Under the pieces are notes generated by a model. It did not search any database. It saw only the letters and a list, made by a program, of their open reading frames with translations, and was not told the DNA's origin. Positions 1-64,000 of a DNA stretch of 64,000 nt are shown here, piece by piece (position 1 is the stretch's first letter; every line of letters starts with the position of its first letter). The position numbers and the translations under genes were made by a program. This stretch comes from Acidaminobacter hydrogenoformans DSM 2784 (GTDB lineage Bacteria; Bacillota; Clostridia; Peptostreptococcales; Acidaminobacteraceae): the NCBI RefSeq assembly GCF_900103005.1, contig NZ_FMWL01000004.1, positions 62,001 to 126,000 on the forward strand, written 5' to 3'.

Positions 1-103
1 CCCTGGCCTGATAGCGGAACTGCTCGCCAAAAAACCAGGTCCCCATGCCAAGCCGCGGCATCATAGTGCCGTCCTTCAGACGAATATCCTCAAGCTGAAG
101 CAT
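1..103 (-). CDS. Aldo/keto reductase, N-terminal fragment
   Basis: Only the first 34 codons lie in the window; the gene runs off the left edge. The reverse strand gives an ATG at 103-101 preceded by GGAGGG (about 112-118). The peptide carries LKDG, then MPRLGMGTWFFGE, the first strand and nucleotide-facing turn of NADPH-dependent aldo/keto reductases (compare the IGLGTNAVGG start of the second reductase at 31566). The catalytic Asp, Tyr, Lys and His lie outside the window, so the substrate cannot be judged. The family reduces aldehydes or ketones in the cytoplasm. The family call rests on one short motif and is moderately sure. Confidence 0.7.
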   Translation of the reverse strand, partial: MLQLEDIRLKDGTMMPRLGMGTWFFGEQFRYQAR

Positions 104-173
104 TTTTTCACCACCCTCCACCCAACTCTTAAACACAGTCTTAACTATAAAAACGCACCCGCAGCCTATGAGG

Positions 174-389
174 CTATTCTTCGTCGTGATACTTGAAGGA
201 GACTTTCAGCTTGGTTCGGAATAGAACCGCTTTTCCCTCTTCGATTTGAAGGTCCATTCTGATGACCTCCGCAATGCGAATGTCCTTAAGAGACTTCGTA
301 GCCAGCTCGACGGCCGCTAAAGCCGCTTTTTCCCAAGACTCTTCGCTGGTACCAATCAACTCAATAACTTTATAAACGCTTTCAGCCAT
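174..389 (-). CDS. Dodecin, flavin-storage protein
   Basis: This 71-residue protein starts MAESVYKVIELIGTS and shows the small beta-alpha-beta-beta pattern of dodecins (SEESWEKAALAAVELATKSL helix, then two strands). Dodecins form hollow dodecamers that bind flavins in the cytoplasm and buffer free flavin. The start at 389 is chosen because AGGAG lies about 8 bases upstream and family members begin at this point. An upstream in-frame start at 473 would add 28 residues unlike dodecin. Length matches the usual 65-75 residues. The gene is divergent from the Ntn-like gene at 815 and stands alone. Family assignment is confident; the preferred flavin is unknown. Confidence 0.88.
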   Translation of the reverse strand: MAESVYKVIELIGTSEESWEKAALAAVELATKSLKDIRIAEVIRMDLQIEEGKAVLFRTKLKVSFKYHDEE

Positions 390-473
390 TTTTGTCGCTC
401 CTTTTGATCTGTCAGGGTAGTGGACTGCGACAGCTGTTCTGCCTTCTGGCGCGGGTGCGCTTCCTGCTGTCAA

Positions 474-814
474 AGTGAAATAAGCTGCGCAATGTAGCTT
501 TGAAGTCTATACTTTTTATATATATCCCCCTGTTCGCCCATTAACCGCCTGAACACAAATTTCACCTGCCGTTTCGCCTAAACTGCCGCGAATGAAGCAT
601 CGCTGATAGGGTATAGATGTTTTAGACCACGGCCTTTTTTGCCGATGGTCCCCCATCCCCACCCCACATTCACAAAACACCTCGAGGGAGGATTTGCATG
701 AGACGAAAAGACCGCGAAATGAAGTGGGGACGCATGGAATAGTACGGGAAGGCTTCGCGGCCCCAAGGGGCCAGAAGTCAGAGAAATCAGTGATGTTTAA
801 GAAGGAGGCGGCCT
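474..814. other. Intergenic region with no recognised gene
   Basis: This stretch separates divergent genes. It contains an AT-rich run near 508-530, which could hold the dodecin promoter on the minus strand. A small GGCCCC/GGGGCC inverted repeat lies near 760-772. An AAGGAGG ribosome site at about 802-808 serves the next gene. Open frames inside it have no family resemblance and no ribosome sites, and I see no RNA gene. Confidence 0.4.
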
Positions 815-1618
815 ATGTCATTAATTGTTTGCGTTTTCGTCGGAGAAGGGATCGTGCTGGCCAGTGACAGCCGCTCGACCTACAACCGCGTTGAGGAGAC
901 GAAGGAGAAAAAGATCCAGACCCTGGGGATTCACACGACGGATACCACCTATAAGACTTTTTTGTGCCCCAACAACATAGGCATTTCTGTCTGCGGCGAG
1001 GTGTCCATTGACAACAAGCCTATGACGGGGTACATTGAAGCGTTTATCAGGGAGCAGATGGGGCCGGATACGGACATAGACACAGTGCCGGAAGCGCTGA
1101 TTCAGTATTTCAATACGTTCAAGGACGTTCCCAATTCCAATTTTTTCGTTGCGGGCTATAAAAAGGTTGGAAGTGCCGTCGGTTCGGGAAGACCTGGCAG
1201 TACAGACGGCCCTGCAGGAACCAGAAGCCCCTCAGTCATCACCAGCGCTGCCGGCTCAAACAGCGTCTATGAAAAGCGGCTTTGGAACCTCAATATCAAG
1301 TCCAAAAAGATAAAGAGGGAAGGCACGGAAAATCAAGGCGCCTCGTGGTCGGGCGAGGTGGATGTACTGGCCAGGCTCCTGAGTCCGGCTGAGATCAGAA
1401 AGCCGGATGGGACCACAGTCAGCTTCAAAGCCTACGACATCTCCTGGAATTACTTTACCCTCCAGGATGCCGTGGATTTTGCTGAATTCGCCATCCGCAC
1501 CACCGTGGACACTATGAAGGTGCAGAATCGCCTGAAGACGGTGGGCGGGCCTATAGATATTTTGATCTTAAAGCCAGGTGAAGCATACTGGCTCCAGCGG
1601 AAAGTGCTTAGCGTTTGA
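815..1618 (+). CDS. Ntn-hydrolase-like (proteasome-fold) protein
   Basis: A 267-residue protein that begins MSLIVCVFVGEGIVLASDSRST. This opening resembles proteasome beta subunits, HslV and related Ntn hydrolases, in which a short strand leads to a D-S-R motif. If Met1 is removed, Ser2 becomes the N-terminal nucleophile, and Asp18 falls at the position of proteasome Asp17; lysines at 30-33 lie near the expected Lys33. This is a structural inference. AAGGAGG lies 7-8 bases before the ATG. The middle (about residues 120-150) is rich in Gly, Ser and Pro and may be a loop. No HslU or other ATPase is adjacent, so a role as a self-standing hydrolase is only a guess. Confidence 0.55.
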   Translation: MSLIVCVFVGEGIVLASDSRSTYNRVEETKEKKIQTLGIHTTDTTYKTFLCPNNIGISVCGEVSIDNKPMTGYIEAFIREQMGPDTDIDTVPEALIQYFNTFKDVPNSNFFVAGYKKVGSAVGSGRPGSTDGPAGTRSPSVITSAAGSNSVYEKRLWNLNIKSKKIKREGTENQGASWSGEVDVLARLLSPAEIRKPDGTTVSFKAYDISWNYFTLQDAVDFAEFAIRTTVDTMKVQNRLKTVGGPIDILILKPGEAYWLQRKVLSV

Positions 1619-1649
1619 GACTTCAATCACACAGGAAAGGATGGTAAAT

Positions 1650-2153
1650 ATGACTGTAAACATCAGGCCGGTCACCCTGCAGGATCTTGAGGCTGTTGCA
1701 GAAGTTGAAAGTGCTTGCTTCCCAGAGGCGGAGGCGGCGTCCAAGACCTCCTTTGAACAGCGTATCAAGACGTTTCCGGACAGCTTTTTTGTAGCGGAAT
1801 TAGAGGGCAAAGTTATTGGCTTTATCAACGGCAGCGTCATCAACGGCAAAGTCATCTATGATGACCTGTTCCACGACACCAAGCTCCATATCCCTGAAGG
1901 AAAATATCAAACCATTTTTGGCCTGGACGTCATTCCGGCGTACAGAAAAAAGGGCGTTGGTGAGATGTTGATGGCCCACATGATAGAAACGGCTCGAAAT
2001 GCTGGGCGTTATGGCCTTGTGCTGACCTGCAAAGAGCATCTGATCCACTATTATGAAAAATTTGGATTCGTAAACCTGGGGATTTCTGGATCGACCCATG
2101 GTGGGGCTACCTGGTATGACATGATCTTGGAATTTGATAATATCAATTTGTAA
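1650..2153 (+). CDS. GNAT-family N-acetyltransferase
   Basis: A 168-residue protein starting MTVNIRPVTLQDLEAVAEVE, the usual first strand and helix of Gcn5-related acetyltransferases. The acetyl-CoA loop is visible as VIPAYRKKGVGEMLMAHMIETAR (R/Q-x-x-G-x-G/A pattern), followed by YEKFGFVNLG, the conserved C-terminal motif. These enzymes move acetyl from acetyl-CoA to an amine; the acceptor is not predictable. The start at 1650 is preferred because AGGAAAGG (1633-1640) is spaced correctly for it. The ATG at 1641 touches the Shine-Dalgarno, and longer starts overlap the previous gene. It is probably co-transcribed with the Ntn-like gene. Confidence 0.85.
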   Translation: MTVNIRPVTLQDLEAVAEVESACFPEAEAASKTSFEQRIKTFPDSFFVAELEGKVIGFINGSVINGKVIYDDLFHDTKLHIPEGKYQTIFGLDVIPAYRKKGVGEMLMAHMIETARNAGRYGLVLTCKEHLIHYYEKFGFVNLGISGSTHGGATWYDMILEFDNINL

Positions 2154-2272
2154 TATAAGTTTTCAAAGTTTAAATAATTGGGACGCAAGGTGGCGCCATT
2201 GTCAATGATTCAATTGGCGTCTGTTGCTAACCGTAAACAGGATGATGAATATAGGAAAAAGCAGGTGACTCC

Positions 2273-3724
2273 ATGGAAAACGGCATAATGCTGCAAGGTT
2301 TTGAGTGGTATCTGAAAAACGACGGAACATATTATAAGAACATGAAAGCGCTGGCGCCACAGCTAAGAGAAGCAGGCTTCTCTGGGGTGTGGATCCCGCC
2401 GTGCTGCAAAGGCACCGGTCAGGACGACGTTGGTTACGGCATCTATGACCTCTATGATTTGGGTGAATTCGACCAGAAGGGCGGCGTACGGACCAAATAT
2501 GGGACTAAGGCAGAATTGATCGACATGATCAAGGCGTTGAAAGCGCAAGGCCTACAAGTCTACGCGGATGTCGTCATGAACCACAAGGCCGGCGCGGACC
2601 GCACGGAGACTTTCACGGCGGTTAAAGTAGACCCAAAGGACCGGGGTCTTGAGCTTGAACCACCCAGGGAAATTGAGGGCTGGACGGGGTTTGACTTTCC
2701 GGCGAGAAATGGGAAGTATAGTGCGTTCAAATGGAATTTTAACCATTTCAGCGGTGTCGATTTTGATAAGAGAAAGAATGAAAAGGGTATTTTTAGAATT
2801 GTGGGGGAGAACAAGGGCTGGAACCTTGGCGTTTCGGTTGAGCACGGCAATTACGATTACCTGATGCACGCGGATCTTGACCACGCGCATCCGGAGGTCA
2901 TTGTAGAGCTGTGTACCTGGGCCGATTGGTTCATTCAAACCACCGGCGTCAATGGCTTTCGGCTGGATGCCTTAAAACACATTGATACCGCTTTTATTAA
3001 CGTCTTTTATGAAAGTGTCACGAAGAAGTATGGCGGTAACTTTTATATGGTGGGCGAATACTGGGCGCCGGATCTCGAAGCCAAGAAGGCATATCTGGAC
3101 CAGACCCATCACAAGATTGATCTTTTTGATGTGGGCCTTCACTTCAATTTCCAAGAGGCCTCTCTAAAGGGAAAGGATTACGATCTGAGGACAATCTTTG
3201 AGCGCTCCATGGTGGAAGCCTTCCCTGAACGGGCCGTGACGTTTGTGGACAATCATGACTCACAGCCGGGACAGTCCCTTCAGTCATGGGTGGAGCCGTG
3301 GTTTAAGCTTCACGCCTATGCCTTGATCCTCCTCAGAGACAAAGGGTATCCCTGTGTTTTCTACGGGGACTATTTTGGTACAGGCGGTGATCAGCCGTTT
3401 GAGGGCTTGCAAGGTCAGCTCGACATCTTGATGCGCCTTAGAAAAGAGGTGGCCTATGGCGAGCAGACAGATTACTTTGAAGACCCAAACCGGATTGGCT
3501 GGGTCAGGCTGGGCACGGAGGAGCACCCGGAGAAGCTCGCTGTTATCATGAGTAATATGGACGACGGCGTCCTGCGCATGTACGTGGGTGAAGACCAGGC
3601 GGGCATGTCCTATGGTGACTGGCTGGGCGTTGTCGAAAAGGACGTTGTCATTGCAGAGGACGGCTTTGGTGAGTTTTTGGTCAGGGCAGGTCAAGTCAGT
3701 GTTTGGCGAGGCAATGTTGAATAA
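2273..3724 (+). CDS. Cytoplasmic alpha-amylase, GH13 family
   Basis: A 483-residue glycoside hydrolase that cuts alpha-1,4 links in starch, glycogen or maltodextrins. All four GH13 regions are present: DVVMNH at 99-104, GFRLDALKH at 228-236 with nucleophile Asp232, GEYW with acid/base Glu262, and FVDNHD at 324-329 with Asp329. The protein begins MENGIMLQGFEWYL, typical of the cytoplasmic subfamily near GH13_5, and has no signal peptide, so it should work on internal glycogen or imported dextrins. AGGTGA precedes the ATG. The length matches cytoplasmic AmyA proteins. It stands alone between a GNAT gene and the GntR regulator, with no clear terminator on either side. Confidence 0.93.
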   Translation: MENGIMLQGFEWYLKNDGTYYKNMKALAPQLREAGFSGVWIPPCCKGTGQDDVGYGIYDLYDLGEFDQKGGVRTKYGTKAELIDMIKALKAQGLQVYADVVMNHKAGADRTETFTAVKVDPKDRGLELEPPREIEGWTGFDFPARNGKYSAFKWNFNHFSGVDFDKRKNEKGIFRIVGENKGWNLGVSVEHGNYDYLMHADLDHAHPEVIVELCTWADWFIQTTGVNGFRLDALKHIDTAFINVFYESVTKKYGGNFYMVGEYWAPDLEAKKAYLDQTHHKIDLFDVGLHFNFQEASLKGKDYDLRTIFERSMVEAFPERAVTFVDNHDSQPGQSLQSWVEPWFKLHAYALILLRDKGYPCVFYGDYFGTGGDQPFEGLQGQLDILMRLRKEVAYGEQTDYFEDPNRIGWVRLGTEEHPEKLAVIMSNMDDGVLRMYVGEDQAGMSYGDWLGVVEKDVVIAEDGFGEFLVRAGQVSVWRGNVE

Positions 3725-3827
3725 TTCACAATGATAGACGCAAAATTTTGCTGATGGGACATAGATGTCTTTAATCGTGTATTCGCATGACCGGCGTTTA
3801 ATCTTTTCTGATAGATTCAAAATTAGG

Positions 3828-3856
3828 TTGACAAATATTAGAGCTGGATGTAACCT
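3828..3856 (+). promoter_or_regulatory. Probable sigma-A promoter of the gntR-type gene
   Basis: TTGACA at 3828-3833 is an exact -35 box. At the ideal 17-base spacing lies TAACCT (3851-3856), a weak -10. The palindromic operator 3854-3865 overlaps the -10, which would allow direct repression by the regulator encoded downstream. Confidence 0.5.
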
Positions 3857-3865
3857 GTATACAGG
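3854..3865. promoter_or_regulatory. GntR/FCD operator, perfect palindrome
   Basis: CCTGTATACAGG is a perfect 12-base palindrome with the GT-N4-AC type core (TGTATACA) typical of FCD-class GntR regulators. The same core recurs at 4712-4721 and, with one change, at 4734-4743 before the operon downstream. Its position on the promoter of the regulator gene suggests autoregulation. Confidence 0.65.
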
Positions 3866-3979
3866 TGGTATATTCAGAAACTTCAGAAAATACAATTTAA
3901 ATGGATTAACAGTATATCATGTTGACACTTGTGCTTTTTTTGGATATTATTTTCCAAAATTAATAGAGGAGGAGAAAAA

Positions 3980-4669
3980 TTGACTAAACAAGCAAAACTA
4001 GTCATTCCGAAAAAAAAAGCGCAAAATCTAACGGATATTGCCTATGACAGTATAAAACACATGATCATATATAATGAGATTCCAGCTGGAGAGTTTTTGA
4101 GTGAAAATATTCTTGCACAAGCTCTCAACATGAGTAGAACGCCTGTCAGAGAAGCATTAAAAATACTTGCAAGCGAAAATTTGGTTGAAATCCATAATGG
4201 GATAGGTATTTTAGTTCGTAATATTACGACAAGAGAAGTACATGAATTGTTTGAAGTTCGTTCTGCGCTTGAATGTGCGGCAGTAAAATCATTCTTAAGA
4301 AATGTGACGGAAGAAGACCTGCTTGAAATTGAAAGAAACTGGATTAACAGCAAAGAGAAATTGGAAGCCGGTGAAGAGATTGCGTATGAAGATTTGGCGG
4401 AATATGATCACATGCTTCATTCATTAATTTATGACAAATCTGATAACTCAGTTCTTAAAGACATCATGCACAGTATTCGACAGAGGATTCAAAGGATCCA
4501 GGCATTATCAATAAGTAAGTTTCCTTATCATATAGTGACCATACAGCAGCATTTGGATATTATTCAATCAATCAAGCTGAGGGACGAAGAAGAAATTAAA
4601 CGTTTATTGGCGGAACACATTCTTTTTGCTGAAAACAACGTTCTGAAAAACTTAGATTTTCATATCTAA
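3980..4669 (+). CDS. GntR-family regulator, FCD domain
   Basis: A 229-residue transcription factor. Residues about 15-80 form the winged helix (YDSIKHMIIYNEIPAGEFLSE, then SRTPVREALKILASENLVE, the GntR recognition helix). The rest is an all-helical FCD ligand domain, including the FEVRSALECAAV start of that domain. The start is a TTG at 3980 with GGAGGAG 5-10 bases upstream; the longer upstream frame lacks a ribosome site. FCD regulators usually repress and are released by a carboxylate, often the pathway substrate. The gene is AT-rich compared with its neighbours and sits directly before the AcnX/TRAP operon, which it probably controls through the operators at 4712 and 4734. Confidence 0.9.
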   Translation: MTKQAKLVIPKKKAQNLTDIAYDSIKHMIIYNEIPAGEFLSENILAQALNMSRTPVREALKILASENLVEIHNGIGILVRNITTREVHELFEVRSALECAAVKSFLRNVTEEDLLEIERNWINSKEKLEAGEEIAYEDLAEYDHMLHSLIYDKSDNSVLKDIMHSIRQRIQRIQALSISKFPYHIVTIQQHLDIIQSIKLRDEEEIKRLLAEHILFAENNVLKNLDFHI

Positions 4670-4711
4670 AGCATGTAAAAAAGTGAAATTATTAATTTGT
4701 TTTAAGATATG

Positions 4712-4743
4712 CTGTATACAGGTCGAATATTGCCTGAATACAG
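4712..4743. promoter_or_regulatory. Paired operators before the first AcnX gene
   Basis: Two sites, CTGTATACAG at 4712-4721 and CTGAATACAG at 4734-4743, have starts 22 bases apart, about two helical turns, so bound dimers would lie on the same face of DNA. Both match the palindrome over the gntR promoter. They lie 63-94 bases before the AcnX start. No clear -35/-10 pair could be assigned around them. Confidence 0.6.
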
Positions 4744-4805
4744 ATGTGGCGTTATAAGTATTGTTTCAAACAGATGGATTTACCCGAAAAGAGGGAGGCG
4801 AAAGT

Positions 4806-6011
4806 GTGGAATTAACGAAGCACGAAAGAGAAATGCTTGAGGGCAAGCATGGAGAGGGTGTCGCAATTGCAATGAAAATACAGGTTGCAATTGGAGATTC
4901 ATTTCACGCTAAGCGGATGGTGCCAATTACGCGGGCACATGTCGCGCTCAGCAACCAAGAGGCTGACCTTTGGTTTGCAGAAAAGCTCTTAAAAGCAGGC
5001 GCGCGCTGCAAAATCCCACCCACAGTAAACCCAGGATTTAATCTTAATTACTTCAAAAGCGCCGGTAAGGTTACTGAAGAATACGCAAATTTGATGCAAC
5101 GCACCCATGATACCTATAAGGCACTTGGTGCGGTGTTGTCTTATAACTGTACGCCATACATACAAACCAATGTGCCATTTTTCGGAGAAGTCACTGCCTT
5201 TTCTGAATCCAGCGCAACACCATATGTTAATAGTGTATGGGGAGCCAGATCGAACCGCGAGGCAGCTCAGAGTGCGCTGTGCGCGGCTATAACTGGAGTA
5301 GTGCCTGAATATGGACTTCTGCTCGACGAAAATCGTTACGGTGATATTTTAGTCAATGTAGAAGCAGATATAAACAGTGATTTCGAATATCAACTTCTTG
5401 GATATATGGGAAAGAAAATTGGTACAGGTATTCCAGTCTTTACAGGGCTGCCAGCACCAATCACACCAGAGGCATTCATGAATCTGGGTGCTCAGCTCAA
5501 CACTTCAGGTGCCTATGGCATGTTTCATGTACTCGGCGTAACACCGGAAGCGCCATCTATGGAAGCCGCATTTGGCGGCAAAGCGCCTAAAAGGGTCGTA
5601 ACCATCACGAATGAAGATCTACAGGAAATATTATCGCAAATTTCAGAGCCAGGCGGTCAAAAAATTGATTTTGCAATGTTTGGATGCCCTCATTTCACAT
5701 TGCGTCAAGTGCAGATCATTGCGGAACGCGTTAAAGGCAAAAAGCTTTCTATGGAAATGTGGATTCTAACATCAAGTCATACGAAAGAAATGGCAGACCG
5801 AATGGGATTTCTGGAGATCATTAGAGAAGCCGGGGGGGATATTGTGTCAGATACATGTCCAGATCAGCCTTGCTGGCATTATCTCTCGGGCAAAACCGGT
5901 ATTACAGATTCTCCAAAGTGCGCCTATTATCCTAAACGCAGAGGTCTGAACTTCGTCATCAGAGATCTTGAAACCTGTATTGATGCAGCGCTGAAAGGAG
6001 AGGTCGATTAA
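4806..6011 (+). CDS. Aconitase X, large (catalytic) subunit, copy 1
   Basis: A 401-residue AcnX large subunit (formerly DUF521). AcnX enzymes are Fe-S hydro-lyases. Known members dehydrate cis-3-hydroxy-L-proline in bacteria or mevalonate 5-phosphate in archaea. Likely cluster cysteines are Cys115 in NCTPY, Cys294 in FGCPH and Cys351 in DTCPDQPCW. The family stretch SESSATPYVNSV and LLLDENR near 134-177 is intact. The start is a GTG at 4806 after GGGAGGCGAAA; it aligns with the second copy (MELTKHEREML against MKLTSEEKDML). The stop overlaps the small-subunit start by one base. The substrate is not predictable; none of the other hydroxyproline pathway genes, such as a pyrroline-carboxylate reductase, is nearby. 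Confidence 0.9.
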   Translation: MELTKHEREMLEGKHGEGVAIAMKIQVAIGDSFHAKRMVPITRAHVALSNQEADLWFAEKLLKAGARCKIPPTVNPGFNLNYFKSAGKVTEEYANLMQRTHDTYKALGAVLSYNCTPYIQTNVPFFGEVTAFSESSATPYVNSVWGARSNREAAQSALCAAITGVVPEYGLLLDENRYGDILVNVEADINSDFEYQLLGYMGKKIGTGIPVFTGLPAPITPEAFMNLGAQLNTSGAYGMFHVLGVTPEAPSMEAAFGGKAPKRVVTITNEDLQEILSQISEPGGQKIDFAMFGCPHFTLRQVQIIAERVKGKKLSMEMWILTSSHTKEMADRMGFLEIIREAGGDIVSDTCPDQPCWHYLSGKTGITDSPKCAYYPKRRGLNFVIRDLETCIDAALKGEVD

Positions 6012-6424
6012 TGACGGATCAACAAAAAAGTTTTCCTTGTCATCGTATATCAGAAGGTGTCGCGGAGGGTGAGGTCATCGTTTCAAAGGACGACATCATG
6101 TTTTATCTCATAAAGCCAGAAACAGGTGAGGTTATTGAAAAAGGGCATGATCTTGAAGGCAAAAGTATAGCAGGAAAAATACTTGTGTTTCCAGGGGGAA
6201 AAGGCAGTTCGGTGGTTCAAGCCGATGGTCTTTACCAGCTCGCAATGAAACAGAACGCACCCAAAGCTATGATCATACAAAACCCAGATACAGTACTTGT
6301 TTCCAGCGCTATTATCATGGAAGTCCCTATGGTCGATCAGCTGGATGAATCTTTCTATGCGGCGTTAAAGGACGGTTGCAGGGTTAGAGTTGACGCAAAT
6401 TCAGAAAAAGTAGAGTTTATCTAA
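6011..6424 (+). CDS. Aconitase X, small (swivel) subunit, copy 1
   Basis: A 137-residue partner of the preceding gene (formerly DUF126), equal to the swivel domain of aconitases. The diagnostic loop PGGKGSSVVQADGLY lies near residues 61-75, where the swivel domain contributes a Ser to the active site. Translation is coupled to the large subunit by a TAATG overlap at 6009-6013. It is expected to form a heterodimer or higher complex with the 4806 product rather than act alone. A second copy lies at 10774. Confidence in the family is high; the partner choice between the two large subunits is inferred from adjacency. Confidence 0.88.
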   Translation: MTDQQKSFPCHRISEGVAEGEVIVSKDDIMFYLIKPETGEVIEKGHDLEGKSIAGKILVFPGGKGSSVVQADGLYQLAMKQNAPKAMIIQNPDTVLVSSAIIMEVPMVDQLDESFYAALKDGCRVRVDANSEKVEFI

Positions 6425-6540
6425 TCCTTGTGAGATCAATGGATTAACTTGGGGAGGTGAAAGTCCGGACAAATAACAAATACATTTGCAAAGCAAGGTT
6501 GGGGAGTTTGGAGTGAGTATTACAATTGAGGAGGAAGACT

Positions 6541-7587
6541 ATGAAAAAGCTATCTGTATTTCTATTAATCTTTGTTATGATTTTAGGAATGGCTACTGGC
6601 TGCAGCAGCCCTGAGCCAGCGGCTCCGTCTGAGGCGCCGGCAGAAACCCCTGCGGAAACACCGGCTGAATCCGTCGTCATTAAAGTGGCTCACATAGTTT
6701 CTGAAGAAACAGCCACACACCGCGGCGCAGTAGCGTTTAAGGATTACGTCGAGAAAGAATCCGGCGGAACTATTGAAGTTCAATTGTTCCCTAATGGACA
6801 ATTGGGCGGTGACCTTCAGTTAACCGAAGCCGTTGCACTGAATACAGTTCAAATTGCTATTCCTTCAACTGCAGTTTTAACAGCCTATGATCCTATATTC
6901 GGACTGCTTGACCTTCCATTTATTTTTAAAGACGTTCGTGCAGGCTTCAACGCTTTGGATGGAGATCTCGGCAAGAAGCTGGATGAAAAGCTGGCCCCGG
7001 TCGGTCTCATGAACCTTGGTTACAGCTATAACGGTGCTCGCAGTATGTCCAATAATGTCAGACCAATCAACGAACCGAAAGATCTTGAAGGCATCAAGAT
7101 GCGCGTCATGGAAAGCCCAGTTTTCATTGATATGTTTAAATATCTGGGGGCAAACCCAACACCTATGAGCTTTGGTGAAGTTTTCACCGGCCTTCAGCAA
7201 GGCACAGTCGACGGTCAGGAAAACGCGCCTGCTTTAGTGTATGCTTCAAAGTTCTATGAAGTACAGGAATTCTATAGCCTTACAAGTCATGTTCAATCAT
7301 ATCTCGCCAATGTCATGAATGCTGACTTCTTCAACGGCTTATCTGAAGATCAGCAGAAGGTTGTCATGGAAGGTGCCAGAAAGTTCCTCGTAGAAGCTGA
7401 ACGCGAAGATGAAATTAACGACAATATCGAAACCGTTGACAAATTGAAAGAAGCTGGAATGACAGTAAATGAAATTTCAGCGGAAAACATGCAAAAGTTC
7501 ATGGATGCTTTGGTCCCAATGCATGACAAATACAAAGCTGAATTTGGTCAGGAATGGTTTGACCTCATTGAACAATACAATAATTAA
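6541..7587 (+). CDS. dctP: TRAP transporter solute-binding lipoprotein, DctP type
   Basis: A 348-residue periplasmic-type binding protein that captures an organic acid and hands it to the DctQM permease. The N-terminus is a lipoprotein signal, MKKLSVFLLIFVMILG, ending at a TGC lipobox Cys, so the protein is tethered to the outer face of the membrane. A Pro/Ala/Glu/Thr linker (PAETPAET) follows. The DctP fold is recognised from GLLDLPFIFKD, PKDLEGIKMRVMESP with the carboxylate-clamping Arg, and GEVFTGLQQGTVDGQENAP. GAGGAGGAAG precedes the ATG at 6541. A 116-base gap separates it from the AcnX pair, and a hairpin separates it from dctQ. The linker is nearly repeated in two unrelated binding proteins here. 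Confidence 0.93.
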   Translation: MKKLSVFLLIFVMILGMATGCSSPEPAAPSEAPAETPAETPAESVVIKVAHIVSEETATHRGAVAFKDYVEKESGGTIEVQLFPNGQLGGDLQLTEAVALNTVQIAIPSTAVLTAYDPIFGLLDLPFIFKDVRAGFNALDGDLGKKLDEKLAPVGLMNLGYSYNGARSMSNNVRPINEPKDLEGIKMRVMESPVFIDMFKYLGANPTPMSFGEVFTGLQQGTVDGQENAPALVYASKFYEVQEFYSLTSHVQSYLANVMNADFFNGLSEDQQKVVMEGARKFLVEAEREDEINDNIETVDKLKEAGMTVNEISAENMQKFMDALVPMHDKYKAEFGQEWFDLIEQYNN

Positions 7588-7617
7588 AATTCCCCTTGCA
7601 ATTCAGCCCCACTTTTG

Positions 7618-7650
7618 CCGGGAGGTCACTCATACCTCCCGGTATTTTTC
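7618..7650 (+). terminator. Intra-operon hairpin after dctP
   Basis: CCGGGAGGT (7618-7626) pairs with ACCTCCCGG (7634-7642) over a 7-base loop and is followed by TATTTTTCT. It sits between the binding-protein gene and the permease genes and would make more DctP than DctQM by partial termination or by protecting the mRNA 3' end. Confidence 0.75.
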
Positions 7651-7718
7651 TAAAAACAATTTTTGCAGAAAGCTTTTGAAGTCCGAAAAGAAGTTCACAT
7701 TGGAAGAAGGTGACGTGG

Positions 7719-8213
7719 ATGAGAAAATTGCTGCACCTCTATACGAAGTTGGAAGAACGTTTATTAATCGCGAGCCTGGTTTTTACAGTTGTCTTGATCT
7801 TCGTACAGGTCATAATGCGATATGTATTCAACAATTCGCTATCATGGAGTGAAGAGCTTGCGCGTTACATATTTATTTGGCAAATCTGGTTAGGTACAGG
7901 TGTTGGAATTCGATTGAAGGAGCAAATCCGAGTTGGAATTTTAGCGAAAAAATTGAGTCAGACTGGAGCAAAGCTGCTGAATGCTGTAGCTTTGATAATA
8001 CTCTTGATGTTTTGTATTTTTCTAGTCATAAACGGCTACCAGCTTGTCATGAAGATTGCTGGAAGAAATGCACTTTCAACGGCCTTGAAAATACCATTAA
8101 GCTATGTATATTTATCACTGCCATTCAGTTCAGCAATAACGAGCTTATATCTCATAGATCAATTGGTTGAGTTGTTCAAACCTGCAAAAGAAACGGAAGG
8201 GGGGACAATATAA
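7719..8213 (+). CDS. dctQ: TRAP transporter small permease, DctQ type
   Basis: A 164-residue membrane protein with four predicted helices (about residues 15-38, 47-65, 86-110 and 125-148) and the DctQ signature SLSWSEELARYIFIWQIWLG near 40-60. It is the small subunit that supports the sodium-driven DctM channel. The ATG at 7719 is preferred, with AGAAGG 8 bases upstream; a GTG at 7710 is possible. Its stop lies one base before the dctM ATG, so the two are translated together. The substrate follows from DctP and is unknown. Confidence 0.9.
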   Translation: MRKLLHLYTKLEERLLIASLVFTVVLIFVQVIMRYVFNNSLSWSEELARYIFIWQIWLGTGVGIRLKEQIRVGILAKKLSQTGAKLLNAVALIILLMFCIFLVINGYQLVMKIAGRNALSTALKIPLSYVYLSLPFSSAITSLYLIDQLVELFKPAKETEGGTI

Positions 8214-8214
8214 A

Positions 8215-9495
8215 ATGGAAGCTTTGTTTCTTTTTGGATCCTTTATTGTCCTGATCATTCTCAGCGTTCCGATTGGATACGCCGTAGGCATATCAACGGC
8301 GATAACGCTGTTCTTTTTTGCGGATATCCCACTTGTCATGGTGACACAAAACGCAGTTGCAGGGTGTGATTCATTCCCTTTGATGGCGATCCCTTTCTTT
8401 ATCCTCGCTGGCAGTCTAATGAGTACGGGTGGTGTAGCCAAGCGGCTTTTGGACTTCGCGAATATGATTTTTGGTTACTTTACCGGTGGCCTTGCTATGG
8501 TTACAACTGTATCCTGTATGTTCTTCGCGGCTATTTCAGGCTCTGCTATGGCTACGACATCAGCAATTGGGACTTTTATGATCCCAGCAATGAAGGAAAG
8601 AGATTATGACACAGGCTTTGCAGCGTCTTTGACTGCTGCAGCCGGAACTATTGGCGTAATCATTCCACCAAGTATTCCGTTCGTTATTTATGGGGTCGTT
8701 GTCAATACATCCATCAGTGACCTGTTTATTGCTGGCTTCATTCCTGGTGTCTTAATGGGTGTAGCGCTTTTGACTACCTCGTACCTATTAGCAAAAAAGT
8801 ATGGTTATAAAGGGACAGGACATTTTCCAAAAGCGAAGGAAGTTCTTTTATCCTTCAAAGATGCAATCTGGGCGATCTTAGCGCCAACGATTGTACTTGG
8901 GGGGATTTACGCTGGCGTTTTTACACCAACGGAAGCTGCAGTCATAGCAGTCGTCTACTCGGCCTTTGTCGGCGCTTTTATATACAAAGAGCTGACATGG
9001 AAACTACTATACAAGTCTTTATTTGACACTATTTTGATTAATGGCATCACAACCTTTATGGTGGGCTTTTCCATGGCATTTGCAGGATATCTGAGCATAC
9101 AGCAGATTCCTACGGCAATCGCAGATGCTATTATGACCATAACGACGAATAAATTCCTGTTATTGTTGATTATCAACCTGTTTCTTTTGGCAATTGGCAC
9201 CTTGATAGACAATATTCCAGCCACCATAATCCTTTCTCCAATATTGCTGCCAATTGTTACCCAACTTGGCATGTCGCCTATCACTTTTGGTGTTGTCATC
9301 ACAATGAACCTTGCGATCGGCTTTATCACCCCGCCATATGGCATCAATCTGTTTGTGGCGTCAGCAGTTGGAAAAGTATCTATCGGCAGCATGATGGTAT
9401 ATATGAGATACTTCCTTTTGGCATTGATACTGGTTTTAATGGCGACAACGTATATCCCTGCAACTACTATGTTTTTGGTAAATTTGCTGAGATAG
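8215..9495 (+). CDS. dctM: TRAP transporter large permease, DctM type
   Basis: A 426-residue, strongly hydrophobic protein with about a dozen membrane segments, the transport channel of the TRAP system. Family stretches seen are ALFLFGSFIVLIILSVPIGYA at the start, AGSLMSTGGVAKRL, ISGSAMATTSAIG, TIGVIIPPSIPFVIYG and the C-terminal FGVVITMNLAIGFITPPYG. It uses a sodium gradient to import the acid bound by DctP. AGGGGGGAC precedes the ATG at 8215. The gene lies between the two AcnX pairs, so its cargo is probably the AcnX substrate or a precursor of it. Confidence 0.94.
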   Translation: MEALFLFGSFIVLIILSVPIGYAVGISTAITLFFFADIPLVMVTQNAVAGCDSFPLMAIPFFILAGSLMSTGGVAKRLLDFANMIFGYFTGGLAMVTTVSCMFFAAISGSAMATTSAIGTFMIPAMKERDYDTGFAASLTAAAGTIGVIIPPSIPFVIYGVVVNTSISDLFIAGFIPGVLMGVALLTTSYLLAKKYGYKGTGHFPKAKEVLLSFKDAIWAILAPTIVLGGIYAGVFTPTEAAVIAVVYSAFVGAFIYKELTWKLLYKSLFDTILINGITTFMVGFSMAFAGYLSIQQIPTAIADAIMTITTNKFLLLLIINLFLLAIGTLIDNIPATIILSPILLPIVTQLGMSPITFGVVITMNLAIGFITPPYGINLFVASAVGKVSIGSMMVYMRYFLLALILVLMATTYIPATTMFLVNLLR

Positions 9496-9556
9496 GCAAT
9501 TTAATAAAGAGACCTGACTATGTAACGCTCAGTTTACTGATTTATGGAGGTGCGAT

Positions 9557-10774
9557 ATGAAACTAACTTCTGAAGAAAAAGACATGCTTGCAGGAAAATA
9601 TGGGGAAGGCATTGCAGCTGCTATGAAAATTCAGGTTGCAATGGGGGAGACGTTTGAAGCTGAACGCATGGTGCCCATCACGCGGGCCCACGTTGCATTG
9701 AGTGCCCAGGACGCTGATCTGTGGTTTGTGGAAAAGCTTCTAAATCTTGGCGCGACCTGCAAAGTATCACCAACGGTTAATCCAAGTATTGATTTAAAAT
9801 ATCTAAACAAGAATCTTTTTGAGATTCCTAAGGCAGGCATAAACATAGTAAGTTCGACTAATGAGGCATATAGGAAAATTGGCGCAACTTTAACGTTTGA
9901 CTGTACACCTTATCTCCAACAAAACGTACCTGGATTTGGGGAAGTCATTGCTTTCTCAGAATCCAGTGCTACGCCATATGTCAACTCAGTACTTGGTGCG
10001 AGATCTAATCGAGAATCCTCGCAAAGCGCGTTATGTGCTGCAGTGACCGGCATTGTGCCGGAGTATGGATTACTCTTGGATGAAAATAGAAAGGGAGAAA
10101 TCCTTGTTGAAGTCGAGGCGAAAGTAGAAACAGATTTCGATTATCAGCTTCTCGGCTGGTGCTATCCAGAGCTTTATAAGGGGCTGGAAATCCCAGTATT
10201 CACCGGTATAAAAGCAAGGCCGACACCAGCTGGCTTCATGAATTTTGGCGCACAGCTCAATACTTCGGGTGCAGTCTCTATGTACCACATGGTCGGCATA
10301 ACACCTGAAGCGCCGACTCTCGAAGCCGCATTTGGTAATAATAAGATCAAACATCATATTAAAATCACAGATCAGGATCTTGCCGCAACGCGTGAGCGTT
10401 TGTGCAGAGAACCCGGCAAAATAGACTTCGCCATGTTTGGTTGTCCACATCTCAATATCGATCAGGTGGAGACCATTGCCAAGACTGTTGGCGAACGCAA
10501 ATTCGCAGTGGATTTCTGGGTGCTGACAAGCTCGCTGACGCGTGAACTTGCTGACCGTATGGGTTATTTAGATGTCATTCAACGTGCCGGCGGCCATATT
10601 ATCGCAGATACTTGTATTGACGTTCCGCCTTGTTGGCAGCCGTATTACGGGAAGAATGCAGTGACGGACTCGCCTAAGTGCGCTTATTACAATGAAATCA
10701 GAGGCATTAAATTTATCATCCGTCCATTGGAAGAAGCAGTTGAAGCTGCAATTCTCGGGGAGGTGCTCAAATAA
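9557..10774 (+). CDS. Aconitase X, large (catalytic) subunit, copy 2
   Basis: A 405-residue paralogue of the 4806 product, clearly similar along its length, with the same candidate cluster cysteines in DCTPY (Cys116), FGCPH and DTCIDVPPCW. It differs in the loop after residue 80 (LNKNLFEIPKAGINIV) and in a small insertion around LLGWCYPELYKG, both likely to shape the active site. This suggests a different stereoisomer or substrate rather than a redundant duplicate. TGGAGGTG precedes the ATG. It overlaps its small subunit by one base in the same TAATG arrangement as copy 1. Two AcnX pairs flanking one transporter is unusual. Confidence 0.9.
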   Translation: MKLTSEEKDMLAGKYGEGIAAAMKIQVAMGETFEAERMVPITRAHVALSAQDADLWFVEKLLNLGATCKVSPTVNPSIDLKYLNKNLFEIPKAGINIVSSTNEAYRKIGATLTFDCTPYLQQNVPGFGEVIAFSESSATPYVNSVLGARSNRESSQSALCAAVTGIVPEYGLLLDENRKGEILVEVEAKVETDFDYQLLGWCYPELYKGLEIPVFTGIKARPTPAGFMNFGAQLNTSGAVSMYHMVGITPEAPTLEAAFGNNKIKHHIKITDQDLAATRERLCREPGKIDFAMFGCPHLNIDQVETIAKTVGERKFAVDFWVLTSSLTRELADRMGYLDVIQRAGGHIIADTCIDVPPCWQPYYGKNAVTDSPKCAYYNEIRGIKFIIRPLEEAVEAAILGEVLK

Positions 10775-11178
10775 TGGGAACGAAATTTGTTTGTAAACGG
10801 ATTTCTGAAGGCTATGCGGAAGCTGAAGTTATCATATCCAAAGATGCGGTGTGTTATTACTTGGTTGAGCCTGAAACGGGTTTAGTTGTCGAGCGTAATC
10901 ATGATCTCGAAGGTCGAAATATTGCCGGAAAGATTCTGATGATGCCATCTGGAAAGGGCAGCTCCGTTGTGCAGGCCGATGGTCTCTATAAGCTTGGACG
11001 CAATCAAAAAAGCCCACTTGGCATGATTATCGAACATGCTGATCCCGTTCTGGTATCCAGTGCTCTGATCTTTGAGGTGCCTATGGTTCACAAAGTAGAC
11101 CCTGAATTTTACAAGCACATCAAAGACGGTGACCGTATAATATTAAATGCTACTGAAGGTTGGATTGAGATCTTATAG
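10774..11178 (+). CDS. Aconitase X, small (swivel) subunit, copy 2
   Basis: A 134-residue swivel-domain partner. The loop PSGKGSSVVQADGLY is conserved, as is ADPVLVSSALIFEVPMV. It is coupled to the copy 2 large subunit through TAATG at 10772-10776. It probably pairs with that subunit, but exchange with the 4806 product cannot be excluded from sequence. A 75-base gap follows before the LarA homologue, with no terminator, so the operon appears to continue. Confidence 0.88.
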   Translation: MGTKFVCKRISEGYAEAEVIISKDAVCYYLVEPETGLVVERNHDLEGRNIAGKILMMPSGKGSSVVQADGLYKLGRNQKSPLGMIIEHADPVLVSSALIFEVPMVHKVDPEFYKHIKDGDRIILNATEGWIEIL

Positions 11179-11253
11179 ACTGTTACGGTCTTTTTCCTCA
11201 ATCAGTCGATGTGCAGCACGTAATCAGCATGTGTTAAAGGGGGCATCCGCTCA

Positions 11254-12540
11254 ATGATAATGGAGATTCCATATGGCTCAGAAACCATTAGTTTTAATAT
11301 CCCTGAAGAAAATTTACTTTTCGTTGGAACGTTAAAGGAAACCCGTGGTCAGACTCAGTTGGCTGAGGCAGTTCGAAAAAGTCTTGATGAACCCTTTGGA
11401 TGCTTGCCTCTTAAAGATTGCGTACATCCAAAGGATAATGTCCTCATTCTCATTGAGGATGCGACCAGATCAACGCCGGTAAAGGAAATCTTGCCGGTTT
11501 TGGTGGATTATCTTTTGGACTGCGGGTTGACTTTAGAAAATCTTGAGATTCTTACAGCACCCGGTTCGCACCGTATATTGACCGATGCGGAAATTCTTGA
11601 AAAAGTCGGCCCCGAACTAATCGATAAAATAAAGATAAGTCAGCACGATTATCAAAACGAAAGCAGTATGGTCACTATGCCATCCGTCTTAGTGAATGGA
11701 TTTGAAATTCCAGTTCAAGTGAATAGAAAGGCGCTGGAAGCGGACTTTATCATAGGGATTGGAAACATTATTCCACACTCTGACGCCGGTTTTTCTGGGG
11801 GGGCGAAGATCCTTCAACCTGGAATTTGTGGTTACCCTACTACAGCCGCGACACATATCTCAGCTGCCATGTTGGATGAAATTCCACTCGGTGTAGTAGA
11901 CAATCCATGTAGACTGGGCATGGAGGAGGTAGCGAAACAAGCAGGGCTCAAATTCATAATTAACACAGTGAAGAACCATCGGGGAGAAGTCATTGAAGTT
12001 GTAAGTGGAGACTTTGTCACAGCACATCGTGAAGGCGCCAGGATTTCCAGGAATGCGTTTTCTGTGGAAATGCCTGAGCTTGCTGATATTGTTGTTGTCA
12101 GCTCCTATCCGGCAGATCTTGACTTTTGGCAAGCGCTTAAGGGTGTCACAGCTGCTTATTTTGCTGTAAAACCCGGTGGAACTATCATTTTTGCAAGTCC
12201 ATGCTATGAGGGACTTGCCCATAACCATCCCAAATTTGAGGAATGGCTTCAGTTAAGTTATACTCATATTCTTCAAAAAACAAAGTCTGCACCAGTTGAT
12301 GACAAGTCAATCGATTTAATATCTGCTGTTCTTGCTGTATGTAATTCAAGAGCACGTGAAAAGGCAGAGATTTTAGTTGTATCAAACGGCTTGAGTGATG
12401 ATGCTGTTAATGTTCTAGGATATAAACGCGTTGCAAGTGTTCAAGCGGCAATAGATGACTTGTTGCTAAAAAACAACAAATTATCAATTGGCGTATTACC
12501 ACGAGGTGGAGACTGCTTACCAGTCTTGACTGGTTTATGA
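11254..12540 (+). CDS. LarA-family nickel-dependent racemase/epimerase homologue
   Basis: A 428-residue member of the lactate racemase superfamily, which inverts alpha-hydroxy acids using the nickel-pincer cofactor NPN. Key residues are in place: DATRSTP at 69-75, His106 in GSHR, His175 in PHSDAGFSGGAK, Lys185 (the Lys that anchors the cofactor in lactate racemase) and His201. The numbering nearly matches His108, His174, Lys184 and His200 of the Lactobacillus plantarum enzyme. The larBCE cofactor genes are not in this window and must lie elsewhere if the enzyme is active. The superfamily includes malate, hydroxyglutarate, aryl-lactate and sugar-acid enzymes, so the substrate is open. Context suggests it interconverts isomers feeding the two AcnX enzymes. 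Confidence 0.85.
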   Translation: MIMEIPYGSETISFNIPEENLLFVGTLKETRGQTQLAEAVRKSLDEPFGCLPLKDCVHPKDNVLILIEDATRSTPVKEILPVLVDYLLDCGLTLENLEILTAPGSHRILTDAEILEKVGPELIDKIKISQHDYQNESSMVTMPSVLVNGFEIPVQVNRKALEADFIIGIGNIIPHSDAGFSGGAKILQPGICGYPTTAATHISAAMLDEIPLGVVDNPCRLGMEEVAKQAGLKFIINTVKNHRGEVIEVVSGDFVTAHREGARISRNAFSVEMPELADIVVVSSYPADLDFWQALKGVTAAYFAVKPGGTIIFASPCYEGLAHNHPKFEEWLQLSYTHILQKTKSAPVDDKSIDLISAVLAVCNSRAREKAEILVVSNGLSDDAVNVLGYKRVASVQAAIDDLLLKNNKLSIGVLPRGGDCLPVLTGL

Positions 12541-12574
12541 GCAACATCGTCGCATCCACAAGGAGGTTTTACCC

Positions 12575-13663
12575 TTGTTTAGAAAATGTTTGGATCAGCT
12601 TGATGCCTATAAAGCAGGAAAACCAATTTCAGTCTTAAAGAAAGAATTAGGATTAAACCAGGTCTATAAGTTAAATGCAAATGAAAATCCAAATGGTCCA
12701 TCTAAAGAAGCTATGCGATCAGTCAGTGAGATTTTAGAACAAATCAGTACTTATCCAGACGCAGGATCTGAAAGAATTCGTCAATCACTTTCAGGCGTTT
12801 TAGGTGTCAAACCTTCACAGATTATGATTGGCAATGGTGGCGACGAAATTTTAAGATTATTGACAGAAATTTTAATTGACCCAGGTGACGAAGCAATTGC
12901 CATTGTCCCATACTTCTCACTTTATAAAAATAATGTTCAGCTAATGAATGGTATACTTAAGGAAGTTAAGTGTGAGACATTTGAATTCGAACCAAAAACA
13001 ATCCTATCCGCTATCACATCTAAGACGAGATTGATATTTTTGACATCACCCAATAATCCGACGGGTACAATTATCAGAAGAGAGCAGTTGATAGAAGTAC
13101 TGAATCAGGTTCCAAAAGACATTGTGATATTACTTGATGAAGCCTATTATGATTATGCTGCAGAGTGTATGGACTATCCAGATGGTGTGGCATACCTAAA
13201 ATCTCATGAAAATCTCATTATACTTAGAACTTTTTCTAAATCATTTGGTCTTGCAGGATTGAGAGTGGGTTATGCTGTTTCCTCGGAGAAAATAATTGAG
13301 GCTTTGCTTAAAATCAAACTGGTTTTTAATGTGAATCTCTTAGCTCAGGCAGCTGCTTTGGCAGCGCTTCAAGATCCAAGACACGTTCAAAAAAGTATTG
13401 AACAAAACAAAAAATCTTTAATGAGACTCTACGATTATTTTAATAGTCGCAAAATCGAATATATTCATTCTCATGCCAATTTTGTATTTGTAAATTTTAA
13501 TCGTCCTATTTCTGAAGTGACCCAACATCTTTCCAAAGATGGTATATTCATTACACCTGGGACGGTTTGGGGTTATGATACCTGGGGTAGGATTTCTACC
13601 GGGACAGATGAAGCTATGACTGCGTTCATTGACTCAATGGATAGTTTAATAAATAATAGTTAG
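12575..13663 (+). CDS. HisC-like PLP aminotransferase
   Basis: A 362-residue class I/II aminotransferase close to histidinol-phosphate aminotransferase. Visible motifs are NANENPNGPS at 34-43, SPNNPTG at 158-164, LLDEAYYDY near 187-194 and the PLP lysine Lys222 in TFSKSFGLAGLRVGYA. It starts at a TTG (12575) after AGGAGG. No other his genes are nearby, and its position at the end of the AcnX operon suggests a catabolic or broad-specificity role, for example transamination of a keto or amino acid made in the pathway. The gene is visibly AT-rich compared with the LarA homologue before it and may have been acquired separately. Confidence 0.85.
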   Translation: MFRKCLDQLDAYKAGKPISVLKKELGLNQVYKLNANENPNGPSKEAMRSVSEILEQISTYPDAGSERIRQSLSGVLGVKPSQIMIGNGGDEILRLLTEILIDPGDEAIAIVPYFSLYKNNVQLMNGILKEVKCETFEFEPKTILSAITSKTRLIFLTSPNNPTGTIIRREQLIEVLNQVPKDIVILLDEAYYDYAAECMDYPDGVAYLKSHENLIILRTFSKSFGLAGLRVGYAVSSEKIIEALLKIKLVFNVNLLAQAAALAALQDPRHVQKSIEQNKKSLMRLYDYFNSRKIEYIHSHANFVFVNFNRPISEVTQHLSKDGIFITPGTVWGYDTWGRISTGTDEAMTAFIDSMDSLINNS

Positions 13664-13729
13664 AGGCTATGACAATATAAGCAACAATCAACTCTATAAA
13701 TTCAAAATTTAACTTAAAAAAATCAAGTT

Positions 13730-13774
13730 AAGGGTTGCCGCAAAACTAATAAATTTGGTATTGCAGCAGCCCTT
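13730..13774 (+). terminator. Hairpin after the AcnX operon
   Basis: AAGGGTTGCCGCAA (13730-13743) pairs with TTGCAGCAGCCCTT (13761-13774), 14 positions with one G-U pair and one mismatch, around a 17-base loop. The tract that follows (TCATATGTT) is only weakly T-rich, so it may be a poor terminator or an mRNA-end protector. A TATAAT at 13793-13798 just downstream may serve the next gene. Confidence 0.45.
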
Positions 13775-13836
13775 TCATATGTTCAAATATGCTATAATAA
13801 TTCATAATATTTTGTGATTTGAGGAGGCTCAACCCT

Positions 13837-13998
13837 ATGGAACTCATCTATTACAAATGCCCTCTCTGCGGCTTTATCCATCAGGTCCCGGAATACTGGA
13901 TGGATTTTTCGCCGGAGGATGAACTTGAAATGGAACATATCAATCTTGAAACCAAGGAACCCTGCAGTGAAACCAAACTGCAAAAGGTTAAGCCTTAA
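13837..13998 (+). CDS. Small zinc-ribbon-like protein
   Basis: A 53-residue protein, MELIYYKCPLCGFIHQVPEYW, with one CPLCG knuckle at residues 8-12 and a lone later Cys43 in EPCSE. That is half of a zinc ribbon, so any zinc site would need a dimer or a partner. The acidic middle is FSPEDELEMEH. GAGGAGG lies at 13821-13827, well spaced for the ATG at 13837, and supports real translation. The nitrilase-family gene follows within 30 bases. No function can be assigned. Confidence 0.6.
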   Translation: MELIYYKCPLCGFIHQVPEYWMDFSPEDELEMEHINLETKEPCSETKLQKVKP

Positions 13999-14025
13999 TA
14001 GATGCGCACCATGGAGGTATATAGC

Positions 14026-14790
14026 GTGACTACAAAACGTATCGCACTGCTCCATTTAAATTCCATAGCGGGTGAGCTGGAGCACAACCGAAGGCTCATT
14101 GAGCTGGGTGTAACGACTGCTCTTGAACAAAAGGCGGACTGGATCATCACGCCGGAAACAGCTGTCAGCGGCCTTCAGTTTTCCCATTTGATTGGGACGG
14201 ACTGGATTGAGCCCCAGCCGGATGTCTGGGCTTGTGAGCTCGGTCGACGCGCTGGCGCTGAGGGTGCCCATCTGTTTTTGGGATTGGCGGAAAAAGGCGA
14301 GGATGGCTTGTTTTACAATGTGGTGGTTGTGTTGGGTGTTGGCGGAGGGACCATCGGCAGCCAAAGGAAAATGTTGGTGCACTCGGACGGGTGGTCGACG
14401 CCTGGCGGAGATCTTTCTGTAGTGGAGATCAACGGGATTAAAGCGGGGATCATGATCTGCGCGGACGCTTACACGAACAGGGTGGCGAACAGTCACTTGA
14501 CTCAGGGGGCGCAGGTGCTGGTGGCGCCGAGTGCCTGGGGGCCTGGGCTGTACGGGCCGGAGGGCGAGTGGGAGCAGCGGTCCCGGGAAACGGGGCTGCC
14601 GGTGTTCGTGTGCAACCGGACGGGGGAGGACCGCACCGTCAAGTTTTGGGAGGCGGAGAGTCTGGTCATTCACCAGGGTGAACGGCTGCTGGCGCGAAAG
14701 ACGAGGAATTCCGAGGTCTTGATCTTTGAATGGGACTTTGCGCAGCAAAGGCTTGCTTCGGAAGCGTTTGAGATTTATATTCTAAGATAG
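14026..14790 (+). CDS. Carbon-nitrogen hydrolase (nitrilase superfamily)
   Basis: A 254-residue cytoplasmic amidase-type enzyme with the nitrilase triad: Glu44 in ITPETAVSG, Lys115 in SQRKMLVHSDG and Cys145 in IMICADA. Such enzymes cut amides, nitriles or carbamoyl groups through a Cys thioester. The GTG at 14026 is chosen because GGAGG (14013-14017) is 8 bases upstream; ATG codons at 14002 and 14011 lack a ribosome site. The segment PSAWGPGLYGPEGEWEQRSRETGLP resembles the region after the catalytic Cys in omega-amidases and related proteins. The second half is noticeably GC-rich. The substrate is unknown. Confidence 0.87.
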   Translation: MTTKRIALLHLNSIAGELEHNRRLIELGVTTALEQKADWIITPETAVSGLQFSHLIGTDWIEPQPDVWACELGRRAGAEGAHLFLGLAEKGEDGLFYNVVVVLGVGGGTIGSQRKMLVHSDGWSTPGGDLSVVEINGIKAGIMICADAYTNRVANSHLTQGAQVLVAPSAWGPGLYGPEGEWEQRSRETGLPVFVCNRTGEDRTVKFWEAESLVIHQGERLLARKTRNSEVLIFEWDFAQQRLASEAFEIYILR

Positions 14791-14805
14791 GGGAGAGTGG
14801 CTGCA

Positions 14806-15330
14806 ATGCGCCATGGAGCAGCAAAGGAGAGTGTGAGCTTCACGATCAGGCATTTTCAAAAGAGCGATCTCGATTGGGTGATCGACCGTCATGACAAACT
14901 CTACGCAGAGGAGCAAGGGTTCGACCACACTTTCAGGCCTTATGTGGAAGGTCCGGTGTATGATTTTGGGGCGACCTTGAAGCCCGAGAAGGAAAATCTC
15001 TGGGTGGCTGAGGCCTGGAAGGGTCCTGGGTCTGAAGGGATCCGGGCGGGCATGATCGCTATTGTGCGGGTGGATGATGAGACCGCTCAGCTCAGATGGT
15101 ACCTCGTTGAGCCGGAGTATAGAGGCGTCGGTTTAGGCCGGACGCTCATGAAAACCGCCCTCGATTTTACCGCCACAGCGGGGTATAAAAAGGTGTTCCT
15201 GTGGACGGTCAGCCAGCTGGACGCGGCGCGTCACCTATATATTGACTATGGGTTTACGTTGACGCAAACGGAGACCCACGAGATCTGGGGCAAAACCCAG
15301 ACCGAGGAGCGGTGGGAATTGGAGCTTTAA
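14806..15330 (+). CDS. GNAT acetyltransferase of the MarR-GNAT type domain
   Basis: A protein of about 174 residues. It starts FTIRHFQKSDLDWVIDRHDKLYAEEQGFD, a pattern seen in the acetyltransferase half of MarR-GNAT fusions; here the MarR half is absent. The acetyl-CoA motif is LVEPEYRGVGLGRTLM, and the C-terminal motif is LYIDYGFTLTQTETHEIWGK. The ATG at 14806 has GGGGAG about 10 bases upstream; a GTG at 14797 is also possible. It follows the nitrilase-like gene by 15 bases and is probably co-transcribed. The acceptor is unknown. Confidence 0.82.
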   Translation: MRHGAAKESVSFTIRHFQKSDLDWVIDRHDKLYAEEQGFDHTFRPYVEGPVYDFGATLKPEKENLWVAEAWKGPGSEGIRAGMIAIVRVDDETAQLRWYLVEPEYRGVGLGRTLMKTALDFTATAGYKKVFLWTVSQLDAARHLYIDYGFTLTQTETHEIWGKTQTEERWELEL

Positions 15331-15425
15331 AGGTCATAGCAGTACTCGACACCCTTTGACGGGCACCTTTGGTGCAATTTGTGAGTTGGCTTCAAAAAAC
15401 TTACATACAAAGGAGAAGAAAAACC

Positions 15426-15889
15426 ATGAAGGTCGTCAAAACCAGTCGTATTGTCATGCTGCTGCTCCATATCATTGTGGGTGTGGGTGCCGCGGCGGGT
15501 GGCATGGGTGCCATCCTGGACCCCATCGCGCCGGCGGGTGCGAACGCGGAGCTGCTTAAAACCGGGCCCTTTGAAACTTTTCTGATCCCGGGAATCATCC
15601 TGTTTGCGCTGTTTGGGCTGGGCAACCTGGCCGCGGCAGCCTGGCTGATGACCCACTGGCGCAGGCCGGAGACAGGCGCTTTGGTGCAGGGCTATGCCAC
15701 AGGGATTCTTGGCGGGCCATGGTTATTTGGATTGTTGTCCAGTGTCTGATGCTGCAAATGGTCGTCGCGCTCCATGTCATCATGTTTGTTGTGGGGATCC
15801 TTCAGGGCCTTCTGGCTTTTAAGCTGTTGTGGGACAGGGATGCCTTCCCGGCGAATCTGATCCGGCAGGTGTTGACGACCTCAAGATAA
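15426..15889 (+). pseudogene. Small membrane protein gene with a frameshift
   Basis: From the ATG at 15426 (AGGAGAAG upstream) the frame encodes MKVVKTSRIVMLLLHIIVGV and two membrane segments, then runs to a stop at 15749 as a 107-residue product. A second frame opening at MVIWIVVQ (15719) continues with two hydrophobic stretches and ends at 15889. Adding one G to the GGG at 15714-15716 would join them as GILGGAMVIWIVVQ, giving a protein of about 154 residues with four membrane segments. This looks like a one-base deletion in a G run, either a real mutation or a sequencing error. Similar small four-helix proteins of unknown role occur in Firmicutes. Confidence 0.7.
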
Positions 15890-16018
15890 GTGGGTCATTT
15901 AAGTACAGGCAGAAAATTGCAGCCGGTGCCGGGCGGGAAACGCTTGTCTGGTACCGGCTGCACATCTATTGGGCGGGTGATGTTATGCAGGATAGGCGAT
16001 TAAGCTGCGGGGTGAAGT

Positions 16019-16108
16019 GTGGTGGCGGTGGTGGCTGCGGTGACCATCGGCAGTACGCTTTTGCTTTTGGCTTTGGCTTTGGCCTTGGCCGTGGCTTTGA
16101 AAGGGTAA
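16019..16108 (+). CDS. Possible 29-residue hydrophobic peptide
   Basis: A GTG-started frame encodes VVAVVAAVTIGSTLLLLALA and nine more residues, a single membrane helix ending in Lys-Gly. Its stop is two bases before the ATG of the secreted coiled-coil protein at 16111, so translation could be coupled. GGGGTGA lies just upstream but is close to the start. The DNA contains repeated GGCTTT hexamers, so the hydrophobic frame could be chance. Low confidence. Confidence 0.25.
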   Translation: MVAVVAAVTIGSTLLLLALALALAVALKG

Positions 16109-16110
16109 AA

Positions 16111-17259
16111 ATGAAGCTTACAACATTCAGTCCTTGGATAGCCATAGTTCTCGTGGCTGCCACGGTTTCTTCAAGTGCTTTGCCCGTGGTTTTCGCCACC
16201 AGCACCGCACCAAGTCCGCCTTCACAGGCCCATACCCCTATTGCCCAGGAAACCCTCGACGCAATCGCAGCGCTCAACACGGAGGTACTCGACCTGCTCA
16301 CCGAGCTCTTCGAAACCGCATCCCGGATTACCCAGCTCGAGGACGAGGTCCTTGCCATTCAAACTGACATCAAAGCCGTGCAGCTTGATATAGAGGTAAA
16401 GCAGGCCGGCATTGACGCTCAGACATTGGTATATCAACAAGTGAGGCGCACTTTGGGCGAGGTTCTGAGATCTCAGCAGCGCGCTGGCGTGGCATCCAGA
16501 CTTGAGATTGTTTTGAATGCCGGAAGCTTGAAGGACTTGCTGCGAAGACTCAATCTGCTCAGGGCGCTGTCCCGAAAGACGGACCTCCTGATGCAGGAAG
16601 CCGAGGCGGCTCGGACTGCCCTTGAAGGGGAGAAGGCTGCCCTCACTAAAGTTTTGGCGGTCCGAAGAGAAAAAGAAAGCGCGCTGGAAGAGGTCCTGGA
16701 CAGCCTGAAGGAGGCCCGGGAAACCCTTGAAGCGCAGCTTGCGGCGCTTGAGGATGACCGCGCCGGCTACGAAGCTTCACTTAAGGCCTTGGACCAGGGC
16801 TGGACTGCCTTTAAGCCTGTCTTCACGGATACTGCGGCAGCTTTGTCGGAAATGATCGAAACCGGAAAGGTGCCTGAGGGAACCCTCGAAATTGAGTTTA
16901 ATCTCTTCCAGGCCACTGGCCGCATTACGGATGAAAAGCTTAATTTTGCTGTCGCACAGGACAAAACCCTGCCGCCGCTGGTGTTTGCCTTTACGACTAA
17001 AGGCGCTGTCATGAAGTTTGTGGACCAGGACGCGGCACTGAGTGGCCGCTTTGAGGTGGCGGATCAGTCCACGCTGAAATTTGTGATTGAAGGCGGGACA
17101 TTCAAAGGGGTGTCCATGAGCGAGGCTGCCCTTGAGGATCTGGTGTCCAGGGGAACGCTGGTTTTTGACCTCTCTGGAACCATTGGAAAAAGTAAGCTGA
17201 GGCAGGTTCGCCATAACCGCGGCGCCATAGAGCTTTTAATTGACGTCATACTATTTTAG
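16111..17259 (+). CDS. Secreted coiled-coil protein, putative FtsEX partner
   Basis: A 382-residue exported protein. The signal peptide is MKLTTFSPWIAIVLVAATVS to about residue 30 (cleavage near VFA). Residues about 50-230 form a long coiled coil (QLEDEVLAIQTDIKAVQLDIEV and further heptads) like the N-terminal regulatory domain of PcsB and related FtsEX-bound peptidoglycan hydrolases, including a GVASRLEIVLNAGSLKDLLRRL segment. The C-terminal 150 residues carry no CHAP or NlpC/P60 motif and no recognised hydrolase. The next two genes are FtsE- and FtsX-like with 11-base and overlapping spacing, so it probably docks on this FtsX outside the cell. It might be a decoy or activator rather than a hydrolase. 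Confidence 0.7.
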   Translation: MKLTTFSPWIAIVLVAATVSSSALPVVFATSTAPSPPSQAHTPIAQETLDAIAALNTEVLDLLTELFETASRITQLEDEVLAIQTDIKAVQLDIEVKQAGIDAQTLVYQQVRRTLGEVLRSQQRAGVASRLEIVLNAGSLKDLLRRLNLLRALSRKTDLLMQEAEAARTALEGEKAALTKVLAVRREKESALEEVLDSLKEARETLEAQLAALEDDRAGYEASLKALDQGWTAFKPVFTDTAAALSEMIETGKVPEGTLEIEFNLFQATGRITDEKLNFAVAQDKTLPPLVFAFTTKGAVMKFVDQDAALSGRFEVADQSTLKFVIEGGTFKGVSMSEAALEDLVSRGTLVFDLSGTIGKSKLRQVRHNRGAIELLIDVILF

Positions 17260-17270
17260 CGAGGTGTGCC

Positions 17271-17954
17271 ATGATACGAGCTGTTGACGCAAGCCTGATT
17301 TACCGGGATGGGACACAGGCGCTGAAACCATTTAATCTTATGGTTGAAAAGGGAGAAACCCTTTATATTACAGGCCCCAGCGGTTCAGGGAAAACCAGTC
17401 TGCTCAAGCTGCTCATGGGGATCGAGTTTGCTTCGACGGGCACCCTGGAGGTCCTGGGCCAGTCCATGACCCACAGGGAGGAAGGGGCGATCCGGGCCAT
17501 GAGAAAGCGCATTGGTCCTGTTTTTCAGGATTTCCGGCTCATGGAGGGCCGTTCCGTCTATGAAAATGTTGTCCTTGGCATGCGCTTTCTGGACCTGTCC
17601 GCTGCGGACATGAAACGCCAGGCGGAGGAGAGCATCCTGCGCGTTGGCCTTGAGCACAAAGGGCGCCAGTCCGTTGACAATCTGTCCTGGGGTGAGTGCC
17701 AGAGAGTGACCATAGCCAGGGCCGTGGCCAGGAGACCCGAGCTGATTATTGCGGATGAGCCCACTGGGAACCTGGATCAGGACAATGCCCTGCAGATCCT
17801 GCGGCTGCTGACCTCCTTTGGGGACGCGAACACCACCGTTGTGATCACCACCCACGCCACCCATTTGCTTTCTATGGTCCCTGCCGGCCGCCATCTGGCC
17901 ATGGCATCCGGTCACCTATTGCAGCCGTCGAAGGAGAGGGGGGGGCGCCCATGA
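17271..17954 (+). CDS. ftsE: FtsE-like ABC ATPase
   Basis: A 227-residue ATPase that would power the FtsX-like membrane protein encoded next. Walker A is GPSGSGKT at 35-42, the Q-loop is VFQDFRLM near 84-91 (FtsE-type), Walker B is LIIADEP at 158-164 and the H-loop is TTHATH near 198. The ABC signature reads LSWGECQ (138-144) instead of the usual LSGGEQQ, with Trp for the second Gly. It overlaps the ftsX-like start by four bases (ATGA). Divergent signature and linkage to an atypical partner point to a paralogous FtsEX rather than the division copy. A MacB/LolD-type exporter is the alternative. Confidence 0.8.
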   Translation: MIRAVDASLIYRDGTQALKPFNLMVEKGETLYITGPSGSGKTSLLKLLMGIEFASTGTLEVLGQSMTHREEGAIRAMRKRIGPVFQDFRLMEGRSVYENVVLGMRFLDLSAADMKRQAEESILRVGLEHKGRQSVDNLSWGECQRVTIARAVARRPELIIADEPTGNLDQDNALQILRLLTSFGDANTTVVITTHATHLLSMVPAGRHLAMASGHLLQPSKERGGRP

Positions 17955-18871
17955 CTAAGGTTAAGCCAAAGCCTTTAAGCAACCTTGCCTTCACCTTCAG
18001 GGAAGCGCGGACGATCCTTTCTCTCAGCGGGCTCTCAAGCCTGCTTTCCATAATCAGCCTGACCCTGATCTTTTTCGTGGCCATTCTGGCGGGCAGCAGC
18101 TGGTGGCTGAGTTCGCTGCTGGTCGACGCGCTGAAAAATGAAGCTGAGATCAGCGTCTATTACGCGCCCGACCTGGGAGAGGCTGGGGCGCCTGGTCTTG
18201 AAGCCCTCGTGTCCAGAGTTGGCGCTGTTGAAGGCGTCAGAACCGTCAAGCCTGTCAGCGCTGCGCAGGCCTTTGATGCTATGTCGGAGATCCTGGGTAC
18301 AGACGCCAGTGTTCTCACGCACTTCCAGGAAAATCCCTTTGAGGCGTACCTGGAGGTTGGCGTTGACCTTGGAAACCTTGCGGCTTTAATCGCGAAAGTC
18401 CAGGCTCTCGAAGGCGTAGACTACGTCCGCGACAATCAGAGCATCCTGGAAAAGGTCGCTTCCATAGCCCGCCTTGTCACGGGCATTGCCATCTTCGTGG
18501 CCGCTGCTGTGGGCACCGCGACCCTCATAGTCACCGCCCACATTGTCCGTGAAGGTGTCCATGCGAACCGTGAGCAGATTATGACCCTCAAGCTCCTTGG
18601 CGCACCGAACGGCTTCATCTACCGCCCCTTCCTGCTGGAAGGCGTCCTGATCACCACCGCTGCGGGCCTCTTAGCGTCGCTGCTGTTCTGGGCGTTTGCC
18701 CGAAGTGTCGGCCCCATGGCCACAGAGCTCATCAGCTTCCTTCCACCCTTTCAGTTCACAAAGCTGCTGCCCGTGGTCACCGTAACCACCCTCTGCGCCA
18801 GCGCCCTCCTGGGCCTCACCGCCAGCCTTCTCGGTCTGGGACTGGTCCGAAACCATGGCATGCGGGTGTGA
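17951..18871 (+). CDS. ftsX: FtsX-like membrane protein
   Basis: A 306-residue protein with the FtsX layout: a cytoplasmic start, one membrane segment (about residues 30-56), a large outside domain (about 57-170), then three membrane segments (about 176-200, 226-250 and 275-298). The MTLKLLGAPNGFIYRPFLLEGVLI segment is the conserved cytoplasmic coupling region of FtsX. Together with the ATPase it should transmit ATP hydrolysis to the coiled-coil partner outside. GGGGGGCGCCC precedes the ATG. A strong terminator follows the stop at 18932. Confidence 0.82.
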   Translation: MTKVKPKPLSNLAFTFREARTILSLSGLSSLLSIISLTLIFFVAILAGSSWWLSSLLVDALKNEAEISVYYAPDLGEAGAPGLEALVSRVGAVEGVRTVKPVSAAQAFDAMSEILGTDASVLTHFQENPFEAYLEVGVDLGNLAALIAKVQALEGVDYVRDNQSILEKVASIARLVTGIAIFVAAAVGTATLIVTAHIVREGVHANREQIMTLKLLGAPNGFIYRPFLLEGVLITTAAGLLASLLFWAFARSVGPMATELISFLPPFQFTKLLPVVTVTTLCASALLGLTASLLGLGLVRNHGMRV

Positions 18872-18898
18872 GCAGGGGAAAAGAAGAACATAGTGTTT

Positions 18899-18919
18899 GG
18901 TTGGGGACAGTCCCCAACC
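18899..18919. repeat. Palindromic copy of the dispersed GGTTGGGGAC repeat
   Basis: GGTTGGGGAC and GTCCCCAACC form perfect 10-base arms around a single A, directly after the ftsX-like stop. The same 10-mer, or its complement, occurs at 51677, 53103 and 63314, always between genes. Confidence 0.7.
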
Positions 18920-18931
18920 GAATGATCTCTC

Positions 18932-18979
18932 AAAAAAGATCAGTCAAAGCGGATTTTAGCGCGTGACTGATCTTTTTTT
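18932..18979 (+). terminator. Strong intrinsic terminator
   Basis: AAAAAAGATCAGTCA (18932-18946) pairs with TGACTGATCTTTTTTT (18964-18979). The stem ends in a T run on both strands, so it can stop transcription from either side. It closes the FtsEX-type operon. Confidence 0.88.
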
Positions 18980-19031
18980 GAGGTGAAGGGACTCCCATCC
19001 CATTAATTTCTAAAAAATTTATAAACCCCAC

Positions 19032-19060
19032 TACCCCGCGGGGGTATAATGTGTTATAAT
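19032..19060. promoter_or_regulatory. CsoR/CstR-like operator and -10 boxes
   Basis: TACCCCGCGGGGGTA (19032-19046) is an inverted repeat of TACCCC and GGGGTA. It is followed by two TATAAT boxes at 19045-19050 and 19055-19060. Operators of CsoR-family sensors, especially persulfide-sensing CstR, have ATACCCC/GGGGTAT arms, so the match is suggestive. No good -35 was found, which would fit a controlled promoter. No regulator of this family is encoded in the window. Confidence 0.5.
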
Positions 19061-19100
19061 AAATTCAACAAGTCAACTTACATTAAAGGAGTGTTAAATA

Positions 19101-19442
19101 ATGTTAGATACGAATCTCAAGCATCTGGTGACTGCCAAAGAACTCGAAGAGACCATCAGCCAGAACGAAAACGTCATGGTTTGCTGCGGCCGCATGGGTC
19201 CTATGTGTATCCCTGTCTACGGCGCAATGGAAAGCCTCGAGGGCAAGTATTCAAATGTCGTGTTCCGTGATATGGAGTTCGATTCCCCAGAAGCAAAAAT
19301 CATCAAGACCCTGCCGGAGTGCCGCAATTTCAGGGGGCTTCCTTTCACGGTTTATTACAAAAATGGCAAAGTTGTCGCGGCGACGGCCAGTATTCAAACC
19401 AAGGATCAAATTACAGAAATTCTGGACCGCGAATTTAAATAG
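19101..19442 (+). CDS. Thioredoxin-fold protein with altered active site
   Basis: A 113-residue protein with the thioredoxin order: helix, strand VMVCC, active-site turn, helix, strand NVVFRDMEFD, then GLPFTVYYKNGKVV with cis-proline Pro81. At the place of the usual CGPC stands MGPM (residues 32-35) followed by Cys36. Two more cysteines, Cys28 and Cys29, lie just before it, and Cys74 lies in LPEC. The classic dithiol is therefore absent and any redox or persulfide chemistry must use other Cys pairs. AAAGGAGTG precedes the ATG. The gene stands alone behind a CsoR/CstR-like operator, which hints at sulfur or copper stress. Function unknown. Confidence 0.7.
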   Translation: MLDTNLKHLVTAKELEETISQNENVMVCCGRMGPMCIPVYGAMESLEGKYSNVVFRDMEFDSPEAKIIKTLPECRNFRGLPFTVYYKNGKVVAATASIQTKDQITEILDREFK

Positions 19443-19478
19443 GCTTTGCGGGGCACCGACCATCGGAAAAAACATTAT

Positions 19479-19530
19479 ACGAGGTGAGAGACTTTTGGCA
19501 GCGGTCAGAGGTTTCCCGCCTCGTTCTGTT
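19479..19530 (+). terminator. Possible weak terminator after the thioredoxin-like gene
   Basis: ACGAGGTG (19479-19486) can pair with CGCCTCGT (19517-19524), eight pairs with one G-U, over a 30-base loop, followed by TCTGTTTT. The large loop makes it uncertain. Confidence 0.3.
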
Positions 19531-19547
19531 TTAAAGCCCAAAAGACT

Positions 19548-19645
19548 TGTTTGCCAGTGGTCACCTCACAAAAAATTGCAGTCCTTGCACACCTTTTATG
19601 TGAGTGGCGAGAACACCCGTGACTTCAGTCATGGGATGAATCGCT
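19548..19645 (+). mobile_element. Relic right end of an IS200/IS605-type element
   Basis: CCCGTGACT (19616-19624) and AGTCATGGG (19627-19635) form a hairpin with a two-base loop, within CGAGAACACCCGTGACTTC and ATGGGATGAAT. This matches the 3' end and omega-RNA scaffold end typical of tnpB-carrying elements. No transposase frame remains upstream of it. The core GTGACTTCAGTCATG is repeated exactly at 21158-21172, after the intact tnpB. Confidence 0.6.
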
Positions 19646-19858
19646 CATCAGCACTTGGTTTAAAATCTTGATTAACACAATAAAAGTAATGTGTGTGTCC
19701 TTCATTATCAACCAATGTTCCTACGATATACCAATAAGAGTGCTAATAGAAATACAATAAAATGACTCAATATTTTTCTCGATTTCACTTTGAAAAAGAA
19801 CAAACGTTTGATACAATGAAAGCATAAAATTAAATTTGAATCAACGCAGGCGTCCTTC

Positions 19859-19934
19859 AATCACTTAAAATCTATGACTGTCGGTAGGGTAATGTAATGA
19901 GCTTCCTATCGCTTTTTAATGGATTTTAGTGATT
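19859..19934 (+). other. Long structured stem before tnpB
   Basis: AATCACTTAAAATC (19859-19872) pairs with GATTTTAGTGATT (19922-19934) with one bulge. Inside, CGGTAGG (19882-19888) pairs with CCTATCG (19905-19911). A T-rich tract follows. It could be the left end of the element, a terminator or a small RNA. No reading frame occupies it. Confidence 0.4.
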
Positions 19935-19990
19935 TTTTTGTTTTTTGATTTGCAGTAGCAAAGAGAGCTTTCTATGGGGGGTGAAAAAGG

Positions 19991-21118
19991 ATGTTGGCTC
20001 ACAAGGCGTATCGATTTCGCATTTATCCAAATGAAGCGCAGAAAGTATTGATCGTTAAGACGATAGGATGCAGCCGGTTTGTATTTAACCACTTTCTAAG
20101 CGCATGGAACAAGGCCTACGAGAAAACGGGTAGGGGCCTCACCTACAACACTTGCGCTGCGCAAATGACTTTACTCAAAGGAGAGAAAGCGTACGAGTGG
20201 CTGAGGGAAGTGGACAGTATCGCCCTGCAGTCATCGCTAAAGTGTCTGGAGGATGCTTATAAACGATTTTTTAGAAAACAAAATGATCGCCCCCGCTTCA
20301 AGTCTAAAAAGAACAAAGTCCAGTCCTATACGACCAAATTTACGAATGGGAACATCGGTATTGTCGGCAACAAAATCAAGCTGCCAAAGTTAGGTCTTGT
20401 TAAGTTCGCTAAGTCAAGAGAAGTTGAAGGGAGGATTCTGAGCGCTACAATAAGACGTCATCCATCGGGCAAATATTTTGTCTCCATTCTCACCGAAGTA
20501 GAAATGCATGAATTACAAAAGACCGGCTCAGTCTGTGGCATCGATGTGGGTATCAAGCACTTCGCCAAAGTATCAGATCACACAGAACGAGAAAACCCCA
20601 AGTGCTTCAGAAAATATGAGGCTGAGCTCGCAAAAGCACAGCGGGTGCTTTCGAGGCGCGTGAAGCATTCAAAAAACTGGGAGAAACAAAGAGTTAAAGT
20701 CGCTAAAATCCATGAAAAAATCACCAATGCAAGAAAAGACAACCTACACAAATTTTCTTACGAGATCATCAAAAATCACGATGTGATCGGAATAGAAGAT
20801 TTGCAGGTTTCTAATTTGCTGAGGAATCACAAAATGGCGAAATCCATCGCTGATGCGTCCTGGTCATACTTCATAAGCATGCTTGAGTATAAGGCAAAGT
20901 GGTATGGCAAGCAGGTTGTCAAAGTGGGGAGGAACTTTCCTTCAAGCCAATTGTGCTCTAATTGCGGGTATAAGAATAAAGACGTTAAGGATCTTGCTGT
21001 GAGAGATTGGATTTGTCCGGAGTGTGGTATAGTCCACGACAGAGATCTTAACGCAAGCATAAATATCAAAAACGAAGCCCTAAGGCTTCTAACCGTTGGT
21101 GCGACGGGGTTATCCTAA
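19991..21118 (+). CDS. tnpB: TnpB, RNA-guided nuclease of an IS200/IS605-type element
   Basis: A 375-residue TnpB. These proteins use an omega RNA made from the element's right end to cut DNA at the empty donor site and help the element persist. The RuvC residues are Asp185 in GIDVGIKHF, Glu269 in [12 protein letters not shown] and the Asp of [12 protein letters not shown] near 350-352. The zinc finger is Cys322 and Cys325 (CSNC), then Cys342 and Cys345 (CPEC). The N-terminus [13 protein letters not shown] is typical. GGGGGGTGA precedes the ATG. Length and motifs look intact, so the nuclease may be active. No tnpA lies in the window, so movement would need a transposase elsewhere. Confidence 0.93.
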
Positions 21119-21182
21119 TAATAAACTGTTCGATAGAATGGTGTTCTTAGGAATCTTGTGACTTCAGTCATGAGAGGTTCAA
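21119..21182 (+). ncRNA. Right end and probable omega-RNA 3' part of the tnpB element
   Basis: CTTGTGACT (21155-21163) pairs with AGTCATGAG (21166-21174) through a two-base loop, and the end reads AGAGGTTCAA. This is the usual terminal hairpin of tnpB elements, where the omega RNA scaffold stops and the guide begins. The guide would be the host bases just after about 21182. The exact boundary cannot be fixed without an empty-site sequence. Confidence 0.6.
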
Positions 21183-21363
21183 TCTTTTGTGAGCGGAACG
21201 ATAGAAAACTGAATATTCATAACCACAATTTTGATTTTTTATGCTAAATTAGTATATAGGCAGATGCAGATTTTCCCCTAAGCCTTGGTGTTTTCTGCAG
21301 TCGTGAATAAGTATTCTAAACCATGTATTCAAACCATTATACATAGGAAAGGTGGATTTCCCA

Positions 21364-22557
21364 TTGATTTCAAACAAAATGATGGAACAAGTCTCAAAGA
21401 GCTCTGTGATTCGGGCCATGTTTGAGGAAGGCAACAGACTTGCCAAGCTTTATGGCAGAGAAAACGTCTACGATTTCAGCCTTGGAAACCCAAACGTTGA
21501 GGCGCCGGAGGAAGTTAAAAAAGCGATCATTGAAATTGTCCAGCAAGAAAAGCCAGGCGCAATTCACAGCTACATGAACAACTCTGGCTATGAGGACGTA
21601 CGTGAAGCCGTTGCGCAGCATTTGAACAAAAAATTCGGGACGGCATTCAACGCCCACAATATTTTAATGACCGTGGGCGCTGCTGGCGGTCTGAACGTCG
21701 TTTTCAAAACCCTTCTCAATCCAGGAGATGAGGTCATAACCTTCGCACCATTCTTTGGCGAGTATAACAGCTACGCTTCAAACTATGACGCCAAGCTTGT
21801 TGTGGTGCCGCCAAATACCGTGGACTTCCAGCCTAATCTGGAGGCCTTTGGGAGCATGATCACCGAGAAGACAAAGGCGGTCATTGTCAATTCGCCAAAC
21901 AACCCGACTGGTGTCGTATATTCTGAAGCGACTATCCTCAAGTTGGCACAGATTCTGAGCGAAAAGCAAAAGGCCCTTGGGACCAACATTTACCTGATCT
22001 CAGACGAGCCTTACCGTGAGCTCGCCTATGACGGTGTTGAGGTGCCTTACCTGACTAAGTATTACGCGAATACCATTGTAGGCTACTCGTACAGTAAGTC
22101 CCTGTCCCTGCCTGGAGAGCGGATTGGATATCTTGTCATGCCTTCTGAAATGGCAGACTTTGAAAACTTTGTCTCCGCGGCGAACATTGCCAACAGAATT
22201 CTCGGGTTTGTCAACGCGCCTTCACTGTTCCAGCGGGTCATTGCAAAGTGCCTCGACGCCCAGGTTGACCTCGAAGGCTACAACCGAAACCGCGAGCTGC
22301 TTTACAACAATTTGAAGGCCTTTGGCTATGAGTGCATCAAGCCTGAGGGTGCATTCTACATGTTTGTCAAAGCGCCTGTTGAGGATGACAAGGCGTTTGC
22401 TGAAATGGCAAAGTCCAAGAATATCCTCCTGGTCCCAGGCAGTGCCTTTGGCTGCCCGGGCTATGTCAGAATTGCGTATTGCGTCGCCTACAGCACCATT
22501 GAAAACGCGCTTCCTGGCTTTAAAGCCTTGATTGAGGAGTGCCAAGGTCTGGCGTAA
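21364..22557 (+). CDS. Class I PLP aminotransferase
   Basis: A 397-residue fold-type I aminotransferase close to aspartate/aromatic aminotransferases. Motifs seen are FSLGNPNVEAPEEV, VGAAGGLNVVFKTLL, NSPNNPTGVVYS, LISDEPYRELAYDG and the PLP lysine in SYSKSLSLPGERIGY. A TTG at 21364 is chosen because AGGAAAGGTGG is about 8-10 bases upstream; a GTG at 21352 is too close to it. The first residues MISNKMMEQVSKSSVIRAMFEEG match the usual family start. Its substrate pair is not predictable. It stands alone, with a strong terminator at 22583. Confidence 0.87.
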   Translation: MISNKMMEQVSKSSVIRAMFEEGNRLAKLYGRENVYDFSLGNPNVEAPEEVKKAIIEIVQQEKPGAIHSYMNNSGYEDVREAVAQHLNKKFGTAFNAHNILMTVGAAGGLNVVFKTLLNPGDEVITFAPFFGEYNSYASNYDAKLVVVPPNTVDFQPNLEAFGSMITEKTKAVIVNSPNNPTGVVYSEATILKLAQILSEKQKALGTNIYLISDEPYRELAYDGVEVPYLTKYYANTIVGYSYSKSLSLPGERIGYLVMPSEMADFENFVSAANIANRILGFVNAPSLFQRVIAKCLDAQVDLEGYNRNRELLYNNLKAFGYECIKPEGAFYMFVKAPVEDDKAFAEMAKSKNILLVPGSAFGCPGYVRIAYCVAYSTIENALPGFKALIEECQGLA

Positions 22558-22582
22558 AAGGAAAAATTAATGAAATCATAAT

Positions 22583-22616
22583 AAAATGGCAGACGACTTT
22601 GTCTGCCATTTTGTTA
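22583..22616 (+). terminator. Intrinsic terminator after the aminotransferase
   Basis: AAAATGGCAGAC (22583-22594) pairs perfectly with GTCTGCCATTTT (22601-22612) around GACTTT, followed by GTTA. Confidence 0.85.
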
Positions 22617-22656
22617 TACTTAAGCTGTAAGGTATCAGAAACAGGGGGGCTGCAGC

Positions 22657-23292
22657 ATGATCCGGGATATGATGGATTCAAACGAGTATCAGATTTGGGA
22701 AGGAAAGCCTGAGAAACTGACTTATGTCATAGGCAATCCCATTTTCTATGTTTTTGCTTTAATCTGGGGTGCCTTTGATTTTATGTTTATCCGGTTGTTC
22801 TTTGGCGCAGGCGTCGGAATGCCGGGTGGTTTTGGCCTCTTTATGATCCCGTTCTTCCTCCTCCATCTCATGCCGGTCTGGATCGCGATTGGGGGCCCAA
22901 TCTACAGAGCTGTGAACTGGAATTACATTGAATACATTCTCACGGATAAACGGGTCTATATTCAATCCGGCATTATTGGACGGGACATCAACGTCGTGGA
23001 ATTTACGGATATACGAGAGCCAGAGGTCAACGTAGGTCTGATTGAAAAGCTCAGGGGCTGTGGTACCATTCGCCTGACGCCAGGCTTTTACAGAAACAGC
23101 AGAGGCGACCAAAGGACGACGAATAAAGGGGCATTACTGCACATTGAAGATCCATATATGGTGTATAAACGGATCAAACAGATGTCAGTGGATATCAAGA
23201 GTGACATCTATTATCCAAACGCCCTTAGACCTGAAGACAATCCAGGCTACAATACGAAGTATGAGCCAAAACAAAAAGACGGGAGGCTATAA
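22657..23292 (+). CDS. Membrane protein with bacterial PH-like domain
   Basis: A 211-residue protein. Two hydrophobic segments (about residues 28-50 and 56-82) are followed by NYIEYILTDKRVYIQSGIIGRDINVVEFTDI, the characteristic start of the bacterial PH domain (bPH2, as in YdbS/YdbT). The C-terminus is charged and ends GYNTKYEPKQKDGRL. The role of such proteins is poorly known; some have been linked to envelope stress or antibiotic tolerance. GGGGGG lies 7-8 bases before the ATG. It is followed after three bases by a nitroreductase gene, so the two form an operon. Confidence 0.75.
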   Translation: MIRDMMDSNEYQIWEGKPEKLTYVIGNPIFYVFALIWGAFDFMFIRLFFGAGVGMPGGFGLFMIPFFLLHLMPVWIAIGGPIYRAVNWNYIEYILTDKRVYIQSGIIGRDINVVEFTDIREPEVNVGLIEKLRGCGTIRLTPGFYRNSRGDQRTTNKGALLHIEDPYMVYKRIKQMSVDIKSDIYYPNALRPEDNPGYNTKYEPKQKDGRL

Positions 23293-23295
23293 TTT

Positions 23296-23898
23296 ATGGA
23301 TTTTTTGGAACGCGTAAAACTAAACCGCAGTTACAGAGGCTTTGATCAGGAGCGAAAAGTGACAAAGTCGGAGCTTGAAACTTTAGTGGAATTAGCCCGC
23401 TTTTGTCCCTCCAGCATCAACTTCCAGCCTTTAAAGTATTTTTTGTCCTGTGATCCAAAGACAAATGAAAAAATTCAGCCTTTGACGGGCTGGGCGAGAC
23501 GGCTGCCGCACTTAAAGCTGCCCCGGGAAGGCCATAATCCTACAGCATTTATTGTAATCTGCGCGGACAAAAACATTGCGCCAAATCCAGAGCGGTTCAT
23601 GAAGGACGTGGGTATTGTAGCGCAGACCATGCTTCTGGGTTCCATTGAACTGGGACTTGGGGGGATCATGATTGGAAATTTCAACGCTGGAAAAGTTTCT
23701 GAAGCGCTTTCGCTGGAAGCCCATCTTGAGCCAGTGCTGATCCTGGCCCTTGGAAAGCCGGATGAAGAGGTGCGGCTGGTGGAGGTGCCAGAGGATGGGG
23801 ATATTGGGTATACACGGGATGAGGAGAACATCACCTACGTTCCTAAGCGGTCTAAAGAAGAACTGATCATTAACTGCAAAGAAGAAAAGTTTAATTGA
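23296..23898 (+). CDS. Nitroreductase-family flavoprotein
   Basis: A 200-residue FMN enzyme of the nitroreductase family. It starts MDFLERVKLNRSYRGF, the usual R-S-x-R-x-F FMN-phosphate motif, followed by LVELARFCPSSINFQPLKYF. Later come GIVAQTMLLGSIELGLGGIMIGNF and LALGKPDEEVRLVE, which build the FMN site at the dimer interface. It reduces quinones, nitro compounds or enones with NAD(P)H. The stop is followed by an intrinsic terminator. The gene is linked to the PH-domain protein, but that link gives no hint of substrate. Confidence 0.88.
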   Translation: MDFLERVKLNRSYRGFDQERKVTKSELETLVELARFCPSSINFQPLKYFLSCDPKTNEKIQPLTGWARRLPHLKLPREGHNPTAFIVICADKNIAPNPERFMKDVGIVAQTMLLGSIELGLGGIMIGNFNAGKVSEALSLEAHLEPVLILALGKPDEEVRLVEVPEDGDIGYTRDEENITYVPKRSKEELIINCKEEKFN

Positions 23899-23908
23899 GT
23901 CAAATATC

Positions 23909-23945
23909 AAAAACAGCTCTGATGCGCGGCATCAGAGCTGTTTTT
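23909..23945 (+). terminator. Intrinsic terminator after the nitroreductase gene
   Basis: AAAAACAGCTCTGATGC pairs with GCATCAGAGCTGTTTTT. The stem is perfect, the loop is tiny, and a T run follows; both strands qualify. Confidence 0.9.
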
Positions 23946-23970
23946 ATGGGAAGTTCACCATAGGCAGAGA

Positions 23971-24015
23971 AAGGGAGGCAAAAGGTGCCAGTGCTTGGCG
24001 CCTTTTGCCTCCCTT
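23971..24015 (-). terminator. Long inverted repeat at the end of gltS
   Basis: AAGGGAGGCAAAAGGTGCC (23971-23989) pairs with GGCGCCTTTTGCCTCCCTT (23997-24015), 19 positions with one G-U. It lies between convergent genes, just after the gltS stop. The T run on the minus strand is short (CTTTCTCT). Confidence 0.6.
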
Positions 24016-24037
24016 TAAATTTCATAGTATATAAAGT

Positions 24038-25294
24038 TTAACCGAAGAAGTTCATAAAGGTGGTAATGATTGCCGCATTGAAGAAGTCAATGAACAAGCT
24101 TCCAACCAATGGCAGGATGAAGAACGCGATAGGGGATGGACCAAAACGGCCTGTAATGGCTTCCATGTTGGCAATCGCATTTGGCGTCGCGCCCATACCA
24201 AAGCCGCAGTGGCCGCCAGCGATAACCGCTGCGTTGAAGTCCCGGCCCATGACGTTGAAGGTAACGAAGTAGGCGAAGAGTGCCATCATAATAGTTTGCG
24301 CAAAGAGCATAACAATCATTGGTACAGCGAGATCTGCGAGTTCCCAGAGTCTGAGACCGGAAAGGGCCATGGAGAGGAAGAGGGAAAGCGCTATGCCGCC
24401 AATCATTTCGATTTCGATTTCTGGTGTCTTCCAGGTCTTTGCGTAATCTGAAATATTTCTCATTATAGCTGCGGCGAACATGGCGCCTATGTAGGACGGG
24501 AAGGTCAGGAACTGACCAATGAAAGCGGAAATTATGGTACCAACACCCATAGCAATGATGATTTGAATCGTGGCTGAGGTAATGGTCTTAGGAATGAGCT
24601 GCTCTTCAATTGGCGTTTCTTCGAATTCTGGATCCTCATGCATTTGCGGGTAGTCAAGCTTTTCAGTTTTCTGAAGTTTGGATTCAGAATCCGGTTTCAG
24701 GCTGTGCTTTTCAATCAGACGCTTCGCAATAGGACCACCAATCATACTGCCTGAGACGAGACCAAAGGTCGCAGCTGCCATTGCAACAGACATGGCACCA
24801 AGGGCACCGCGTTCTTCAAAGAGCGGCGCGAAAGCACCTGAAGTACCGTGACCACCAGTCATAGGCGTAGAACCCGTTGCGAGACCAATCAGTTCATTGA
24901 GGCCAAAGACTTTTGCAAGACTGACGCCCAGGATATTTTGCATGACGACTAAGACAACTGCAATCCCCAGGAACATAAAGACCTTAACGCCGCCTTTTTT
25001 AAGAACCCGGAAGCTTGCAGTGAAACCCACTGTGGTAAAGAAAGCCGTCATGAGGACACTTTGCAGTGTCGTATTGAAGACGAAGGCCAAGACGCCGGTT
25101 TGTCTCAGGATCAGAGCCAAGATTGCGAAGAGCAGGCCGCCAATGACTGGCGCTGGAATACAGTACTTTTCAAGGACGTGAATGCGTTTTCTCAGGAATT
25201 GACCAATGAGCAGGATCACCGTCGCAAAAGCTAAAAACTGAATCATATCCAGATTTAGTGCCATCATGCCAAGTTCTTGATTCATTTCGAACAT
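24038..25294 (-). CDS. gltS: Sodium/glutamate symporter, GltS family
   Basis: A 418-residue membrane protein with about ten to twelve membrane segments and the GltS arrangement of two similar halves. Family stretches include YCIPAPVIGGLLFAIL, TTVGFTASFRVLKKGG, ATGSTPMTGGHGTSGAFAPLFEE and FVTFNVMGRDFNAAVIAGGHCGFGMGATPNAIANM. The two reentrant glycine-rich loops are GGHGTSGA and GGHCGFGMGATP. It couples glutamate import to sodium. A hydrophilic middle loop (about residues 205-250) carries many charges. The start at 25294 is preferred: AGGAGG is 7 bases upstream, whereas the ATG at 25300 touches it. A TATAAT inside an inverted repeat lies about 75 bases upstream. Confidence 0.92.
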   Translation of the reverse strand: MFEMNQELGMMALNLDMIQFLAFATVILLIGQFLRKRIHVLEKYCIPAPVIGGLLFAILALILRQTGVLAFVFNTTLQSVLMTAFFTTVGFTASFRVLKKGGVKVFMFLGIAVVLVVMQNILGVSLAKVFGLNELIGLATGSTPMTGGHGTSGAFAPLFEERGALGAMSVAMAAATFGLVSGSMIGGPIAKRLIEKHSLKPDSESKLQKTEKLDYPQMHEDPEFEETPIEEQLIPKTITSATIQIIIAMGVGTIISAFIGQFLTFPSYIGAMFAAAIMRNISDYAKTWKTPEIEIEMIGGIALSLFLSMALSGLRLWELADLAVPMIVMLFAQTIMMALFAYFVTFNVMGRDFNAAVIAGGHCGFGMGATPNAIANMEAITGRFGPSPIAFFILPLVGSLFIDFFNAAIITTFMNFFG

Positions 25295-25364
25295 GTACAT
25301 ACCTCCTGTGATATAAGCTTTGAATGAGTGCGTTTTCCTTCATATATATATGAAATTACCTTGA

Positions 25365-25382
25365 GCCCATTATAGAATGGGC
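25365..25382 (-). promoter_or_regulatory. Inverted repeat over the likely gltS -10 box
   Basis: GCCCATT and AATGGGC (25365-25382) flank ATAG, and the minus strand reads TATAAT at 25374-25369. The repeat would place a symmetric protein over the -10. The -35 is unclear; TTGTGT is 19 bases upstream. Confidence 0.4.
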
Positions 25383-25592
25383 CTCACAGGATCACACAAA
25401 ATCCTACAGAATGTAACAAAAATAGTTTTAATACTTTTGTAAACTGTGTGAAAATTCTATAGCGTGCATGAAAATAATCCCAAAACTTCGTTTTTCCTTT
25501 TGTGTAGATCCTTGAAAAGCGGGTATTATCACAATGTCGTCAAGCAGAACTCAATGTCCCTCAAAGGATTTTAAGCAGGAGGCGATTTGACA

Positions 25593-25844
25593 ATGAGAAT
25601 CATTATGGGTATTCTAATTGGTCACAGAGAAGAGGAAGCTGTCAAGGTTCAGGAGCTGCTGACAAAGTACGGCTGTTACATCAAGACGCGGCTGGGACTT
25701 CATGATACGCCTACGGAAGGGTCTTGCAGCTCCAAGGGGCTGTTGATCCTTGAATTCATGCCTGGAAATGAGAAGGAAGTGGACGCGCTGGAGGCTGAGC
25801 TTAAGAAGCTGGAGTCTTTTGTTGTGAAGAGAATGGAATTTTGA
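25593..25844 (+). CDS. ACT-like small regulator, TM1266-type
   Basis: An 83-residue single-domain protein, MRIIMGILIGHREEEAVKVQELLTKYG, then YIKTRLGLHDTP and a second beta-alpha-beta half with EVDALEAELKKLESF. The pattern resembles the NikR-like ACT domain of the TM1266 family, often found near iron hydrogenase genes and called a putative iron-only hydrogenase regulator. No hydrogenase gene is in the window. The ATG at 25593 is chosen with AGGAGG about 10 bases upstream; a TTG at 25587 is the alternative. It lies before the FabK/NMO-like gene, 80-90 bases apart. Function unknown. Confidence 0.65.
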   Translation: MRIIMGILIGHREEEAVKVQELLTKYGCYIKTRLGLHDTPTEGSCSSKGLLILEFMPGNEKEVDALEAELKKLESFVVKRMEF

Positions 25845-25935
25845 CCATCGGCCAGCACTTTTAAATGCCGTTACGTACCTGTAACGGCTTCTTTCATTCA
25901 AAACAGGTCAAGCAGAAGAGGAGGTGGGCCATAAC

Positions 25936-26982
25936 GTGAGCAAGAAGTTGTCCAGCACGGCTTTTGAGCCGGTTTCAGACCCTGTTTCAGACCCCGCAGC
26001 CAAAAGTCAGTCAGACAGCTTTAAAGACGCCGTCCATAATCCTCTGACGCGCCTGCTCGGTACGGCTTATCCCATATTGCAGGGCGCTATGGCATGGGTT
26101 TCTGAATCGACGCTGGCCGCTGCGGTTTCAAATGCGGGCGGTGCGGGGATCATTGCTGCAGGCGGAAGAGAGGCGTCCTGGGTCAAAGAGGAGATTCAGA
26201 AGGCAAGGACCATGACGGGCAGGCCTTTTGGTGTGAATGTCCCTTTGATCTCAACGCCTGAAAAAGAGGCAATTATAAACGTCCTGTGTGAGTCAGGGAT
26301 CGATTTCGTTACACTTGGTGCGGGAGACCCCTTGCCTTATCTGCGGGCACTGAAAGCCTCCGGCATTAAAGTTGGCGGGATCGTGCCAAGTCTCAGACTT
26401 GCAAAGAAGCTTGAGACGGCAGGGGTGGACTTTATCATTCTCGAAGGGATGGAAGCTGGTGGGAAGATTGGGAAAAGCACCACCCTGTCACTCATGACGA
26501 ATGTCATTCCTGAGCTTCATGTACCTGTCGTCGCCGCAGGCGGCTTTGCTTCCGGGAGAGGTCTGGCGGCGGCTTTAGTCATGGGCGCCCATGGCATTCA
26601 AATGGGGACCCGCTTTATTCTGGCGAATGAATGTCAGGTCCATCCGGATTACAAGAACGCAATTATGGATGCGACTGATGAAGATTCCGTCATTTTGGGG
26701 ACGCGTTATGGAAAAGCGACCCGCTGCATCAGAAGTGCTTTTACGGATAAGTATCTGGCGCTGGAAGCAGAGGGCGGGAGCCCACAGAGCCTTGAGACCA
26801 TGATGAGAGGTGCCTCAAGGAGAATGGCTATGGAGGGGGCAGGTGTGGATGGCATGAACGGGATTGCCCTTGCCGGACAAAGCCTGAGTCAGTTAAATGA
26901 TTTAGAATCTGCTGAATGGATTATACGGGACATAATGGGGGAAGCCAGAGCAGTCCTTGAAAACTGCAGTTTGCTGAAATAA
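25936..26982 (+). CDS. Enoyl-ACP reductase FabK or nitronate monooxygenase family
   Basis: A 348-residue FMN-binding TIM barrel. The barrel starts NPLTRLLGTAYPILQGAMAWVSESTLAAAVSNAGGAGIIA. PFGVNVPL follows, then IVPSLRLAKKLETAGVDFIILEGMEAGG and VPVVAAGGFASGRGLAAALVMGAHGIQMGTRF, the phosphate-binding FMN motif. FabK reduces enoyl-ACP in fatty-acid synthesis; nitronate monooxygenases detoxify nitronates. Sequence alone does not separate them, and there are no fab genes nearby. The N-terminal 40 residues are an extra, low-complexity stretch (VSDPVSDPAA). The GTG at 25936 is used, with AGAGGAGG upstream; a GTG at 25924 overlaps that site. Confidence 0.8.
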   Translation: MSKKLSSTAFEPVSDPVSDPAAKSQSDSFKDAVHNPLTRLLGTAYPILQGAMAWVSESTLAAAVSNAGGAGIIAAGGREASWVKEEIQKARTMTGRPFGVNVPLISTPEKEAIINVLCESGIDFVTLGAGDPLPYLRALKASGIKVGGIVPSLRLAKKLETAGVDFIILEGMEAGGKIGKSTTLSLMTNVIPELHVPVVAAGGFASGRGLAAALVMGAHGIQMGTRFILANECQVHPDYKNAIMDATDEDSVILGTRYGKATRCIRSAFTDKYLALEAEGGSPQSLETMMRGASRRMAMEGAGVDGMNGIALAGQSLSQLNDLESAEWIIRDIMGEARAVLENCSLLK

Positions 26983-26995
26983 GCGGGTATTATAA

Positions 26996-27163
26996 AACAT
27001 TGCCAGCAAGGTTATCAACGCCAACACTATCAATGGCACGACCAACACCATGGATAGCGCCAACATCAGCGCCACTTACATCAACACCATCACTACTACC
27101 TACAACTTTCATTCAACTGGGGGATACATTTATGATGACGAGACAAATAAAAAAGAAAAATTT
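26996..27163 (+). other. Asn/Thr/Ser-rich coding remnant or leader
   Basis: One frame after the stop codon at 26993 reads through SKVINANTINGTTNTMDSAN and further Asn/Thr/Ile/Ser residues to a stop at 27163, without a plausible start. The DNA is rich in A and C on the plus strand with repeated AACACC/ATCA units. It looks like a leftover piece of a repetitive secreted protein or an unstructured leader of the binding-protein gene, whose start (27132) lies inside it in another frame. Confidence 0.3.
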
Positions 27164-28169
27164 TAGACACTTAACAACCGGTCTTCTTTTGATGCTCATG
27201 CTCATGCTCGTACTGATCACTGGCTGCAGTCAGCCTGCGCAGGCACCGGCGGAGCAGCCCTCAGAGACGCCTGCGGAAACACCTGCAGCGCCTGGGTCTG
27301 GCGATGGCGAAAAAGCGCCCGTCGTCGTGGCAACCATGCTGGACTCTGAAGGCAGCCTATTCGGTAAAATGATCATTCAAATGCTGAACGCGAATGGCAT
27401 TGAAACCGTTGACAAAGTCAATTTTGGTACACCGGATATACTCAGACGCGCCCTCGAAAACGGTGAAGTGGATTTAGTGCTGGATTACACTGGCTCCGGT
27501 CAGTATTATCACCCTGAGGACGCCACGGACACCTCCATTTGGAATGATCCGCAAGCTGGATATCTGCTGACAGCCAAACTGGACGAAGAAAAAATGGATT
27601 TGCTGTGGCTGACGCCGGCGCCTGCCAACAATACGGAAATGATCGCTGTTAAAAGGGAATTCGCCGAGGCCAACAACATTGTCACCATGGAAGACATGGC
27701 GGACTATATCAATGCAGGCAACCCATTCAAACTCATCTGCGCTGCTGGCTTTGCGGAGAACCCAATGGGCCTTTTGGGCTATGAAGAGGCCTACGGCTTT
27801 AAATTGAAAGATGACCAGCTGATTATCCTGTCCTCCGGGAACACGGCTGAAATGCTGAAAGCTCTCTCCGAAGGCACCAATAACGTCAATGCTTCCCTGG
27901 TCTACGGCACAGATGGCGCTCTTGACAAAATGAACCTCGTTGTCCTTGAAGACCCGGCTCAAGTGCCGCCGGTTTACCTGCCGGCACCCGTGCTCAGAGG
28001 AGAGACCGCAAGAGCCTACCCGGAAATTGAAGAGATTCTGAAGCCAGTTTTCGAGTCCCTTAATCTTGAGACCCTTCAGAAGCTCAACGCGGAGGTCGCC
28101 TATGATGGCAAGGACGCAGCGGCTGTGGCGGAAGCTTATCTCGTAGAAAATGGATTCTTGAAAAAATGA
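27132..28169 (+). CDS. Glycine-betaine-type ABC transporter binding lipoprotein
   Basis: A 345-residue substrate-binding protein of the OpuAC/OsmF class for quaternary ammonium osmolytes. The signal ends LVLITGC, a lipobox, so it is membrane-anchored. An APAEQPSETPAETPAAP linker follows. The domain starts VVVATMLDSEGSLFGKMIIQML, followed by GTPDILRRALENGEVDLVLDYTGSG, typical of this family. GGGGGA is 8 bases before the ATG at 27132. Its stop overlaps the permease start by four bases. Order and content (binding protein, permease, ATPase, permease) match the OsmF/YehZYXW systems, which can respond to osmotic stress or have low betaine affinity. Confidence 0.9.
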   Translation: MMTRQIKKKNFRHLTTGLLLMLMLMLVLITGCSQPAQAPAEQPSETPAETPAAPGSGDGEKAPVVVATMLDSEGSLFGKMIIQMLNANGIETVDKVNFGTPDILRRALENGEVDLVLDYTGSGQYYHPEDATDTSIWNDPQAGYLLTAKLDEEKMDLLWLTPAPANNTEMIAVKREFAEANNIVTMEDMADYINAGNPFKLICAAGFAENPMGLLGYEEAYGFKLKDDQLIILSSGNTAEMLKALSEGTNNVNASLVYGTDGALDKMNLVVLEDPAQVPPVYLPAPVLRGETARAYPEIEEILKPVFESLNLETLQKLNAEVAYDGKDAAAVAEAYLVENGFLKK

Positions 28170-29362
28170 AGCCGTCATTTTTAAAAGCCAGACTGGGTCT
28201 GACTCTGGCTGTTCTCAGTGTTCTGGTATTACCCCTTGGCGCCTTCAGGCCCAATCGCGTCGTGAGCGGGATTCCCCTTAAAGGCGCGGCGCTGCTTGAA
28301 GGAGGGGGATGGGCTGGTGTCTTTGGATGGGGTGCAGGTCTTGTGCTCGTGATTATGAGCATTTTGTACGCTTTAAGGTCGCGTTTTGGGAACAGGCTGT
28401 TGTCGCAGCTGATTTTAGTGACGCCGTGGCTCTGGTTTCCCGTGCCTGGACTTCTGCTGATCCTGCTTTCACGGCTCAGACCCATAGGGGTGGACTACGA
28501 CCTGGAGGTCGCAAGAATTTCCCTCAGTGCGGGTTTCTGGCTGCTGCTTGCAGGCGTACTCCTTTTACAGAGCAGCGCGCCACGGGGGAGGCTCTTGCTG
28601 ATCCTGACGCTTACCATGACCCTCTCCATTCCTGCAGCAGGGCTAACGCCTCACTTGGCACTTGTCAAAGAATTTCTCAACATCCGAGGGACGTTTTTCG
28701 TAGAGCTGAAGCGGCATCTGGTTCTGGCGCTTGCCTCCGTGACAGTTGCCGTTCTTCCGGGCATCCTTCTGGGCTATGCCTGTCACAGGCGACCGAGGCT
28801 CCGCGAGTGGATTCTTGGCGCCGTCAACCTGTTTCAGGTCGCACCGACCCTCTCGCTTTTGGGCCTCATTATGATCCCATTGACTATTCTTTCGAAGAAT
28901 GTGCCGATTGTCGCGGCTCTTGGCATTCGCGGCATTGGCTTTGCACCAGCGTTTATCGTTCTGACGCTGTATTGTCTGCTGCCCATCACTGCGAATGCTT
29001 ATTCCGGTTTCGACCAAGTGGAGGCTTCCGTGGTGGACAGCGCAGCGGCCATGGGTATGACACATAAACAAATTTTTAGAAAGGTGCTCTTTCCACTGGC
29101 TTTTCCGGTGATTTTCTCCGGTATTCGGACGGCAGTAACGCAAAATGTGGGCAATACCATCCTCGCGGGGCTTATAGGCGGCGGGGGGATGGGTGCGCTG
29201 ATTTTTTTGGGCCTGTCACAATCGGCACCAGACCTGGTGATTTTGGGAACGCTTCCAGTCGTATTGATGGCGTTGTCGCTGGAAGCCGTCTTCAAACTCG
29301 CTGAAGCCCGTGTGATTGACAGGATGGGGGTGACCTATGATTCTGCTGAAGCAGGTATTTAA
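28166..29362 (+). CDS. ABC permease, OsmF/YehY type
   Basis: A 398-residue permease. The N-terminal part (about residues 1-190) adds several membrane helices absent from simple OpuCB proteins, as in YehY. The C-terminal half holds the standard permease domain: LGYACHRRPRLREWILGAVNLFQVAPTLSLLGL and SAAAMGMTHKQIFRKVLFPLAFPVIFSGIR, the EAA loop that contacts the ATPase. It overlaps the binding protein by four bases and the ATPase by 26 bases, so the subunits are translated as a tightly coupled set. Confidence 0.88.
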   Translation: MKPSFLKARLGLTLAVLSVLVLPLGAFRPNRVVSGIPLKGAALLEGGGWAGVFGWGAGLVLVIMSILYALRSRFGNRLLSQLILVTPWLWFPVPGLLLILLSRLRPIGVDYDLEVARISLSAGFWLLLAGVLLLQSSAPRGRLLLILTLTMTLSIPAAGLTPHLALVKEFLNIRGTFFVELKRHLVLALASVTVAVLPGILLGYACHRRPRLREWILGAVNLFQVAPTLSLLGLIMIPLTILSKNVPIVAALGIRGIGFAPAFIVLTLYCLLPITANAYSGFDQVEASVVDSAAAMGMTHKQIFRKVLFPLAFPVIFSGIRTAVTQNVGNTILAGLIGGGGMGALIFLGLSQSAPDLVILGTLPVVLMALSLEAVFKLAEARVIDRMGVTYDSAEAGI

Positions 29363-30374
29363 AGCTTATGGGGCTCTGGAAGCCCTTCGCGGCATTGACC
29401 TCGAAATCCCTGAAGGGGAGTGTGCCGTTCTGATAGGTCCCTCTGGCTGCGGGAAGTCGACGCTGCTTAAGACCATCAACCGCATGGTGGACATTGACGC
29501 GGGCACCATTGAACTGGGCGGTGTTGACGTGGGGGCTTATGCCCCGGAGCTTCTGAGGCGGCAGATTGGGTATTGTATCCAAGGTGTTGGGCTGTTTCCG
29601 CATTTTACGGTTCACGACAATATTGCTGTAGTGCCCCGGCTTATGAAGTGGCCTGAAGCGAAAATAGAGGTTAGGGTCCGGGAGCTCATGGAGATGAGCG
29701 GGCTTCCTGAGTCTTACAGGCTGAAAAAGCCAAAAGAGCTTTCAGGGGGCGAGGCTCAAAGAGTAGGCGTTTGCAGGGCGCTGGCGGCAGATCCGCCGGT
29801 GCTGCTCATGGATGAACCCTTTGGAGCTGTGGACCCACTGACCCGGGAACGGCTTCAGCTGGCATTTACAGAGATCCAGAAGGCGCTTAAAAAGACTGTG
29901 GTCTTTGTGACCCACGACGTGGAGGAGGCCATAACCCTTGCGGACCGGATTGTGGTGATGAACCAGGGGCGGATCTTGGATGCAGGCACGCCAGGAAAAT
30001 TTGCAGGAGCGCTGAAAGATGATTTTGTGGTCAGCTTTTTGGGGTCCGAGTACCCACTGAAGCTGCTAAGGCGTTATGAAGTATCCGTGCTGGCGCTGGA
30101 GACGCTGCCGGAGTGGCGGGGAGATTTGCCGGCGGGGATGCGTGACACTGTGCCAGAGACCATGCCAGACACCCTGCTTGGCGCCATCCCGGATCACTTC
30201 TCCGGCGAAGCCATCAGTCAACCTCCGGGACATGAGGCCAGTCTCAAGGAGGTCCTTTCAGAAATGCTGCGCCTTGGGCTCCGAAGCATTCCGGTCCGGG
30301 ACAAAACCGGCCGGTTGGCGCAGGTCACCTATGAGGACCTTGCCGGGTGGCTGAAAGAGGTGTCCCAGGTATGA
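29337..30374 (+). CDS. Glycine-betaine-type ABC ATPase with C-terminal CBS-like tail
   Basis: A 345-residue ATPase of the OpuCA/YehX class. Walker A is GPSGCGKST at 34-42, the signature LSGGEAQR lies near 134-141, Walker B is VLLMDEPFGAVD near 155-166 and the H-loop is FVTHDVEEA. The last 100 residues include LKEVLSEMLRLGLRSIPVRDKTGRLAQVTYEDL, a single CBS-type repeat that in OpuA-like systems senses ionic strength. A proline-rich stretch (VPETMPDTLL) joins the parts. It energises the two permeases at 28166 and 30371 and overlaps both genes. Confidence 0.9.
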   Translation: MILLKQVFKAYGALEALRGIDLEIPEGECAVLIGPSGCGKSTLLKTINRMVDIDAGTIELGGVDVGAYAPELLRRQIGYCIQGVGLFPHFTVHDNIAVVPRLMKWPEAKIEVRVRELMEMSGLPESYRLKKPKELSGGEAQRVGVCRALAADPPVLLMDEPFGAVDPLTRERLQLAFTEIQKALKKTVVFVTHDVEEAITLADRIVVMNQGRILDAGTPGKFAGALKDDFVVSFLGSEYPLKLLRRYEVSVLALETLPEWRGDLPAGMRDTVPETMPDTLLGAIPDHFSGEAISQPPGHEASLKEVLSEMLRLGLRSIPVRDKTGRLAQVTYEDLAGWLKEVSQV

Positions 30375-31156
30375 AAGCTATTGAGGTCATACAGGGCCGT
30401 CAGTGGGTGACGGGTATGAGGGGACTTAAACAGCAGCGGCGAAAATGGGTGTCAGCGCTGATTTATTTTCTGCTCTTTTTCGTTTGGATTTATTTTTTTG
30501 ATGACGCGGTACAGGTTTTGTCACCCTGGCTGCCAAAACGGGCTGCTGTACAGATGAGAACGCCGCTTCATGTCCTGGCGTGGCAGCATTTCTTTATTGT
30601 CGTTGTCGCCACAGGCCTTGCGGTCCTTACTTCCCTGGTGCTCGGGAGTCTGGTGCACCTCAGCCGCAGCAGCGAGCTGAAATCCCTTGTGCTTTCTGCC
30701 AGCGCCATAGGAGAAACCATTCCAAGCGCGGCCGTTATTGCTCTCGCTGTGCCTGTTTTGGGCTACGGAAATCTGCCCAGCATGCTGGCACTCTATCTTT
30801 ACGCCATTTTACCTGTGGTCCGCAATGTGATCGTAGGCATGGAGACCATTGCCCCAAGTGTTCGTGAAGCTGGGACCGGTATGGGCATGACAAAGCTGCA
30901 GCAGTTCATTCAGCTTGATATTCCGCTGGCGGCGCCCATTATCCTGACGGGCATTCGCACAGCCCTGGTGATCAATGTTTCTGTGGCCACCATAGGCGCC
31001 ACGGTAGGCGCTGGCGGCTTTGGCGTCCCTATCATTGCCGGGATCCGCGTTTATGATCCGGTGATGGTGCTCCAGGGGGCTGTCCCCGTCATAGTAATGG
31101 CTATGTTTGCTGACAAACTTTTAAGAATACACACATCTGAGGAGGCGCTTTCATGA
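30371..31156 (+). CDS. ABC permease, OpuCB/YehW type
   Basis: A 261-residue second permease with six membrane segments. The EAA region is VREAGTGMGMTKLQQFIQLDIPLAAPIILTGIRTALVINV, and the end includes IGATVGAGGFGVPIIAGI. The start at 30371 forms an ATGA overlap with the ATPase stop. Compared with the first permease it lacks the extra N-terminal helices. Both permeases probably form a heterodimer, as in YehWY. The stop overlaps the next gene by four bases. Confidence 0.88.
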   Translation: MKAIEVIQGRQWVTGMRGLKQQRRKWVSALIYFLLFFVWIYFFDDAVQVLSPWLPKRAAVQMRTPLHVLAWQHFFIVVVATGLAVLTSLVLGSLVHLSRSSELKSLVLSASAIGETIPSAAVIALAVPVLGYGNLPSMLALYLYAILPVVRNVIVGMETIAPSVREAGTGMGMTKLQQFIQLDIPLAAPIILTGIRTALVINVSVATIGATVGAGGFGVPIIAGIRVYDPVMVLQGAVPVIVMAMFADKLLRIHTSEEALS

Positions 31157-31494
31157 ATAAGTACGCACTTTTCGCTTTTAACGGCAACGCCATGTGCTTT
31201 GTCCATGTCTTGCTCAACGCTTTGGATCTCAAGGCCAGGGGGGCCGAGGCCGTGGCGGTTGTCATTGAAGGCGAGGCCGTCAAACTTATACAGGAGCTGG
31301 AAACCTCGAAAAATCCGCTCTATATGAAGGCGAAAGAGCAGGGGCTGATCGACTGCATCTGTAAGGCCTGCTCCGCGAAAATGGGTGTGCTTGAATTCAA
31401 TGAAACTACTGGCATACCTGTGACAGGGGACATGAGCGGGCATCCGTCCATGGCGGATTACCTGGAGAAGGGGTATCAGATCATTACGTTCTAA
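31153..31494 (+). CDS. DsrE-like small protein
   Basis: A 113-residue protein of the DsrE/DsrF/YchN fold: MNKYALFAFNGNAMCFVHVLLNALDLKARG, then AVVIEGEAVKLIQEL, and IDCICKACSAKMGVLEFNETTG with Cys residues at 68, 70 and 73. It ends PSMADYLEKGYQIITF. DsrE relatives carry persulfide sulfur or act as peroxide-linked accessory proteins; the CICKAC cluster could bear a reactive Cys. GGAGG lies before the ATG, and the start overlaps the permease stop by four bases (ATGA), so it belongs to the betaine-type ABC operon. Why a sulfur-relay-type protein travels with an osmolyte importer is unclear. Confidence 0.72.
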   Translation: MNKYALFAFNGNAMCFVHVLLNALDLKARGAEAVAVVIEGEAVKLIQELETSKNPLYMKAKEQGLIDCICKACSAKMGVLEFNETTGIPVTGDMSGHPSMADYLEKGYQIITF

Positions 31495-31565
31495 AGGCGT
31501 TTATATGCAATCTGAGCAACCCTGGTTAGTGATACCAACCTTAAGCTGAAAGGCGGAAGAAATTT

Positions 31566-32498
31566 ATGCAGAAGATCAAACTCAAAAAGACGGACATAGA
31601 TATTTCAAGAATTGGCCTCGGCACCAATGCCGTTGGTGGCCATAACCTCTACAGCGCACTGGATGAAGCTGAGGGGCGCGCCCTTGTCAGGGAAGCCCTC
31701 GCTCAAGGGATTACCTTTTTCGATACGGCAGACGCCTATGGACTGGGCCGTTCTGAGGAGCTTCTGGGCGAGGTGCTCAGAGGCAAGAGAAATGAAGTCG
31801 TCATAGCGACCAAAGGCGCCATTCAAAATGGGGCGGATGGAAGCAGGCGGATCAACAACAGGCCGGAGTACCTGCGCTCAGCCCTTGAGGCGAGCCTGAA
31901 GCGGCTGGAGACGGACTATGTGGATCTCTATTACATCCATTACGTGGATCCGGAGGTGCCTCTCGCGGAATCCGTGGGGGCCCTCGAGCGACTGAAGGAA
32001 GAAGGGAAGATCAGGGCAATTGGCCTTTCCAATGCCACGGCGGAGGAGCTGAAGGCAGCCAACCACAGTGGCGCGTTAAATGCGTACCAGGGCCCTTACA
32101 ACTTGCTCCAGCGGGAAGTGGAAGCAGCGCATCTGCCCTACTGCGTCGAAACGGGCATTGCTTTTGTACCGTATGGACCGCTGGCTTTTGGCATTTTGGG
32201 CGGCAAGTATGGCCCGGATTTCAAGCTGTCACCTGAGGACTGGAGAAACAAGGTGGCCCTCTTCCACAAAGAGCAGTTTCAGGCGAATTTGCACCGGGTC
32301 TCAAGACTAAAACTGATTGCCGATGGTAAGAATACCACACTCTCAAACCTTGCCCTGGCCTGGCTGCTTCATCAGCCCGGCGTCGATGCCGTCATACCTG
32401 GCGGCAAGCGGCCTGAGCAAGTAGCGGAGAATGTGAAGGGTGCTCTCGTGACGCTGACGGAGGAAGAATTGGCTTTGATTTTGAATGCGGTGAAGTAA
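31566..32498 (+). CDS. Aldo/keto reductase
   Basis: A 310-residue NADPH-dependent reductase with the complete family tetrad: Asp53 and Tyr58 in FFDTADAYG, Lys83 in IATKGA and His125 in YYIHYVD. It starts LKKTDIDISRIGLGTNAVGG and has the NADPH-binding IPGGKRPEQVAEN loop near the end, which sets it in the large YghZ/general-stress group. Substrates of this group are varied aldehydes and ketones. AGGCGGAAG precedes the ATG. It is monocistronic with a terminator at 32519. Confidence 0.9.
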   Translation: MQKIKLKKTDIDISRIGLGTNAVGGHNLYSALDEAEGRALVREALAQGITFFDTADAYGLGRSEELLGEVLRGKRNEVVIATKGAIQNGADGSRRINNRPEYLRSALEASLKRLETDYVDLYYIHYVDPEVPLAESVGALERLKEEGKIRAIGLSNATAEELKAANHSGALNAYQGPYNLLQREVEAAHLPYCVETGIAFVPYGPLAFGILGGKYGPDFKLSPEDWRNKVALFHKEQFQANLHRVSRLKLIADGKNTTLSNLALAWLLHQPGVDAVIPGGKRPEQVAENVKGALVTLTEEELALILNAVK

Positions 32499-32518
32499 TT
32501 CCCTGTTTCTACAACTAC

Positions 32519-32576
32519 AAGACAGTTGGACTTTCATTTTGAAGCTTCAAAGTGAAATGACCAGCTGTCTTTTTTG
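32519..32576 (+). terminator. Intrinsic terminator after the aldo/keto reductase
   Basis: AAGACAGTTGG pairs with CCAGCTGTCTT, with an inner pairing of CTTTCATTTTGAAG with CTTCAAAGTGAAA, followed by TTTTTTG. Confidence 0.8.
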
Positions 32577-32695
32577 TTTTGTCATCGTATACGCTGTCCT
32601 TTTCTCTTGAATTTTCTGTTTCAAAAGTGTAAAAACGGGATAAAAATAAACAGTATCTATAATTGTGTTTGGACCTTGAGAAAAGGAGGACATTT

Positions 32696-33187
32696 ATGAC
32701 TTATCATATAGACAAAATGAAACCAGAGGATTGGCCACAAGTTGCTGAGATTTATCAGGAGGGCATTGACACTGGGATCGCGACTTTTGTTTCTCAAATT
32801 CCCACTTGGGAGGAATGGGACAGGGAGCATATTGAAGCCTGCCGACTGGTAGCGCGTCAGGGGGAGGAAGTGCTGGGCTGGACGGCGTTGATTCAAACTT
32901 CTGACAGGGACAGCTATGCCGGCGTCGCGGAGCTTAGCATTTATGTGTCCCCAAAAAGCAAAGGCCTCGGAGTCGGAACTGCGCTGCTGAATACCTTGAT
33001 TGAAGCATCTGAAGCCGAAGGCTACTGGACGCTTTGGGCGGGTATTTTGATAGAAAACGAAGCGAGCCAAAAACTTCATCTAAAGTGTGGTTTCAGAGAA
33101 GTAGGCGTTCGATGGCGACTGGGCAGGATGGAAGACGGTTCTTTTCATGATGTGGTGTTGATGGAGCGACGGAGTGAAAGGTATTAA
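32696..33187 (+). CDS. Phosphinothricin-type N-acetyltransferase
   Basis: A 163-residue GNAT enzyme of the Pat/Bar group. It starts YHIDKMKPEDWPQVAEIYQEGIDTGIATF, followed by ELSIYVSPKSKGLGVGTALLNTLIEASEAEG with the acetyl-CoA loop (K/Q-x-x-G-x-G). The C-terminal part, LHLKCGFREVGVRWRLGRMEDGSFHDVVLM, is typical of this group. Relatives acetylate phosphinothricin, methionine sulfoximine or other amino acids; in non-producers the natural role is usually unknown. AAGGAGG precedes the ATG. It lies just before the sigma-54 regulator. Confidence 0.87.
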   Translation: MTYHIDKMKPEDWPQVAEIYQEGIDTGIATFVSQIPTWEEWDREHIEACRLVARQGEEVLGWTALIQTSDRDSYAGVAELSIYVSPKSKGLGVGTALLNTLIEASEAEGYWTLWAGILIENEASQKLHLKCGFREVGVRWRLGRMEDGSFHDVVLMERRSERY

Positions 33188-33322
33188 CGACTCGGGCGGA
33201 ATCAAACTCACTTCCTGGATAATATGGTCATAAAGAAAACAAAAACTTCAAAGGACTTTATGGGTAAGCATAGAACTCTATTTGCAGCAGAGAAAATGAC
33301 ATTTGAGTAAAGGTGTGATGCC

Positions 33323-35179
33323 ATGAGACCAAGGATGACGCTTATTGCGCCCAATGAAGATATTTATAAAGTCGGTGTTCAAGTCGTTGAAGAGGAAGGC
33401 TTTAACTGCGAAGTGATCATAGGTAATTTGGCCCTTGGCGCTCAGCTGGCAAAAGCTTCAGCAGATGAGGGTTCTGAGGTGATTATCAGCCGTGGGGGCA
33501 CCTATCTTGACATATGCCAAATGGTGGACCCTGTTCCGTGTGTGCCCATTGATGTGTCTACGGTGGACTTGCTGAGAGCCATACATATAGCCGCCAAAGA
33601 GGATCACAGAATTGGTGTAGTGGGCTATGCCAACACCATTTATGATGCGGCATCTCTCGGAGAATGGCTTGATTATGAAATTCTTGAGATTCTGGTTACA
33701 GACCCGGAGCGTTTATATCAGCAGCTTAAGCACGCAGCAATAGATGGCCTCAAAGTGATAGTGGGAGATACAATCTCAGTCAAGGTCGCTTTGGAAATTG
33801 GACTTCGCGGCATATTGATCTCTTCTGGCAAGCGGGCAGTTTACGAAGCACTTGTACGCGCGGAGAATATTGCGCTTGTCAGAAAAAAAGACGCCTTGAG
33901 TAAGGCCAGAATAGAAACCATAATGAACTCAGTTGAAGAAGGCATTCTTGCAACGGACCACGAAGGAACGGTGACGCATTGCAATCAGGTGGCTGTTGAA
34001 TTTTTTGGATTGTCTGGTGGGACTTTGGTTGGCCATGTCATACAGGAGTGGCTGCCTGATTATAATGGCTCAGAAGAAATTATAACGCTCTCTGGCGGAC
34101 AGTATCTGGTGACGACACGCCAGATGGGATTTGACGGCAGCCTTGAAGAAGGGTATGTCATTGTTATGAAGGCCCTTCGTGCCATACAGGAGACTGAGAC
34201 GTTGGTCCGCAAAAAGCTTCACAGGCAGGGTTTGGTTGCAAAGCACACCATTGAGGACATTGTTGGGACCAGTAACGCGATTAAAGCTGTCAAATCACAG
34301 CTCGCTAAAATAAGTGAAACCACTGCTACTGTATTAATCATTGGACAAACGGGCGTCGGTAAAGAAATGATCGCGCAAAGCATCCACAATCTCAGCGGCA
34401 GAAGGGACCGTCCCTTTGTCGCGGTCAATTGCGCCGCTTTTTCGGAAACCCTCTTGGAAAGCGAGCTGTTTGGCTATGTGGAAGGCAGCTTTACGGACGC
34501 GAGGAAAAGCGGCAAACAAGGATTGTTTGAGCTGGCCCACAGAGGCACCATTTTCCTGGATGAAATCAGTGAGATGAGCCTGTCTGTTCAGGCAAAGGTC
34601 CTGAGAGTCATGCAGGAGCGGGAGGTCATGCGACTAGGTGATGACAGGATCATTCCTGTAGATATACGCATCATTGCAGCGACCAACGAAGATTTGTGGA
34701 AAGCCGTAGAAAAAAAGAAATTCCGGGAAGATCTGTTCTACAGGGTCAATGTGCTCCGCCTTGAAATCCCAACTTTGGCTGAACGCAGGGAAGACCTGCC
34801 TGTCCTGGCGGCTTATTATTTGAGGACCCACGCGCCGCTGATCAAATTGGAGCCTTTTGGTTTTGAAAGTTTAAAACACTATGATTGGCCGGGAAATGTC
34901 CGTCAACTTTTTAATTTTATTCAGCAAATGATAGTATACAGCGAAGGAAATCTCATCCGTAAATCGATTGTAGACGCTCAGATTGATAAGCTTATTAAAA
35001 CCCAGTCCCACAGTCCAGGCAATCTTCACTTCAGAGCTTCCCTTTCGGATGAAATGATATTGGAGACATTGTCTGAATGTAGTGGAAATCAAACCATGGC
35101 AGCTGAGCATTTAGGCGTGGACCGGACCACTTTGTGGCGGCGGCTTAAAAAAATCAATAAAAGGAATGAACGTCAATAG
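33323..35179 (+). CDS. Sigma-54-dependent activator with PrpR_N and PAS domains
   Basis: A 618-residue enhancer-binding protein. Residues about 5-185 form a PrpR_N sensor (RPRMTLIAPNEDIYKVGVQV), 195-290 a PAS domain and 313-550 the AAA+ ATPase. That ATPase has Walker A GQTGVGKE (341-348), Walker B TIFLDE (409-414) and WPGNVRQL (522-529). A Fis-type helix-turn-helix follows at 577-610. The sigma-54 contact loop, usually GAFTGA, reads GSFTDA at 388-393, with Asp where Gly is normal. The protein should open the -24/-12 promoter at 35306 in response to a small ligand, likely a sugar-acid metabolite. Tandem palindromes just after its stop are probable binding sites. A GTG-free ATG start at 33323 is used. 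Confidence 0.92.
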   Translation: MRPRMTLIAPNEDIYKVGVQVVEEEGFNCEVIIGNLALGAQLAKASADEGSEVIISRGGTYLDICQMVDPVPCVPIDVSTVDLLRAIHIAAKEDHRIGVVGYANTIYDAASLGEWLDYEILEILVTDPERLYQQLKHAAIDGLKVIVGDTISVKVALEIGLRGILISSGKRAVYEALVRAENIALVRKKDALSKARIETIMNSVEEGILATDHEGTVTHCNQVAVEFFGLSGGTLVGHVIQEWLPDYNGSEEIITLSGGQYLVTTRQMGFDGSLEEGYVIVMKALRAIQETETLVRKKLHRQGLVAKHTIEDIVGTSNAIKAVKSQLAKISETTATVLIIGQTGVGKEMIAQSIHNLSGRRDRPFVAVNCAAFSETLLESELFGYVEGSFTDARKSGKQGLFELAHRGTIFLDEISEMSLSVQAKVLRVMQEREVMRLGDDRIIPVDIRIIAATNEDLWKAVEKKKFREDLFYRVNVLRLEIPTLAERREDLPVLAAYYLRTHAPLIKLEPFGFESLKHYDWPGNVRQLFNFIQQMIVYSEGNLIRKSIVDAQIDKLIKTQSHSPGNLHFRASLSDEMILETLSECSGNQTMAAEHLGVDRTTLWRRLKKINKRNERQ

Positions 35180-35188
35180 GATTAAGTG

Positions 35189-35233
35189 TTGCAACGTTGC
35201 AAATGCAACGTTGCATTTTTATTGCGCAACAAT
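35189..35233 (+). promoter_or_regulatory. Tandem palindromes, probable activator sites and hairpin
   Basis: TTGCAACGTTGCAA (35189-35202) and ATGCAACGTTGCAT (35203-35216) are adjacent perfect palindromes sharing TGCAACGTTGCA. A third partial site, TTGCGCAA, lies at 35222-35229. They start about 115 bases before the -24 element, a normal distance for an enhancer site. The two copies can also pair with each other as a hairpin followed by TTTTT, so the same DNA may terminate the regulator transcript. Confidence 0.7.
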
Positions 35234-35305
35234 TCGAAATATTATGAAAAATTACAAGCGGCAGTTAGAGCAAGGCATACAAGTAAAATGCCTGCTGAAA
35301 TTTAA

Positions 35306-35321
35306 TTGGCACAAACCTTGC
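35306..35321 (+). promoter_or_regulatory. Sigma-54 (-24/-12) promoter
   Basis: TTGGCACAAACCTTGC fits the sigma-54 consensus TGGCAC-N5-TTGC exactly, with GG and GC ten bases apart in the right register. It lies 48 bases before the kinase gene and after the sigma-54 activator gene, so it almost certainly drives the catabolic operon. Confidence 0.88.
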
Positions 35322-35368
35322 GTTATTAGAATGCAACAAAGAGTGTCCCTGAAGGAGGGATTGCAGAA

Positions 35369-36655
35369 ATGAGTATAGCAATTATTGGCGACGACCTGAG
35401 TGGTTCAAATGACACAGCCGTGTATTTCAGCAAATATGGTTTTTCCAGCTGTGTTTTGAATTATCCTGAAGGGTTCCAGTTAGAGTCAGGTTTTTGTGAT
35501 GTATTGGCTATTTCGACAAATACCCGGGAGTCTGTCCCTCAGGAGGCAGCAGAGGTCGCAAAAGAGGTATCCACTTACTTGCTTCAGTTGGGCATAGACA
35601 ACATTTACAAAAAAATAGATTCCACGTTTCGCGGCAACATAGGCGCGGAAGTTGAGTCAATAATGGAAACTATTGGTATTCCATTGGCTTTAATTTGTCC
35701 GACCTTTCCAAATCTGCAGCGTACGGTTCACAGCGGGTCTCTCTACATAGACGGTATTTTGCTTGAGGAAACGCCTTTTGCTCAGGATCCGGGCTGCCCT
35801 GTCCGGGAATCGTATCTGCCTGAGCTTCTAAAGAAACAGACTTCGTTAAATGTCTCACTGCTTGATTTGAATACTGTTCGAAAAGGTGTTGAGGCCGTCA
35901 CAGAGGCCTTGCTGCGCTTTGCTGGAAATGGTAAATGCATGGTTGTCGCAGACGCCGTTACCAATGAAGACCTTGAAGTCCTTATCTCAGTCAATCGGGC
36001 GCTGCTGCCGCCTATGCTGTTTTGTGGCTCGGCAGGGATGTCCAGTGTCATGCTCTCCAGCAGCAAAGTTTTTACGCAGCCAAAGGCACCGCCGGTCATG
36101 ATCATAGTGGGCAGCGTCCACCCCCATAACCGCCGATTGATGGATGCCGCCACAAGCGCACAAGCCGCAGGGGAGGTTTTCCTTGATCCAGATTGCATGC
36201 AGGATCCGGACATGATTGCGAAAGCTCTCGAAAAGGCTGAAACCCTCCTGAGGGAAAATAAGAACATCATCCTTCACACCTATCAATGCGCAGAGGCGAG
36301 AAAGGCAAGCCGTGATCGCGCGAGACGTGATATATCAGAGGAACGTGAGCTCCCGGCCAATATTGGCAAAGGACTTCAGAACTTTGCTGCAGCGCTGTTA
36401 AAACATCATCTCTTTTCTGGAATTATTGTCACCGGAGGCTCCACAGCACTGTATATTCTCAGAGGGATAGAAGGTGCCGGCGTCAAGATGGTTGAAGAGA
36501 TGGAGGTGGGACTTCCTTACGGTACAGTCATTGGCGGCCCGTTGAATGGGCTTGGCATCATAACCAAAGCCGGTGGGTTTGGCACGGAAGGCGCGTTTAT
36601 TGAAGGGATTGCCTATTTGAAAAACAAGTACTTAAAAGAAAGAGGTACCGAATGA
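35369..36655 (+). CDS. Four-carbon acid sugar kinase family (DUF1537)
   Basis: A 428-residue kinase of the DUF1537 family (OtnK/DtnK), which phosphorylates C4 sugar acids such as threonate or 3-keto forms. The N-terminal acid-binding domain shows GDDLSGSNDTAVYF (residues 7-20) and KKIDSTFRGNIGAEV, the substrate-contact motif. The C-terminal ATP domain shows IVTGGSTALYILRG and GLPYGTVIGGPLNGLGIITKAGGFG. GGAGGGA precedes the ATG. The stop overlaps the PdxA2-like gene by four bases (ATGA). Kinase plus PdxA2 is the known route that turns D-threonate or erythronate into dihydroxyacetone phosphate, which supports the call. Confidence 0.88.
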   Translation: MSIAIIGDDLSGSNDTAVYFSKYGFSSCVLNYPEGFQLESGFCDVLAISTNTRESVPQEAAEVAKEVSTYLLQLGIDNIYKKIDSTFRGNIGAEVESIMETIGIPLALICPTFPNLQRTVHSGSLYIDGILLEETPFAQDPGCPVRESYLPELLKKQTSLNVSLLDLNTVRKGVEAVTEALLRFAGNGKCMVVADAVTNEDLEVLISVNRALLPPMLFCGSAGMSSVMLSSSKVFTQPKAPPVMIIVGSVHPHNRRLMDAATSAQAAGEVFLDPDCMQDPDMIAKALEKAETLLRENKNIILHTYQCAEARKASRDRARRDISEERELPANIGKGLQNFAAALLKHHLFSGIIVTGGSTALYILRGIEGAGVKMVEEMEVGLPYGTVIGGPLNGLGIITKAGGFGTEGAFIEGIAYLKNKYLKERGTE

Positions 36656-37677
36656 AACCAAGACCTATACTTGCCCTCACTATGGGAGACCCTTGTGGCG
36701 TAGGCGCAGAAATAGCGGTAAAGGCTTTGGCGAACAAGGCTTTCTATGACCAGGCGCGGCCGCTGGTCATTGGTGACCTGACAAGGCTTGAGTATTGTTT
36801 TAAATTCGTTGAGCTTCCCTTGAAATTAAATGTGATCCGCTCACCGGAAGAGGGCCGTTTCGAATTTGGCACCATTGATGTCCTTCACATGGAGGTGCCA
36901 GGTGTCTCCTCCCTTGGGTACGGCAAAGTAGACGCCGTCGCAGGTGAAGCGGCTGTCACTTATGTCCTGAAAGGCATAGAGCTCGCAAAAGCCAGGGAAG
37001 TAGACGCCGTTGTAACGGGGCCTCTCAACAAAGAAGCCATCCATCTTGCAGGACATCATTTTCCGGGACATACGGAAATTTTCGCTCAAATGACGGATAC
37101 CGAAGATTATGCCATGATGCTGTTCGCTGACGGACTCCACACCATCCACGTCAGTACGCACTGCTCACTCAGGCAAGCGTGTGACCGGGCAACCCAAAAG
37201 AGGGTTGGCGTCGTCATACGGTTGGCTAAAGAGGTCATTGAACTGAGCGGTTTAGAAAACAAAAAAATAGCTGTTGCCGGGCTAAATCCACACAGCGGGG
37301 AAAATGGCGCTTTCGGTACAGAAGAAATCCAGGAAATTATTCCCGCCATTGAAGCGGCAAGAATTGAAGATCCAGCTACCACAATTATTGGTCCTGTTCC
37401 TCCGGACAGTCTGTTTGTCAGGGCAAAGGCCGGAGAATATCAAGTTATGGTGGTCATGTACCATGACCAAGGTCACATCCCAATGAAAATCATCAACTTT
37501 GATGAGGGTGTCAATGTGACACTTGGACTCCCCATCATCCGCACTTCGGTTGATCATGGGACGGCCTTTGGCAGGGCTGGACAGGGCAGAGCATCTGCAA
37601 ACAGCATGGAAGCCGCCATGCGACTTGCCATCACTATGGCAGAAAATAAATTTTATAATTCCGGGGGTGATCTTTAG
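36652..37677 (+). CDS. pdxA2: PdxA2-type 4-phospho-threonate/erythronate dehydrogenase
   Basis: A 341-residue NAD-dependent, metal-binding dehydrogenase of the PdxA family. It starts PILALTMGDPCGVGAEIAVKAL, with ligand region TGPLNKEAIHLAGHHFPGHTE and the three metal histidines in VSTHCSL, GLNPHSGE and YHDQGHIP. True PdxA makes vitamin B6; paralogues next to DUF1537 kinases (PdxA2) oxidise 4-phospho-threonate or -erythronate and decarboxylate it to dihydroxyacetone phosphate. The ATGA overlap with the kinase favours the second role. No other pyridoxine genes are near. Confidence 0.88.
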   Translation: MKPRPILALTMGDPCGVGAEIAVKALANKAFYDQARPLVIGDLTRLEYCFKFVELPLKLNVIRSPEEGRFEFGTIDVLHMEVPGVSSLGYGKVDAVAGEAAVTYVLKGIELAKAREVDAVVTGPLNKEAIHLAGHHFPGHTEIFAQMTDTEDYAMMLFADGLHTIHVSTHCSLRQACDRATQKRVGVVIRLAKEVIELSGLENKKIAVAGLNPHSGENGAFGTEEIQEIIPAIEAARIEDPATTIIGPVPPDSLFVRAKAGEYQVMVVMYHDQGHIPMKIINFDEGVNVTLGLPIIRTSVDHGTAFGRAGQGRASANSMEAAMRLAITMAENKFYNSGGDL

Positions 37678-37730
37678 CTATTGGAATTTTACGTATGGTC
37701 CAGATTTATACTAAAAAGGAGGCAATATTG

Positions 37731-38768
37731 ATGAAATTCAAGCAAATCCTGATGTTAATGCTGGCCGCGATCCTAATGTTCTCAATGGCTGCGTGCTCAC
37801 CTGAGCCAGCGGCGCCTGCTGAAACTCCTGCAGAAACGCCTGCGGAAACACCTGCAGAGCCTGAAAGCAACTATCCTGAAAAACCAATCACAGTTCTTCA
37901 GGGCTTTAAAGCCGGCGGCGGCAGTGATGCTTTGGCACAACTGACACAGCCTTTCCTTACAGAAATCCTTGGCCAGTCTTTTGTCAACCAGTATATTCCG
38001 GGTGCGACGGGCGCTATAGCGTGGACACAACTGGCAAAACAAACGGATGCTGACGGCTATACCATCAGTATCACCAATACACCTATGCTTCAAACCAACT
38101 ACATCATGAACTCAGACATTACTTACAATATTGACGAGCTCACACCAATTGCCAACGTCGTCACAGATCCTGGGATTATTGTCGTAGGCAAGGACAGTAA
38201 GTATAAAACTGCTGAAGAGCTTATTGCAGCAGCTGAAGCCAATCCGGACACTATTACCGTTGGCAACTCCGGTGTTGGCGGCGACGATTTCTTTACCGTC
38301 TTGATGTTCCAAAAAATGTCCGGCATCCGTTTCAACATGATCCCATTTGAAGGTGACGGACCTTCCTGGCAGGCCGCTGCAGGCGGTAAAATTGACGCTT
38401 CCTTCAATAACCTTGGCATCACATTCCCACAAATTGAAGCAGGTACCTTGATTCCTCTCGCAATTTTCTCTGAAGAACGCAACCCGGCTATACCTGATGT
38501 TCCAACACTCAAAGAGCTTGGCTATGATGTCGTTAACGGGTCTTCACGCGGATACAGCGCACCGGCAGGCATCCCTGAGGATGTCAGACTGGCGCTGATC
38601 GCCGCATTCGAAGAAATGGCGAAAGACCCTGATTTCCTTAAAGCCGCGGATGATCGTGCGCTTCCAGTCGACATTAAGGTTGGAGATGACTACATGGCCT
38701 ACCTGGAAGAGCAAGAGGCAGTCTTTACAGAAATTTGGGAAGAAGTTAAAGGGGAATACGCTCAGTAA
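37731..38768 (+). CDS. tctC: TTT transporter binding lipoprotein, TctC/Bug type
   Basis: A 345-residue binding protein of the tripartite tricarboxylate transporter. The signal MKFKQILMLMLAAILMFSMAAC is a lipobox start. A PAETPAETPAETPAEP linker follows, then NYPEKPITVLQGFKAGGGSDALAQ, the first Bug-domain strand and helix with the carboxylate-binding loop. Later come YIPGATGAIAWTQLAKQ and TVGNSGVGGDDFFT. It captures an organic acid, here probably a sugar acid, and delivers it to TctAB. AAGGAGGC is well placed for the ATG at 37731. A 15-base-pair hairpin lies between it and tctB. Confidence 0.92.
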   Translation: MKFKQILMLMLAAILMFSMAACSPEPAAPAETPAETPAETPAEPESNYPEKPITVLQGFKAGGGSDALAQLTQPFLTEILGQSFVNQYIPGATGAIAWTQLAKQTDADGYTISITNTPMLQTNYIMNSDITYNIDELTPIANVVTDPGIIVVGKDSKYKTAEELIAAAEANPDTITVGNSGVGGDDFFTVLMFQKMSGIRFNMIPFEGDGPSWQAAAGGKIDASFNNLGITFPQIEAGTLIPLAIFSEERNPAIPDVPTLKELGYDVVNGSSRGYSAPAGIPEDVRLALIAAFEEMAKDPDFLKAADDRALPVDIKVGDDYMAYLEEQEAVFTEIWEEVKGEYAQ

Positions 38769-38784
38769 TTCAGGCAATTCTGCT

Positions 38785-38818
38785 GCAGACGGGGCTGACA
38801 CGCGTCAGTCCTGTCTGC
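38785..38818 (+). other. Stem-loop between tctC and tctB
   Basis: GCAGACGGGGCTGAC (38785-38799) pairs with GTCAGTCCTGTCTGC (38804-38818) with two G-U pairs and a four-base ACGC loop. There is no T run, so it is better read as an mRNA stabiliser that raises the binding protein level, like the hairpin after dctP at 7618. Confidence 0.65.
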
Positions 38819-38866
38819 AACTCATGTCGACTGAAGTACTCGGGCGTTTCAGGGGGTTGAAGCGTG

Positions 38867-39322
38867 ATGAAAAGGACAACTAAAATTGCTATAGCCTCAA
38901 CATGTACCATTATATTTGCCATTGTATTTTACATACAAACTTTCAAAATGTCGAAAACCTCGTACCAATTACCGAGAATACTGATTGGTATTATTGTCCT
39001 GCTTTCTATAGCGATGTATCTGGAGGCCTACTTCAAGGCAAAGAAAGAAGCCGCGAAAGGTCTCGTCCATGAAGATGAAAACAATGAAAAGCTTCATTAT
39101 GATAGAATTATCGTCTTTATCCTTGCCATTGCTGCCTATATTTTTTCGATCAAGATTTTAGGTTATTTTATTGTGACGCCAATTTTTATCGTTGGGATCT
39201 TCATGTATCTCAAAGCACTGAGACTTAGGACGGCCTTAATTATTGCTGCATTTTTTACAATCTTTGTCTACTTGCTCTTTATCCGGTTCCTTCACTTGCC
39301 TATTCCAATCACAATGTTTTAA
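38867..39322 (+). CDS. tctB: TTT transporter small membrane subunit, TctB type
   Basis: A protein of about 151 residues with four membrane segments (about residues 8-26, 36-54, 80-100 and 110-145) and the TctB pattern of a short hydrophilic loop between the second and third (FKAKKEAAKGLVHEDENNEK). AGGGGG lies upstream; both GTG 38864 and ATG 38867 fit it, and the choice changes one residue. It is a helper of TctA. Sequence conservation in this subunit is low, so its identity rests on topology and its place between tctC and tctA. Confidence 0.85.
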   Translation: MKRTTKIAIASTCTIIFAIVFYIQTFKMSKTSYQLPRILIGIIVLLSIAMYLEAYFKAKKEAAKGLVHEDENNEKLHYDRIIVFILAIAAYIFSIKILGYFIVTPIFIVGIFMYLKALRLRTALIIAAFFTIFVYLLFIRFLHLPIPITMF

Positions 39323-39334
39323 GGGGGTGCCAGC

Positions 39335-40840
39335 GTGTTCGATTATCTTGAAATTGGTTTAACGAATGTCCTGACCTTAACAAACCTTCTGGCAATCTCC
39401 TTCGGAACAGCTCTGGGTCTCTTTGTTGGTGCTATGCCAGGATTGTCAGCAACCATGGCGATTGCCATATTGCTCCCACTGACGTTTAATATGCCGCCCG
39501 CGACAGGTTTAAGCATGTTGGCCTCTCTCTATATGGGCGCCATGTATGGCGGATCCATTGCGGCTATTCTAATTAGAACACCTGGTACGCCGGCTGCCGC
39601 AGCGACTGTTCTTGACGGCTATCCAATGGCGCAGCAAGGCAGAGCAGGCAAGGCGCTGGGGGTTTCGCTTTTTGCTTCCTTGATTGGTGGGGTTCTTAGC
39701 TCAATCGCCTTATTGACCATAGCCCCTATCCTTGGAAGTGTAGCCCTTCAGTTTGGTCCAGTTGAGCTTTTCGCGGTTGCGGTCCTGGGCATTACGATCA
39801 TAGGATCGCTCTCACAAGGTTCGGCGGTAAAGGGTTTGCTGTCTGGTGTGGTTGGGTTGCTGCTGGCTACAGTCGGTATGGATCCGATTACCGGGAGTGC
39901 CAGATTTACCTTTGGCATCCTCAATCTTTACTCCGGCGTATCTTTCACGGTGGCACTAATTGGATTATTTTCGATTCCTCAGGCCATTCGACTGATTGAG
40001 AAAGATGATGCCGTCCAGAAAAGAATTAATTCATTCAAGGATAAAATGCTGCCGACGTTGGCAGAGATTAGACAGATTATTGTGACCGTTCTACGTTCCA
40101 GCCTAATAGGTATCTTCACGGGGATTATCCCTGGCACGGGCGGAGATACAGCTTGCTGGTTTGGATATAATGAAGCAAAACGGTTTTCAAAGAATAAAGA
40201 TAATTTTGGCAAAGGCGACATTGAAGGTGTCGCTGCATCTGAAGCCGCAAATAACGCAGTCGTTGGCGGCGCGTTGATTCCAACATTGACCCTTGGGATA
40301 CCGGGGAGCTCTGCGACTGCTATCTTGATGGGCGCACTGATGGTTCACGGCATTATGCCAGGACCAACACTGATGACAGAATATGCGGATGTCACTTATA
40401 CACTGATCTGGGCTCTGTTATTCTCAAACTTCTTCATGTTTTTCGAGGGGTTGATGTTTACAAGGGCTGCCATTCATGTGACACGTGTGCCTAATAAAGT
40501 CCTGTCACCAATCATCATAATTCTTTGCGTCATTGGCTCGTTCGCCATCAACAATAGCTTCTTTGATGTTTACATGATGCTGATCTTTGGTCTTTTAGGC
40601 TACTTTATGGACAAGATTGGCGTCCCTACCGCACCTATGGTCGTGGGCCTGATCCTCGGTCAAATGCTCAATGTCAGCTTGCATCAATCCTTGATGATCA
40701 GCGGCGGCAGCTGGATGATATTCTTCAGCAACCCAATTTCCACTGTCCTCCTTATCATAGCAGCCATATCAGTTTTCCAGGCAACACCGCTTTCAGATCG
40801 GTTGTTTAATGCTATCAAATCTGCAATGTCCAAATCCTAA
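39335..40840 (+). CDS. tctA: TTT transporter large permease, TctA type
   Basis: A 501-residue membrane channel with about twelve helices. Family signatures are GTALGLFVGAMPGLSATMAIAILLPLTF, YMGAMYGGSIAAILIRTPGTPAAAATVLDGYPMA and the second-half GIIPGTGGDTACWFGYNEAKRFSK, with LTLGIPGSSATAILMGALMVHGIMPGP. The paired PG-loops bind the transported acid. It uses a proton or sodium gradient with TctC. It starts at a GTG after AAGGGGGTG. The end is followed within 20 bases by the alcohol dehydrogenase gene. Confidence 0.93.
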   Translation: MFDYLEIGLTNVLTLTNLLAISFGTALGLFVGAMPGLSATMAIAILLPLTFNMPPATGLSMLASLYMGAMYGGSIAAILIRTPGTPAAAATVLDGYPMAQQGRAGKALGVSLFASLIGGVLSSIALLTIAPILGSVALQFGPVELFAVAVLGITIIGSLSQGSAVKGLLSGVVGLLLATVGMDPITGSARFTFGILNLYSGVSFTVALIGLFSIPQAIRLIEKDDAVQKRINSFKDKMLPTLAEIRQIIVTVLRSSLIGIFTGIIPGTGGDTACWFGYNEAKRFSKNKDNFGKGDIEGVAASEAANNAVVGGALIPTLTLGIPGSSATAILMGALMVHGIMPGPTLMTEYADVTYTLIWALLFSNFFMFFEGLMFTRAAIHVTRVPNKVLSPIIIILCVIGSFAINNSFFDVYMMLIFGLLGYFMDKIGVPTAPMVVGLILGQMLNVSLHQSLMISGGSWMIFFSNPISTVLLIIAAISVFQATPLSDRLFNAIKSAMSKS

Positions 40841-40859
40841 AAACATAAGGAGTGGTCTC

Positions 40860-41945
40860 ATGGAAATGATGAAAGGTCTTGTCGCTTACCCAAATGGTGA
40901 TATCATGCTTGAAGAAGTGCCAGTCCCAGAGCTTGGAAACAATCCATACGCGCCTCATGATGTGCTGTGTGAAGTAGTTTACTGCGGTATTTGCGGCAGT
41001 GACATCCATAAGTGGAAAGCTGACAAAAAAGGGGTAAAAACGTCGCCAAAGAAAGTGGTGGTCGGCCACGAAATTGTGTCTGTCGTCAAAGAAGTCGGTC
41101 CGGCAGTAACGCGAGTGAAGCCGGGTGACAGAGTCGTACACGAAATCGTTACCTTCTACTGTGGCCACTGTCCAAACTGCCTGGAAGGGAAATTCAACAT
41201 TTGCAACACAATTTCTCCTATGGAAGGCCGCGCGCACTTCATGACAGGCGGTGGGTTTGCCAAATATACGGTTTGGCCAGAGTGGCAGCTCCATGTTCTC
41301 CCGGATAATATCACTGATGTCGAGGCAGTTTTGGTAGAGCCAACGGCTGGCTCCATCCACAGCGTTATTTCCAGGATGGGGATCAAAGCCGGTGAATCCG
41401 TAGCCATCTTAGGTCCTGGCGCGCGAGGTATTTTGATGGCGCAGGTCTGCCAGGCAATAGGCGCGGGGCCAATCTTTATGACCGGCCTTGAACGGGATGA
41501 GGCCTTCAGGCTGGAAATGGCCAAAACTATGGGCGTAGATACTGTGATCAATGTGGAAAAGGAAGATCTCAGGAAGATTATCCTGGAGAAAACCAATGGG
41601 ATTGGCGTCGACAATGTCCTGGAAAATACAGGATCTGTGGAGCCCATTGAAGAGTCTCTGGACATTGTGCGAAAAGGCGGCAAAGTCCTATGGGCCGGCG
41701 GTGGCATTCGCGGCGGCATAGTAGCGCCGGTGGATACTTATAAGATCATAGTCAAAGAAATTACTGTCTATGGTGAAATCTCCCAAATTCCGTATGATTG
41801 GCATACTGCCCTTCATCTGCTTGGTACGGGCGCCGTTCAGCTTAAACCTCTTGTAACTCACGTCTTTGACCTTGACGATTGGGAAGCAGGCTTTGATCTG
41901 GCAGCGACCTGTTCAGAATGCTTGAGAGTCGCGATCAAACCATAA
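40860..41945 (+). CDS. Zinc-dependent alcohol/polyol dehydrogenase
   Basis: A 361-residue medium-chain dehydrogenase. The catalytic zinc site includes Cys45 in CGICGSD, His70-Glu71 in VGHE and Glu in LVEPTAGS. Four cysteines in CGHCPNCLEGKFNIC (101-115) bind the structural zinc. The nucleotide motif is AILGPGARGILMAQ. Relatives act on sorbitol, threonine or sugar-acid derivatives with NAD(P). AAGGAG precedes the ATG at 40860. In this operon it could oxidise the imported sugar acid or a derived polyol at a secondary alcohol. A small terminator-like hairpin follows at 41967. Confidence 0.88.
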   Translation: MEMMKGLVAYPNGDIMLEEVPVPELGNNPYAPHDVLCEVVYCGICGSDIHKWKADKKGVKTSPKKVVVGHEIVSVVKEVGPAVTRVKPGDRVVHEIVTFYCGHCPNCLEGKFNICNTISPMEGRAHFMTGGGFAKYTVWPEWQLHVLPDNITDVEAVLVEPTAGSIHSVISRMGIKAGESVAILGPGARGILMAQVCQAIGAGPIFMTGLERDEAFRLEMAKTMGVDTVINVEKEDLRKIILEKTNGIGVDNVLENTGSVEPIEESLDIVRKGGKVLWAGGGIRGGIVAPVDTYKIIVKEITVYGEISQIPYDWHTALHLLGTGAVQLKPLVTHVFDLDDWEAGFDLAATCSECLRVAIKP

Positions 41946-41966
41946 AATATTGCCCGTCTTGAAACG

Positions 41967-41996
41967 AAAAAGAGGCCTCGCTTGAGGTCTCTTTTG
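41967..41996 (+). terminator. Terminator-like hairpin inside the sugar-acid operon
   Basis: AAAAAGAGGCCTC pairs with GAGGTCTCTTTT around GCTT, followed by GTCAG. It lies between the dehydrogenase and the LarA homologue and could reduce expression of the distal genes. Confidence 0.6.
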
Positions 41997-42035
41997 TCAG
42001 AATTTTTCTGTGAATTACTGCTTGGAGGTGCTTTA

Positions 42036-43310
42036 ATGAGTCAGGAAACGATTGACCGACTGCTGGATCCCATCCCTATCCCAAAGGTTGTCCGTGTGGA
42101 ACAGACCTTTGAAAGGCCAAAACTGACGGACGTCGAAGGTGAGCTCAAAACCAAAATGTCAGCCAGGGATATTACCGCCAAAATTACGCCCGGTATGTCT
42201 GTTGCCCTTGCTGTGGGCAGCCGTGGCATCACGGATCTCCCCCTTGTGGTCAAGGGCGTAGTGGCTGCTGTTAAAGACGCCGGCGGCGTACCGTTTATTG
42301 TGCCTGCTATGGGCAGTCACGGCGGCGCGACAGCAGAGGGCCAAAAGGAAATGTTGATTGGCATGGGTATACGAGAGGACTATGTAGGGGCACCTATTCG
42401 CGCGACTATGGATACTGTAGTTGTGGGCGAATCAGAGGATGGGCTGCCCTGCAACATAGACAAGTACGCTTATGAAGCCGATGGGATTGTCATCATCAAC
42501 CGCGTCAAGCCTCACGTCGCATTTCGCGGTCCATTTGAGAGCGGTCTTATGAAAATGGTCACCATAGGACTGGGCAAACAAAAAGGCGCGGACATCTGTC
42601 ATGAGCTGGGTTTTGGGAAAATGGCGCACAACATTCCTGCCATAGGGCGTGTGGTTATTGAAAAGACGAATATTTTGTTCGCAGTCGGTATTCTTGAAAA
42701 TGCCTATCATGAAGTCTGCCGGATTGAAGTTCTGATGAAAGATGAAATTGAAAAGGCAGAGCCAGGCCTTCAGGAAGAAGCGAAACGTCTGTCACCGCGG
42801 CTCTATTTTGACCAGCTGGACGTCCTCATCATAGATGAGATTGGAAAAGACATCAGCGGCACGGGGTTTGACACCAACATGGTAGGCCGTTATCATACGC
42901 CTTATGCCAGTGGTGGTCCTCAGATTACCAGAGTCTCTGTGCTCGACATCACCGATCGCTCTCACGGCAACGGCAACGGCCTGGGCATCCTCGACTTCAC
43001 AACCCGCAGGGCTTATGACAAGTTCGTGTTTGAAATGACGTATCCCAATTCCCTGACCTCCACGGTACCTATGAGTGTCAAAATCCCTATGGTCCTTAAA
43101 AATGACGAACATGCCATTCAGGCTGCCATAAAAACCTGCAATATTTTGGACAAAACAAAAGTCAGATTTGTAAGAATTAAAAATACAGTCGCCGTCAAAG
43201 AAATCGAAGTCTCAGAAAATCTTCTGGAAGAAGTTGAAAAGAGCCCCTTTATGCGTGTCATCAGCGAACCGTATGCTCTGAATTTCAATGAAAAAGGCAA
43301 TCTGTTTTAA
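42036..43310 (+). CDS. LarA-family (DUF2088) nickel epimerase homologue
   Basis: A 424-residue protein of the lactate-racemase superfamily, distinct from the 11254 product. Residues at the expected places are His95 in MGSHGGAT, His160 in VKPHVAF, Lys173 in ESGLMKM (equivalent to the cofactor-anchoring Lys) and His189 in CHELGF. The usual D-x-T-R-x-x-P loop is replaced by GSRGITDLP at 61-69. Later come NMVGRYHTPYASGGPQITRV and LDITDRSHGNGNGLG. The superfamily includes sugar-acid epimerases such as gluconate 2-epimerase, which fits a sugar-acid operon. AGGTGC lies before the ATG at 42036. Substrate and need for the nickel cofactor are inferred. Confidence 0.78.
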   Translation: MSQETIDRLLDPIPIPKVVRVEQTFERPKLTDVEGELKTKMSARDITAKITPGMSVALAVGSRGITDLPLVVKGVVAAVKDAGGVPFIVPAMGSHGGATAEGQKEMLIGMGIREDYVGAPIRATMDTVVVGESEDGLPCNIDKYAYEADGIVIINRVKPHVAFRGPFESGLMKMVTIGLGKQKGADICHELGFGKMAHNIPAIGRVVIEKTNILFAVGILENAYHEVCRIEVLMKDEIEKAEPGLQEEAKRLSPRLYFDQLDVLIIDEIGKDISGTGFDTNMVGRYHTPYASGGPQITRVSVLDITDRSHGNGNGLGILDFTTRRAYDKFVFEMTYPNSLTSTVPMSVKIPMVLKNDEHAIQAAIKTCNILDKTKVRFVRIKNTVAVKEIEVSENLLEEVEKSPFMRVISEPYALNFNEKGNLF

Positions 43311-43397
43311 TAGAATCGTCCGAACTGGCGCCATTCTGTCAATAAAAAAACAAGGTCCCTATGACACTTGCAAGCTCGGACAGGGAGAGTGATCACT

Positions 43398-45062
43398 TTG
43401 ATTAAGTCAGAAAAGCTGCGAAGTTTTCAAATCACGGAGGGCTCTGACCGCGCTGCAAGCAGGGCGCTGCTGTTTTCCATGGGGCTTAAACGAGACCAGC
43501 TGAACAAACCCATCATAGCCGTGGTCAATTGTTTCAACGAAGTTGTGCCAGGCTGTGTCCCTCAGCGGGAGGTCGCAGAGCGCGTTAAAAAGGGCGTTCG
43601 GGAAGCAGGAGGAACACCGCTGGAGTTTAATACCATAGGTGTCTGTGACGGCATAGCGCAAGGCCATGAAGGCATGAAATATTCACTTCCGAGCCGCGAA
43701 ATCATTGCCTATTCCATAGAAATCATGCTGCAGGCGCACCGCTTTGACGCTGCAGTGTTCCTTTCCAGCTGTGACAAGATTACGCCGGGCATGCTGATGG
43801 CAGCGGCCAGAGTCAATATCCCGTCCATCTTCGTGACGCCCGGCATCATGCATGCCGGTGAACACAAGGGCCAGAAGCTGACACTGTCGCTGATGCGCGA
43901 GTTTATTGGCAAAGCGCAGTCCGGACAGATCTCCCTTGAGGAACTCCATGAAATAGAGGAAAAGGCTTGTCCGGGCGTAGGCAGCTGCGCCATGATGGGC
44001 ACGGCTAATACTATGAACTGTCTGTGTGAAGCCCTTGGCATGGCATTTCCGCACTCGGCGACCCAGTTCGCTGCTTCTGAAGAGAAGCTGGCCGATGGTG
44101 AGCGCGCCGGCAAAGAAATCATGAGACTCTTCCAAGAGGATCTGAAGCCTTCAGATATCATGACGCCATCCGCGTTTGAAAATGCGGTGAAATTTGTCAT
44201 GGCCATAGGGGGGTCGACCAACGCGGTTTTGCATATTCCCGCTATTGCGAATGAGCTCGATATTCCGCTCAACCACGAAATTTTCGACCGGTACCAAAAC
44301 GTTCCATACATTGCGAAGATCAATCCTTCAGGGCCGCGACCGGTTGAAGATTTTCACAGTGCCGGCGGCGTGCCTGCGGTTTTAAAGTCGCTGGAAAGCT
44401 ATGTGGATCAGGCATGTCAGACGGTGGGTGGCGTAACCATCGGCCAAATCATTGAAGCGGCTGAGTGGCCAGACAAAGAAATGATCCGGCCGGTTTCGAA
44501 TCCCATTGCGGATAACAGCGCACTGAAGGTGCTCTGGGGCAACCTCGCGCCTGAAGGGGCTATTGTCAAGAAGTCCGCAGTCGCAGAAAACATGCGTGTC
44601 CACAAGGGGCCTGCCGTGGTGTTTGACGCCATGGAGGCGGCTATTGAGGCTGTCAAGGCGGGTAAAATCGTGGAAGGCTCTGTCATTGTGATCCGCTACG
44701 AGGGTCCAACGGGTGGACCGGGGATGAGGGAAATGCAGCAGATTACCGCCATGCTGATGGGCACGGGCCTTGCGAATACCACAGCCCTTGTGACAGATGG
44801 GCGTTTTTCCGGATCCACACGAGGGCCATGCATAGGCCATGTGTCACCTGAAGCCGCCCTTGGCGGCGCAATTGGACTTGTCGAGGACGGTGATCTTATT
44901 GAAATCGATATTCCAAGGGGTGTTCTTAATTTAGAGGTTTCTGAGGCTGAGCTCAAGGATCGCCGCAAAAACTGGGTGCCTCTGGAGAAAAAGGTCAGAG
45001 GTGTGCTGGGTTTATATGGCAAAGTGAAGCCACAGGCCAAGAATGGCGCGGTATGGGATTAA
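43398..45062 (+). CDS. IlvD/Edd-family dehydratase
   Basis: A 554-residue Fe-S dehydratase. The cluster cysteines are Cys53 in VPGCVP, Cys125 in SSCDKITPGM and Cys197 in GVGSCAMMGTANTM. The C-terminal swivel half has RYEGPTGGPGMREM and VTDGRFSGSTRGPCIGHVSPEA. The family includes dihydroxyacid dehydratase (branched-chain synthesis) and sugar-acid dehydratases acting on arabinonate, xylonate, gluconate and similar compounds. Its place in the operon favours a sugar acid. It starts at a TTG (43398) 8-9 bases after GGGAGAG; a GTG at 43389 is too close to that site. It is followed after 15 bases by the UxaA-type pair. Confidence 0.9.
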   Translation: MIKSEKLRSFQITEGSDRAASRALLFSMGLKRDQLNKPIIAVVNCFNEVVPGCVPQREVAERVKKGVREAGGTPLEFNTIGVCDGIAQGHEGMKYSLPSREIIAYSIEIMLQAHRFDAAVFLSSCDKITPGMLMAAARVNIPSIFVTPGIMHAGEHKGQKLTLSLMREFIGKAQSGQISLEELHEIEEKACPGVGSCAMMGTANTMNCLCEALGMAFPHSATQFAASEEKLADGERAGKEIMRLFQEDLKPSDIMTPSAFENAVKFVMAIGGSTNAVLHIPAIANELDIPLNHEIFDRYQNVPYIAKINPSGPRPVEDFHSAGGVPAVLKSLESYVDQACQTVGGVTIGQIIEAAEWPDKEMIRPVSNPIADNSALKVLWGNLAPEGAIVKKSAVAENMRVHKGPAVVFDAMEAAIEAVKAGKIVEGSVIVIRYEGPTGGPGMREMQQITAMLMGTGLANTTALVTDGRFSGSTRGPCIGHVSPEAALGGAIGLVEDGDLIEIDIPRGVLNLEVSEAELKDRRKNWVPLEKKVRGVLGLYGKVKPQAKNGAVWD

Positions 45063-45077
45063 AGGAGCTGGTGAGTT

Positions 45078-45356
45078 ATGGCAGTATCAGAGGTACTGCT
45101 CATTCATGAAAAGGACACCGTGGCGACTGCGCTGCGGGATTTGAGCCAGGGTGAGCGGATTCAAGTCAAAGGTTTCGGGAAAGTTTATGAGCTTGAGGTA
45201 AAAGAGTCCATTCCCATTTTCCATAAGATTGCCCTTGTGGAGATTGCAGAGGGTGAGCTGGTCTATAAGTACGGCGAGGTCATAGGCAAGGCCAAAGCAA
45301 GGATTTTGCCCGGGGCGTATGCCCATGTCCACAATATTGTGACGCTGAGGGGGTGA
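45078..45356 (+). CDS. UxaA-type hydro-lyase, small SAF-domain subunit
   Basis: A 92-residue SAF-domain protein, VLLIHEKDTVATALRDLSQGERIQV, then HKIALVEIAEGELVYKYGEVIGKAK and ILPGAYAHVHNI. These match the N-terminal domain of altronate/galactarate dehydratases. There it is a separate subunit, as in SuyA of sulfolactate sulfo-lyase or split UxaA enzymes. The conserved His residues in HKIA and AHVHN are those linked to metal or substrate binding. AAAGGAGCTGG precedes the ATG. The large subunit starts five bases after its stop. Substrate is not set by this subunit. Confidence 0.85.
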   Translation: MAVSEVLLIHEKDTVATALRDLSQGERIQVKGFGKVYELEVKESIPIFHKIALVEIAEGELVYKYGEVIGKAKARILPGAYAHVHNIVTLRG

Positions 45357-45360
45357 CGGA

Positions 45361-46539
45361 ATGACAGCTCCAGAAGAGGTTAAAAAGTTTATGGGTTATA
45401 AGCGTGCGGATGGCCGGGTTGGCATCCGAAACAAAATTCTGGTTCTCCCTACTGTGTCGTGTTCTGGTGAAACCGCGAGAATTATTGCAGAGCAGGTCCA
45501 GGGTGCGGTCACCTTCCAGAATCAGCAAGGCTGCGGTCAAATGGGGGCAGATGCGAAGCGGACCATTGATATCCTGATTGGATTAGGGTCAAACCCGAAT
45601 GTCTATGGGGTGGTCGTGGTTGGCCTTGGCTGTGAAACCGCTCAGCCCAAGATGGTCGCCGCGGAAATCGCGAAACGTGGGAAGCCTGTCCATACGGTTG
45701 TGATTCAGGAGGAGGGTGGGACGCTAAACGCAATTATGAAGGGCATCCGCTACGCGACTGAACTCAGTGTGTCCATGTCCTGCGAGGAAAAAGTTGAATG
45801 TGACCTGTCTGAGCTTGTAGTCGCCCTCGAGTGCGGGGGCTCTGACCCAACGTCTGGCTTAGCCTCCAATCCAAGTATGGGCTATGCGTCTGACTTAATT
45901 GTTGCGGCAGGTGGAACGACCATTTTGAGCGAAACGACAGAATTTATTGGCGCTGAGCATGTCCTGGCTTCTAAAGCCATAGATCCCAAAGTCTCTGAGG
46001 ATATCTTCAATATTGTGCACCGTCTGGAGGCTTCTGTCGAAGCCAGGGGCGGCAGCCTGAGAGGTGGGAATCCATCGCCAGGAAACATTGAGGGTGGGAT
46101 TACCACCATTGAGGAAAAATCCCTGGGGTGCATTTTCAAGGGCGGGACAACGCCTACTGTTGAGGTCGTGGACTACGGGGTCAGACCCACGCGAAAAGGT
46201 CTGGTCGTTATGGACACGCCAGGGTTTGATGTGGATTCTGTCATAGGGATGGTCGCTGGCGGTGCCCAGATCTGTGTCTTTACCACAGGCCGCGGTACAC
46301 CGGTGGGCAACGCGCTGGTGCCGGTGATCAAGCTCACTGGGAATTCCATTACCTACGAAAAGATGAAGGACAATATTGACATCAATGCGGGTGTCATTCT
46401 TGAAGGCCTAAAGACTGTGGACGAGCTCGGGAGAGAAGTCTTTGAAGAGGTCGTTAAAGTGGCAAATGGCAAAGTGACAAAAGCGGAAGTTTACGGGTTC
46501 AGCGAGTTTGGCGTTTGGCGCTGCGGCGCGAGTGTGTGA
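45361..46539 (+). CDS. UxaA-type hydro-lyase, large subunit
   Basis: A 392-residue protein of the altronate/galactarate dehydratase C-terminal family. It starts FMGYKRADGRVGIRNKILVLPTVSCSGETAR and contains NQQGCGQMGADAKRT, VGLGCETAQPK, ECGGSDPTSGLASNPSMGYA and GVRPTRKGLVVMDTPGFD, with family Cys residues in each glycine-rich loop. It forms the active enzyme with the SAF subunit, dehydrating an aldonate/aldarate or acting as a sulfo-lyase (SuyB-like). In this operon, with a sugar-acid kinase and PdxA2, a C4-C6 sugar acid is more likely than sulfolactate. A strong bidirectional terminator follows. Confidence 0.87.
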   Translation: MTAPEEVKKFMGYKRADGRVGIRNKILVLPTVSCSGETARIIAEQVQGAVTFQNQQGCGQMGADAKRTIDILIGLGSNPNVYGVVVVGLGCETAQPKMVAAEIAKRGKPVHTVVIQEEGGTLNAIMKGIRYATELSVSMSCEEKVECDLSELVVALECGGSDPTSGLASNPSMGYASDLIVAAGGTTILSETTEFIGAEHVLASKAIDPKVSEDIFNIVHRLEASVEARGGSLRGGNPSPGNIEGGITTIEEKSLGCIFKGGTTPTVEVVDYGVRPTRKGLVVMDTPGFDVDSVIGMVAGGAQICVFTTGRGTPVGNALVPVIKLTGNSITYEKMKDNIDINAGVILEGLKTVDELGREVFEEVVKVANGKVTKAEVYGFSEFGVWRCGASV

Positions 46540-46553
46540 CTCAGGAAAAAACT

Positions 46554-46610
46554 AAAGAGGGAAGCCAGTTCAAATGGCTATAACTGCCATTTGGACTGGC
46601 GTCCCTTTTA
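46554..46610 (+). terminator. Bidirectional terminator after the sugar-acid operon
   Basis: AAAGAGGGAAGCCAGTTCAA with ATGGC pairs with GCCAT and TTGGACTGGCGTCCCTTTT around TATAACT. The minus strand ends in a T run as well, so it also closes the convergent malY-type gene. Confidence 0.85.
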
Positions 46611-46647
46611 TGAAAAAAAGGTTTAACTCGTGGGTGAAAAGCGTGTG

Positions 46648-47838
46648 TTACTTTAGAAGCGCCTTCGTCATCCGCTCGAGGGCCTCGTTCAGCGTCGCCC
46701 TTGGACAAGCCACATTGATGCGCTCGAAGCCGTTTCCTTCAGGACCAAAGAAATAGCCTTCGTCCAGGGCAACCTTGGCTTCTTTGAGCATCTTTTCTTC
46801 AAGCTTATTTGGATCGTTTTCATAAGATCTCAGGTCGACCCAAACGAGATAAGTGCCTTCTGTTTCGTGCACGATGGCCTCGGGAAGCTTGTTTTTGAAA
46901 TAGTCATAGACGAATTCAATATTGTCATCCAGATAAGCTCTCAGCTGCTCCAGCCAGACCTCACCCTGATTGTAAGCTGCAATAGCGGATACAATGGCAA
47001 ACGGGCTCGCCATGCCTATGGACAGACGGCCGTCCACCTCCTCAGACCAGGCCTTGCGCAGCGCCGGATCATTGAGTATGATATTGGAGAGGTGAAGGCC
47101 TGCGAGGTTAAAGGTTTTCGACGGCGCCGTACAGGTTATAATTTTATCCTTATATTCAGGACAGAGGGCTTCCAAAGGATAATGTCTGATGGCTTTTCTG
47201 GTCAGGTCTCCATGGATCTCATCAGAAAGGATCCATTTACCGTAGGCTTTACAGAGCTCGACAACGCGCTTCAGGGTGTCTGGTTCCCAGACTCTGCCCA
47301 CAGGGTTGTGGGGGCTGCAAAGAATCAAGCCTTTGGTGTCCGTAGCTTTAAGTTTTTCTTCAAGATCTTCAAAATCCATTTCATAGCGTCCGCTTACCAG
47401 CTTGAGTGGATTGTTGATGACGTTTCGTCCGTTGTTGACAATTTTATCTGTGAAAGGGTAATAGACGGGTCGCTGAATGATGACGGAATCTCCAGACTCT
47501 GTCAGGATCCTTATGAGCGCCGCTATGGCAGGGACAACTCCGGGGCTGTAGTAAATGGATTCAGGGTCTATGGACCAGTCGAATCTTCGTTTGAACCATC
47601 CTGTGACAGCGTCTAAGTAGGCTTCAGATCTATAGTAGCTGTAGCCAAAGACTTTGCGGTCGAGGCAAGCAGTGAGCGCCTCAAGGATGGGCTCTGCCAC
47701 GGGAAAGTCCATGTCCGCGACCCAGAGTGGCAGTGCGCCTTCAGGGGCTTCGGGAAGGAATTTGTTCAGCCAGTCCCATTTTAGCGAATCCGTGTTTTGT
47801 CGATTCAGGATGTCGTCGAAATTGTAGCTTTCGGTCAT
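46648..47838 (-). CDS. MalY/PatB-family cystathionine beta-lyase
   Basis: A 396-residue PLP enzyme. It starts NFDDILNRQNTDSLKWDW, followed by LPLWVADMDFPVAEPILEAL and FGYSYY, the hallmark opening of the PatB/MalY group. The PLP lysine lies in TAPSKTFNLAGLHLSNII, and SPHNPVGRVW and LSDEIHGDL are the cofactor-contact motifs. These enzymes cleave C-S bonds of cystathionine or cysteine conjugates to pyruvate, ammonia and a thiol. AAAGGAG lies 8 bases before the ATG at 47838. It is convergent with the sugar-acid operon and not part of it. Confidence 0.9.
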   Translation of the reverse strand: MTESYNFDDILNRQNTDSLKWDWLNKFLPEAPEGALPLWVADMDFPVAEPILEALTACLDRKVFGYSYYRSEAYLDAVTGWFKRRFDWSIDPESIYYSPGVVPAIAALIRILTESGDSVIIQRPVYYPFTDKIVNNGRNVINNPLKLVSGRYEMDFEDLEEKLKATDTKGLILCSPHNPVGRVWEPDTLKRVVELCKAYGKWILSDEIHGDLTRKAIRHYPLEALCPEYKDKIITCTAPSKTFNLAGLHLSNIILNDPALRKAWSEEVDGRLSIGMASPFAIVSAIAAYNQGEVWLEQLRAYLDDNIEFVYDYFKNKLPEAIVHETEGTYLVWVDLRSYENDPNKLEEKMLKEAKVALDEGYFFGPEGNGFERINVACPRATLNEALERMTKALLK

Positions 47839-47968
47839 ATGAGGGCTCCTTTCGGATCATTGAGGTCTCAAACGTATCTCACATACTTTTTTCTGTTACC
47901 CAATTTTAGAGAGGACATGCTCTGGTACAAGGAAAAAGAATTGAAAATTCAGGAAAGGGGCTGCCTAT

Positions 47969-48481
47969 ATGTTTTTAATGGAAACCGAACGTCTTGGTCT
48001 GCGGCTGCTTGAGTCTGCTGATATTGAGGCTATAATGACCTTTTGGGGAAATGAAGTGGTTATGCGCTATTGTGGTGGGGCGGGCAGTGAGGAAAGAGAG
48101 CTCAGGGCGGTACTCTATTATCAGAATTTGTTTCTTCAACGCGGATTTTCAGTCTATGGTGTTCAAGAAAAGTCACTGAACCGCATCATAGGCGCATGCG
48201 GCTTTAATCCAGGTGAAAGGACGGATGAGGCAGAGCTGATCTATCACTTCGCCGAAGCCTATTGGGGAAAGGGTTATGCCACTGAAGCAGCCAAAGCTTG
48301 CATTGAACACCTGCTGGGTGTAAACTCAATAAACAGACTCATAGCCTCTGTTGATCCAAGGAATACTATTTCCGCAAGTATCCTTGAGAAGCTGGGTTTC
48401 GCTTATGAGGGCATGAAATGGCATGACGACCTTAAGCAGGAGGAGCCGTCTTATGTCATGGTTTTAAAAGAACAGCTTTGA
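47969..48481 (+). CDS. RimJ/RimL-type GNAT acetyltransferase
   Basis: A 170-residue acetyltransferase of the RimJ/RimL group: METERLGLRLLESADIEAIMTFW at the start, AELIYHFAEAYWGKGYATEAAKACIEH with the acetyl-CoA loop and SVDPRNTISASILEKLGFAYEGM at the end. Members acetylate N-termini of ribosomal proteins or small amines. GGAAAGGGG precedes the ATG. It is followed by the tiny interrupted frame at 48508 and a terminator at 48679. Confidence 0.87.
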   Translation: MFLMETERLGLRLLESADIEAIMTFWGNEVVMRYCGGAGSEERELRAVLYYQNLFLQRGFSVYGVQEKSLNRIIGACGFNPGERTDEAELIYHFAEAYWGKGYATEAAKACIEHLLGVNSINRLIASVDPRNTISASILEKLGFAYEGMKWHDDLKQEEPSYVMVLKEQL

Positions 48482-48507
48482 TCTATTTGTATAACCTGAG
48501 AGGAGTT

Positions 48508-48624
48508 ATGACCATGCAGGAACTGAAGCAGCCTTGGTATAAGAAAATCCCCGTTTGAATGAGAACCAATTTACTGCTGTTAGCAGTCTATGGGATTTTT
48601 GTTGTCGTTACAAAATTGTTTTAA
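48508..48624 (+). pseudogene. Tiny membrane protein interrupted by an in-frame TGA
   Basis: After GAGGAG, an ATG at 48508 opens MTMQELKQPWYKKIPV and hits TGA at 48556-48558. The same frame continues at once with ATG and MRTNLLLLAVYGIFVVVTKL, ending with TAA at 48624. Joined, the 38 codons resemble small Firmicute proteins with a K-P-W-Y-K-K amphipathic start and one membrane helix. A TGG-to-TGA change would explain the break; Trp at that interface would be natural. The second half could still be made by restart at the ATG. Confidence 0.45.
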
Positions 48625-48678
48625 GGCATTCTAAAGTCATTTGATTAAATAATCGAGAAGTTTTTTTCTGAATAATAC

Positions 48679-48724
48679 ACTGAATTTCAGCACTGGATTG
48701 GCTGCTGGGATTCAGTTTTTTTTG
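48679..48724 (+). terminator. Intrinsic terminator before the lipoprotein hydrolase gene
   Basis: ACTGAAT (from 48679) pairs with ATTCAGT (to 48716), with inner CAGCA and TGCTG, followed by eight Ts. The rest of 48482-48809 apart from the tiny frame holds no gene that I can see. Confidence 0.8.
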
Positions 48725-48809
48725 TTCGTGGAATAAACCCCAAAAATAAAGGTATATTTAAGAATAGGATAAATAAAAGCAGAGTTATGAAGCACCGCCA
48801 AGAAAGGTT

Positions 48810-50267
48810 GTGACAATTTTGGGATCATTTAAGAACAGTCGGGGTTTTTGTTTCAGGCTTAATTTCCATTCAATGTTTTTAATAACAGGCGCTTTACTGT
48901 TAACAGCCGTCCTGACCTTAGCCGGATGTGCCAAGAAAGAAGAACCGCCGGCTTTGGAACCTCTCGAAGGGGATATTAATGCTCTGGCGACCGAATTTAT
49001 TGAAACTCTTGCGGCAGAGGATTTTCAGGGTGCCACGTCTTACTTTGACGCTGAAATGCTGAAAGCGCTGCCTGCTGCTCAGCTGGAGGGCGCGTGGAAA
49101 CAGGTCATAGGGCAGTTTGGCGCCTACAAGGAAGAGGTCACCAGGAAGCAGGAAGTCTCAGAGGGCTATGATGTGATCATAGTGACAGCCCAGTTTGAGA
49201 AGTCGCCCCTCAATCTGCGCATGGTGTTCAACGCGGATCACAGAATGTCCGGGTTGTTCTTCCAGCCTGCAGAGAATATTGAAACGGAGATGCCGGCATA
49301 TGAAACTCCACACTATGCGGATCTTGAGCGGTTGGTGGAGCGGGAGGTCGTTATTGGAGAGGGTGCCTGGGCGCTGCCTGGCACTTTGACGCTGCCGGTG
49401 GTGGGGGCAGACAATGCAGAGGGACTGCCGGTGGTGATTCTTGTGCATGGGTCGGGTCCGAATGATCGTGATGAGACCATCGGCCCCAACAAGCCTTTTA
49501 AGGATTTAGCGCTGGGACTGGCTTCTGAGGGAGTCGCGGTGCTGCGGTATGACAAGCGGACGCTGGTGCATGGGCAGAAGCTGATGGCGGAGATGCCGGA
49601 CCTGACGGTTCAGGAGGAGAGTATTGAGGATGTCTTGTTGGCCATTGAGCTGGTGAAGTCTCTGCCTGAGGTGGATCCTTCCAGGATTTACGTGCTGGGG
49701 CACAGCCTTGGGGGGATGCTGGCGCCCAGGATTGGGGTGCAGTCGAGGGATCTTGCAGGTCTGATCATCATGGCTGGAGCCGCGCGGCCGCTCGAAGTGC
49801 TGATGCTGGAACAGATGACTTACCTTGCTGGAATCGACGGAGAGGTGACGGAATATGAAAAAGCGAATCTCACTGAGGTCGAAAAACATGTCGCTCGCAT
49901 TCAGGATCCAAAGCTGGATCCGCAGACGCCGCCGGATCAGCTTCTCGGGGTTTCGGCAGCCTACTGGCTGGACCTTCAGGGCTACCAGCCGGCTGAAGTG
50001 GCGAAGACGCTCAACCTGAAGCTGCTGATCCTGCAAGGGGAGCGTGATTACCAGGTGACCATGGAGGATTTCAGGATCTGGGCAGCGGCGCTTTCCGGCA
50101 GAAATGGCGTCACGCTGAAAAGCTTTCCTGAGCTGAACCACCTGATGATGGCGGGTGGTGGCGTTGAAGGTGCTGAGTCAGGGACACTGAGTACCCCTGA
50201 TGAATATAATGTGGCGAATCATGTGGATGTGGCGGTAGTTCAGTCCATCCTGGAGTTTGTGAAGTAA
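48810..50267 (+). CDS. Exported alpha/beta-hydrolase lipoprotein
   Basis: A protein of about 485 residues. After a charged start, the hydrophobic stretch MFLITGALLLTAVLTLAGC ends in a lipobox Cys. A DUF3887-like domain (about residues 50-150; ATEFIETLAAEDFQGATSYFDAEM) precedes an alpha/beta-hydrolase fold. That fold has VILVHGSGPNDRDETIGPNKPFKDLA, nucleophile Ser in GHSLGG and a candidate His in ELNHL. The exact start is uncertain: GTG 48810 is only two bases from AGAAAGG, and a TTG at 48819 is better spaced. It acts outside the membrane as an esterase, peptidase or acyltransferase; substrate unknown. Confidence 0.83.
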   Translation: MTILGSFKNSRGFCFRLNFHSMFLITGALLLTAVLTLAGCAKKEEPPALEPLEGDINALATEFIETLAAEDFQGATSYFDAEMLKALPAAQLEGAWKQVIGQFGAYKEEVTRKQEVSEGYDVIIVTAQFEKSPLNLRMVFNADHRMSGLFFQPAENIETEMPAYETPHYADLERLVEREVVIGEGAWALPGTLTLPVVGADNAEGLPVVILVHGSGPNDRDETIGPNKPFKDLALGLASEGVAVLRYDKRTLVHGQKLMAEMPDLTVQEESIEDVLLAIELVKSLPEVDPSRIYVLGHSLGGMLAPRIGVQSRDLAGLIIMAGAARPLEVLMLEQMTYLAGIDGEVTEYEKANLTEVEKHVARIQDPKLDPQTPPDQLLGVSAAYWLDLQGYQPAEVAKTLNLKLLILQGERDYQVTMEDFRIWAAALSGRNGVTLKSFPELNHLMMAGGGVEGAESGTLSTPDEYNVANHVDVAVVQSILEFVK

Positions 50268-50287
50268 CAAGCTAAAACATAGGCATA

Positions 50288-50355
50288 GCACAGGCGTTGG
50301 CAGTCACGGCAGGCAATAGCAGGCATAGGGCTCTTGACGTCTGTGCGTGTTTTTG
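50288..50355 (+). terminator. Possible terminator after the lipoprotein hydrolase
   Basis: GCACAGGCGT (50288-50297) pairs with ACGTCTGTGC (50337-50346), one G-U, then GTGTTTTTG. The 39-base loop contains repeated GGCA units. Confidence 0.45.
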
Positions 50356-50435
50356 GGATTTGAGGCAGGGCTTTACAGGTACTGTTTATTGGCGCTTTCG
50401 TTGTTTGGAAATTATAATTTTTTGGAGGTGAAGGA

Positions 50436-51647
50436 ATGAGACGCGTATGGTTTATTGTTGCAATGACGCTGCTGATGATGGGCTTCGCGGCGGGATTTAT
50501 CGTTTCAGGCGGGGCGGATACCAGTGAAATGATCCGGGTCTACCGCAATTTGATCCAGGTTCAGGTCAATGGGAGCCCTGTCACTATGGACAACTTTCTC
50601 TACAACAAACGCACTTACGTCCCTATGAGAGAAGTGGCAGAGCTTCTGGGCAAGGATGTGCGGTGGAATGCTTATACCAAGACGGCTGGCATTGATGACA
50701 TGGTCTATGAGGGTGAAGCTCTGGCGGCGCTGCTGCCGTCCGAAACGGGCTATACCTGGATCTACAGCGGTTTTGCCGAGTATGGTCATACTATGACACT
50801 GGACCGTATAGAGGCGGCGGCAAACCGCAGGACTTATGTGGTTTCCGGGGAGATTGAGGACAGCTCTGGTGGGGAGGCCACATTCGACCGGTCCCTTCAG
50901 CTCAGCTATGTCCTTCAGGGCAATGCTATGGTCCAGGTGCTGGCTGCGCCTCGGATGCTGGACTCCAGGTTTGACCGGCTGACCCTGACCGAAACACCTC
51001 TTGTGGCTGGGACGACCTGGACAGAGACGTTGACGGACCGAACAGGCCGCTGGACGAAATTGGACGCTATTATTGAAAAGGTTGAAGTTGTCGATGGAAA
51101 GAAGCAGTATACCATCCGGCATCAGGAAGTGGGAACGTCTTACTATGAGCTTAGGGTTATCAGGGAAGGCGCTGGCGTGATAGCGTTCGAGAAGCTGCTG
51201 CAGCTGACGGATGAAGCCTTTCCGGTGTCTTATAGCCTATATATGGGTGGTCAGCTGACGGAGGTGTCGCTGACGCTATATTTCGCAACGCCGAATGCAG
51301 ATGGCCTTCTTCCTGAGTCGCGCACCATGCTGGTGGCGGATGGTGCTGTTGCCAAAGCGGCTGTCATGGGGCTTATCTGGGGGCCTCAGTCTGATAATTT
51401 AAGGCCAACGATTCCTGATGGGACGAGGCTGCTTGGCGTCTCAATTGCGGATGGCATTTGCACCGTGGACTTTTCAAGGGAATTTGTAGACAACCATCCT
51501 GGAGGCAGCGCTGGAGAAATTATGACGTTGTCTTCAATCCTCGAGACACTTAAGCAGTTTCCGAGTATAGACAAGGTTCAGATCCTTGTGGAGGGGCAGA
51601 AGGGCGCAACGCTTGGGAATGTATTGCTGGATAAGCCGCTGGAGTGA
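50436..51647 (+). CDS. Exported protein with copper-amine-oxidase-N and GerMN domains
   Basis: A 403-residue protein with an N-terminal membrane segment or signal (RRVWFIVAMTLLMMGFAAGF). Residues about 38-92 fit a copper amine oxidase N-terminal domain (VNGSPVTMDNFLYNKRTYVPMREVAELLGKDVRWN), which in Firmicutes is a wall or surface module. The C-terminal part from about 280 is a GerMN domain (LTLYFATPNADGLLPESRTM, then VDFSREFVDNHPGGSAGEIMTLSSILETLKQF), named from sporulation protein GerM. The middle has no recognised family. It suggests, but does not prove, a spore-forming relative. GGAGGTGAAGG precedes the ATG. Confidence 0.82.
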   Translation: MRRVWFIVAMTLLMMGFAAGFIVSGGADTSEMIRVYRNLIQVQVNGSPVTMDNFLYNKRTYVPMREVAELLGKDVRWNAYTKTAGIDDMVYEGEALAALLPSETGYTWIYSGFAEYGHTMTLDRIEAAANRRTYVVSGEIEDSSGGEATFDRSLQLSYVLQGNAMVQVLAAPRMLDSRFDRLTLTETPLVAGTTWTETLTDRTGRWTKLDAIIEKVEVVDGKKQYTIRHQEVGTSYYELRVIREGAGVIAFEKLLQLTDEAFPVSYSLYMGGQLTEVSLTLYFATPNADGLLPESRTMLVADGAVAKAAVMGLIWGPQSDNLRPTIPDGTRLLGVSIADGICTVDFSREFVDNHPGGSAGEIMTLSSILETLKQFPSIDKVQILVEGQKGATLGNVLLDKPLE

Positions 51648-51665
51648 TTTGGTGCGGCTTGATTT

Positions 51666-51686
51666 GGTTCGGCCCAGTCCCCAACC
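51666..51686 (-). repeat. Dispersed G-rich repeat, copy in reverse orientation
   Basis: The minus strand reads GGTTGGGGACTGGGCCGAAC then C, matching 63314-63334 at 20 of 21 positions. It lies 19 bases after the GerMN-gene stop. Confidence 0.7.
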
Positions 51687-51723
51687 AAAAGGTTCCCCAG
51701 TACCTTTTCCTCATAACAATAAA

Positions 51724-51752
51724 AGGAAGCCGGGGCTTGCCCTGGCTTCCTT
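51724..51752 (+). terminator. Convergent terminator after the GerMN gene
   Basis: AGGAAGCCGGGG pairs with CCCTGGCTTCCT around CTTG. It is flanked by AAAA and TCCTT, so both strands may use it. It lies between the GerMN gene and the convergent baeRF-type gene. Confidence 0.7.
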
Positions 51753-51796
51753 CCTTATTGCTTTTGCTGTTTTTCACTTAATTTTCAATGTACCGC

Positions 51797-52942
51797 CTAA
51801 TACCTGAACACCGCCGCAATAGGCTCTTCCTCTGGCATATCTTCCAGCTCCAGCACATAGACAGCGCCTCCGGTGAGGAGGGCTGAGGCGGTGATGGCGC
51901 TGAGGAGGTCGCGGTGTCCTGGTTCGGGCACGCTGACGGGCTCGAGGGATTGAAGGTCGAGGTCAAATTTGCCCCACTGGGCGGCAGATTTAGCCAGCAT
52001 GAGGGCTTCGACGCGGCTTTGGTGGGCAGCGAAGAAGATTTCCTCGAGTTTGGCAGAGGCGAGAGGGCTCTTTTGTCCGTAAAGCATGGAGAATTTGTCG
52101 AGGGTGGTGGCCATTGGTGCAGTGAAGTTTTCCTCGACCATCGGCCAAGCTTTTGCATGGAGCTGGGCAGGGGAGAGCGGTTCAGGATTGCCTTTCAGGC
52201 AGTCCGCCATCAGGTGTGGGTAGGTGTTGGTTTCTTTATAGAGGGAGAACAAGGCTTCCACGCTGGCCACGACGAGTGGGGCTTTTTCCGTTTTAAGCTG
52301 TTCTGCAAGCGCATGGTCAACTTTTCTGAAGTATTGGCGAATTTCTGTTTTTTCAATGTCACTGAGTTCAAGGGAGCCGTGGGTTGGAGCGCCAAAGGCT
52401 GCGCCCGCGGCGTTTTTCAAAGAAATGGATTGAGACTTGTCAAGCCCGAGGGCTTGATCTTTATTGAGAGGCAGGCTTTCAATTTCAACTTCTTCAATTT
52501 CGAATTTGCTGGCTTTGAAAAAACGCGCATCATTCAAGCTGATGGCAAGAATGTAGAAGGTGCCATCATCCTGCAAGTGGGACAGCAGTGGCCTGACATT
52601 GAGCTTATGGTCGATTGAAACCGCAGGCTCGAAGTGGAGCGGCAGTCTGAAGGTCTCAAAGGTCTCTGGCGCAAGAAATACAGCCAGACCGTCACTTTGA
52701 TGCTTCCAGAATTCAGAGTCGTGAATCAGTTTTTCTATAGGCTTGAGTGATTCGAGGACCTCAGGCCTTCGGCGGCCAAGCTGCACAAGGTGTTCCTCTG
52801 CTTCCTTGGCGAGATTTTTCAGCATGATTGGGGCCTGCTGGACCTCAGGGCCGGCTTTGAAGGTCGGCATATAGATGGTGACACAGCCTTCTGCTTCAAC
52901 GTGTAGCAAACGTTCGAGATCCTGTTTTCTAAACGTATCCAT
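51797..52942 (-). CDS. baeRF-type protein (bacterial archaeo-eukaryotic release-factor fold)
   Basis: A 381-residue cytoplasmic protein: FRKQDLERLLHVEAEGCVTIYMPTFKAGPEVQQAPIMLKNLAKEA at the start, a central FYILAISLNDARFFKASKFEIEEVEI and a C-terminal HQSRVEALMLAKSAAQWGKFD, then GHRDLLSAITASALLTGGAVYVLE. This matches the domain order of bacterial homologues of archaeal/eukaryotic release factor 1 (family 3 or 6), thought to take part in ribosome-associated processes but little studied. The start at 52942 is supported by AGGAGAAG; a longer frame to 53032 lacks a site. Upstream lies a G-quadruplex-like repeat. Confidence 0.75.
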   Translation of the reverse strand: MDTFRKQDLERLLHVEAEGCVTIYMPTFKAGPEVQQAPIMLKNLAKEAEEHLVQLGRRRPEVLESLKPIEKLIHDSEFWKHQSDGLAVFLAPETFETFRLPLHFEPAVSIDHKLNVRPLLSHLQDDGTFYILAISLNDARFFKASKFEIEEVEIESLPLNKDQALGLDKSQSISLKNAAGAAFGAPTHGSLELSDIEKTEIRQYFRKVDHALAEQLKTEKAPLVVASVEALFSLYKETNTYPHLMADCLKGNPEPLSPAQLHAKAWPMVEENFTAPMATTLDKFSMLYGQKSPLASAKLEEIFFAAHQSRVEALMLAKSAAQWGKFDLDLQSLEPVSVPEPGHRDLLSAITASALLTGGAVYVLELEDMPEEEPIAAVFRY

Positions 52943-53089
52943 GGGACTTCTCCTTTGTCCTTTTTCAGGCTTGGTCTGGGTAAAATGCCGGTTTACAGAT
53001 TGTGCTGATGCGCGGGCAGGGATGCCCGGCAATGATATATTTTGTGATTATATTGATACCCATTTCTGTGCAGGGGATAACAGGGCGGC

Positions 53090-53142
53090 GGGAAAAGGGG
53101 CGGGTTGGGGACAGTTGGGGCTTAGGGGAGGAAAAAGGGGGG
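53090..53142 (+). repeat. G-run cluster with a dispersed-repeat copy
   Basis: Runs GGG, GGGG, GGG, GGGG, GGGG, GGGG and GGGGGG fall within 53 bases, spaced one to eight bases apart, enough for a G-quadruplex on the plus strand. It contains the 10-mer GGTTGGGGAC at 53103-53112. Confidence 0.6.
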
Positions 53143-53269
53143 TGTTGCAAAACAGCTCTCCCAATATTGACAAATGGAAATCCATGCCATGCAACTCTGA
53201 GTAATTAGTACACTTAGGGGTAAGATATCAATATATGGAGTGATTATGTTTTTGAGGAGGAGATCAAAT

Positions 53270-53464
53270 ATGTTGGAATATAGAGTCGAACAATTTTTTG
53301 CTGGTGGGTTTTTCATGGGAAAGGTCAATAAGGCGGAGGTTGAGAATGCTTTGAATGAACTTGCAAAACAAGGGTGGGAGGTCATCACTGTAGCTCCGCT
53401 TAACCGTTTTTTCGGTGAGACCCATTATGTTATGTACACACTTGGAAGAAACAATGAGGATTAA
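53270..53464 (+). CDS. DUF4177-like small protein
   Basis: A 64-residue protein, MLEYRVEQFFAGGFFMGKVN, then AEVENALNELAKQGWEVITVAPLNRF and YVMYTLGRN. The ALNELAKQGWEVITV stretch is the hallmark of DUF4177/DUF1737 small proteins, whose role is unknown. GAGGAGGAG precedes the ATG at 53270 with correct spacing. It is monocistronic. Confidence 0.75.
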   Translation: MLEYRVEQFFAGGFFMGKVNKAEVENALNELAKQGWEVITVAPLNRFFGETHYVMYTLGRNNED

Positions 53465-53477
53465 GAATTTGTCTCAA

Positions 53478-53542
53478 AAAGAAAGGAGGACGCCTCTGGA
53501 TTATAACGATCCTGCGCTAACAGAATCATTCCAGGGGCGTCC
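53478..53542 (-). terminator. Probable terminator of prfC
   Basis: GGACGCCTCTGG (53488-53499) pairs with CCAGGGGCGTCC (53531-53542), 12 positions with one G-U, over a 31-base loop. On the minus strand it is followed by TCCTTTCTTTTTG, so it should act on transcripts from prfC, whose stop is 150 bases away. A plus-strand frame at 53563 between them is not supported. Confidence 0.45.
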
Positions 53543-53695
53543 ACCAATTTAATGAGATCATAATGCCAAGATATGAGCTGATTGAAAAGTTCAATTTTGG
53601 ATTCAGGTCAGTTGTTTCTCACGAAATCATATCATGTCCATGTTGCTTAGGTAATACACCTCTTAAGTCAGAGGAGGCGCTGGATCATCTGCTGG

Positions 53696-55303
53696 CTATT
53701 CCCTCTCCGCAATCTCTTCCAATCGCGCACTCTTATTTCGGTCCAAGACCTGCTGAATGGTCCACTCATTCTGCATCAGGATCACCGGATGCTCATACTC
53801 ATCTTCAACAATCAGTGTGTCCATAGGCAGAGAGAAGGCCTTCTTATCAAATGGCCCATCCGTCTTGATCCAGCGGATATAACGGTACGGCAGCGGCTGA
53901 CGCTGAACCTCCACGCCGTATTCATTGAGGAGCCTGTATTCAAGGACCTCAAACTGCAACACACCAACGACGCCAATGATCAGCTCTTCCACGCCCACAT
54001 TTGGTCGCCGGAAAACCTGAATCGAGCCCTCCTCCGAGAGCTGAGAAATTCCCTTGACAAATTGCTTGCGTTTAAGCGCATTTTTGGTATAAATCTTAGC
54101 AAAGTGCTCCGGCGCGAACATAGGAATCCCGTCGTACTTCAGCTGGGATTTATCCTGGCAAAGCGTATCCCCAATGTTGAAAATGCCTGGATCGTGAATT
54201 CCAATAATATCCCCGGGATAAGCGTCCTCAACGATCACCCGGTCCTGTGCAAGGAACTGCTGGGGCTGGGACAGCGTCACCTTCTTGTTCTTCTGCACGT
54301 GGTTTACGGTCATGCCTTTTTCAAACTTACCAGAGCAAATGCGAAGAAAAGCAATTCTATCCCGATGGTTGGGATTCATATTCGCCTGAATCTTAAAAAT
54401 AAACCCGCTGAAATTGTCACTGACAGGGTCTACAGGGCCCAAATTGCTGGATCTGGCCGCTGGTGGCGGGGAGACCTCAAGATAGGTTTCCAGAAACGGG
54501 CGCACACCAAAATTAGTAAGGGCAGAACCAAAGAACACTGGCGTCAGCTGACCGGTCAAGATTTTTTCCAGGTCATACTCATCTCCGGCTATATCCAAAA
54601 GCTCCAAGTCCTCGGATAACTTCTTGTGGAGCGCGTTCCCAAGAAGGGCGGCGATTTCAGGATTGTCCAAATCGCCCGTTACAGACGTGCCGACAGCTTT
54701 ACCATGGCTGCTTTCGCCAAAGAGCTCTATCATTTTTGTTTGCCTGTTGTAAACACCCTTAAAATCTTTTCCTGATCCTATAGGCCAATTGATTGGCACT
54801 GAATGGATGCCCAGATTCTTCTCAATATCCTCAAGAAGCTCAAAAGGATCCCGGCCTTCACGGTCGAGCTTGTTGATAAAGGTAAAGATGGGAATGCCTC
54901 GCATTTTACAGACTTTAAAGAGTTTCTTCGTCTGATCCTCGACACCTTTGTTGGAGTCTACGACCATGACGGCACTATCTGCTGCCATCAGGGTTCGGTA
55001 AGTGTCTTCGCTGAAATCCTGGTGACCTGGGGTGTCCAGGATGTTGACGCAGTAGCCATTGTATTCAAATTGAAGTACGCTGGAGGTAACGGAGATACCC
55101 CGCTGCTTTTCGATTTCCATCCAGTCTGAGACCGCGTGCTTGGCAGCGCGTCTTGATTTGACTGAGCCCGCTTCGCGAATGGCGCCTCCGTAAAGGAGAA
55201 GTTTTTCCGTCAGGGTCGTTTTGCCGGCATCCGGGTGGGAGATAATAGCGAAGGTTCTTCGCTTCTTTACATTTTCTTGCAGCATTGCGTTCATATCAGA
55301 CAT
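53696..55303 (-). CDS. prfC: Peptide chain release factor 3
   Basis: A 535-residue translational GTPase that removes RF1/RF2 from the ribosome after termination and helps with quality control. G1 is SHPDAGKTT (22-30), G3 is DTPGH (90-94) and G4 is NKLD (144-147). The switch region RRAAKHAVSDWMEIEKQRGISVTSSV is the RF3 hallmark, and the C-terminal domain has GVLQFEVLEYRLLNEYGVEV. The length is that of full RF3. AAGGAAG precedes the ATG. The gene is monocistronic and chromosomal housekeeping. Confidence 0.96.
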   Translation of the reverse strand: MSDMNAMLQENVKKRRTFAIISHPDAGKTTLTEKLLLYGGAIREAGSVKSRRAAKHAVSDWMEIEKQRGISVTSSVLQFEYNGYCVNILDTPGHQDFSEDTYRTLMAADSAVMVVDSNKGVEDQTKKLFKVCKMRGIPIFTFINKLDREGRDPFELLEDIEKNLGIHSVPINWPIGSGKDFKGVYNRQTKMIELFGESSHGKAVGTSVTGDLDNPEIAALLGNALHKKLSEDLELLDIAGDEYDLEKILTGQLTPVFFGSALTNFGVRPFLETYLEVSPPPAARSSNLGPVDPVSDNFSGFIFKIQANMNPNHRDRIAFLRICSGKFEKGMTVNHVQKNKKVTLSQPQQFLAQDRVIVEDAYPGDIIGIHDPGIFNIGDTLCQDKSQLKYDGIPMFAPEHFAKIYTKNALKRKQFVKGISQLSEEGSIQVFRRPNVGVEELIIGVVGVLQFEVLEYRLLNEYGVEVQRQPLPYRYIRWIKTDGPFDKKAFSLPMDTLIVEDEYEHPVILMQNEWTIQQVLDRNKSARLEEIAERE

Positions 55304-55545
55304 AGTCAGCTTCCTTTTATAAGAAATTGGATTAACACTATTCGCTTAAAGTGAGTTCTCGAAAGGTCTTTTTACAGTAGGTGTTTTTAACATACTCAAC
55401 TTAAAATAGTATCTTTATTCCTGTTAAAAGTCAAGAAGTTGAAGAAAGACGGTATAGATTTTCAAAGCTCTGTGTTTAGAAGTACTTCAACTGGTTATAA
55501 ATGGTGGTAAGGAAATGAAAAATCAACGCAAAAGGAGTGGTTCTT

Positions 55546-56076
55546 ATGTTGAAAAAACTTCAACAGAAAAAAGCAGCGATCGCAAGGAAACAAAAAATTG
55601 AGGATGCGAAAAAGGTAGGCACAGGTCTTGGGATAGGTGCAGTTCTTGGTGGCGTAGTGGCACTGTTTACGGCACCTAAGTCCGGCAAAGAGCTCCGTGA
55701 AGATGTCAAGCAAACGGCAGCTGAGGGTGCGGAAAAAGTGAAAGAAAAAGTCGAAAAAGTCGTCGACACAACTTCCGGGGCCCTTGAAGGCGCAAAGGAA
55801 AAGGCAACGGATCTCAAAGAAAAGGCAAGTGGCTTGCTGAGTTCCAAAAAGAACCAGCTTGAAGAAGTTGCTGAGGACGCTGAAGATGCCCTTGAAGAAT
55901 TTGCGGAAGACGCTGAGGCTTTCTTTGAGGACGCTGTAGAGGCAGGCGAAGAGAAAGCGGAGGAAGTCAAAAAGGCCGCTAAATCCAAAGCAAAAGCGGT
56001 CAAAGAAGGCGCTGAGGAAATCAAGGAAACGGTCGAGGACGAAGTGGCTAAGGCAGCTGAAGAAACTAATAAGTAA
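55546..56076 (+). CDS. YtxH-domain protein with long charged helix
   Basis: A 176-residue protein. After a basic start (LKKLQQKKAAIARKQKIEDAKK) comes GTGLGIGAVLGGVVALFTAPKSGKELREDV, the YtxH glycine-rich membrane segment and APKSGKE motif. The remaining 120 residues are Ala/Glu/Lys-rich heptads, apolipoprotein-like, likely an extended amphipathic helix. YtxH proteins are linked to general stress and desiccation; their mechanism is unknown. AAAGGAG lies 7 bases before the ATG at 55546. Confidence 0.85.
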   Translation: MLKKLQQKKAAIARKQKIEDAKKVGTGLGIGAVLGGVVALFTAPKSGKELREDVKQTAAEGAEKVKEKVEKVVDTTSGALEGAKEKATDLKEKASGLLSSKKNQLEEVAEDAEDALEEFAEDAEAFFEDAVEAGEEKAEEVKKAAKSKAKAVKEGAEEIKETVEDEVAKAAEETNK

Positions 56077-56223
56077 ATTCTAACAGACAGTGGGGCATAT
56101 GACGTTTAATGGATCTCATCCGGGCCTTGAGCTGAGGATATTGCATTCAGGCACGCGTCTATGCCTCTTTTTCTTTTGGAATTATACTAAATTATTCACT
56201 TTCAACGTGCACAGGTATTTCAT

Positions 56224-56246
56224 GTACGAGATTTGGCATCTCGTGC
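56224..56246 (+). other. Small stem-loop before a conserved hypothetical gene
   Basis: GTACGAGAT (56224-56232) pairs with ATCTCGTGC (56238-56246) around TTGGC. It lies 67 bases before the next gene. A TACAAT further on (about 56277) may be its -10. The function of the stem is not known. Confidence 0.3.
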
Positions 56247-56312
56247 GTGCAGAGGTCTATAGAATTCAGAATTATGCTACAATTAATCAAAAGTGTAAGC
56301 GAGGTGTTAGGG

Positions 56313-56831
56313 ATGACATCCATGCATTTAGAAGGACTTAAAGACAAGCTGGCACGCCATTTTGACTTCATGCCTGAGGCAGAACGCCGCTGGGGCGGCG
56401 TTGAGTTTGATTTAGCGGCGCGTTCCAACATTAGAAATGAGGCTTACCTTCTTTTTAAGTCAGCGGTCATGTATGCCTTTGACAACAATGAATATTGTTT
56501 CGTCAAGGAAGTTGATATAGTGGATCAGAATTTTGTCGGCAAGTTGGAAACTGCTCTCCTGGAGGCCGCTAAAAAGTATGTCGTGCCAAGTGACGAGCAC
56601 ATGTCCACAGCGCTGACAGGAATAATTATGACCCCGGGACCTGTTGATCCTGCCCTGAAACGGTACATAGAGCGCTACAGGAAGCAACAGTCCTACTGGT
56701 TTGGTTTGAAAGGCTGGACTTCATACAGGATCATTTTAATAGAGACGCAGACCCAAAGCGTAACGGCGAGCAAAGAAGCCCAAAAAGCGGCTAAGTTTTT
56801 TGTGCCGTCTGTTAATGCTGAGATGGCCTGA
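56313..56831 (+). CDS. Conserved hypothetical protein
   Basis: A 172-residue soluble protein, MTSMHLEGLKDKLARHFDFM, then GVEFDLAARSNIRNEAYLLFKSAVMYAFDNNEYCFVKEVD. Its end holds YWFGLKGWTSYRIILIETQT. I recall similar Firmicute proteins annotated only as a domain of unknown function, possibly DUF8052. No catalytic motif is evident. GAGGTG precedes the ATG at 56313; an earlier frame start at 56247 lacks a ribosome site. It lies alone before cstA. Confidence 0.6.
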   Translation: MTSMHLEGLKDKLARHFDFMPEAERRWGGVEFDLAARSNIRNEAYLLFKSAVMYAFDNNEYCFVKEVDIVDQNFVGKLETALLEAAKKYVVPSDEHMSTALTGIIMTPGPVDPALKRYIERYRKQQSYWFGLKGWTSYRIILIETQTQSVTASKEAQKAAKFFVPSVNAEMA

Positions 56832-56943
56832 AAACAGGCAGTCTCAATTTCAGGGCCAATTTCTGACGGGCCCTGCTATTTTCCGGTAATCGCGGACAGC
56901 TGCAGATGTCCGAGATTCAATACACCATCAGGGAGGTAGAGTT

Positions 56944-58569
56944 ATGGCATTATTACTCATTGCAATCTCCATCATTGTCTTTTTAATCGCTTACGTTACA
57001 TACGGTTCGTGGCTCGCAAAGAAGTGGGGCCTTGACTACACCCGCAGGACGCCAGCTCACACCATGGGTGACGGTGTGGACTATGTTCCTGCGAAGGCAC
57101 CAGTCCTCCTGGGCCATCACTTTGCGTCCATAGCAGGTGCTGGACCAATCGTTGGACCTATTTCTGCTGCTATGTTTGGATGGGTTCCTGTGTTTCTCTG
57201 GATTGTCGTAGGCAGTATTTTCCTCGGCGGGGTCCATGACTTCGCGTCACTTTTTGCTTCTGTTCGACATGACAGTAAGTCCATAGGCAACGTTATTGAG
57301 GATACCATTGGGGACACAGGTAAAAAATTGTTCAATATGTTCGCATGGGTGACTCTGCTTTTAGTTATCGCAGCCTTCGCGAACATTGTGGCCAACAGCT
57401 TTGTAGGTGTCCCTTCCGTCGCGACAACGTCACTGCTCTTTATTACCTTGGCGATCCTGTTTGGATTCGCTACCAACAGAATGGGCATTGGCCTGTTGCC
57501 GGCAACCATTGTAGGCGTCATTCTTCTCTTTGCCAGTGTCTGGGTAGGCGTTCAGTTCCCAATTGTCGCTTCGTTCAACACTTGGTATGCCTTCATATTA
57601 GTATATATTTTCGTCGCGTCTGTTACACCAGTATGGATTCTTCTGCAGCCGCGGGATTATCTCAACTCATTCCTGCTTTATGCCATGATTGGTGGCGCTG
57701 TCATTGGTCTTCTTTTCTACAGACCGGATATTGCGCTTCCAGCGGTAACCAGCTTTAAAGTCGGAACCAGCTATATGTTCCCAATCCTGTTCGTTACAGT
57801 GGCCTGCGGCGCGATCTCAGGCTTCCACTCCCTCATCAGCTCAGGGACCTCCTCCAAACAGATCGATTCAGAAAAAGACATCAAGCTGATTGGGTATGGG
57901 TCTATGTTAATTGAAGGCGTCCTTGCAGTAGTAGCTCTGATTACGGCTGCCTATATAGGCGCTGACAGAATGACTGAGTTGTTGGCAGCAGGCGGGCCTA
58001 CAAACGTCTTTGCAGATGGTGTGGGTACGTTTATGACGACCATCGGCATAGACCTGGCACTTGGAAAATCCTTCGTAGCCCTTGCCGTTTCAGCTTTTGC
58101 GCTGACCTCCCTGGACTCTGGCACAAGGATTGGCCGCTTTATCTTCCAGGAATTCTTTGATAAAGGCGAAGTCCAGGCAACTGGGGCGACCAAGCTGCTG
58201 ACAAACCGTTATTTTGCGACCTTAGTCACAGTGGCCGTTGGTGGATGGCTTGGCGCTACAGGTTACGCGAAAGTATGGCCTGTCTTTGGCTCAGCGAACC
58301 AGCTGCTTGCAGCACTTGCACTCCTGGCATCTGCGGCTTGGCTGAAGAAGGCTGGCAAAGCCCATAACATGATCAAGATTCCTATGGTCTTCATGTTCGC
58401 GGTTACCTTGACGGCACTCGTATTCCTGGTCAGGGCCAACCTGGCAGCCGGCAACTACGCGCTGGTCATCTTTGGCTCAGTCCTGTTCGTCCTCGCGCTG
58501 GTGCTCATCAAGCTGTCTTACAAAATCCTGTTCACGAAGGAAGTCGTTCAGCCTAAAGAGGCTAAATAG
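56944..58569 (+). CDS. cstA: CstA-type carbon-starvation/pyruvate or peptide transporter
   Basis: A 541-residue membrane protein with many helices. Family stretches are RRTPAHTMGDGVDYVPAKAPVLLGHHFASIAGAGPIVGPISA, GGVHDFASLFASVRHDSKSIG and SGFHSLISSGTSSKQID, followed by ALDSGTRI-like SLDSGTRIGRFIFQEF. It belongs to the shorter Firmicute CstA group. Members import peptides or pyruvate, often under carbon limitation. GGGAGGTAGAG precedes the ATG. It lies between the conserved hypothetical gene and a small gene of unknown function. Confidence 0.92.
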   Translation: MALLLIAISIIVFLIAYVTYGSWLAKKWGLDYTRRTPAHTMGDGVDYVPAKAPVLLGHHFASIAGAGPIVGPISAAMFGWVPVFLWIVVGSIFLGGVHDFASLFASVRHDSKSIGNVIEDTIGDTGKKLFNMFAWVTLLLVIAAFANIVANSFVGVPSVATTSLLFITLAILFGFATNRMGIGLLPATIVGVILLFASVWVGVQFPIVASFNTWYAFILVYIFVASVTPVWILLQPRDYLNSFLLYAMIGGAVIGLLFYRPDIALPAVTSFKVGTSYMFPILFVTVACGAISGFHSLISSGTSSKQIDSEKDIKLIGYGSMLIEGVLAVVALITAAYIGADRMTELLAAGGPTNVFADGVGTFMTTIGIDLALGKSFVALAVSAFALTSLDSGTRIGRFIFQEFFDKGEVQATGATKLLTNRYFATLVTVAVGGWLGATGYAKVWPVFGSANQLLAALALLASAAWLKKAGKAHNMIKIPMVFMFAVTLTALVFLVRANLAAGNYALVIFGSVLFVLALVLIKLSYKILFTKEVVQPKEAK

Positions 58570-58621
58570 TTCGATTCAGTGGGTTTAAAGGACAATTATG
58601 TTTATGAGGGGGTGTCATATC

Positions 58622-58912
58622 ATGAAGCTGATTCTCTCTGAGGAGGTTCTAAGTTTTGCGGCTTCGAAGGGCGAAAAGGCGCTGACGGTGGATCTGTTTA
58701 CTGCAGGAAACAGCTGTATCCCTGTCAGCGAGCCCCATGTGCATTTTGGCCCCCCTAAAGATCCTGTCCATAAGTACGACGTCTTGGAACAGGACGGCCT
58801 GAAGATTTATATTTTCAAAGGCGCTGACGCCAAAAAAGGCGAGATCAGAATCCACGTGAAGCGTTTTTTGGGGATGAAATCTTTGGAAGCGGAAGGGCTG
58901 AATATGCTGTAA
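58622..58912 (+). CDS. Small protein, possibly HesB-like fold
   Basis: A 96-residue protein, MKLILSEEVLSFAASKGEKA, then LTVDLFTAGNSCIPVSEPHVHFGPPKD and GLKIYIFKGADAKKGEIRIHVKRFLGMKSLEAEGL. The opening strand-helix-strand order and length suggest a HesB/IscA-like fold, but only one Cys is present, so an iron-sulfur role is unlikely. AGGGGGTG precedes the ATG at 58622. It follows cstA by about 50 bases and may be co-transcribed. Confidence 0.55.
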   Translation: MKLILSEEVLSFAASKGEKALTVDLFTAGNSCIPVSEPHVHFGPPKDPVHKYDVLEQDGLKIYIFKGADAKKGEIRIHVKRFLGMKSLEAEGLNML

Positions 58913-58943
58913 AATGATTGTGTTAAAAGAGTGAGAACAATAC

Positions 58944-58983
58944 AAAACCCCCTGACCATTTGTTTTGATGGCCAGGGGGTTTT
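58944..58983 (+). terminator. Bidirectional terminator between cstA group and ilvN
   Basis: AAAACCCCCTGACCAT pairs with ATGGCCAGGGGGTTTT around TTGTTTTG, one mismatch, with T and A runs on each side. It serves the convergent ilvBN operon too. Confidence 0.88.
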
Positions 58984-59022
58984 ACTTTTACGGTTTTGGA
59001 ATTGTCATCATAATGGTCAGCA

Positions 59023-59505
59023 TCAGCCGCGCTCAATGCCGCAGAACCCTGTCCGGATGAGTTCAATGATCCCGAAAGGCCGCATCATTTCAAGAAAGCC
59101 GCTGATTTTAGGTTCGTCGCCGGTGAGTTCAATGGTCATGGTGGATGAGGTGACGTCGATGACCTTCGCTCTGAATATGTTGCTGATCTCAATGATTTTT
59201 GAGCGGTCATTATCATTTGCCTTCAGTTTGACCAGGATCAGCTCGCGCATCAGGGCATTTTCATTCTTTAGCTCTGTGATTTTAATGACTTCGACCAGCT
59301 TGTTAAGCTGTTTCTTGATTTGCTCAAACGTTGGTGTGTCACAGGTCATGACTATGGTCATGCGGGAGACCCTTGGGTTTTGTGTCTCTCCAACCGTCAG
59401 GGAATCAATGTTGTAGCCGCGCCGCGTGAACAGACCGGCTATGCGGCTCAGGACGCCTGCGTTATTCTCAACCAAAAGGGAAATAAACCGTTTTTGAACT
59501 ATCAT
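59023..59505 (-). CDS. ilvN: Acetolactate synthase small (regulatory) subunit
   Basis: A 160-residue protein with an ACT domain (MIVQKRFISLLVENNAGVLSRIAGLFTRRGYNIDSLTVGET) and the IlvN C-terminal domain (REELILVKL-like RELILVKLKAND, then GDEPKISGFLEMMRPFGIIELIRTG). It binds valine or other end-products and controls IlvB. GGAGGC lies before the ATG at 59505. It is 35 bases after ilvB and co-transcribed with it. Confidence 0.93.
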   Translation of the reverse strand: MIVQKRFISLLVENNAGVLSRIAGLFTRRGYNIDSLTVGETQNPRVSRMTIVMTCDTPTFEQIKKQLNKLVEVIKITELKNENALMRELILVKLKANDNDRSKIIEISNIFRAKVIDVTSSTMTIELTGDEPKISGFLEMMRPFGIIELIRTGFCGIERG

Positions 59506-59540
59506 ATGTGAGCCTCCTACACTGCGTACTTGGACTTGGG

Positions 59541-61169
59541 TTAAGTCAGGCAATTTTCTTCAGGGTCGACCATACATTCGATAAAATATGGGCCGCCGGA
59601 TGCGAGGGCTGCGTCGAAGACGCCTGGGAGGTCTGCGTTCGAATTCACGCGAACAGCGGGAAGTCCATACGCTTCAGCAATCTTGACAAAATCCGGCGTG
59701 AATTCCCATTCGACGGCGTAATAATTGCTGTTGAACTGGGTGTCCTGAAGCTCTCTGACCATGCCAAGCCTGTGGTTGTTGAAGAGAAGCACTATTAAAT
59801 TATTGTTTGACTGTCTCAAGGTTCCCAGCTCTGCAATGAGCATCTGGATGCCGCCATCACCCACGACGGTGATGACTTGCTTGTCCGGCGCGCCATAAGT
59901 GGCGCCAATGCCGGCTGGTAAACTGTAGCCCATGGTGCCGAGGCCCCCAGAGGTCAAATACATGCGGTCTCCGTTGTAAGGGAAGTTGCGTGCCGCTATG
60001 ATTTGATTCTGTCCGACATCCGCGACGAGAATAGCATCGTTGCCCACTTTTTCTGACAAAACTCTCAGGGCAATTTTTGGCGTCACTGTATTTGTAGCCT
60101 CAAGCTCCACCGGAGCGAGCTTCGGTCTCAGCTGCGCGATTTCTTCAAGCCACCCCTCTGTATCCAGAGGGGTAATTTTTTCGTTGAATTTTCTAAGGAT
60201 CATCTTGAGGTCACCAACCATAGGAATCTGGTGATTAAAGATTTTCCCTATTTCAGCCGGGTCAATATCTATATGGACGACGTCCGCCTGTGGGCTGAGG
60301 GACTTAAAATTCAGGGTGGCGCGGTCAGACATCCTGGAGCCTGCGATCATGACAAAGTCTGCCTTGCTGATCATCTCCAGGGCAAAGTCGTGACCGTGAT
60401 ACCCAATCATGCCAATAAACAAAGGCGAATCCATTGGGAAGGAACCAAGGCCCATCAGCGTGTTGATGACTGGAATACGTCCTGCGTTCGCGAAGGCGCG
60501 CAGCTCCTCTGTAGCCTTAGCGGCAATGACGCCGCCGCCTGCGAAAATGATAGGCCTTTTAGCCGCATTCAGTTTCTGAAGGGCGCGTTTGATTTGACCC
60601 GCATGACCTTCAATGGTTGGATTGTAGCCCTGGATAGAGACCTCAGGCAGGGTAGAGAAAGGGATGCGGGCATCCAGGACGTCACGGGGCACGTCAATCA
60701 GAACTGGACCTGGACGACCGGTGGTGGCAATATAGAAGGCCTCTGCGAGGACTCTTGGAATGTCATTTGGATTTTTGACGAGATAATTATGTTTGGTAAA
60801 GGATTCCGTGGCACCGACAATATCCGCCTCCTGGAAGACGTCCTTGCCAATTAAATCCGACTTAACCTGACCGGTGACGATAATCATAGGGATGGAATCC
60901 ATATACGCTGTGGCGATCCCTGTGATCAGGTTCGTTGCGCCAGGGCCGGAGGTCGCCATGCAGGCGCCAATTTTCTTGTTGGCCCGGGCATAGCCGTTGG
61001 CCGCGTGAGCCGCTGCCTGCTCGTTGCGGACAAGGACGTGTTTGACATTTGTATTCAGTCTGAGTGCGTCATAAAGGGGGAGGTTGGCACCGCCCGGATA
61101 ACCGAAGATTGTTGTAATTCCCTGCATTTCAAACGCTTTGATGATAATGTCCGCTACTCTCATTTGCAT
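59541..61169 (-). CDS. ilvB: Acetolactate synthase large subunit
   Basis: A 542-residue thiamine-diphosphate enzyme that condenses two pyruvates, or pyruvate and 2-ketobutyrate, in branched-chain amino acid synthesis. The catalytic Glu50 lies in VRNEQAAAHAANGYAR. GATNLITGIATAYMDS follows. The diphosphate motif is VVGDGGIQMLIAELGTLRQSNNNLIVLLFNNHR. AAAGGAG lies upstream; the ATG at 61169 is used, and 61163 is possible. Expression is controlled by the T-box leader between 61213 and 61531. Confidence 0.95.
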   Translation of the reverse strand: MQMRVADIIIKAFEMQGITTIFGYPGGANLPLYDALRLNTNVKHVLVRNEQAAAHAANGYARANKKIGACMATSGPGATNLITGIATAYMDSIPMIIVTGQVKSDLIGKDVFQEADIVGATESFTKHNYLVKNPNDIPRVLAEAFYIATTGRPGPVLIDVPRDVLDARIPFSTLPEVSIQGYNPTIEGHAGQIKRALQKLNAAKRPIIFAGGGVIAAKATEELRAFANAGRIPVINTLMGLGSFPMDSPLFIGMIGYHGHDFALEMISKADFVMIAGSRMSDRATLNFKSLSPQADVVHIDIDPAEIGKIFNHQIPMVGDLKMILRKFNEKITPLDTEGWLEEIAQLRPKLAPVELEATNTVTPKIALRVLSEKVGNDAILVADVGQNQIIAARNFPYNGDRMYLTSGGLGTMGYSLPAGIGATYGAPDKQVITVVGDGGIQMLIAELGTLRQSNNNLIVLLFNNHRLGMVRELQDTQFNSNYYAVEWEFTPDFVKIAEAYGLPAVRVNSNADLPGVFDAALASGGPYFIECMVDPEENCLT

Positions 61170-61212
61170 CTGGCTCCTTTCATTTCTGGTGTGACGTTCC
61201 TGTTTTGGGTAA

Positions 61213-61531
61213 TAAAAAAACCCCGCCTCTGTCTTTTAGAGGCGAAGTCTGCTCCGCGGTACCACTCTAAGTATGTCTGTAACAGACATCACTCAATCAG
61301 GTCGTGTCATTCATGACAGAACCTTTGCCCTGTAACGCGGGCGCGCGGCCTGGCCTACTGGGGAACACATTGCCCTGCAAATCCTGTGGAGATGGAGGCT
61401 TTGCGGTTGTGTCCTGTTCGAACAGACGGTTCGAGAGCGAGCATAAGTATGTCGTGATGCCGCATTCCCACCAGTAGCGACTCTCTTGGATCACGGGAGA
61501 TACCTTTAACTCCGTCAACACCTTTAGATAT
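61213..61531 (-). promoter_or_regulatory. T-box leader of ilvBN
   Basis: The minus strand carries AGAGTGGTACCGCGG (61268-61254), the conserved T-box sequence that binds the tRNA acceptor end, and just after it the terminator CGCCTCT/AGAGGCG with seven Ts (about 61245-61213). Stem I is visible: GACGG/CCGTC base, CGTGAT/ATCACG, and the AAGAGAG...GGTGGGAA distal region. The specifier loop holds CTC at 61441-61439, which would read tRNA-Leu. Uncharged tRNA would prevent termination and turn on ilvBN. Confidence 0.88.
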
Positions 61532-61538
61532 TGGTCTT

Positions 61539-61567
61539 ATTATAGGGACTGGAAGGAAACATGTCAA
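61539..61567 (-). promoter_or_regulatory. Sigma-A promoter of the T-box/ilvBN operon
   Basis: TTGACA (plus 61567-61562) and TATAAT (61544-61539) are both exact, with a 17-base spacer. Confidence 0.9.
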
Positions 61568-61798
61568 GAATATTTAGAAAATTTAATGCGAAATTTTATA
61601 AAAAGTTTTCAACGGCTGGACTATAGAAAAATAAAGACTTTGCGGTTATGGTTATATTTGGTATTATATTCAGGGTTAGTTCAGCACTTGATGCGGGCAG
61701 AAAGTGTAACCAAAAACATCTTTTCACGTTTAACTATTTCGTATAAAATTATAAGGATTTAAAAGCGTCGATCAGGTCGCCATTTGGGGGTAAACACA

Positions 61799-63160
61799 TT
61801 GAATCCGGAATATTTGTTGAAGGGCAATATCATAAAAGCGCTGATCACGCTGGCACTGCCCATCATGGGAACGGCTTTTATGCAAATGGCCAATCAGATT
61901 GTCGACATGATCTGGATTGGGCGTCTGGGAAGTGACAGCGTCGCTTCAATAGGGACAGCAGGCTTTTTTGTGTGGCTCAGCATGTCCATCATTGCTTTGG
62001 TTCAAGTAGGTACAGAAGTTAAGATTGCTCAGAATCTGGGGGCGGGACGGGTCAGTCAGGCGAAACAGTTCGCGGGAACAGCGCTTTATATGGCTGCTGC
62101 CTTTGGCGTGGCTTATGGTTTGTTTTTAATTTTAACGAAGCAAGAGCTTATTGGCTTTTTCAGGCTGGGGGCCGCGAAGGTTGAAAGCGACGCGGTTTCC
62201 TATCTGGTGATCATGGCCACCGGGATGCTGTTCTCATTCTTAAATCCCGTCATTTCTTCGATGTTCAATGGGGCGGGGCTAAGCCGGCTCCCTTTTAAAG
62301 TCAACGGCATAGGCATTTTGACCAACATTATCCTGGATCCAATTTTTATCTTTGTTTTTGGACTTGGCGTCAGAGGCGCTGCCATGGCAACGGTAATCTC
62401 TCAAATTCTCGTGACATGCATTTTCATTTTCATGCTGAAGCATGGCAGGCTGTTCAAGTCGTTTGCGCTCCTGCAACCTTTTTCAGTGGACATTTTTAAG
62501 CAGATCTTTTCGCTGGGGTTCCCGGTGGCTTCTCAAAGGAACTTGTTTACCATATTTTCGATTCTGATCGCCAAAGTGATCGCTTCCTTTGGTCCGGATG
62601 CGATCGCGGCACAAAAAATAGGTGTTCAGATTGAATCCATTACTTATATGACCGCACAAGGCTTTGCCGCGGCGCTGAGCGCATTTGTCGGTCAAAACTT
62701 TGGCGCGGGGCAGTACGACCGTGTGAAAAAAGGGACCCTTAAAGCTGGCCAAATCATGACGATGTACGGGGTAGGCACCACGCTGCTGCTCTACGTGTTC
62801 AGCGAGCCGCTGATACGGATTTTTGTCAGGGAGGCTTCCACGGTGGCCATTGGCGCGGGATATCTGAAGATCATAGCTTTTTCCCAGATGTTCATGTGCA
62901 TTGAAATGACCTTTTCCGGCTGCTTTAATGCCCTGGGCAAACCCATCTATCCTGCGGTGGTGAGCATCATCTTTACGGGCCTGCGGATTCCATTTGCTTA
63001 TCTGCTGTCAAAACCGGCGTGGCTGGGGCTTGAGGGGGTTTGGTGGGCCATGTCCGGGAGCTCCATTATCAAGGGTTTGATTATGCTGGCTATGGTGGCG
63101 CTGCTTTTCAGATATGGGGTTCCAAAGGAAGAACCTCAGCTGGGGACAGGGCCGGAATGA
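61799..63160 (+). CDS. MATE-family multidrug/metabolite efflux transporter
   Basis: A 453-residue protein with twelve membrane helices in two halves. It starts NPEYLLKGNIIKALITLALPIMGTAFMQMANQIVDMIWIGRLG, the MATE opening. QVGTEVKIAQNLGAGR and SAFVGQNFGAGQYDRVKKG are the two matching family loops, one in each half. It exports cationic drugs or metabolites using sodium or protons. The start is a TTG at 61799 after GGGGG; a TTG at 61784 overlaps the ribosome site. A TTGCGG/TATTAT pair at 61640-61667 may be its promoter. The stop is followed at once by G-rich repeats. Confidence 0.9.
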   Translation: MNPEYLLKGNIIKALITLALPIMGTAFMQMANQIVDMIWIGRLGSDSVASIGTAGFFVWLSMSIIALVQVGTEVKIAQNLGAGRVSQAKQFAGTALYMAAAFGVAYGLFLILTKQELIGFFRLGAAKVESDAVSYLVIMATGMLFSFLNPVISSMFNGAGLSRLPFKVNGIGILTNIILDPIFIFVFGLGVRGAAMATVISQILVTCIFIFMLKHGRLFKSFALLQPFSVDIFKQIFSLGFPVASQRNLFTIFSILIAKVIASFGPDAIAAQKIGVQIESITYMTAQGFAAALSAFVGQNFGAGQYDRVKKGTLKAGQIMTMYGVGTTLLLYVFSEPLIRIFVREASTVAIGAGYLKIIAFSQMFMCIEMTFSGCFNALGKPIYPAVVSIIFTGLRIPFAYLLSKPAWLGLEGVWWAMSGSSIIKGLIMLAMVALLFRYGVPKEEPQLGTGPE

Positions 63161-63420
63161 TTTTTGGTGTGGGACTGGGCCGGGCCGAAAAGCGCGGTTG
63201 TGGACAGGGACTTGTGGTGCGGGACAGGGACTTGTGGTGCGGGACAGAGACTTGTGGTGCGGGACAGGACAGACCAGAAAGTTGGTGTGGGACTGGGCCG
63301 GGCCGAGAAAGTTGGTTGGGGACTGGGCCGGACCGAGTGACAGGCACGCAAGTGGGGATGAGTGACAGGGATTAAGGCCGAGCTGTAAAATCAAAGTGTC
63401 GGTTGAGAGACGCTTCAAAT
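63161..63420. repeat. G-rich dispersed and tandem repeat block
   Basis: GGTGTGGGACTGGGCCGGGC occurs near 63167 and again near 63283. Between them lie 3.3 copies of a 20-base tandem repeat (next entry), and GGTTGGGGACTGGGCC follows at 63314. No credible gene is present on either strand: the frames read only low-complexity Gly/Thr/Arg peptides. Confidence 0.65.
63201..63267 (+). repeat. 20-base tandem repeat, 3.3 copies
   Basis: Units at 63201, 63221 and 63241 read (T/G)GGACAG(G/A)GACTTGTGGTGC, with a partial GGGACAG at 63261. There are no spacers, so it is not a CRISPR array. Confidence 0.85.
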
Positions 63421-63470
63421 GAGAGGGCAAGCAGCACAGGGGGCGGCTTGCCTTCTTTTTTTCCAAAAAG

Positions 63471-63563
63471 AAAAGCCCACCAGTGGGAGAGGCGGGTAGC
63501 CGGCATTCAGCGGCCGGTTGCCGCAAGGCAGGCATGCATTGCCTCGTTCTCTGGTGGGCTTTT
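63471..63563 (-). terminator. Large terminator-like structure after the helicase gene
   Basis: AAAAGCCCACCAG (63471-63483) pairs with CTGGTGGGCTTTT (63551-63563), 13 positions. The 67-base interior can fold further (CCGGC/GCCGG and AGGCATGC/GCATTGCCT). On the minus strand it is followed by CTTTTCTTTTT, so it should end the helicase transcript. Confidence 0.6.
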
Positions 63564-63567
63564 GACG

Positions 63568-64000
63568 TTAACGCCTGCGCGCGCCAGCGCGCTTTTTACT
63601 TTTTGCTATACTTTGCTGCCGGCGGTCCGCTTTTGAGACCACGGGCGTGGCTTTGGCCTCTGGGCGGGCCTCTGGACTAACATGGGCAGAACGCTCGACG
63701 TGATAATGCGTCAATCTCAGCTTGATGCCTTCCTCAATGACCCGCTGTTCAGGCTTGTCTTTAGGCGCGACAAAGGTGAAAGCTCGGCCTTTTTCCCCAG
63801 CCCGTCCGGTCCTGCCAATCCGGTGGATGTAGCTCTCCGCGTCTGGCGGGATGTCATAGTTAAAGACGTGGGTGATGCCTTCAATGTCGAGGCCCCGTGC
63901 GGCTACGTCCGTGGCGATCAGGAACTGGAAATCCATCTTGCGAAAAGCCTTCATGACCTTTTCACGCTTCGCCTGGGTCAGGTCGCCGTGCAGAAGCTCG
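63568..64000 (-). CDS. DEAD-box RNA helicase, C-terminal part
   Basis: The gene enters from the right edge, and only the last 143 codons are in the window. They contain [20 protein letters not shown], motif [11 protein letters not shown] and motif [12 protein letters not shown] of the second RecA domain of DEAD-box helicases. A basic tail ends [21 protein letters not shown], common in cold-shock or ribosome-assembly helicases (CshA/DeaD/RhlE types). The first RecA domain and the DEAD motif lie outside. The enzyme unwinds short RNA duplexes with ATP. Confidence 0.92.

Follow-up and report, generated by a model that had tools for sequence, protein, structure and literature searches.

Two AcnX pairs beside a TRAP importer and a LarA homologue point to a possible dehydration route from imidazole-lactate to urocanate

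Which compound is taken up and converted by a gene island that encodes two aconitase-X (AcnX) pairs, one TRAP importer and a homologue of the racemase LarA? We analyzed a window of 64,000 nucleotides from Acidaminobacter hydrogenoformans DSM 2784 (contig NZ_FMWL01000004.1, positions 62,001 to 126,000). The original prediction was that an imported hydroxy or amino acid with two stereocentres is epimerised and dehydrated by two AcnX isoforms. On balance, we favor reading the island as a module for the import and conversion of imidazole-lactate, with AcnX dehydrating it to urocanate.

The ten genes originally named for the island (a regulator, two AcnX pairs, DctPQM, the LarA homologue and a HisC-like aminotransferase) were all confirmed with Pfam on one strand between positions 3980 and 13663, every score lying above the curated cut-off (Table 1). 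DctP, DctQ and DctM are all present, as expected of a TRAP transporter, and the aminotransferase also exceeds the HisC equivalog cut-off (318.5 vs 276.55). The acnXL1 frame is open from a TTG at 4761, and homology points to the GTG at 4806, behind GGGAGG, as the likelier start. The predicted hairpin after dctP was recovered as well. Upstream of gntR, the palindrome CCTGTATACAGG occurs as the single exact copy in the whole 3.6 Mb genome; with up to one mismatch it has seven sites genome-wide, two of them in the island, against three for a reversed control pattern. Its inner part, CTGTATACAG, has five matches with up to one mismatch in the window vs 1.0 expected, and one-mismatch copies also lie inside dctP (6838) and at 60158. 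This distribution is consistent with a local GntR operator.

Table 1. Features of the island and its upstream region (positions in the window)
Feature	Position	Strand	Details
Palindrome CTGTATACAG, inside exact palindrome CCTGTATACAGG (3854-3865)	3855-3864		Upstream of gntR; likely GntR/FCD operator (predicted)
Sigma-70-like promoter TTGACA-17-TATTAT	3922-3950	+	Before gntR; 11/12 consensus letters, consensus match only
gntR, GntR/FCD regulator	3980-4669	+	FCD 80.2, GntR 58.7 bits; TTG start behind AGGAGG
Two further operator-like sites, CTGTATACAG and CTGAATACAG	4712-4743		Near copies at 4712 and 4734, upstream of acnXL1
acnXL1, AcnX large subunit	4806-6011	+	AcnX domain 432.8 bits (scored frame 4761-6011)
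acnXS1, AcnX swivel subunit	6011-6424	+	99.2 bits; catalytic-Ser motif GKGSS (S66)
dctP, TRAP solute-binding protein	6526-7587	+	301.5 bits; likely MKK... start at 6541
Terminator-like hairpin	7616-7644	+	3' of dctP; 11 pairs, T tail
dctQ, TRAP small permease	7710-8213	+	110.6 bits
dctM, TRAP large permease	8167-9495	+	380.1 bits
acnXL2, second AcnX large subunit	9557-10774	+	AcnX 423.2 bits; 59% identical to AcnXL1
acnXS2, second swivel subunit	10774-11178	+	86.7 bits
LarA homologue	11254-12540	+	Lar_N 160.6 plus LarA_C 38.8 bits
HisC-like aminotransferase	12575-13663	+	Aminotransferase 204.2 bits

The AcnX and AcnX swivel domains lie on adjacent genes and all four proteins score above cut-off, which is the two-subunit arrangement of type II. 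In alignments, both pairs retain the three cluster cysteines, the active-site Glu, Lys and Tyr and the swivel Ser; the corresponding cluster and active-site residues of AcnXL1, counted from 4761, are C130, E149, C309, C366, D368, K386 and Y390. An AlphaFold model of AcnXL1 (pLDDT 89.3) confirmed the AcnX fold, the closest structure being 7cnr (Z 47.2, rmsd 1.8 over 379 residues). Both window proteins have Ala in place of Asp203, the residue that contacts the ring nitrogen in the proline enzyme, and a deletion removes the phosphate loop Gly48-Val49-Ser50 of the mevalonate-5-phosphate dehydratase (type IIb). We placed the proteins in a tree of 111 of 115 AcnX rows (106 of them different; four rows of <370 residues were dropped), which was a quick search with no bootstraps and a long-branch warning. 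Both fall in a supported clade of 90 rows that leaves the two characterized enzymes outside, and AcnXL2 belongs to a supported subclade of its own with 12 rows. A Cys-x-Asp motif at the cluster is present in 90 of 90 clade rows and absent from all 21 non-clade rows that have a letter at this place; the letter of the AtAcnX row is engineered, the row being an S449C/C510V mutant chain.

To see these proteins in context, 78 related loci were retrieved by AcnX sequence alone, with a scan of two short peptide patterns that consequently missed some relatives. A row of the clade is held by 75 of the loci; the archaeal L103 falls outside the clade, and only fragments are present in L105 and L108. Length-picked ORFs concealed AcnX in a few loci (e.g., L067, L068, L080 and L094), and the residue alignment took all frames. 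A conserved ten-gene set was rejected, as the whole set is found among the 78 only in the congener locus L031. The part of the predicted co-occurrence that stood is the AcnX-LarA core, with a LarA homologue at 34 of the 78 loci. TRAP genes are equally frequent (34/78) and a D-2-hydroxyacid dehydrogenase is encoded at 28; no more than five have a HisC-like gene close to AcnX. The original prediction involved two AcnX isoforms, for which the loci give no support as a conserved requirement: two members of the clade occur together in just 8/78, and two AcnX with LarA and TRAP in 5/78 (L031, L047, L052, L093 and L102).

The recurrent neighbors of the clade are histidine-utilization genes. HutU is present in 22 of the 78 loci, and at least one of HutU, HutH, HutI and FtcD in 30 (26 when lyase-like genes whose representative falls below the HutH cut-off are left out); the remaining 48 are without a core hut gene nearby. 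Neighbor representatives pass the NCBIfam equivalog cut-offs for HutU, HutI, FtcD and HutH, and hut genes turn up in several unconnected parts of the AcnX tree. In two Pectinatus isolates (L087 and L098) the gene run is M20 hydrolase, deiminase-like hydrolase, AcnXL, AcnXS, HutI and HutU. All loci with AcnX2 and HutU (L088, L090, L092 and L102) have a HutU of a 545-residue type, which scores best as S-methyl-thiourocanate hydratase, yet under its cut-off. A 680-residue type occurs in 17 other loci, including L108, whose AcnX fragment is not part of the tree; the HutU of L073 is of yet another kind. The pairing of AcnX2 with the 545-residue and of AcnX1 with the 680-residue HutU is only a pattern in the loci; the two AcnX forms may take imidazoles that differ in substitution, each form paired with one of the two urocanase families.

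We extended the comparison to 50 genomes, comprising the window's genome (G000), its congener (G001) and the genomes of 48 of the 78 loci, a selection weighted toward isolates and toward loci where hut or LarA genes are neighbors. HutU was found in 48 of these 50 AcnX genomes vs 53/391 in the class. Within the order to which the window belongs, however, 111 of 148 genomes have HutU, so whole-genome co-occurrence is hardly informative there; we dropped it as decisive evidence in favor of two other lines, the proximity of the genes and the genomes in which no lyase was detected. A distance of no more than 10 kb separates AcnX from HutU in 16/50 genomes vs 0.7 expected by chance, a count that is inflated because the chosen genomes include 18 of the 22 loci with HutU; the count of 22/78 loci is free of such choice. 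HutH was detected in 41/50 genomes (E up to 1e-40) and exceeds the cut-off in 40; in the L046 genome the only lyase is a weak match of 312.7 bits. Neither HutU nor HutH was found in one of the 50 genomes, and the AcnX of that genome is missing ~140 internal residues.

In eight of the 48 HutU-bearing AcnX genomes, a model search found no hutH, and a PF00221 search at E up to 0.001 found no aromatic ammonia-lyase; the latter search found none in either Pectinatus isolate. The frequency of hutH-less genomes among HutU-bearing ones is thus 8/48 with AcnX vs 1/53 in the class sample (Fisher p 0.0125), where the baseline comes from the hutH model alone, the single hutH-less genome behind it (G358) has a completeness of 80%, and the PF00221 check covers the eight AcnX genomes. 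HutU lies within 20 kb of AcnX in all eight lyase-free genomes (within 10 kb in seven) vs 11 of the 40 genomes with HutH. The Fisher and Poisson values ignore shared ancestry, and the AcnX of five of the eight lyase-free genomes fall in one eight-row clade.

The LarA homologue of the island has the Lar_N domain and, by motif and pairwise alignment, the catalytic and NPN-cofactor residues D69, R72, H106, H175, K185, H201 and K296 that characterize the LarA superfamily. Its best NCBIfam match is malate racemase LarAH6, at 306 bits under a cut-off of 500; the LarAH10 model gives 261 bits, below its cut-off of 540. A search for LarC (PF01969) at E up to 1e-10 found no match in the window's genome or its congener, so the island LarA may lack its cofactor. 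In the 38 genomes probed, larC was found in 28 (18/23 with LarA at the locus and 10/15 without). The window holds another LarA homologue (41982-43310), 30 kb away, in a different, sugar-acid cluster. For DctP, matches extend over a large set of TRAP receptors (101 distinct sequences), and no ligand emerged from the comparison; several of the nearest receptors bind 2-hydroxy acids.

The clade's frequent place in the histidine-breakdown operons of relatives suggests an unrecognized route from imidazole-lactate to urocanate. An imidazole acid is the most likely AcnX substrate, rather than hydroxyproline or mevalonate-5-phosphate, and imidazole-lactate was chosen as the simplest metabolite compatible with the racemase, the dehydrogenase and HutU. 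We infer its identity, the product, direction and stereochemistry, and the division of labor between AcnX1 and AcnX2, as follows. DctPQM would bring in imidazole-lactate, the 2-hydroxy acid related to histidine, and the LarA homologue would invert its C2 so that both enantiomers become usable; LarAH10 enzymes racemise aryl-lactates (as described in PMC7583248 and PMC11770544). AcnX would remove water to give urocanate, its large subunit carrying an iron-sulfur cluster, probably [4Fe-4S], and its swivel subunit contributing the catalytic serine. Urocanate hydratases encoded elsewhere in the genome would take over from there, with glutamate as the eventual product. A link from the pool to imidazole-pyruvate and histidine may be provided by the HisC-like aminotransferase of the island or, in relatives, by the D-2-hydroxyacid dehydrogenase. 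AcnX1 and AcnX2 could be paralogs for different substrate forms, enantiomeric or ring-modified, and where relatives have no histidine ammonia-lyase, urocanate would arise through AcnX. The histidine link rests on relatives, since no hut gene was found in the island itself; hut genes are present elsewhere in the same genome. In outline, the original prediction agrees with the loci when read as import of a 2-hydroxy acid, LarA-type inversion and AcnX dehydration; LarA is at 34 of 78. A substrate with two stereocentres or of hydroxyproline type is not supported, as the hydroxyproline- and phosphate-binding residues are missing and the recurrent neighbors are hut genes.

More tentatively, we extend the proposal to the clade, often accompanied by nickel-pincer racemases, as a second, ammonia-lyase-free entry to histidine breakdown through conversion of imidazole-lactate to urocanate, which would make CoA-free dehydration of a 2-hydroxy acid new to the aconitase superfamily. 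A point against the proposal is that this reaction would reverse the known AcnX regiochemistry, because it needs removal of the alpha-hydroxyl and a beta-proton; characterized AcnX enzymes are described as taking off a beta-hydroxyl and an alpha-proton (PMC8184944). That known chemistry would be retained if the clade acted on another imidazole acid, imidazolyl-glycerate (2,3-dihydroxy) or 3-hydroxy-3-imidazolyl-propionate, a reading that we judge unlikely. Histidinol-dehydrogenase-like, SDR and ADH genes beside AcnX (L041 and L081; SDR and ADH in L044) could oxidize an imidazole polyol; one or more of these gene types occur in L041, L044, L081 and L082, and the imidazole-lactate scheme has no need for them. 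From imidazolyl-glycerate, the usual water loss would give imidazole-pyruvate, to be used by HisC-like or D-2-hydroxyacid enzymes, which leaves the HutU-HutI operons unexplained in genomes without a detected ammonia-lyase. A beta-hydroxy acid substrate leaves LarA and the 2-hydroxyacid dehydrogenase unexplained.

It is improbable, in our view, that the AcnX substrate is some other 2-hydroxy acid from the fermentation of amino acids (C4-C6 or an aryl-lactate), with hut genes as frequent fellow travelers. The TRAP genes, the 48 loci without a core hut gene and the best LarA score to malate racemase would fit; AcnX-HutU proximity beyond chance, the several separate branches with hut genes and the position of HutU in all eight lyase-free genomes argue against it. 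Still less probable is that the lyase-free genomes import urocanate itself and AcnX performs a side reaction: importer genes are found in five of the eight loci (an NMT1-type binding protein in L042, L104, L106 and L107; TRAP in L084), but the Pectinatus loci place AcnX between hydrolases and HutI/HutU with no NMT1 or TRAP gene among the annotated genes; several further genes there lack annotation and may include another importer. The readings with hydroxyproline or mevalonate-5-phosphate as substrate, which family membership and 29% and 36% identity over the fold would allow, were rejected as very improbable, given the active-site replacements, the position of the characterized enzymes outside the clade and NF051439 scores of 228.2 and 225.6 bits vs a cut-off of 700, for large subunits alone against a model of the fused protein.

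In open-licence papers we found no literature link between AcnX and imidazole-lactate or histidine breakdown and, as the original prediction had stated, no known pathway with this gene combination. PMC8184944 and PMC10040528 describe AcnX types IIc-IIf as having no known function; with a concrete substrate and product, one AcnX group becomes testable by a simple spectrophotometric assay. If the proposal is true, histidine catabolism gains an entry that bypasses ammonia-lyase, and nickel-pincer racemases gain a physiological role there. Accumulation of imidazole lactate has been reported with Lactobacillus crispatus and read by the authors as histidine breakdown (q values 0.1 and 0.3; PMC8669023). 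This metabolite would gain possible consumers, e.g., the Peptoniphilus strains of L064, L065, L069 and L070, in which AcnX occurs with TRAP and D-2-hydroxyacid dehydrogenase genes.

Among known systems, the window proteins resemble the type IIb archaeal phosphomevalonate dehydratase (TkAcnX, 7cnr/7cns; ApPMDh) in two-subunit build, swivel Ser and fold, and share its cysteines C110, C283 and C342 and its E129, S130, K361 and Y365 (type IIb numbering). They differ in having no G48-V49-S50 loop, in an Asp that replaces Val two residues past the third cysteine, and in their relatives, which come chiefly from Firmicutes and in many cases share operons with catabolic genes. With proline-type AcnX they share the fold and the catalytic Glu, Lys and Tyr positions, but they do not have Asp203, their three cluster cysteines are as in type IIb and their neighbors are other ones. 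The LarA homologue has the catalytic and cofactor residues of its nearest NCBIfam models, LarAH10/HHR (phenyllactate and hydrophobic 2-hydroxyacid racemases) and LarAH6 (malate racemase), whereas it scores below their equivalog cut-offs, has AcnX as genomic partner and comes from a genome in which no LarC was found. As in the Hut pathway, HutU, HutI, FtcD and HutH recur beside the AcnX clade; whereas the known entry to that pathway is ammonia elimination by HutH, we propose an iron-sulfur dehydratase as a second, lyase-free entry.

All ten genes of the original prediction are present as open frames on a single strand, in the order GntR/FCD regulator, acnXL1, acnXS1, dctP, dctQ, dctM, acnXL2, acnXS2, larA and hisC-like, where acnXL and acnXS encode the large and swivel subunits of aconitase X (AcnX). 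The hairpin it had placed 3′ of dctP was confirmed. The closest AcnX match in the named collection (93% identity) is locus L031 of an Acidaminobacter sp. MAG, which has the complete ten-gene set in unchanged order. A palindrome, CCTGTATACAGG, lies upstream of gntR, with near copies upstream of acnXL1. Because its exact form occurs only once in the 3.6 Mb genome and the island holds two of the seven sites with ≤1 mismatch, its distribution fits a regulator acting locally. The window also carries a sugar-acid cluster that looks like one for hexonate or aldarate use.

Coordinates of additional features in the window and at related loci
Feature	Sequence	Position	Remarks
ORF of 53 residues	window	13837-13998	CPLCG motif; separates the island from the next gene
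IS605 OrfB/TnpB-like gene	window	19991-21118	HTH, OrfB and TNB domains
Sugar-acid cluster	window	33323-46539	Separate from the AcnX island; PrpR-like sigma-54 regulator, SBD_N/NBD_C kinase, PdxA-like, TctCBA importer, alcohol dehydrogenase
IlvD/EDD dehydratase, altronate/galactarate dehydratase	window		Part of the sugar-acid cluster
Second LarA homologue	window	41982-43310	In the sugar-acid cluster
Distant second AcnX pair	L045	11657-13371	~30% identical; follows the clade's AcnX pair
Distant second AcnX pair	L053	from ~3249	As at L045
Divergent ammonia-lyase-like ORFs, clustered	L143 (own genome, contig 20)	~12.3-20.2 kb	TRAP DctM and GntR regulator near

A single AcnX-alignment scan of an 84,980-species collection, with selection blind to hut genes, yielded 78 loci. 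Firmicutes predominate by record title, and several of the organisms are amino-acid fermenters. Recurrent neighbours whose representatives pass NCBIfam equivalog cut-offs are urocanate hydratase (HutU), imidazolonepropionase (HutI), glutamate formimidoyltransferase (FtcD) and histidine ammonia-lyase (HutH). Formate-THF ligase, D-2-hydroxyacid dehydrogenases and a second family of LarA, the nickel-pincer racemases (NPN isomerase group 22, 492 bits versus a cut-off of 400), also recur. In BLAST counts requiring ≥30% identity to a representative, HutU occurs at 22 of the 78 loci and at least one of HutU, HutH, HutI and FtcD at 30, or at 26 after dropping a five-locus lyase-like group whose representative scores below the HutH cut-off. 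LarA and TRAP genes each occur at 34 loci and D-2-hydroxyacid dehydrogenases at 28; one or more of hut, LarA or dehydrogenase genes are found at 62. HutU coincides with LarA at eight loci and with the dehydrogenase at eight. The distance between AcnX and HutU is at most 10 kb in 16 genomes of a set of 50 that was picked with a bias to such loci; chance would give 0.7.

HutU was detected in 48 of the 50 genomes and HutH in 41 (E ≤1e-40). In the eight genomes with HutU and without HutH (those of L042, L084, L085, L087, L098, L104, L106 and L107), no aromatic amino acid lyase was found at E ≤0.001. All eight have HutU no more than 20 kb from AcnX, versus 11 of the 40 that have HutH. By record title, four of the eight are isolates (two Pectinatus, Agrilactobacillus composti and Propionispora) and four are MAGs; the Pectinatus operon comprises an M20 hydrolase, a deiminase-like hydrolase, the AcnX pair, HutI and HutU. 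In the class sample, HutH is missing from one of 53 HutU-bearing genomes (G358, 80% complete). As for the two HutU-negative genomes, HutU does occur at a contig edge for L078, and the AcnX of L105 is ~140 internal residues short.

On balance, we propose that the AcnX substrate would be imidazole-lactate, with water loss giving urocanate, since this one simple compound links LarA, D-2-hydroxyacid dehydrogenase and HutU. LarA enzymes invert 2-hydroxy acids, the dehydrogenases act on C2 hydroxy acids and urocanate is the substrate of HutU. The HisC-like aminotransferase would link histidine with imidazole-pyruvate, and the product would enter hut genes elsewhere in the genome. LarAH10 was shown to racemise phenyl-lactate (PMC7583248), related enzymes racemise other hydrophobic 2-hydroxy acids (PMC11770544), and imidazole lactate is reported to accumulate with a bacterium, interpreted by the authors as histidine breakdown (PMC8669023). 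Among open-licence papers, we found none connecting aconitase X with lactate racemase, urocanate or imidazole-lactate.

Contig 25 of the window's genome carries HutH, FtcD, FchA, HutI and HutU homologues together, and further HutU copies are on contigs 17 and 22. A 545-residue urocanase subfamily (L139 and L140 in this genome, L090 and L092 elsewhere) has S-methyl-thiourocanate hydratase as its top-scoring model, at 634-653 bits against a cut-off of 880; one of the two copies in this genome is close to a divergent ammonia-lyase. The L143 region may be an additional amino-acid lyase cluster. The genome has three LarA homologues. LarC, the cofactor maturation protein, had no match in this genome or its congener G001, so LarA cofactor loading in Acidaminobacter is in doubt. 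LarC was likewise not found in the genomes of L047, L075 and L085, each with LarA at the locus, and its association with LarA at AcnX loci is loose (18 of 23 with LarA, 10 of 15 without).

Against the imidazole-lactate reading stands the LarC result; moreover, no hut genes lie within the island, and HutU is common in the window's own order. SDR, alcohol dehydrogenase and/or histidinol-dehydrogenase-like genes adjoin the clade's AcnX in some relatives (L041, L044, L081 and L082) and suggest that the substrate may instead be an imidazole polyol or glycerate; such genes may belong to a route for an imidazole alcohol or polyol. Characterised AcnX removes the beta hydroxyl together with an alpha proton (PMC8184944); imidazole-lactate elimination would reverse this regiochemistry, and the ring, not a carboxylate, would activate the proton.

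The two large subunits share 59% identity. A quick 111-row tree places the window proteins inside a 90-row clade (SH-aLRT 100) that excludes both characterised enzymes, the archaeal phosphomevalonate dehydratase TkAcnX and the proline-type AtAcnX; AcnXL2 belongs to a 12-row subclade (support 99). Close relatives are rare (≥45% identity in 3 of 391 class-sample genomes), and types IIc-IIf are described as of unknown function in PMC8184944 and PMC10040528. Two clade members share a locus at 8 of the 78 loci. The AcnX1 and AcnX2 types seem independent of each other, since each is also found as sole copy. The four AcnX2 loci with HutU all have the 545-residue HutU type; the 680-residue type occurs at 17 other loci. 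As a lead only, the split possibly reflects imidazole substituent or enantiomer. L045 and L053, with their very distant second AcnX pairs, also carry ammonia-lyase-like genes.

Both reference enzymes align with both window large subunits, and the predicted AcnXL1 model (pLDDT 89.3) matches TkAcnX with Z 47.2 and rmsd 1.8 over 379 residues. Asp at position +2 from the third cysteine is found in 90 of 115 rows, precisely the 90-row clade; the 21 rows outside it that have a letter there all lack it. Because it aligns with AtAcnX Cys510, an iron ligand, this Asp should line the active site, where it could bind an imidazole nitrogen. Of the residues named in PMC8184944, the TkAcnX cluster cysteines, Glu129, Ser130, Lys361 and Tyr365 are conserved, and swivel Ser62 corresponds to Ser66 of AcnXS1. 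In contrast, Asp203, which binds the proline nitrogen in proline-type AcnX, is Ala in both window proteins, and the Gly-Val-Ser loop that binds phosphate in TkAcnX is absent. With catalytic residues kept and these two features lost, the window proteins look like functional dehydratases for a substrate different from those of the known enzymes.
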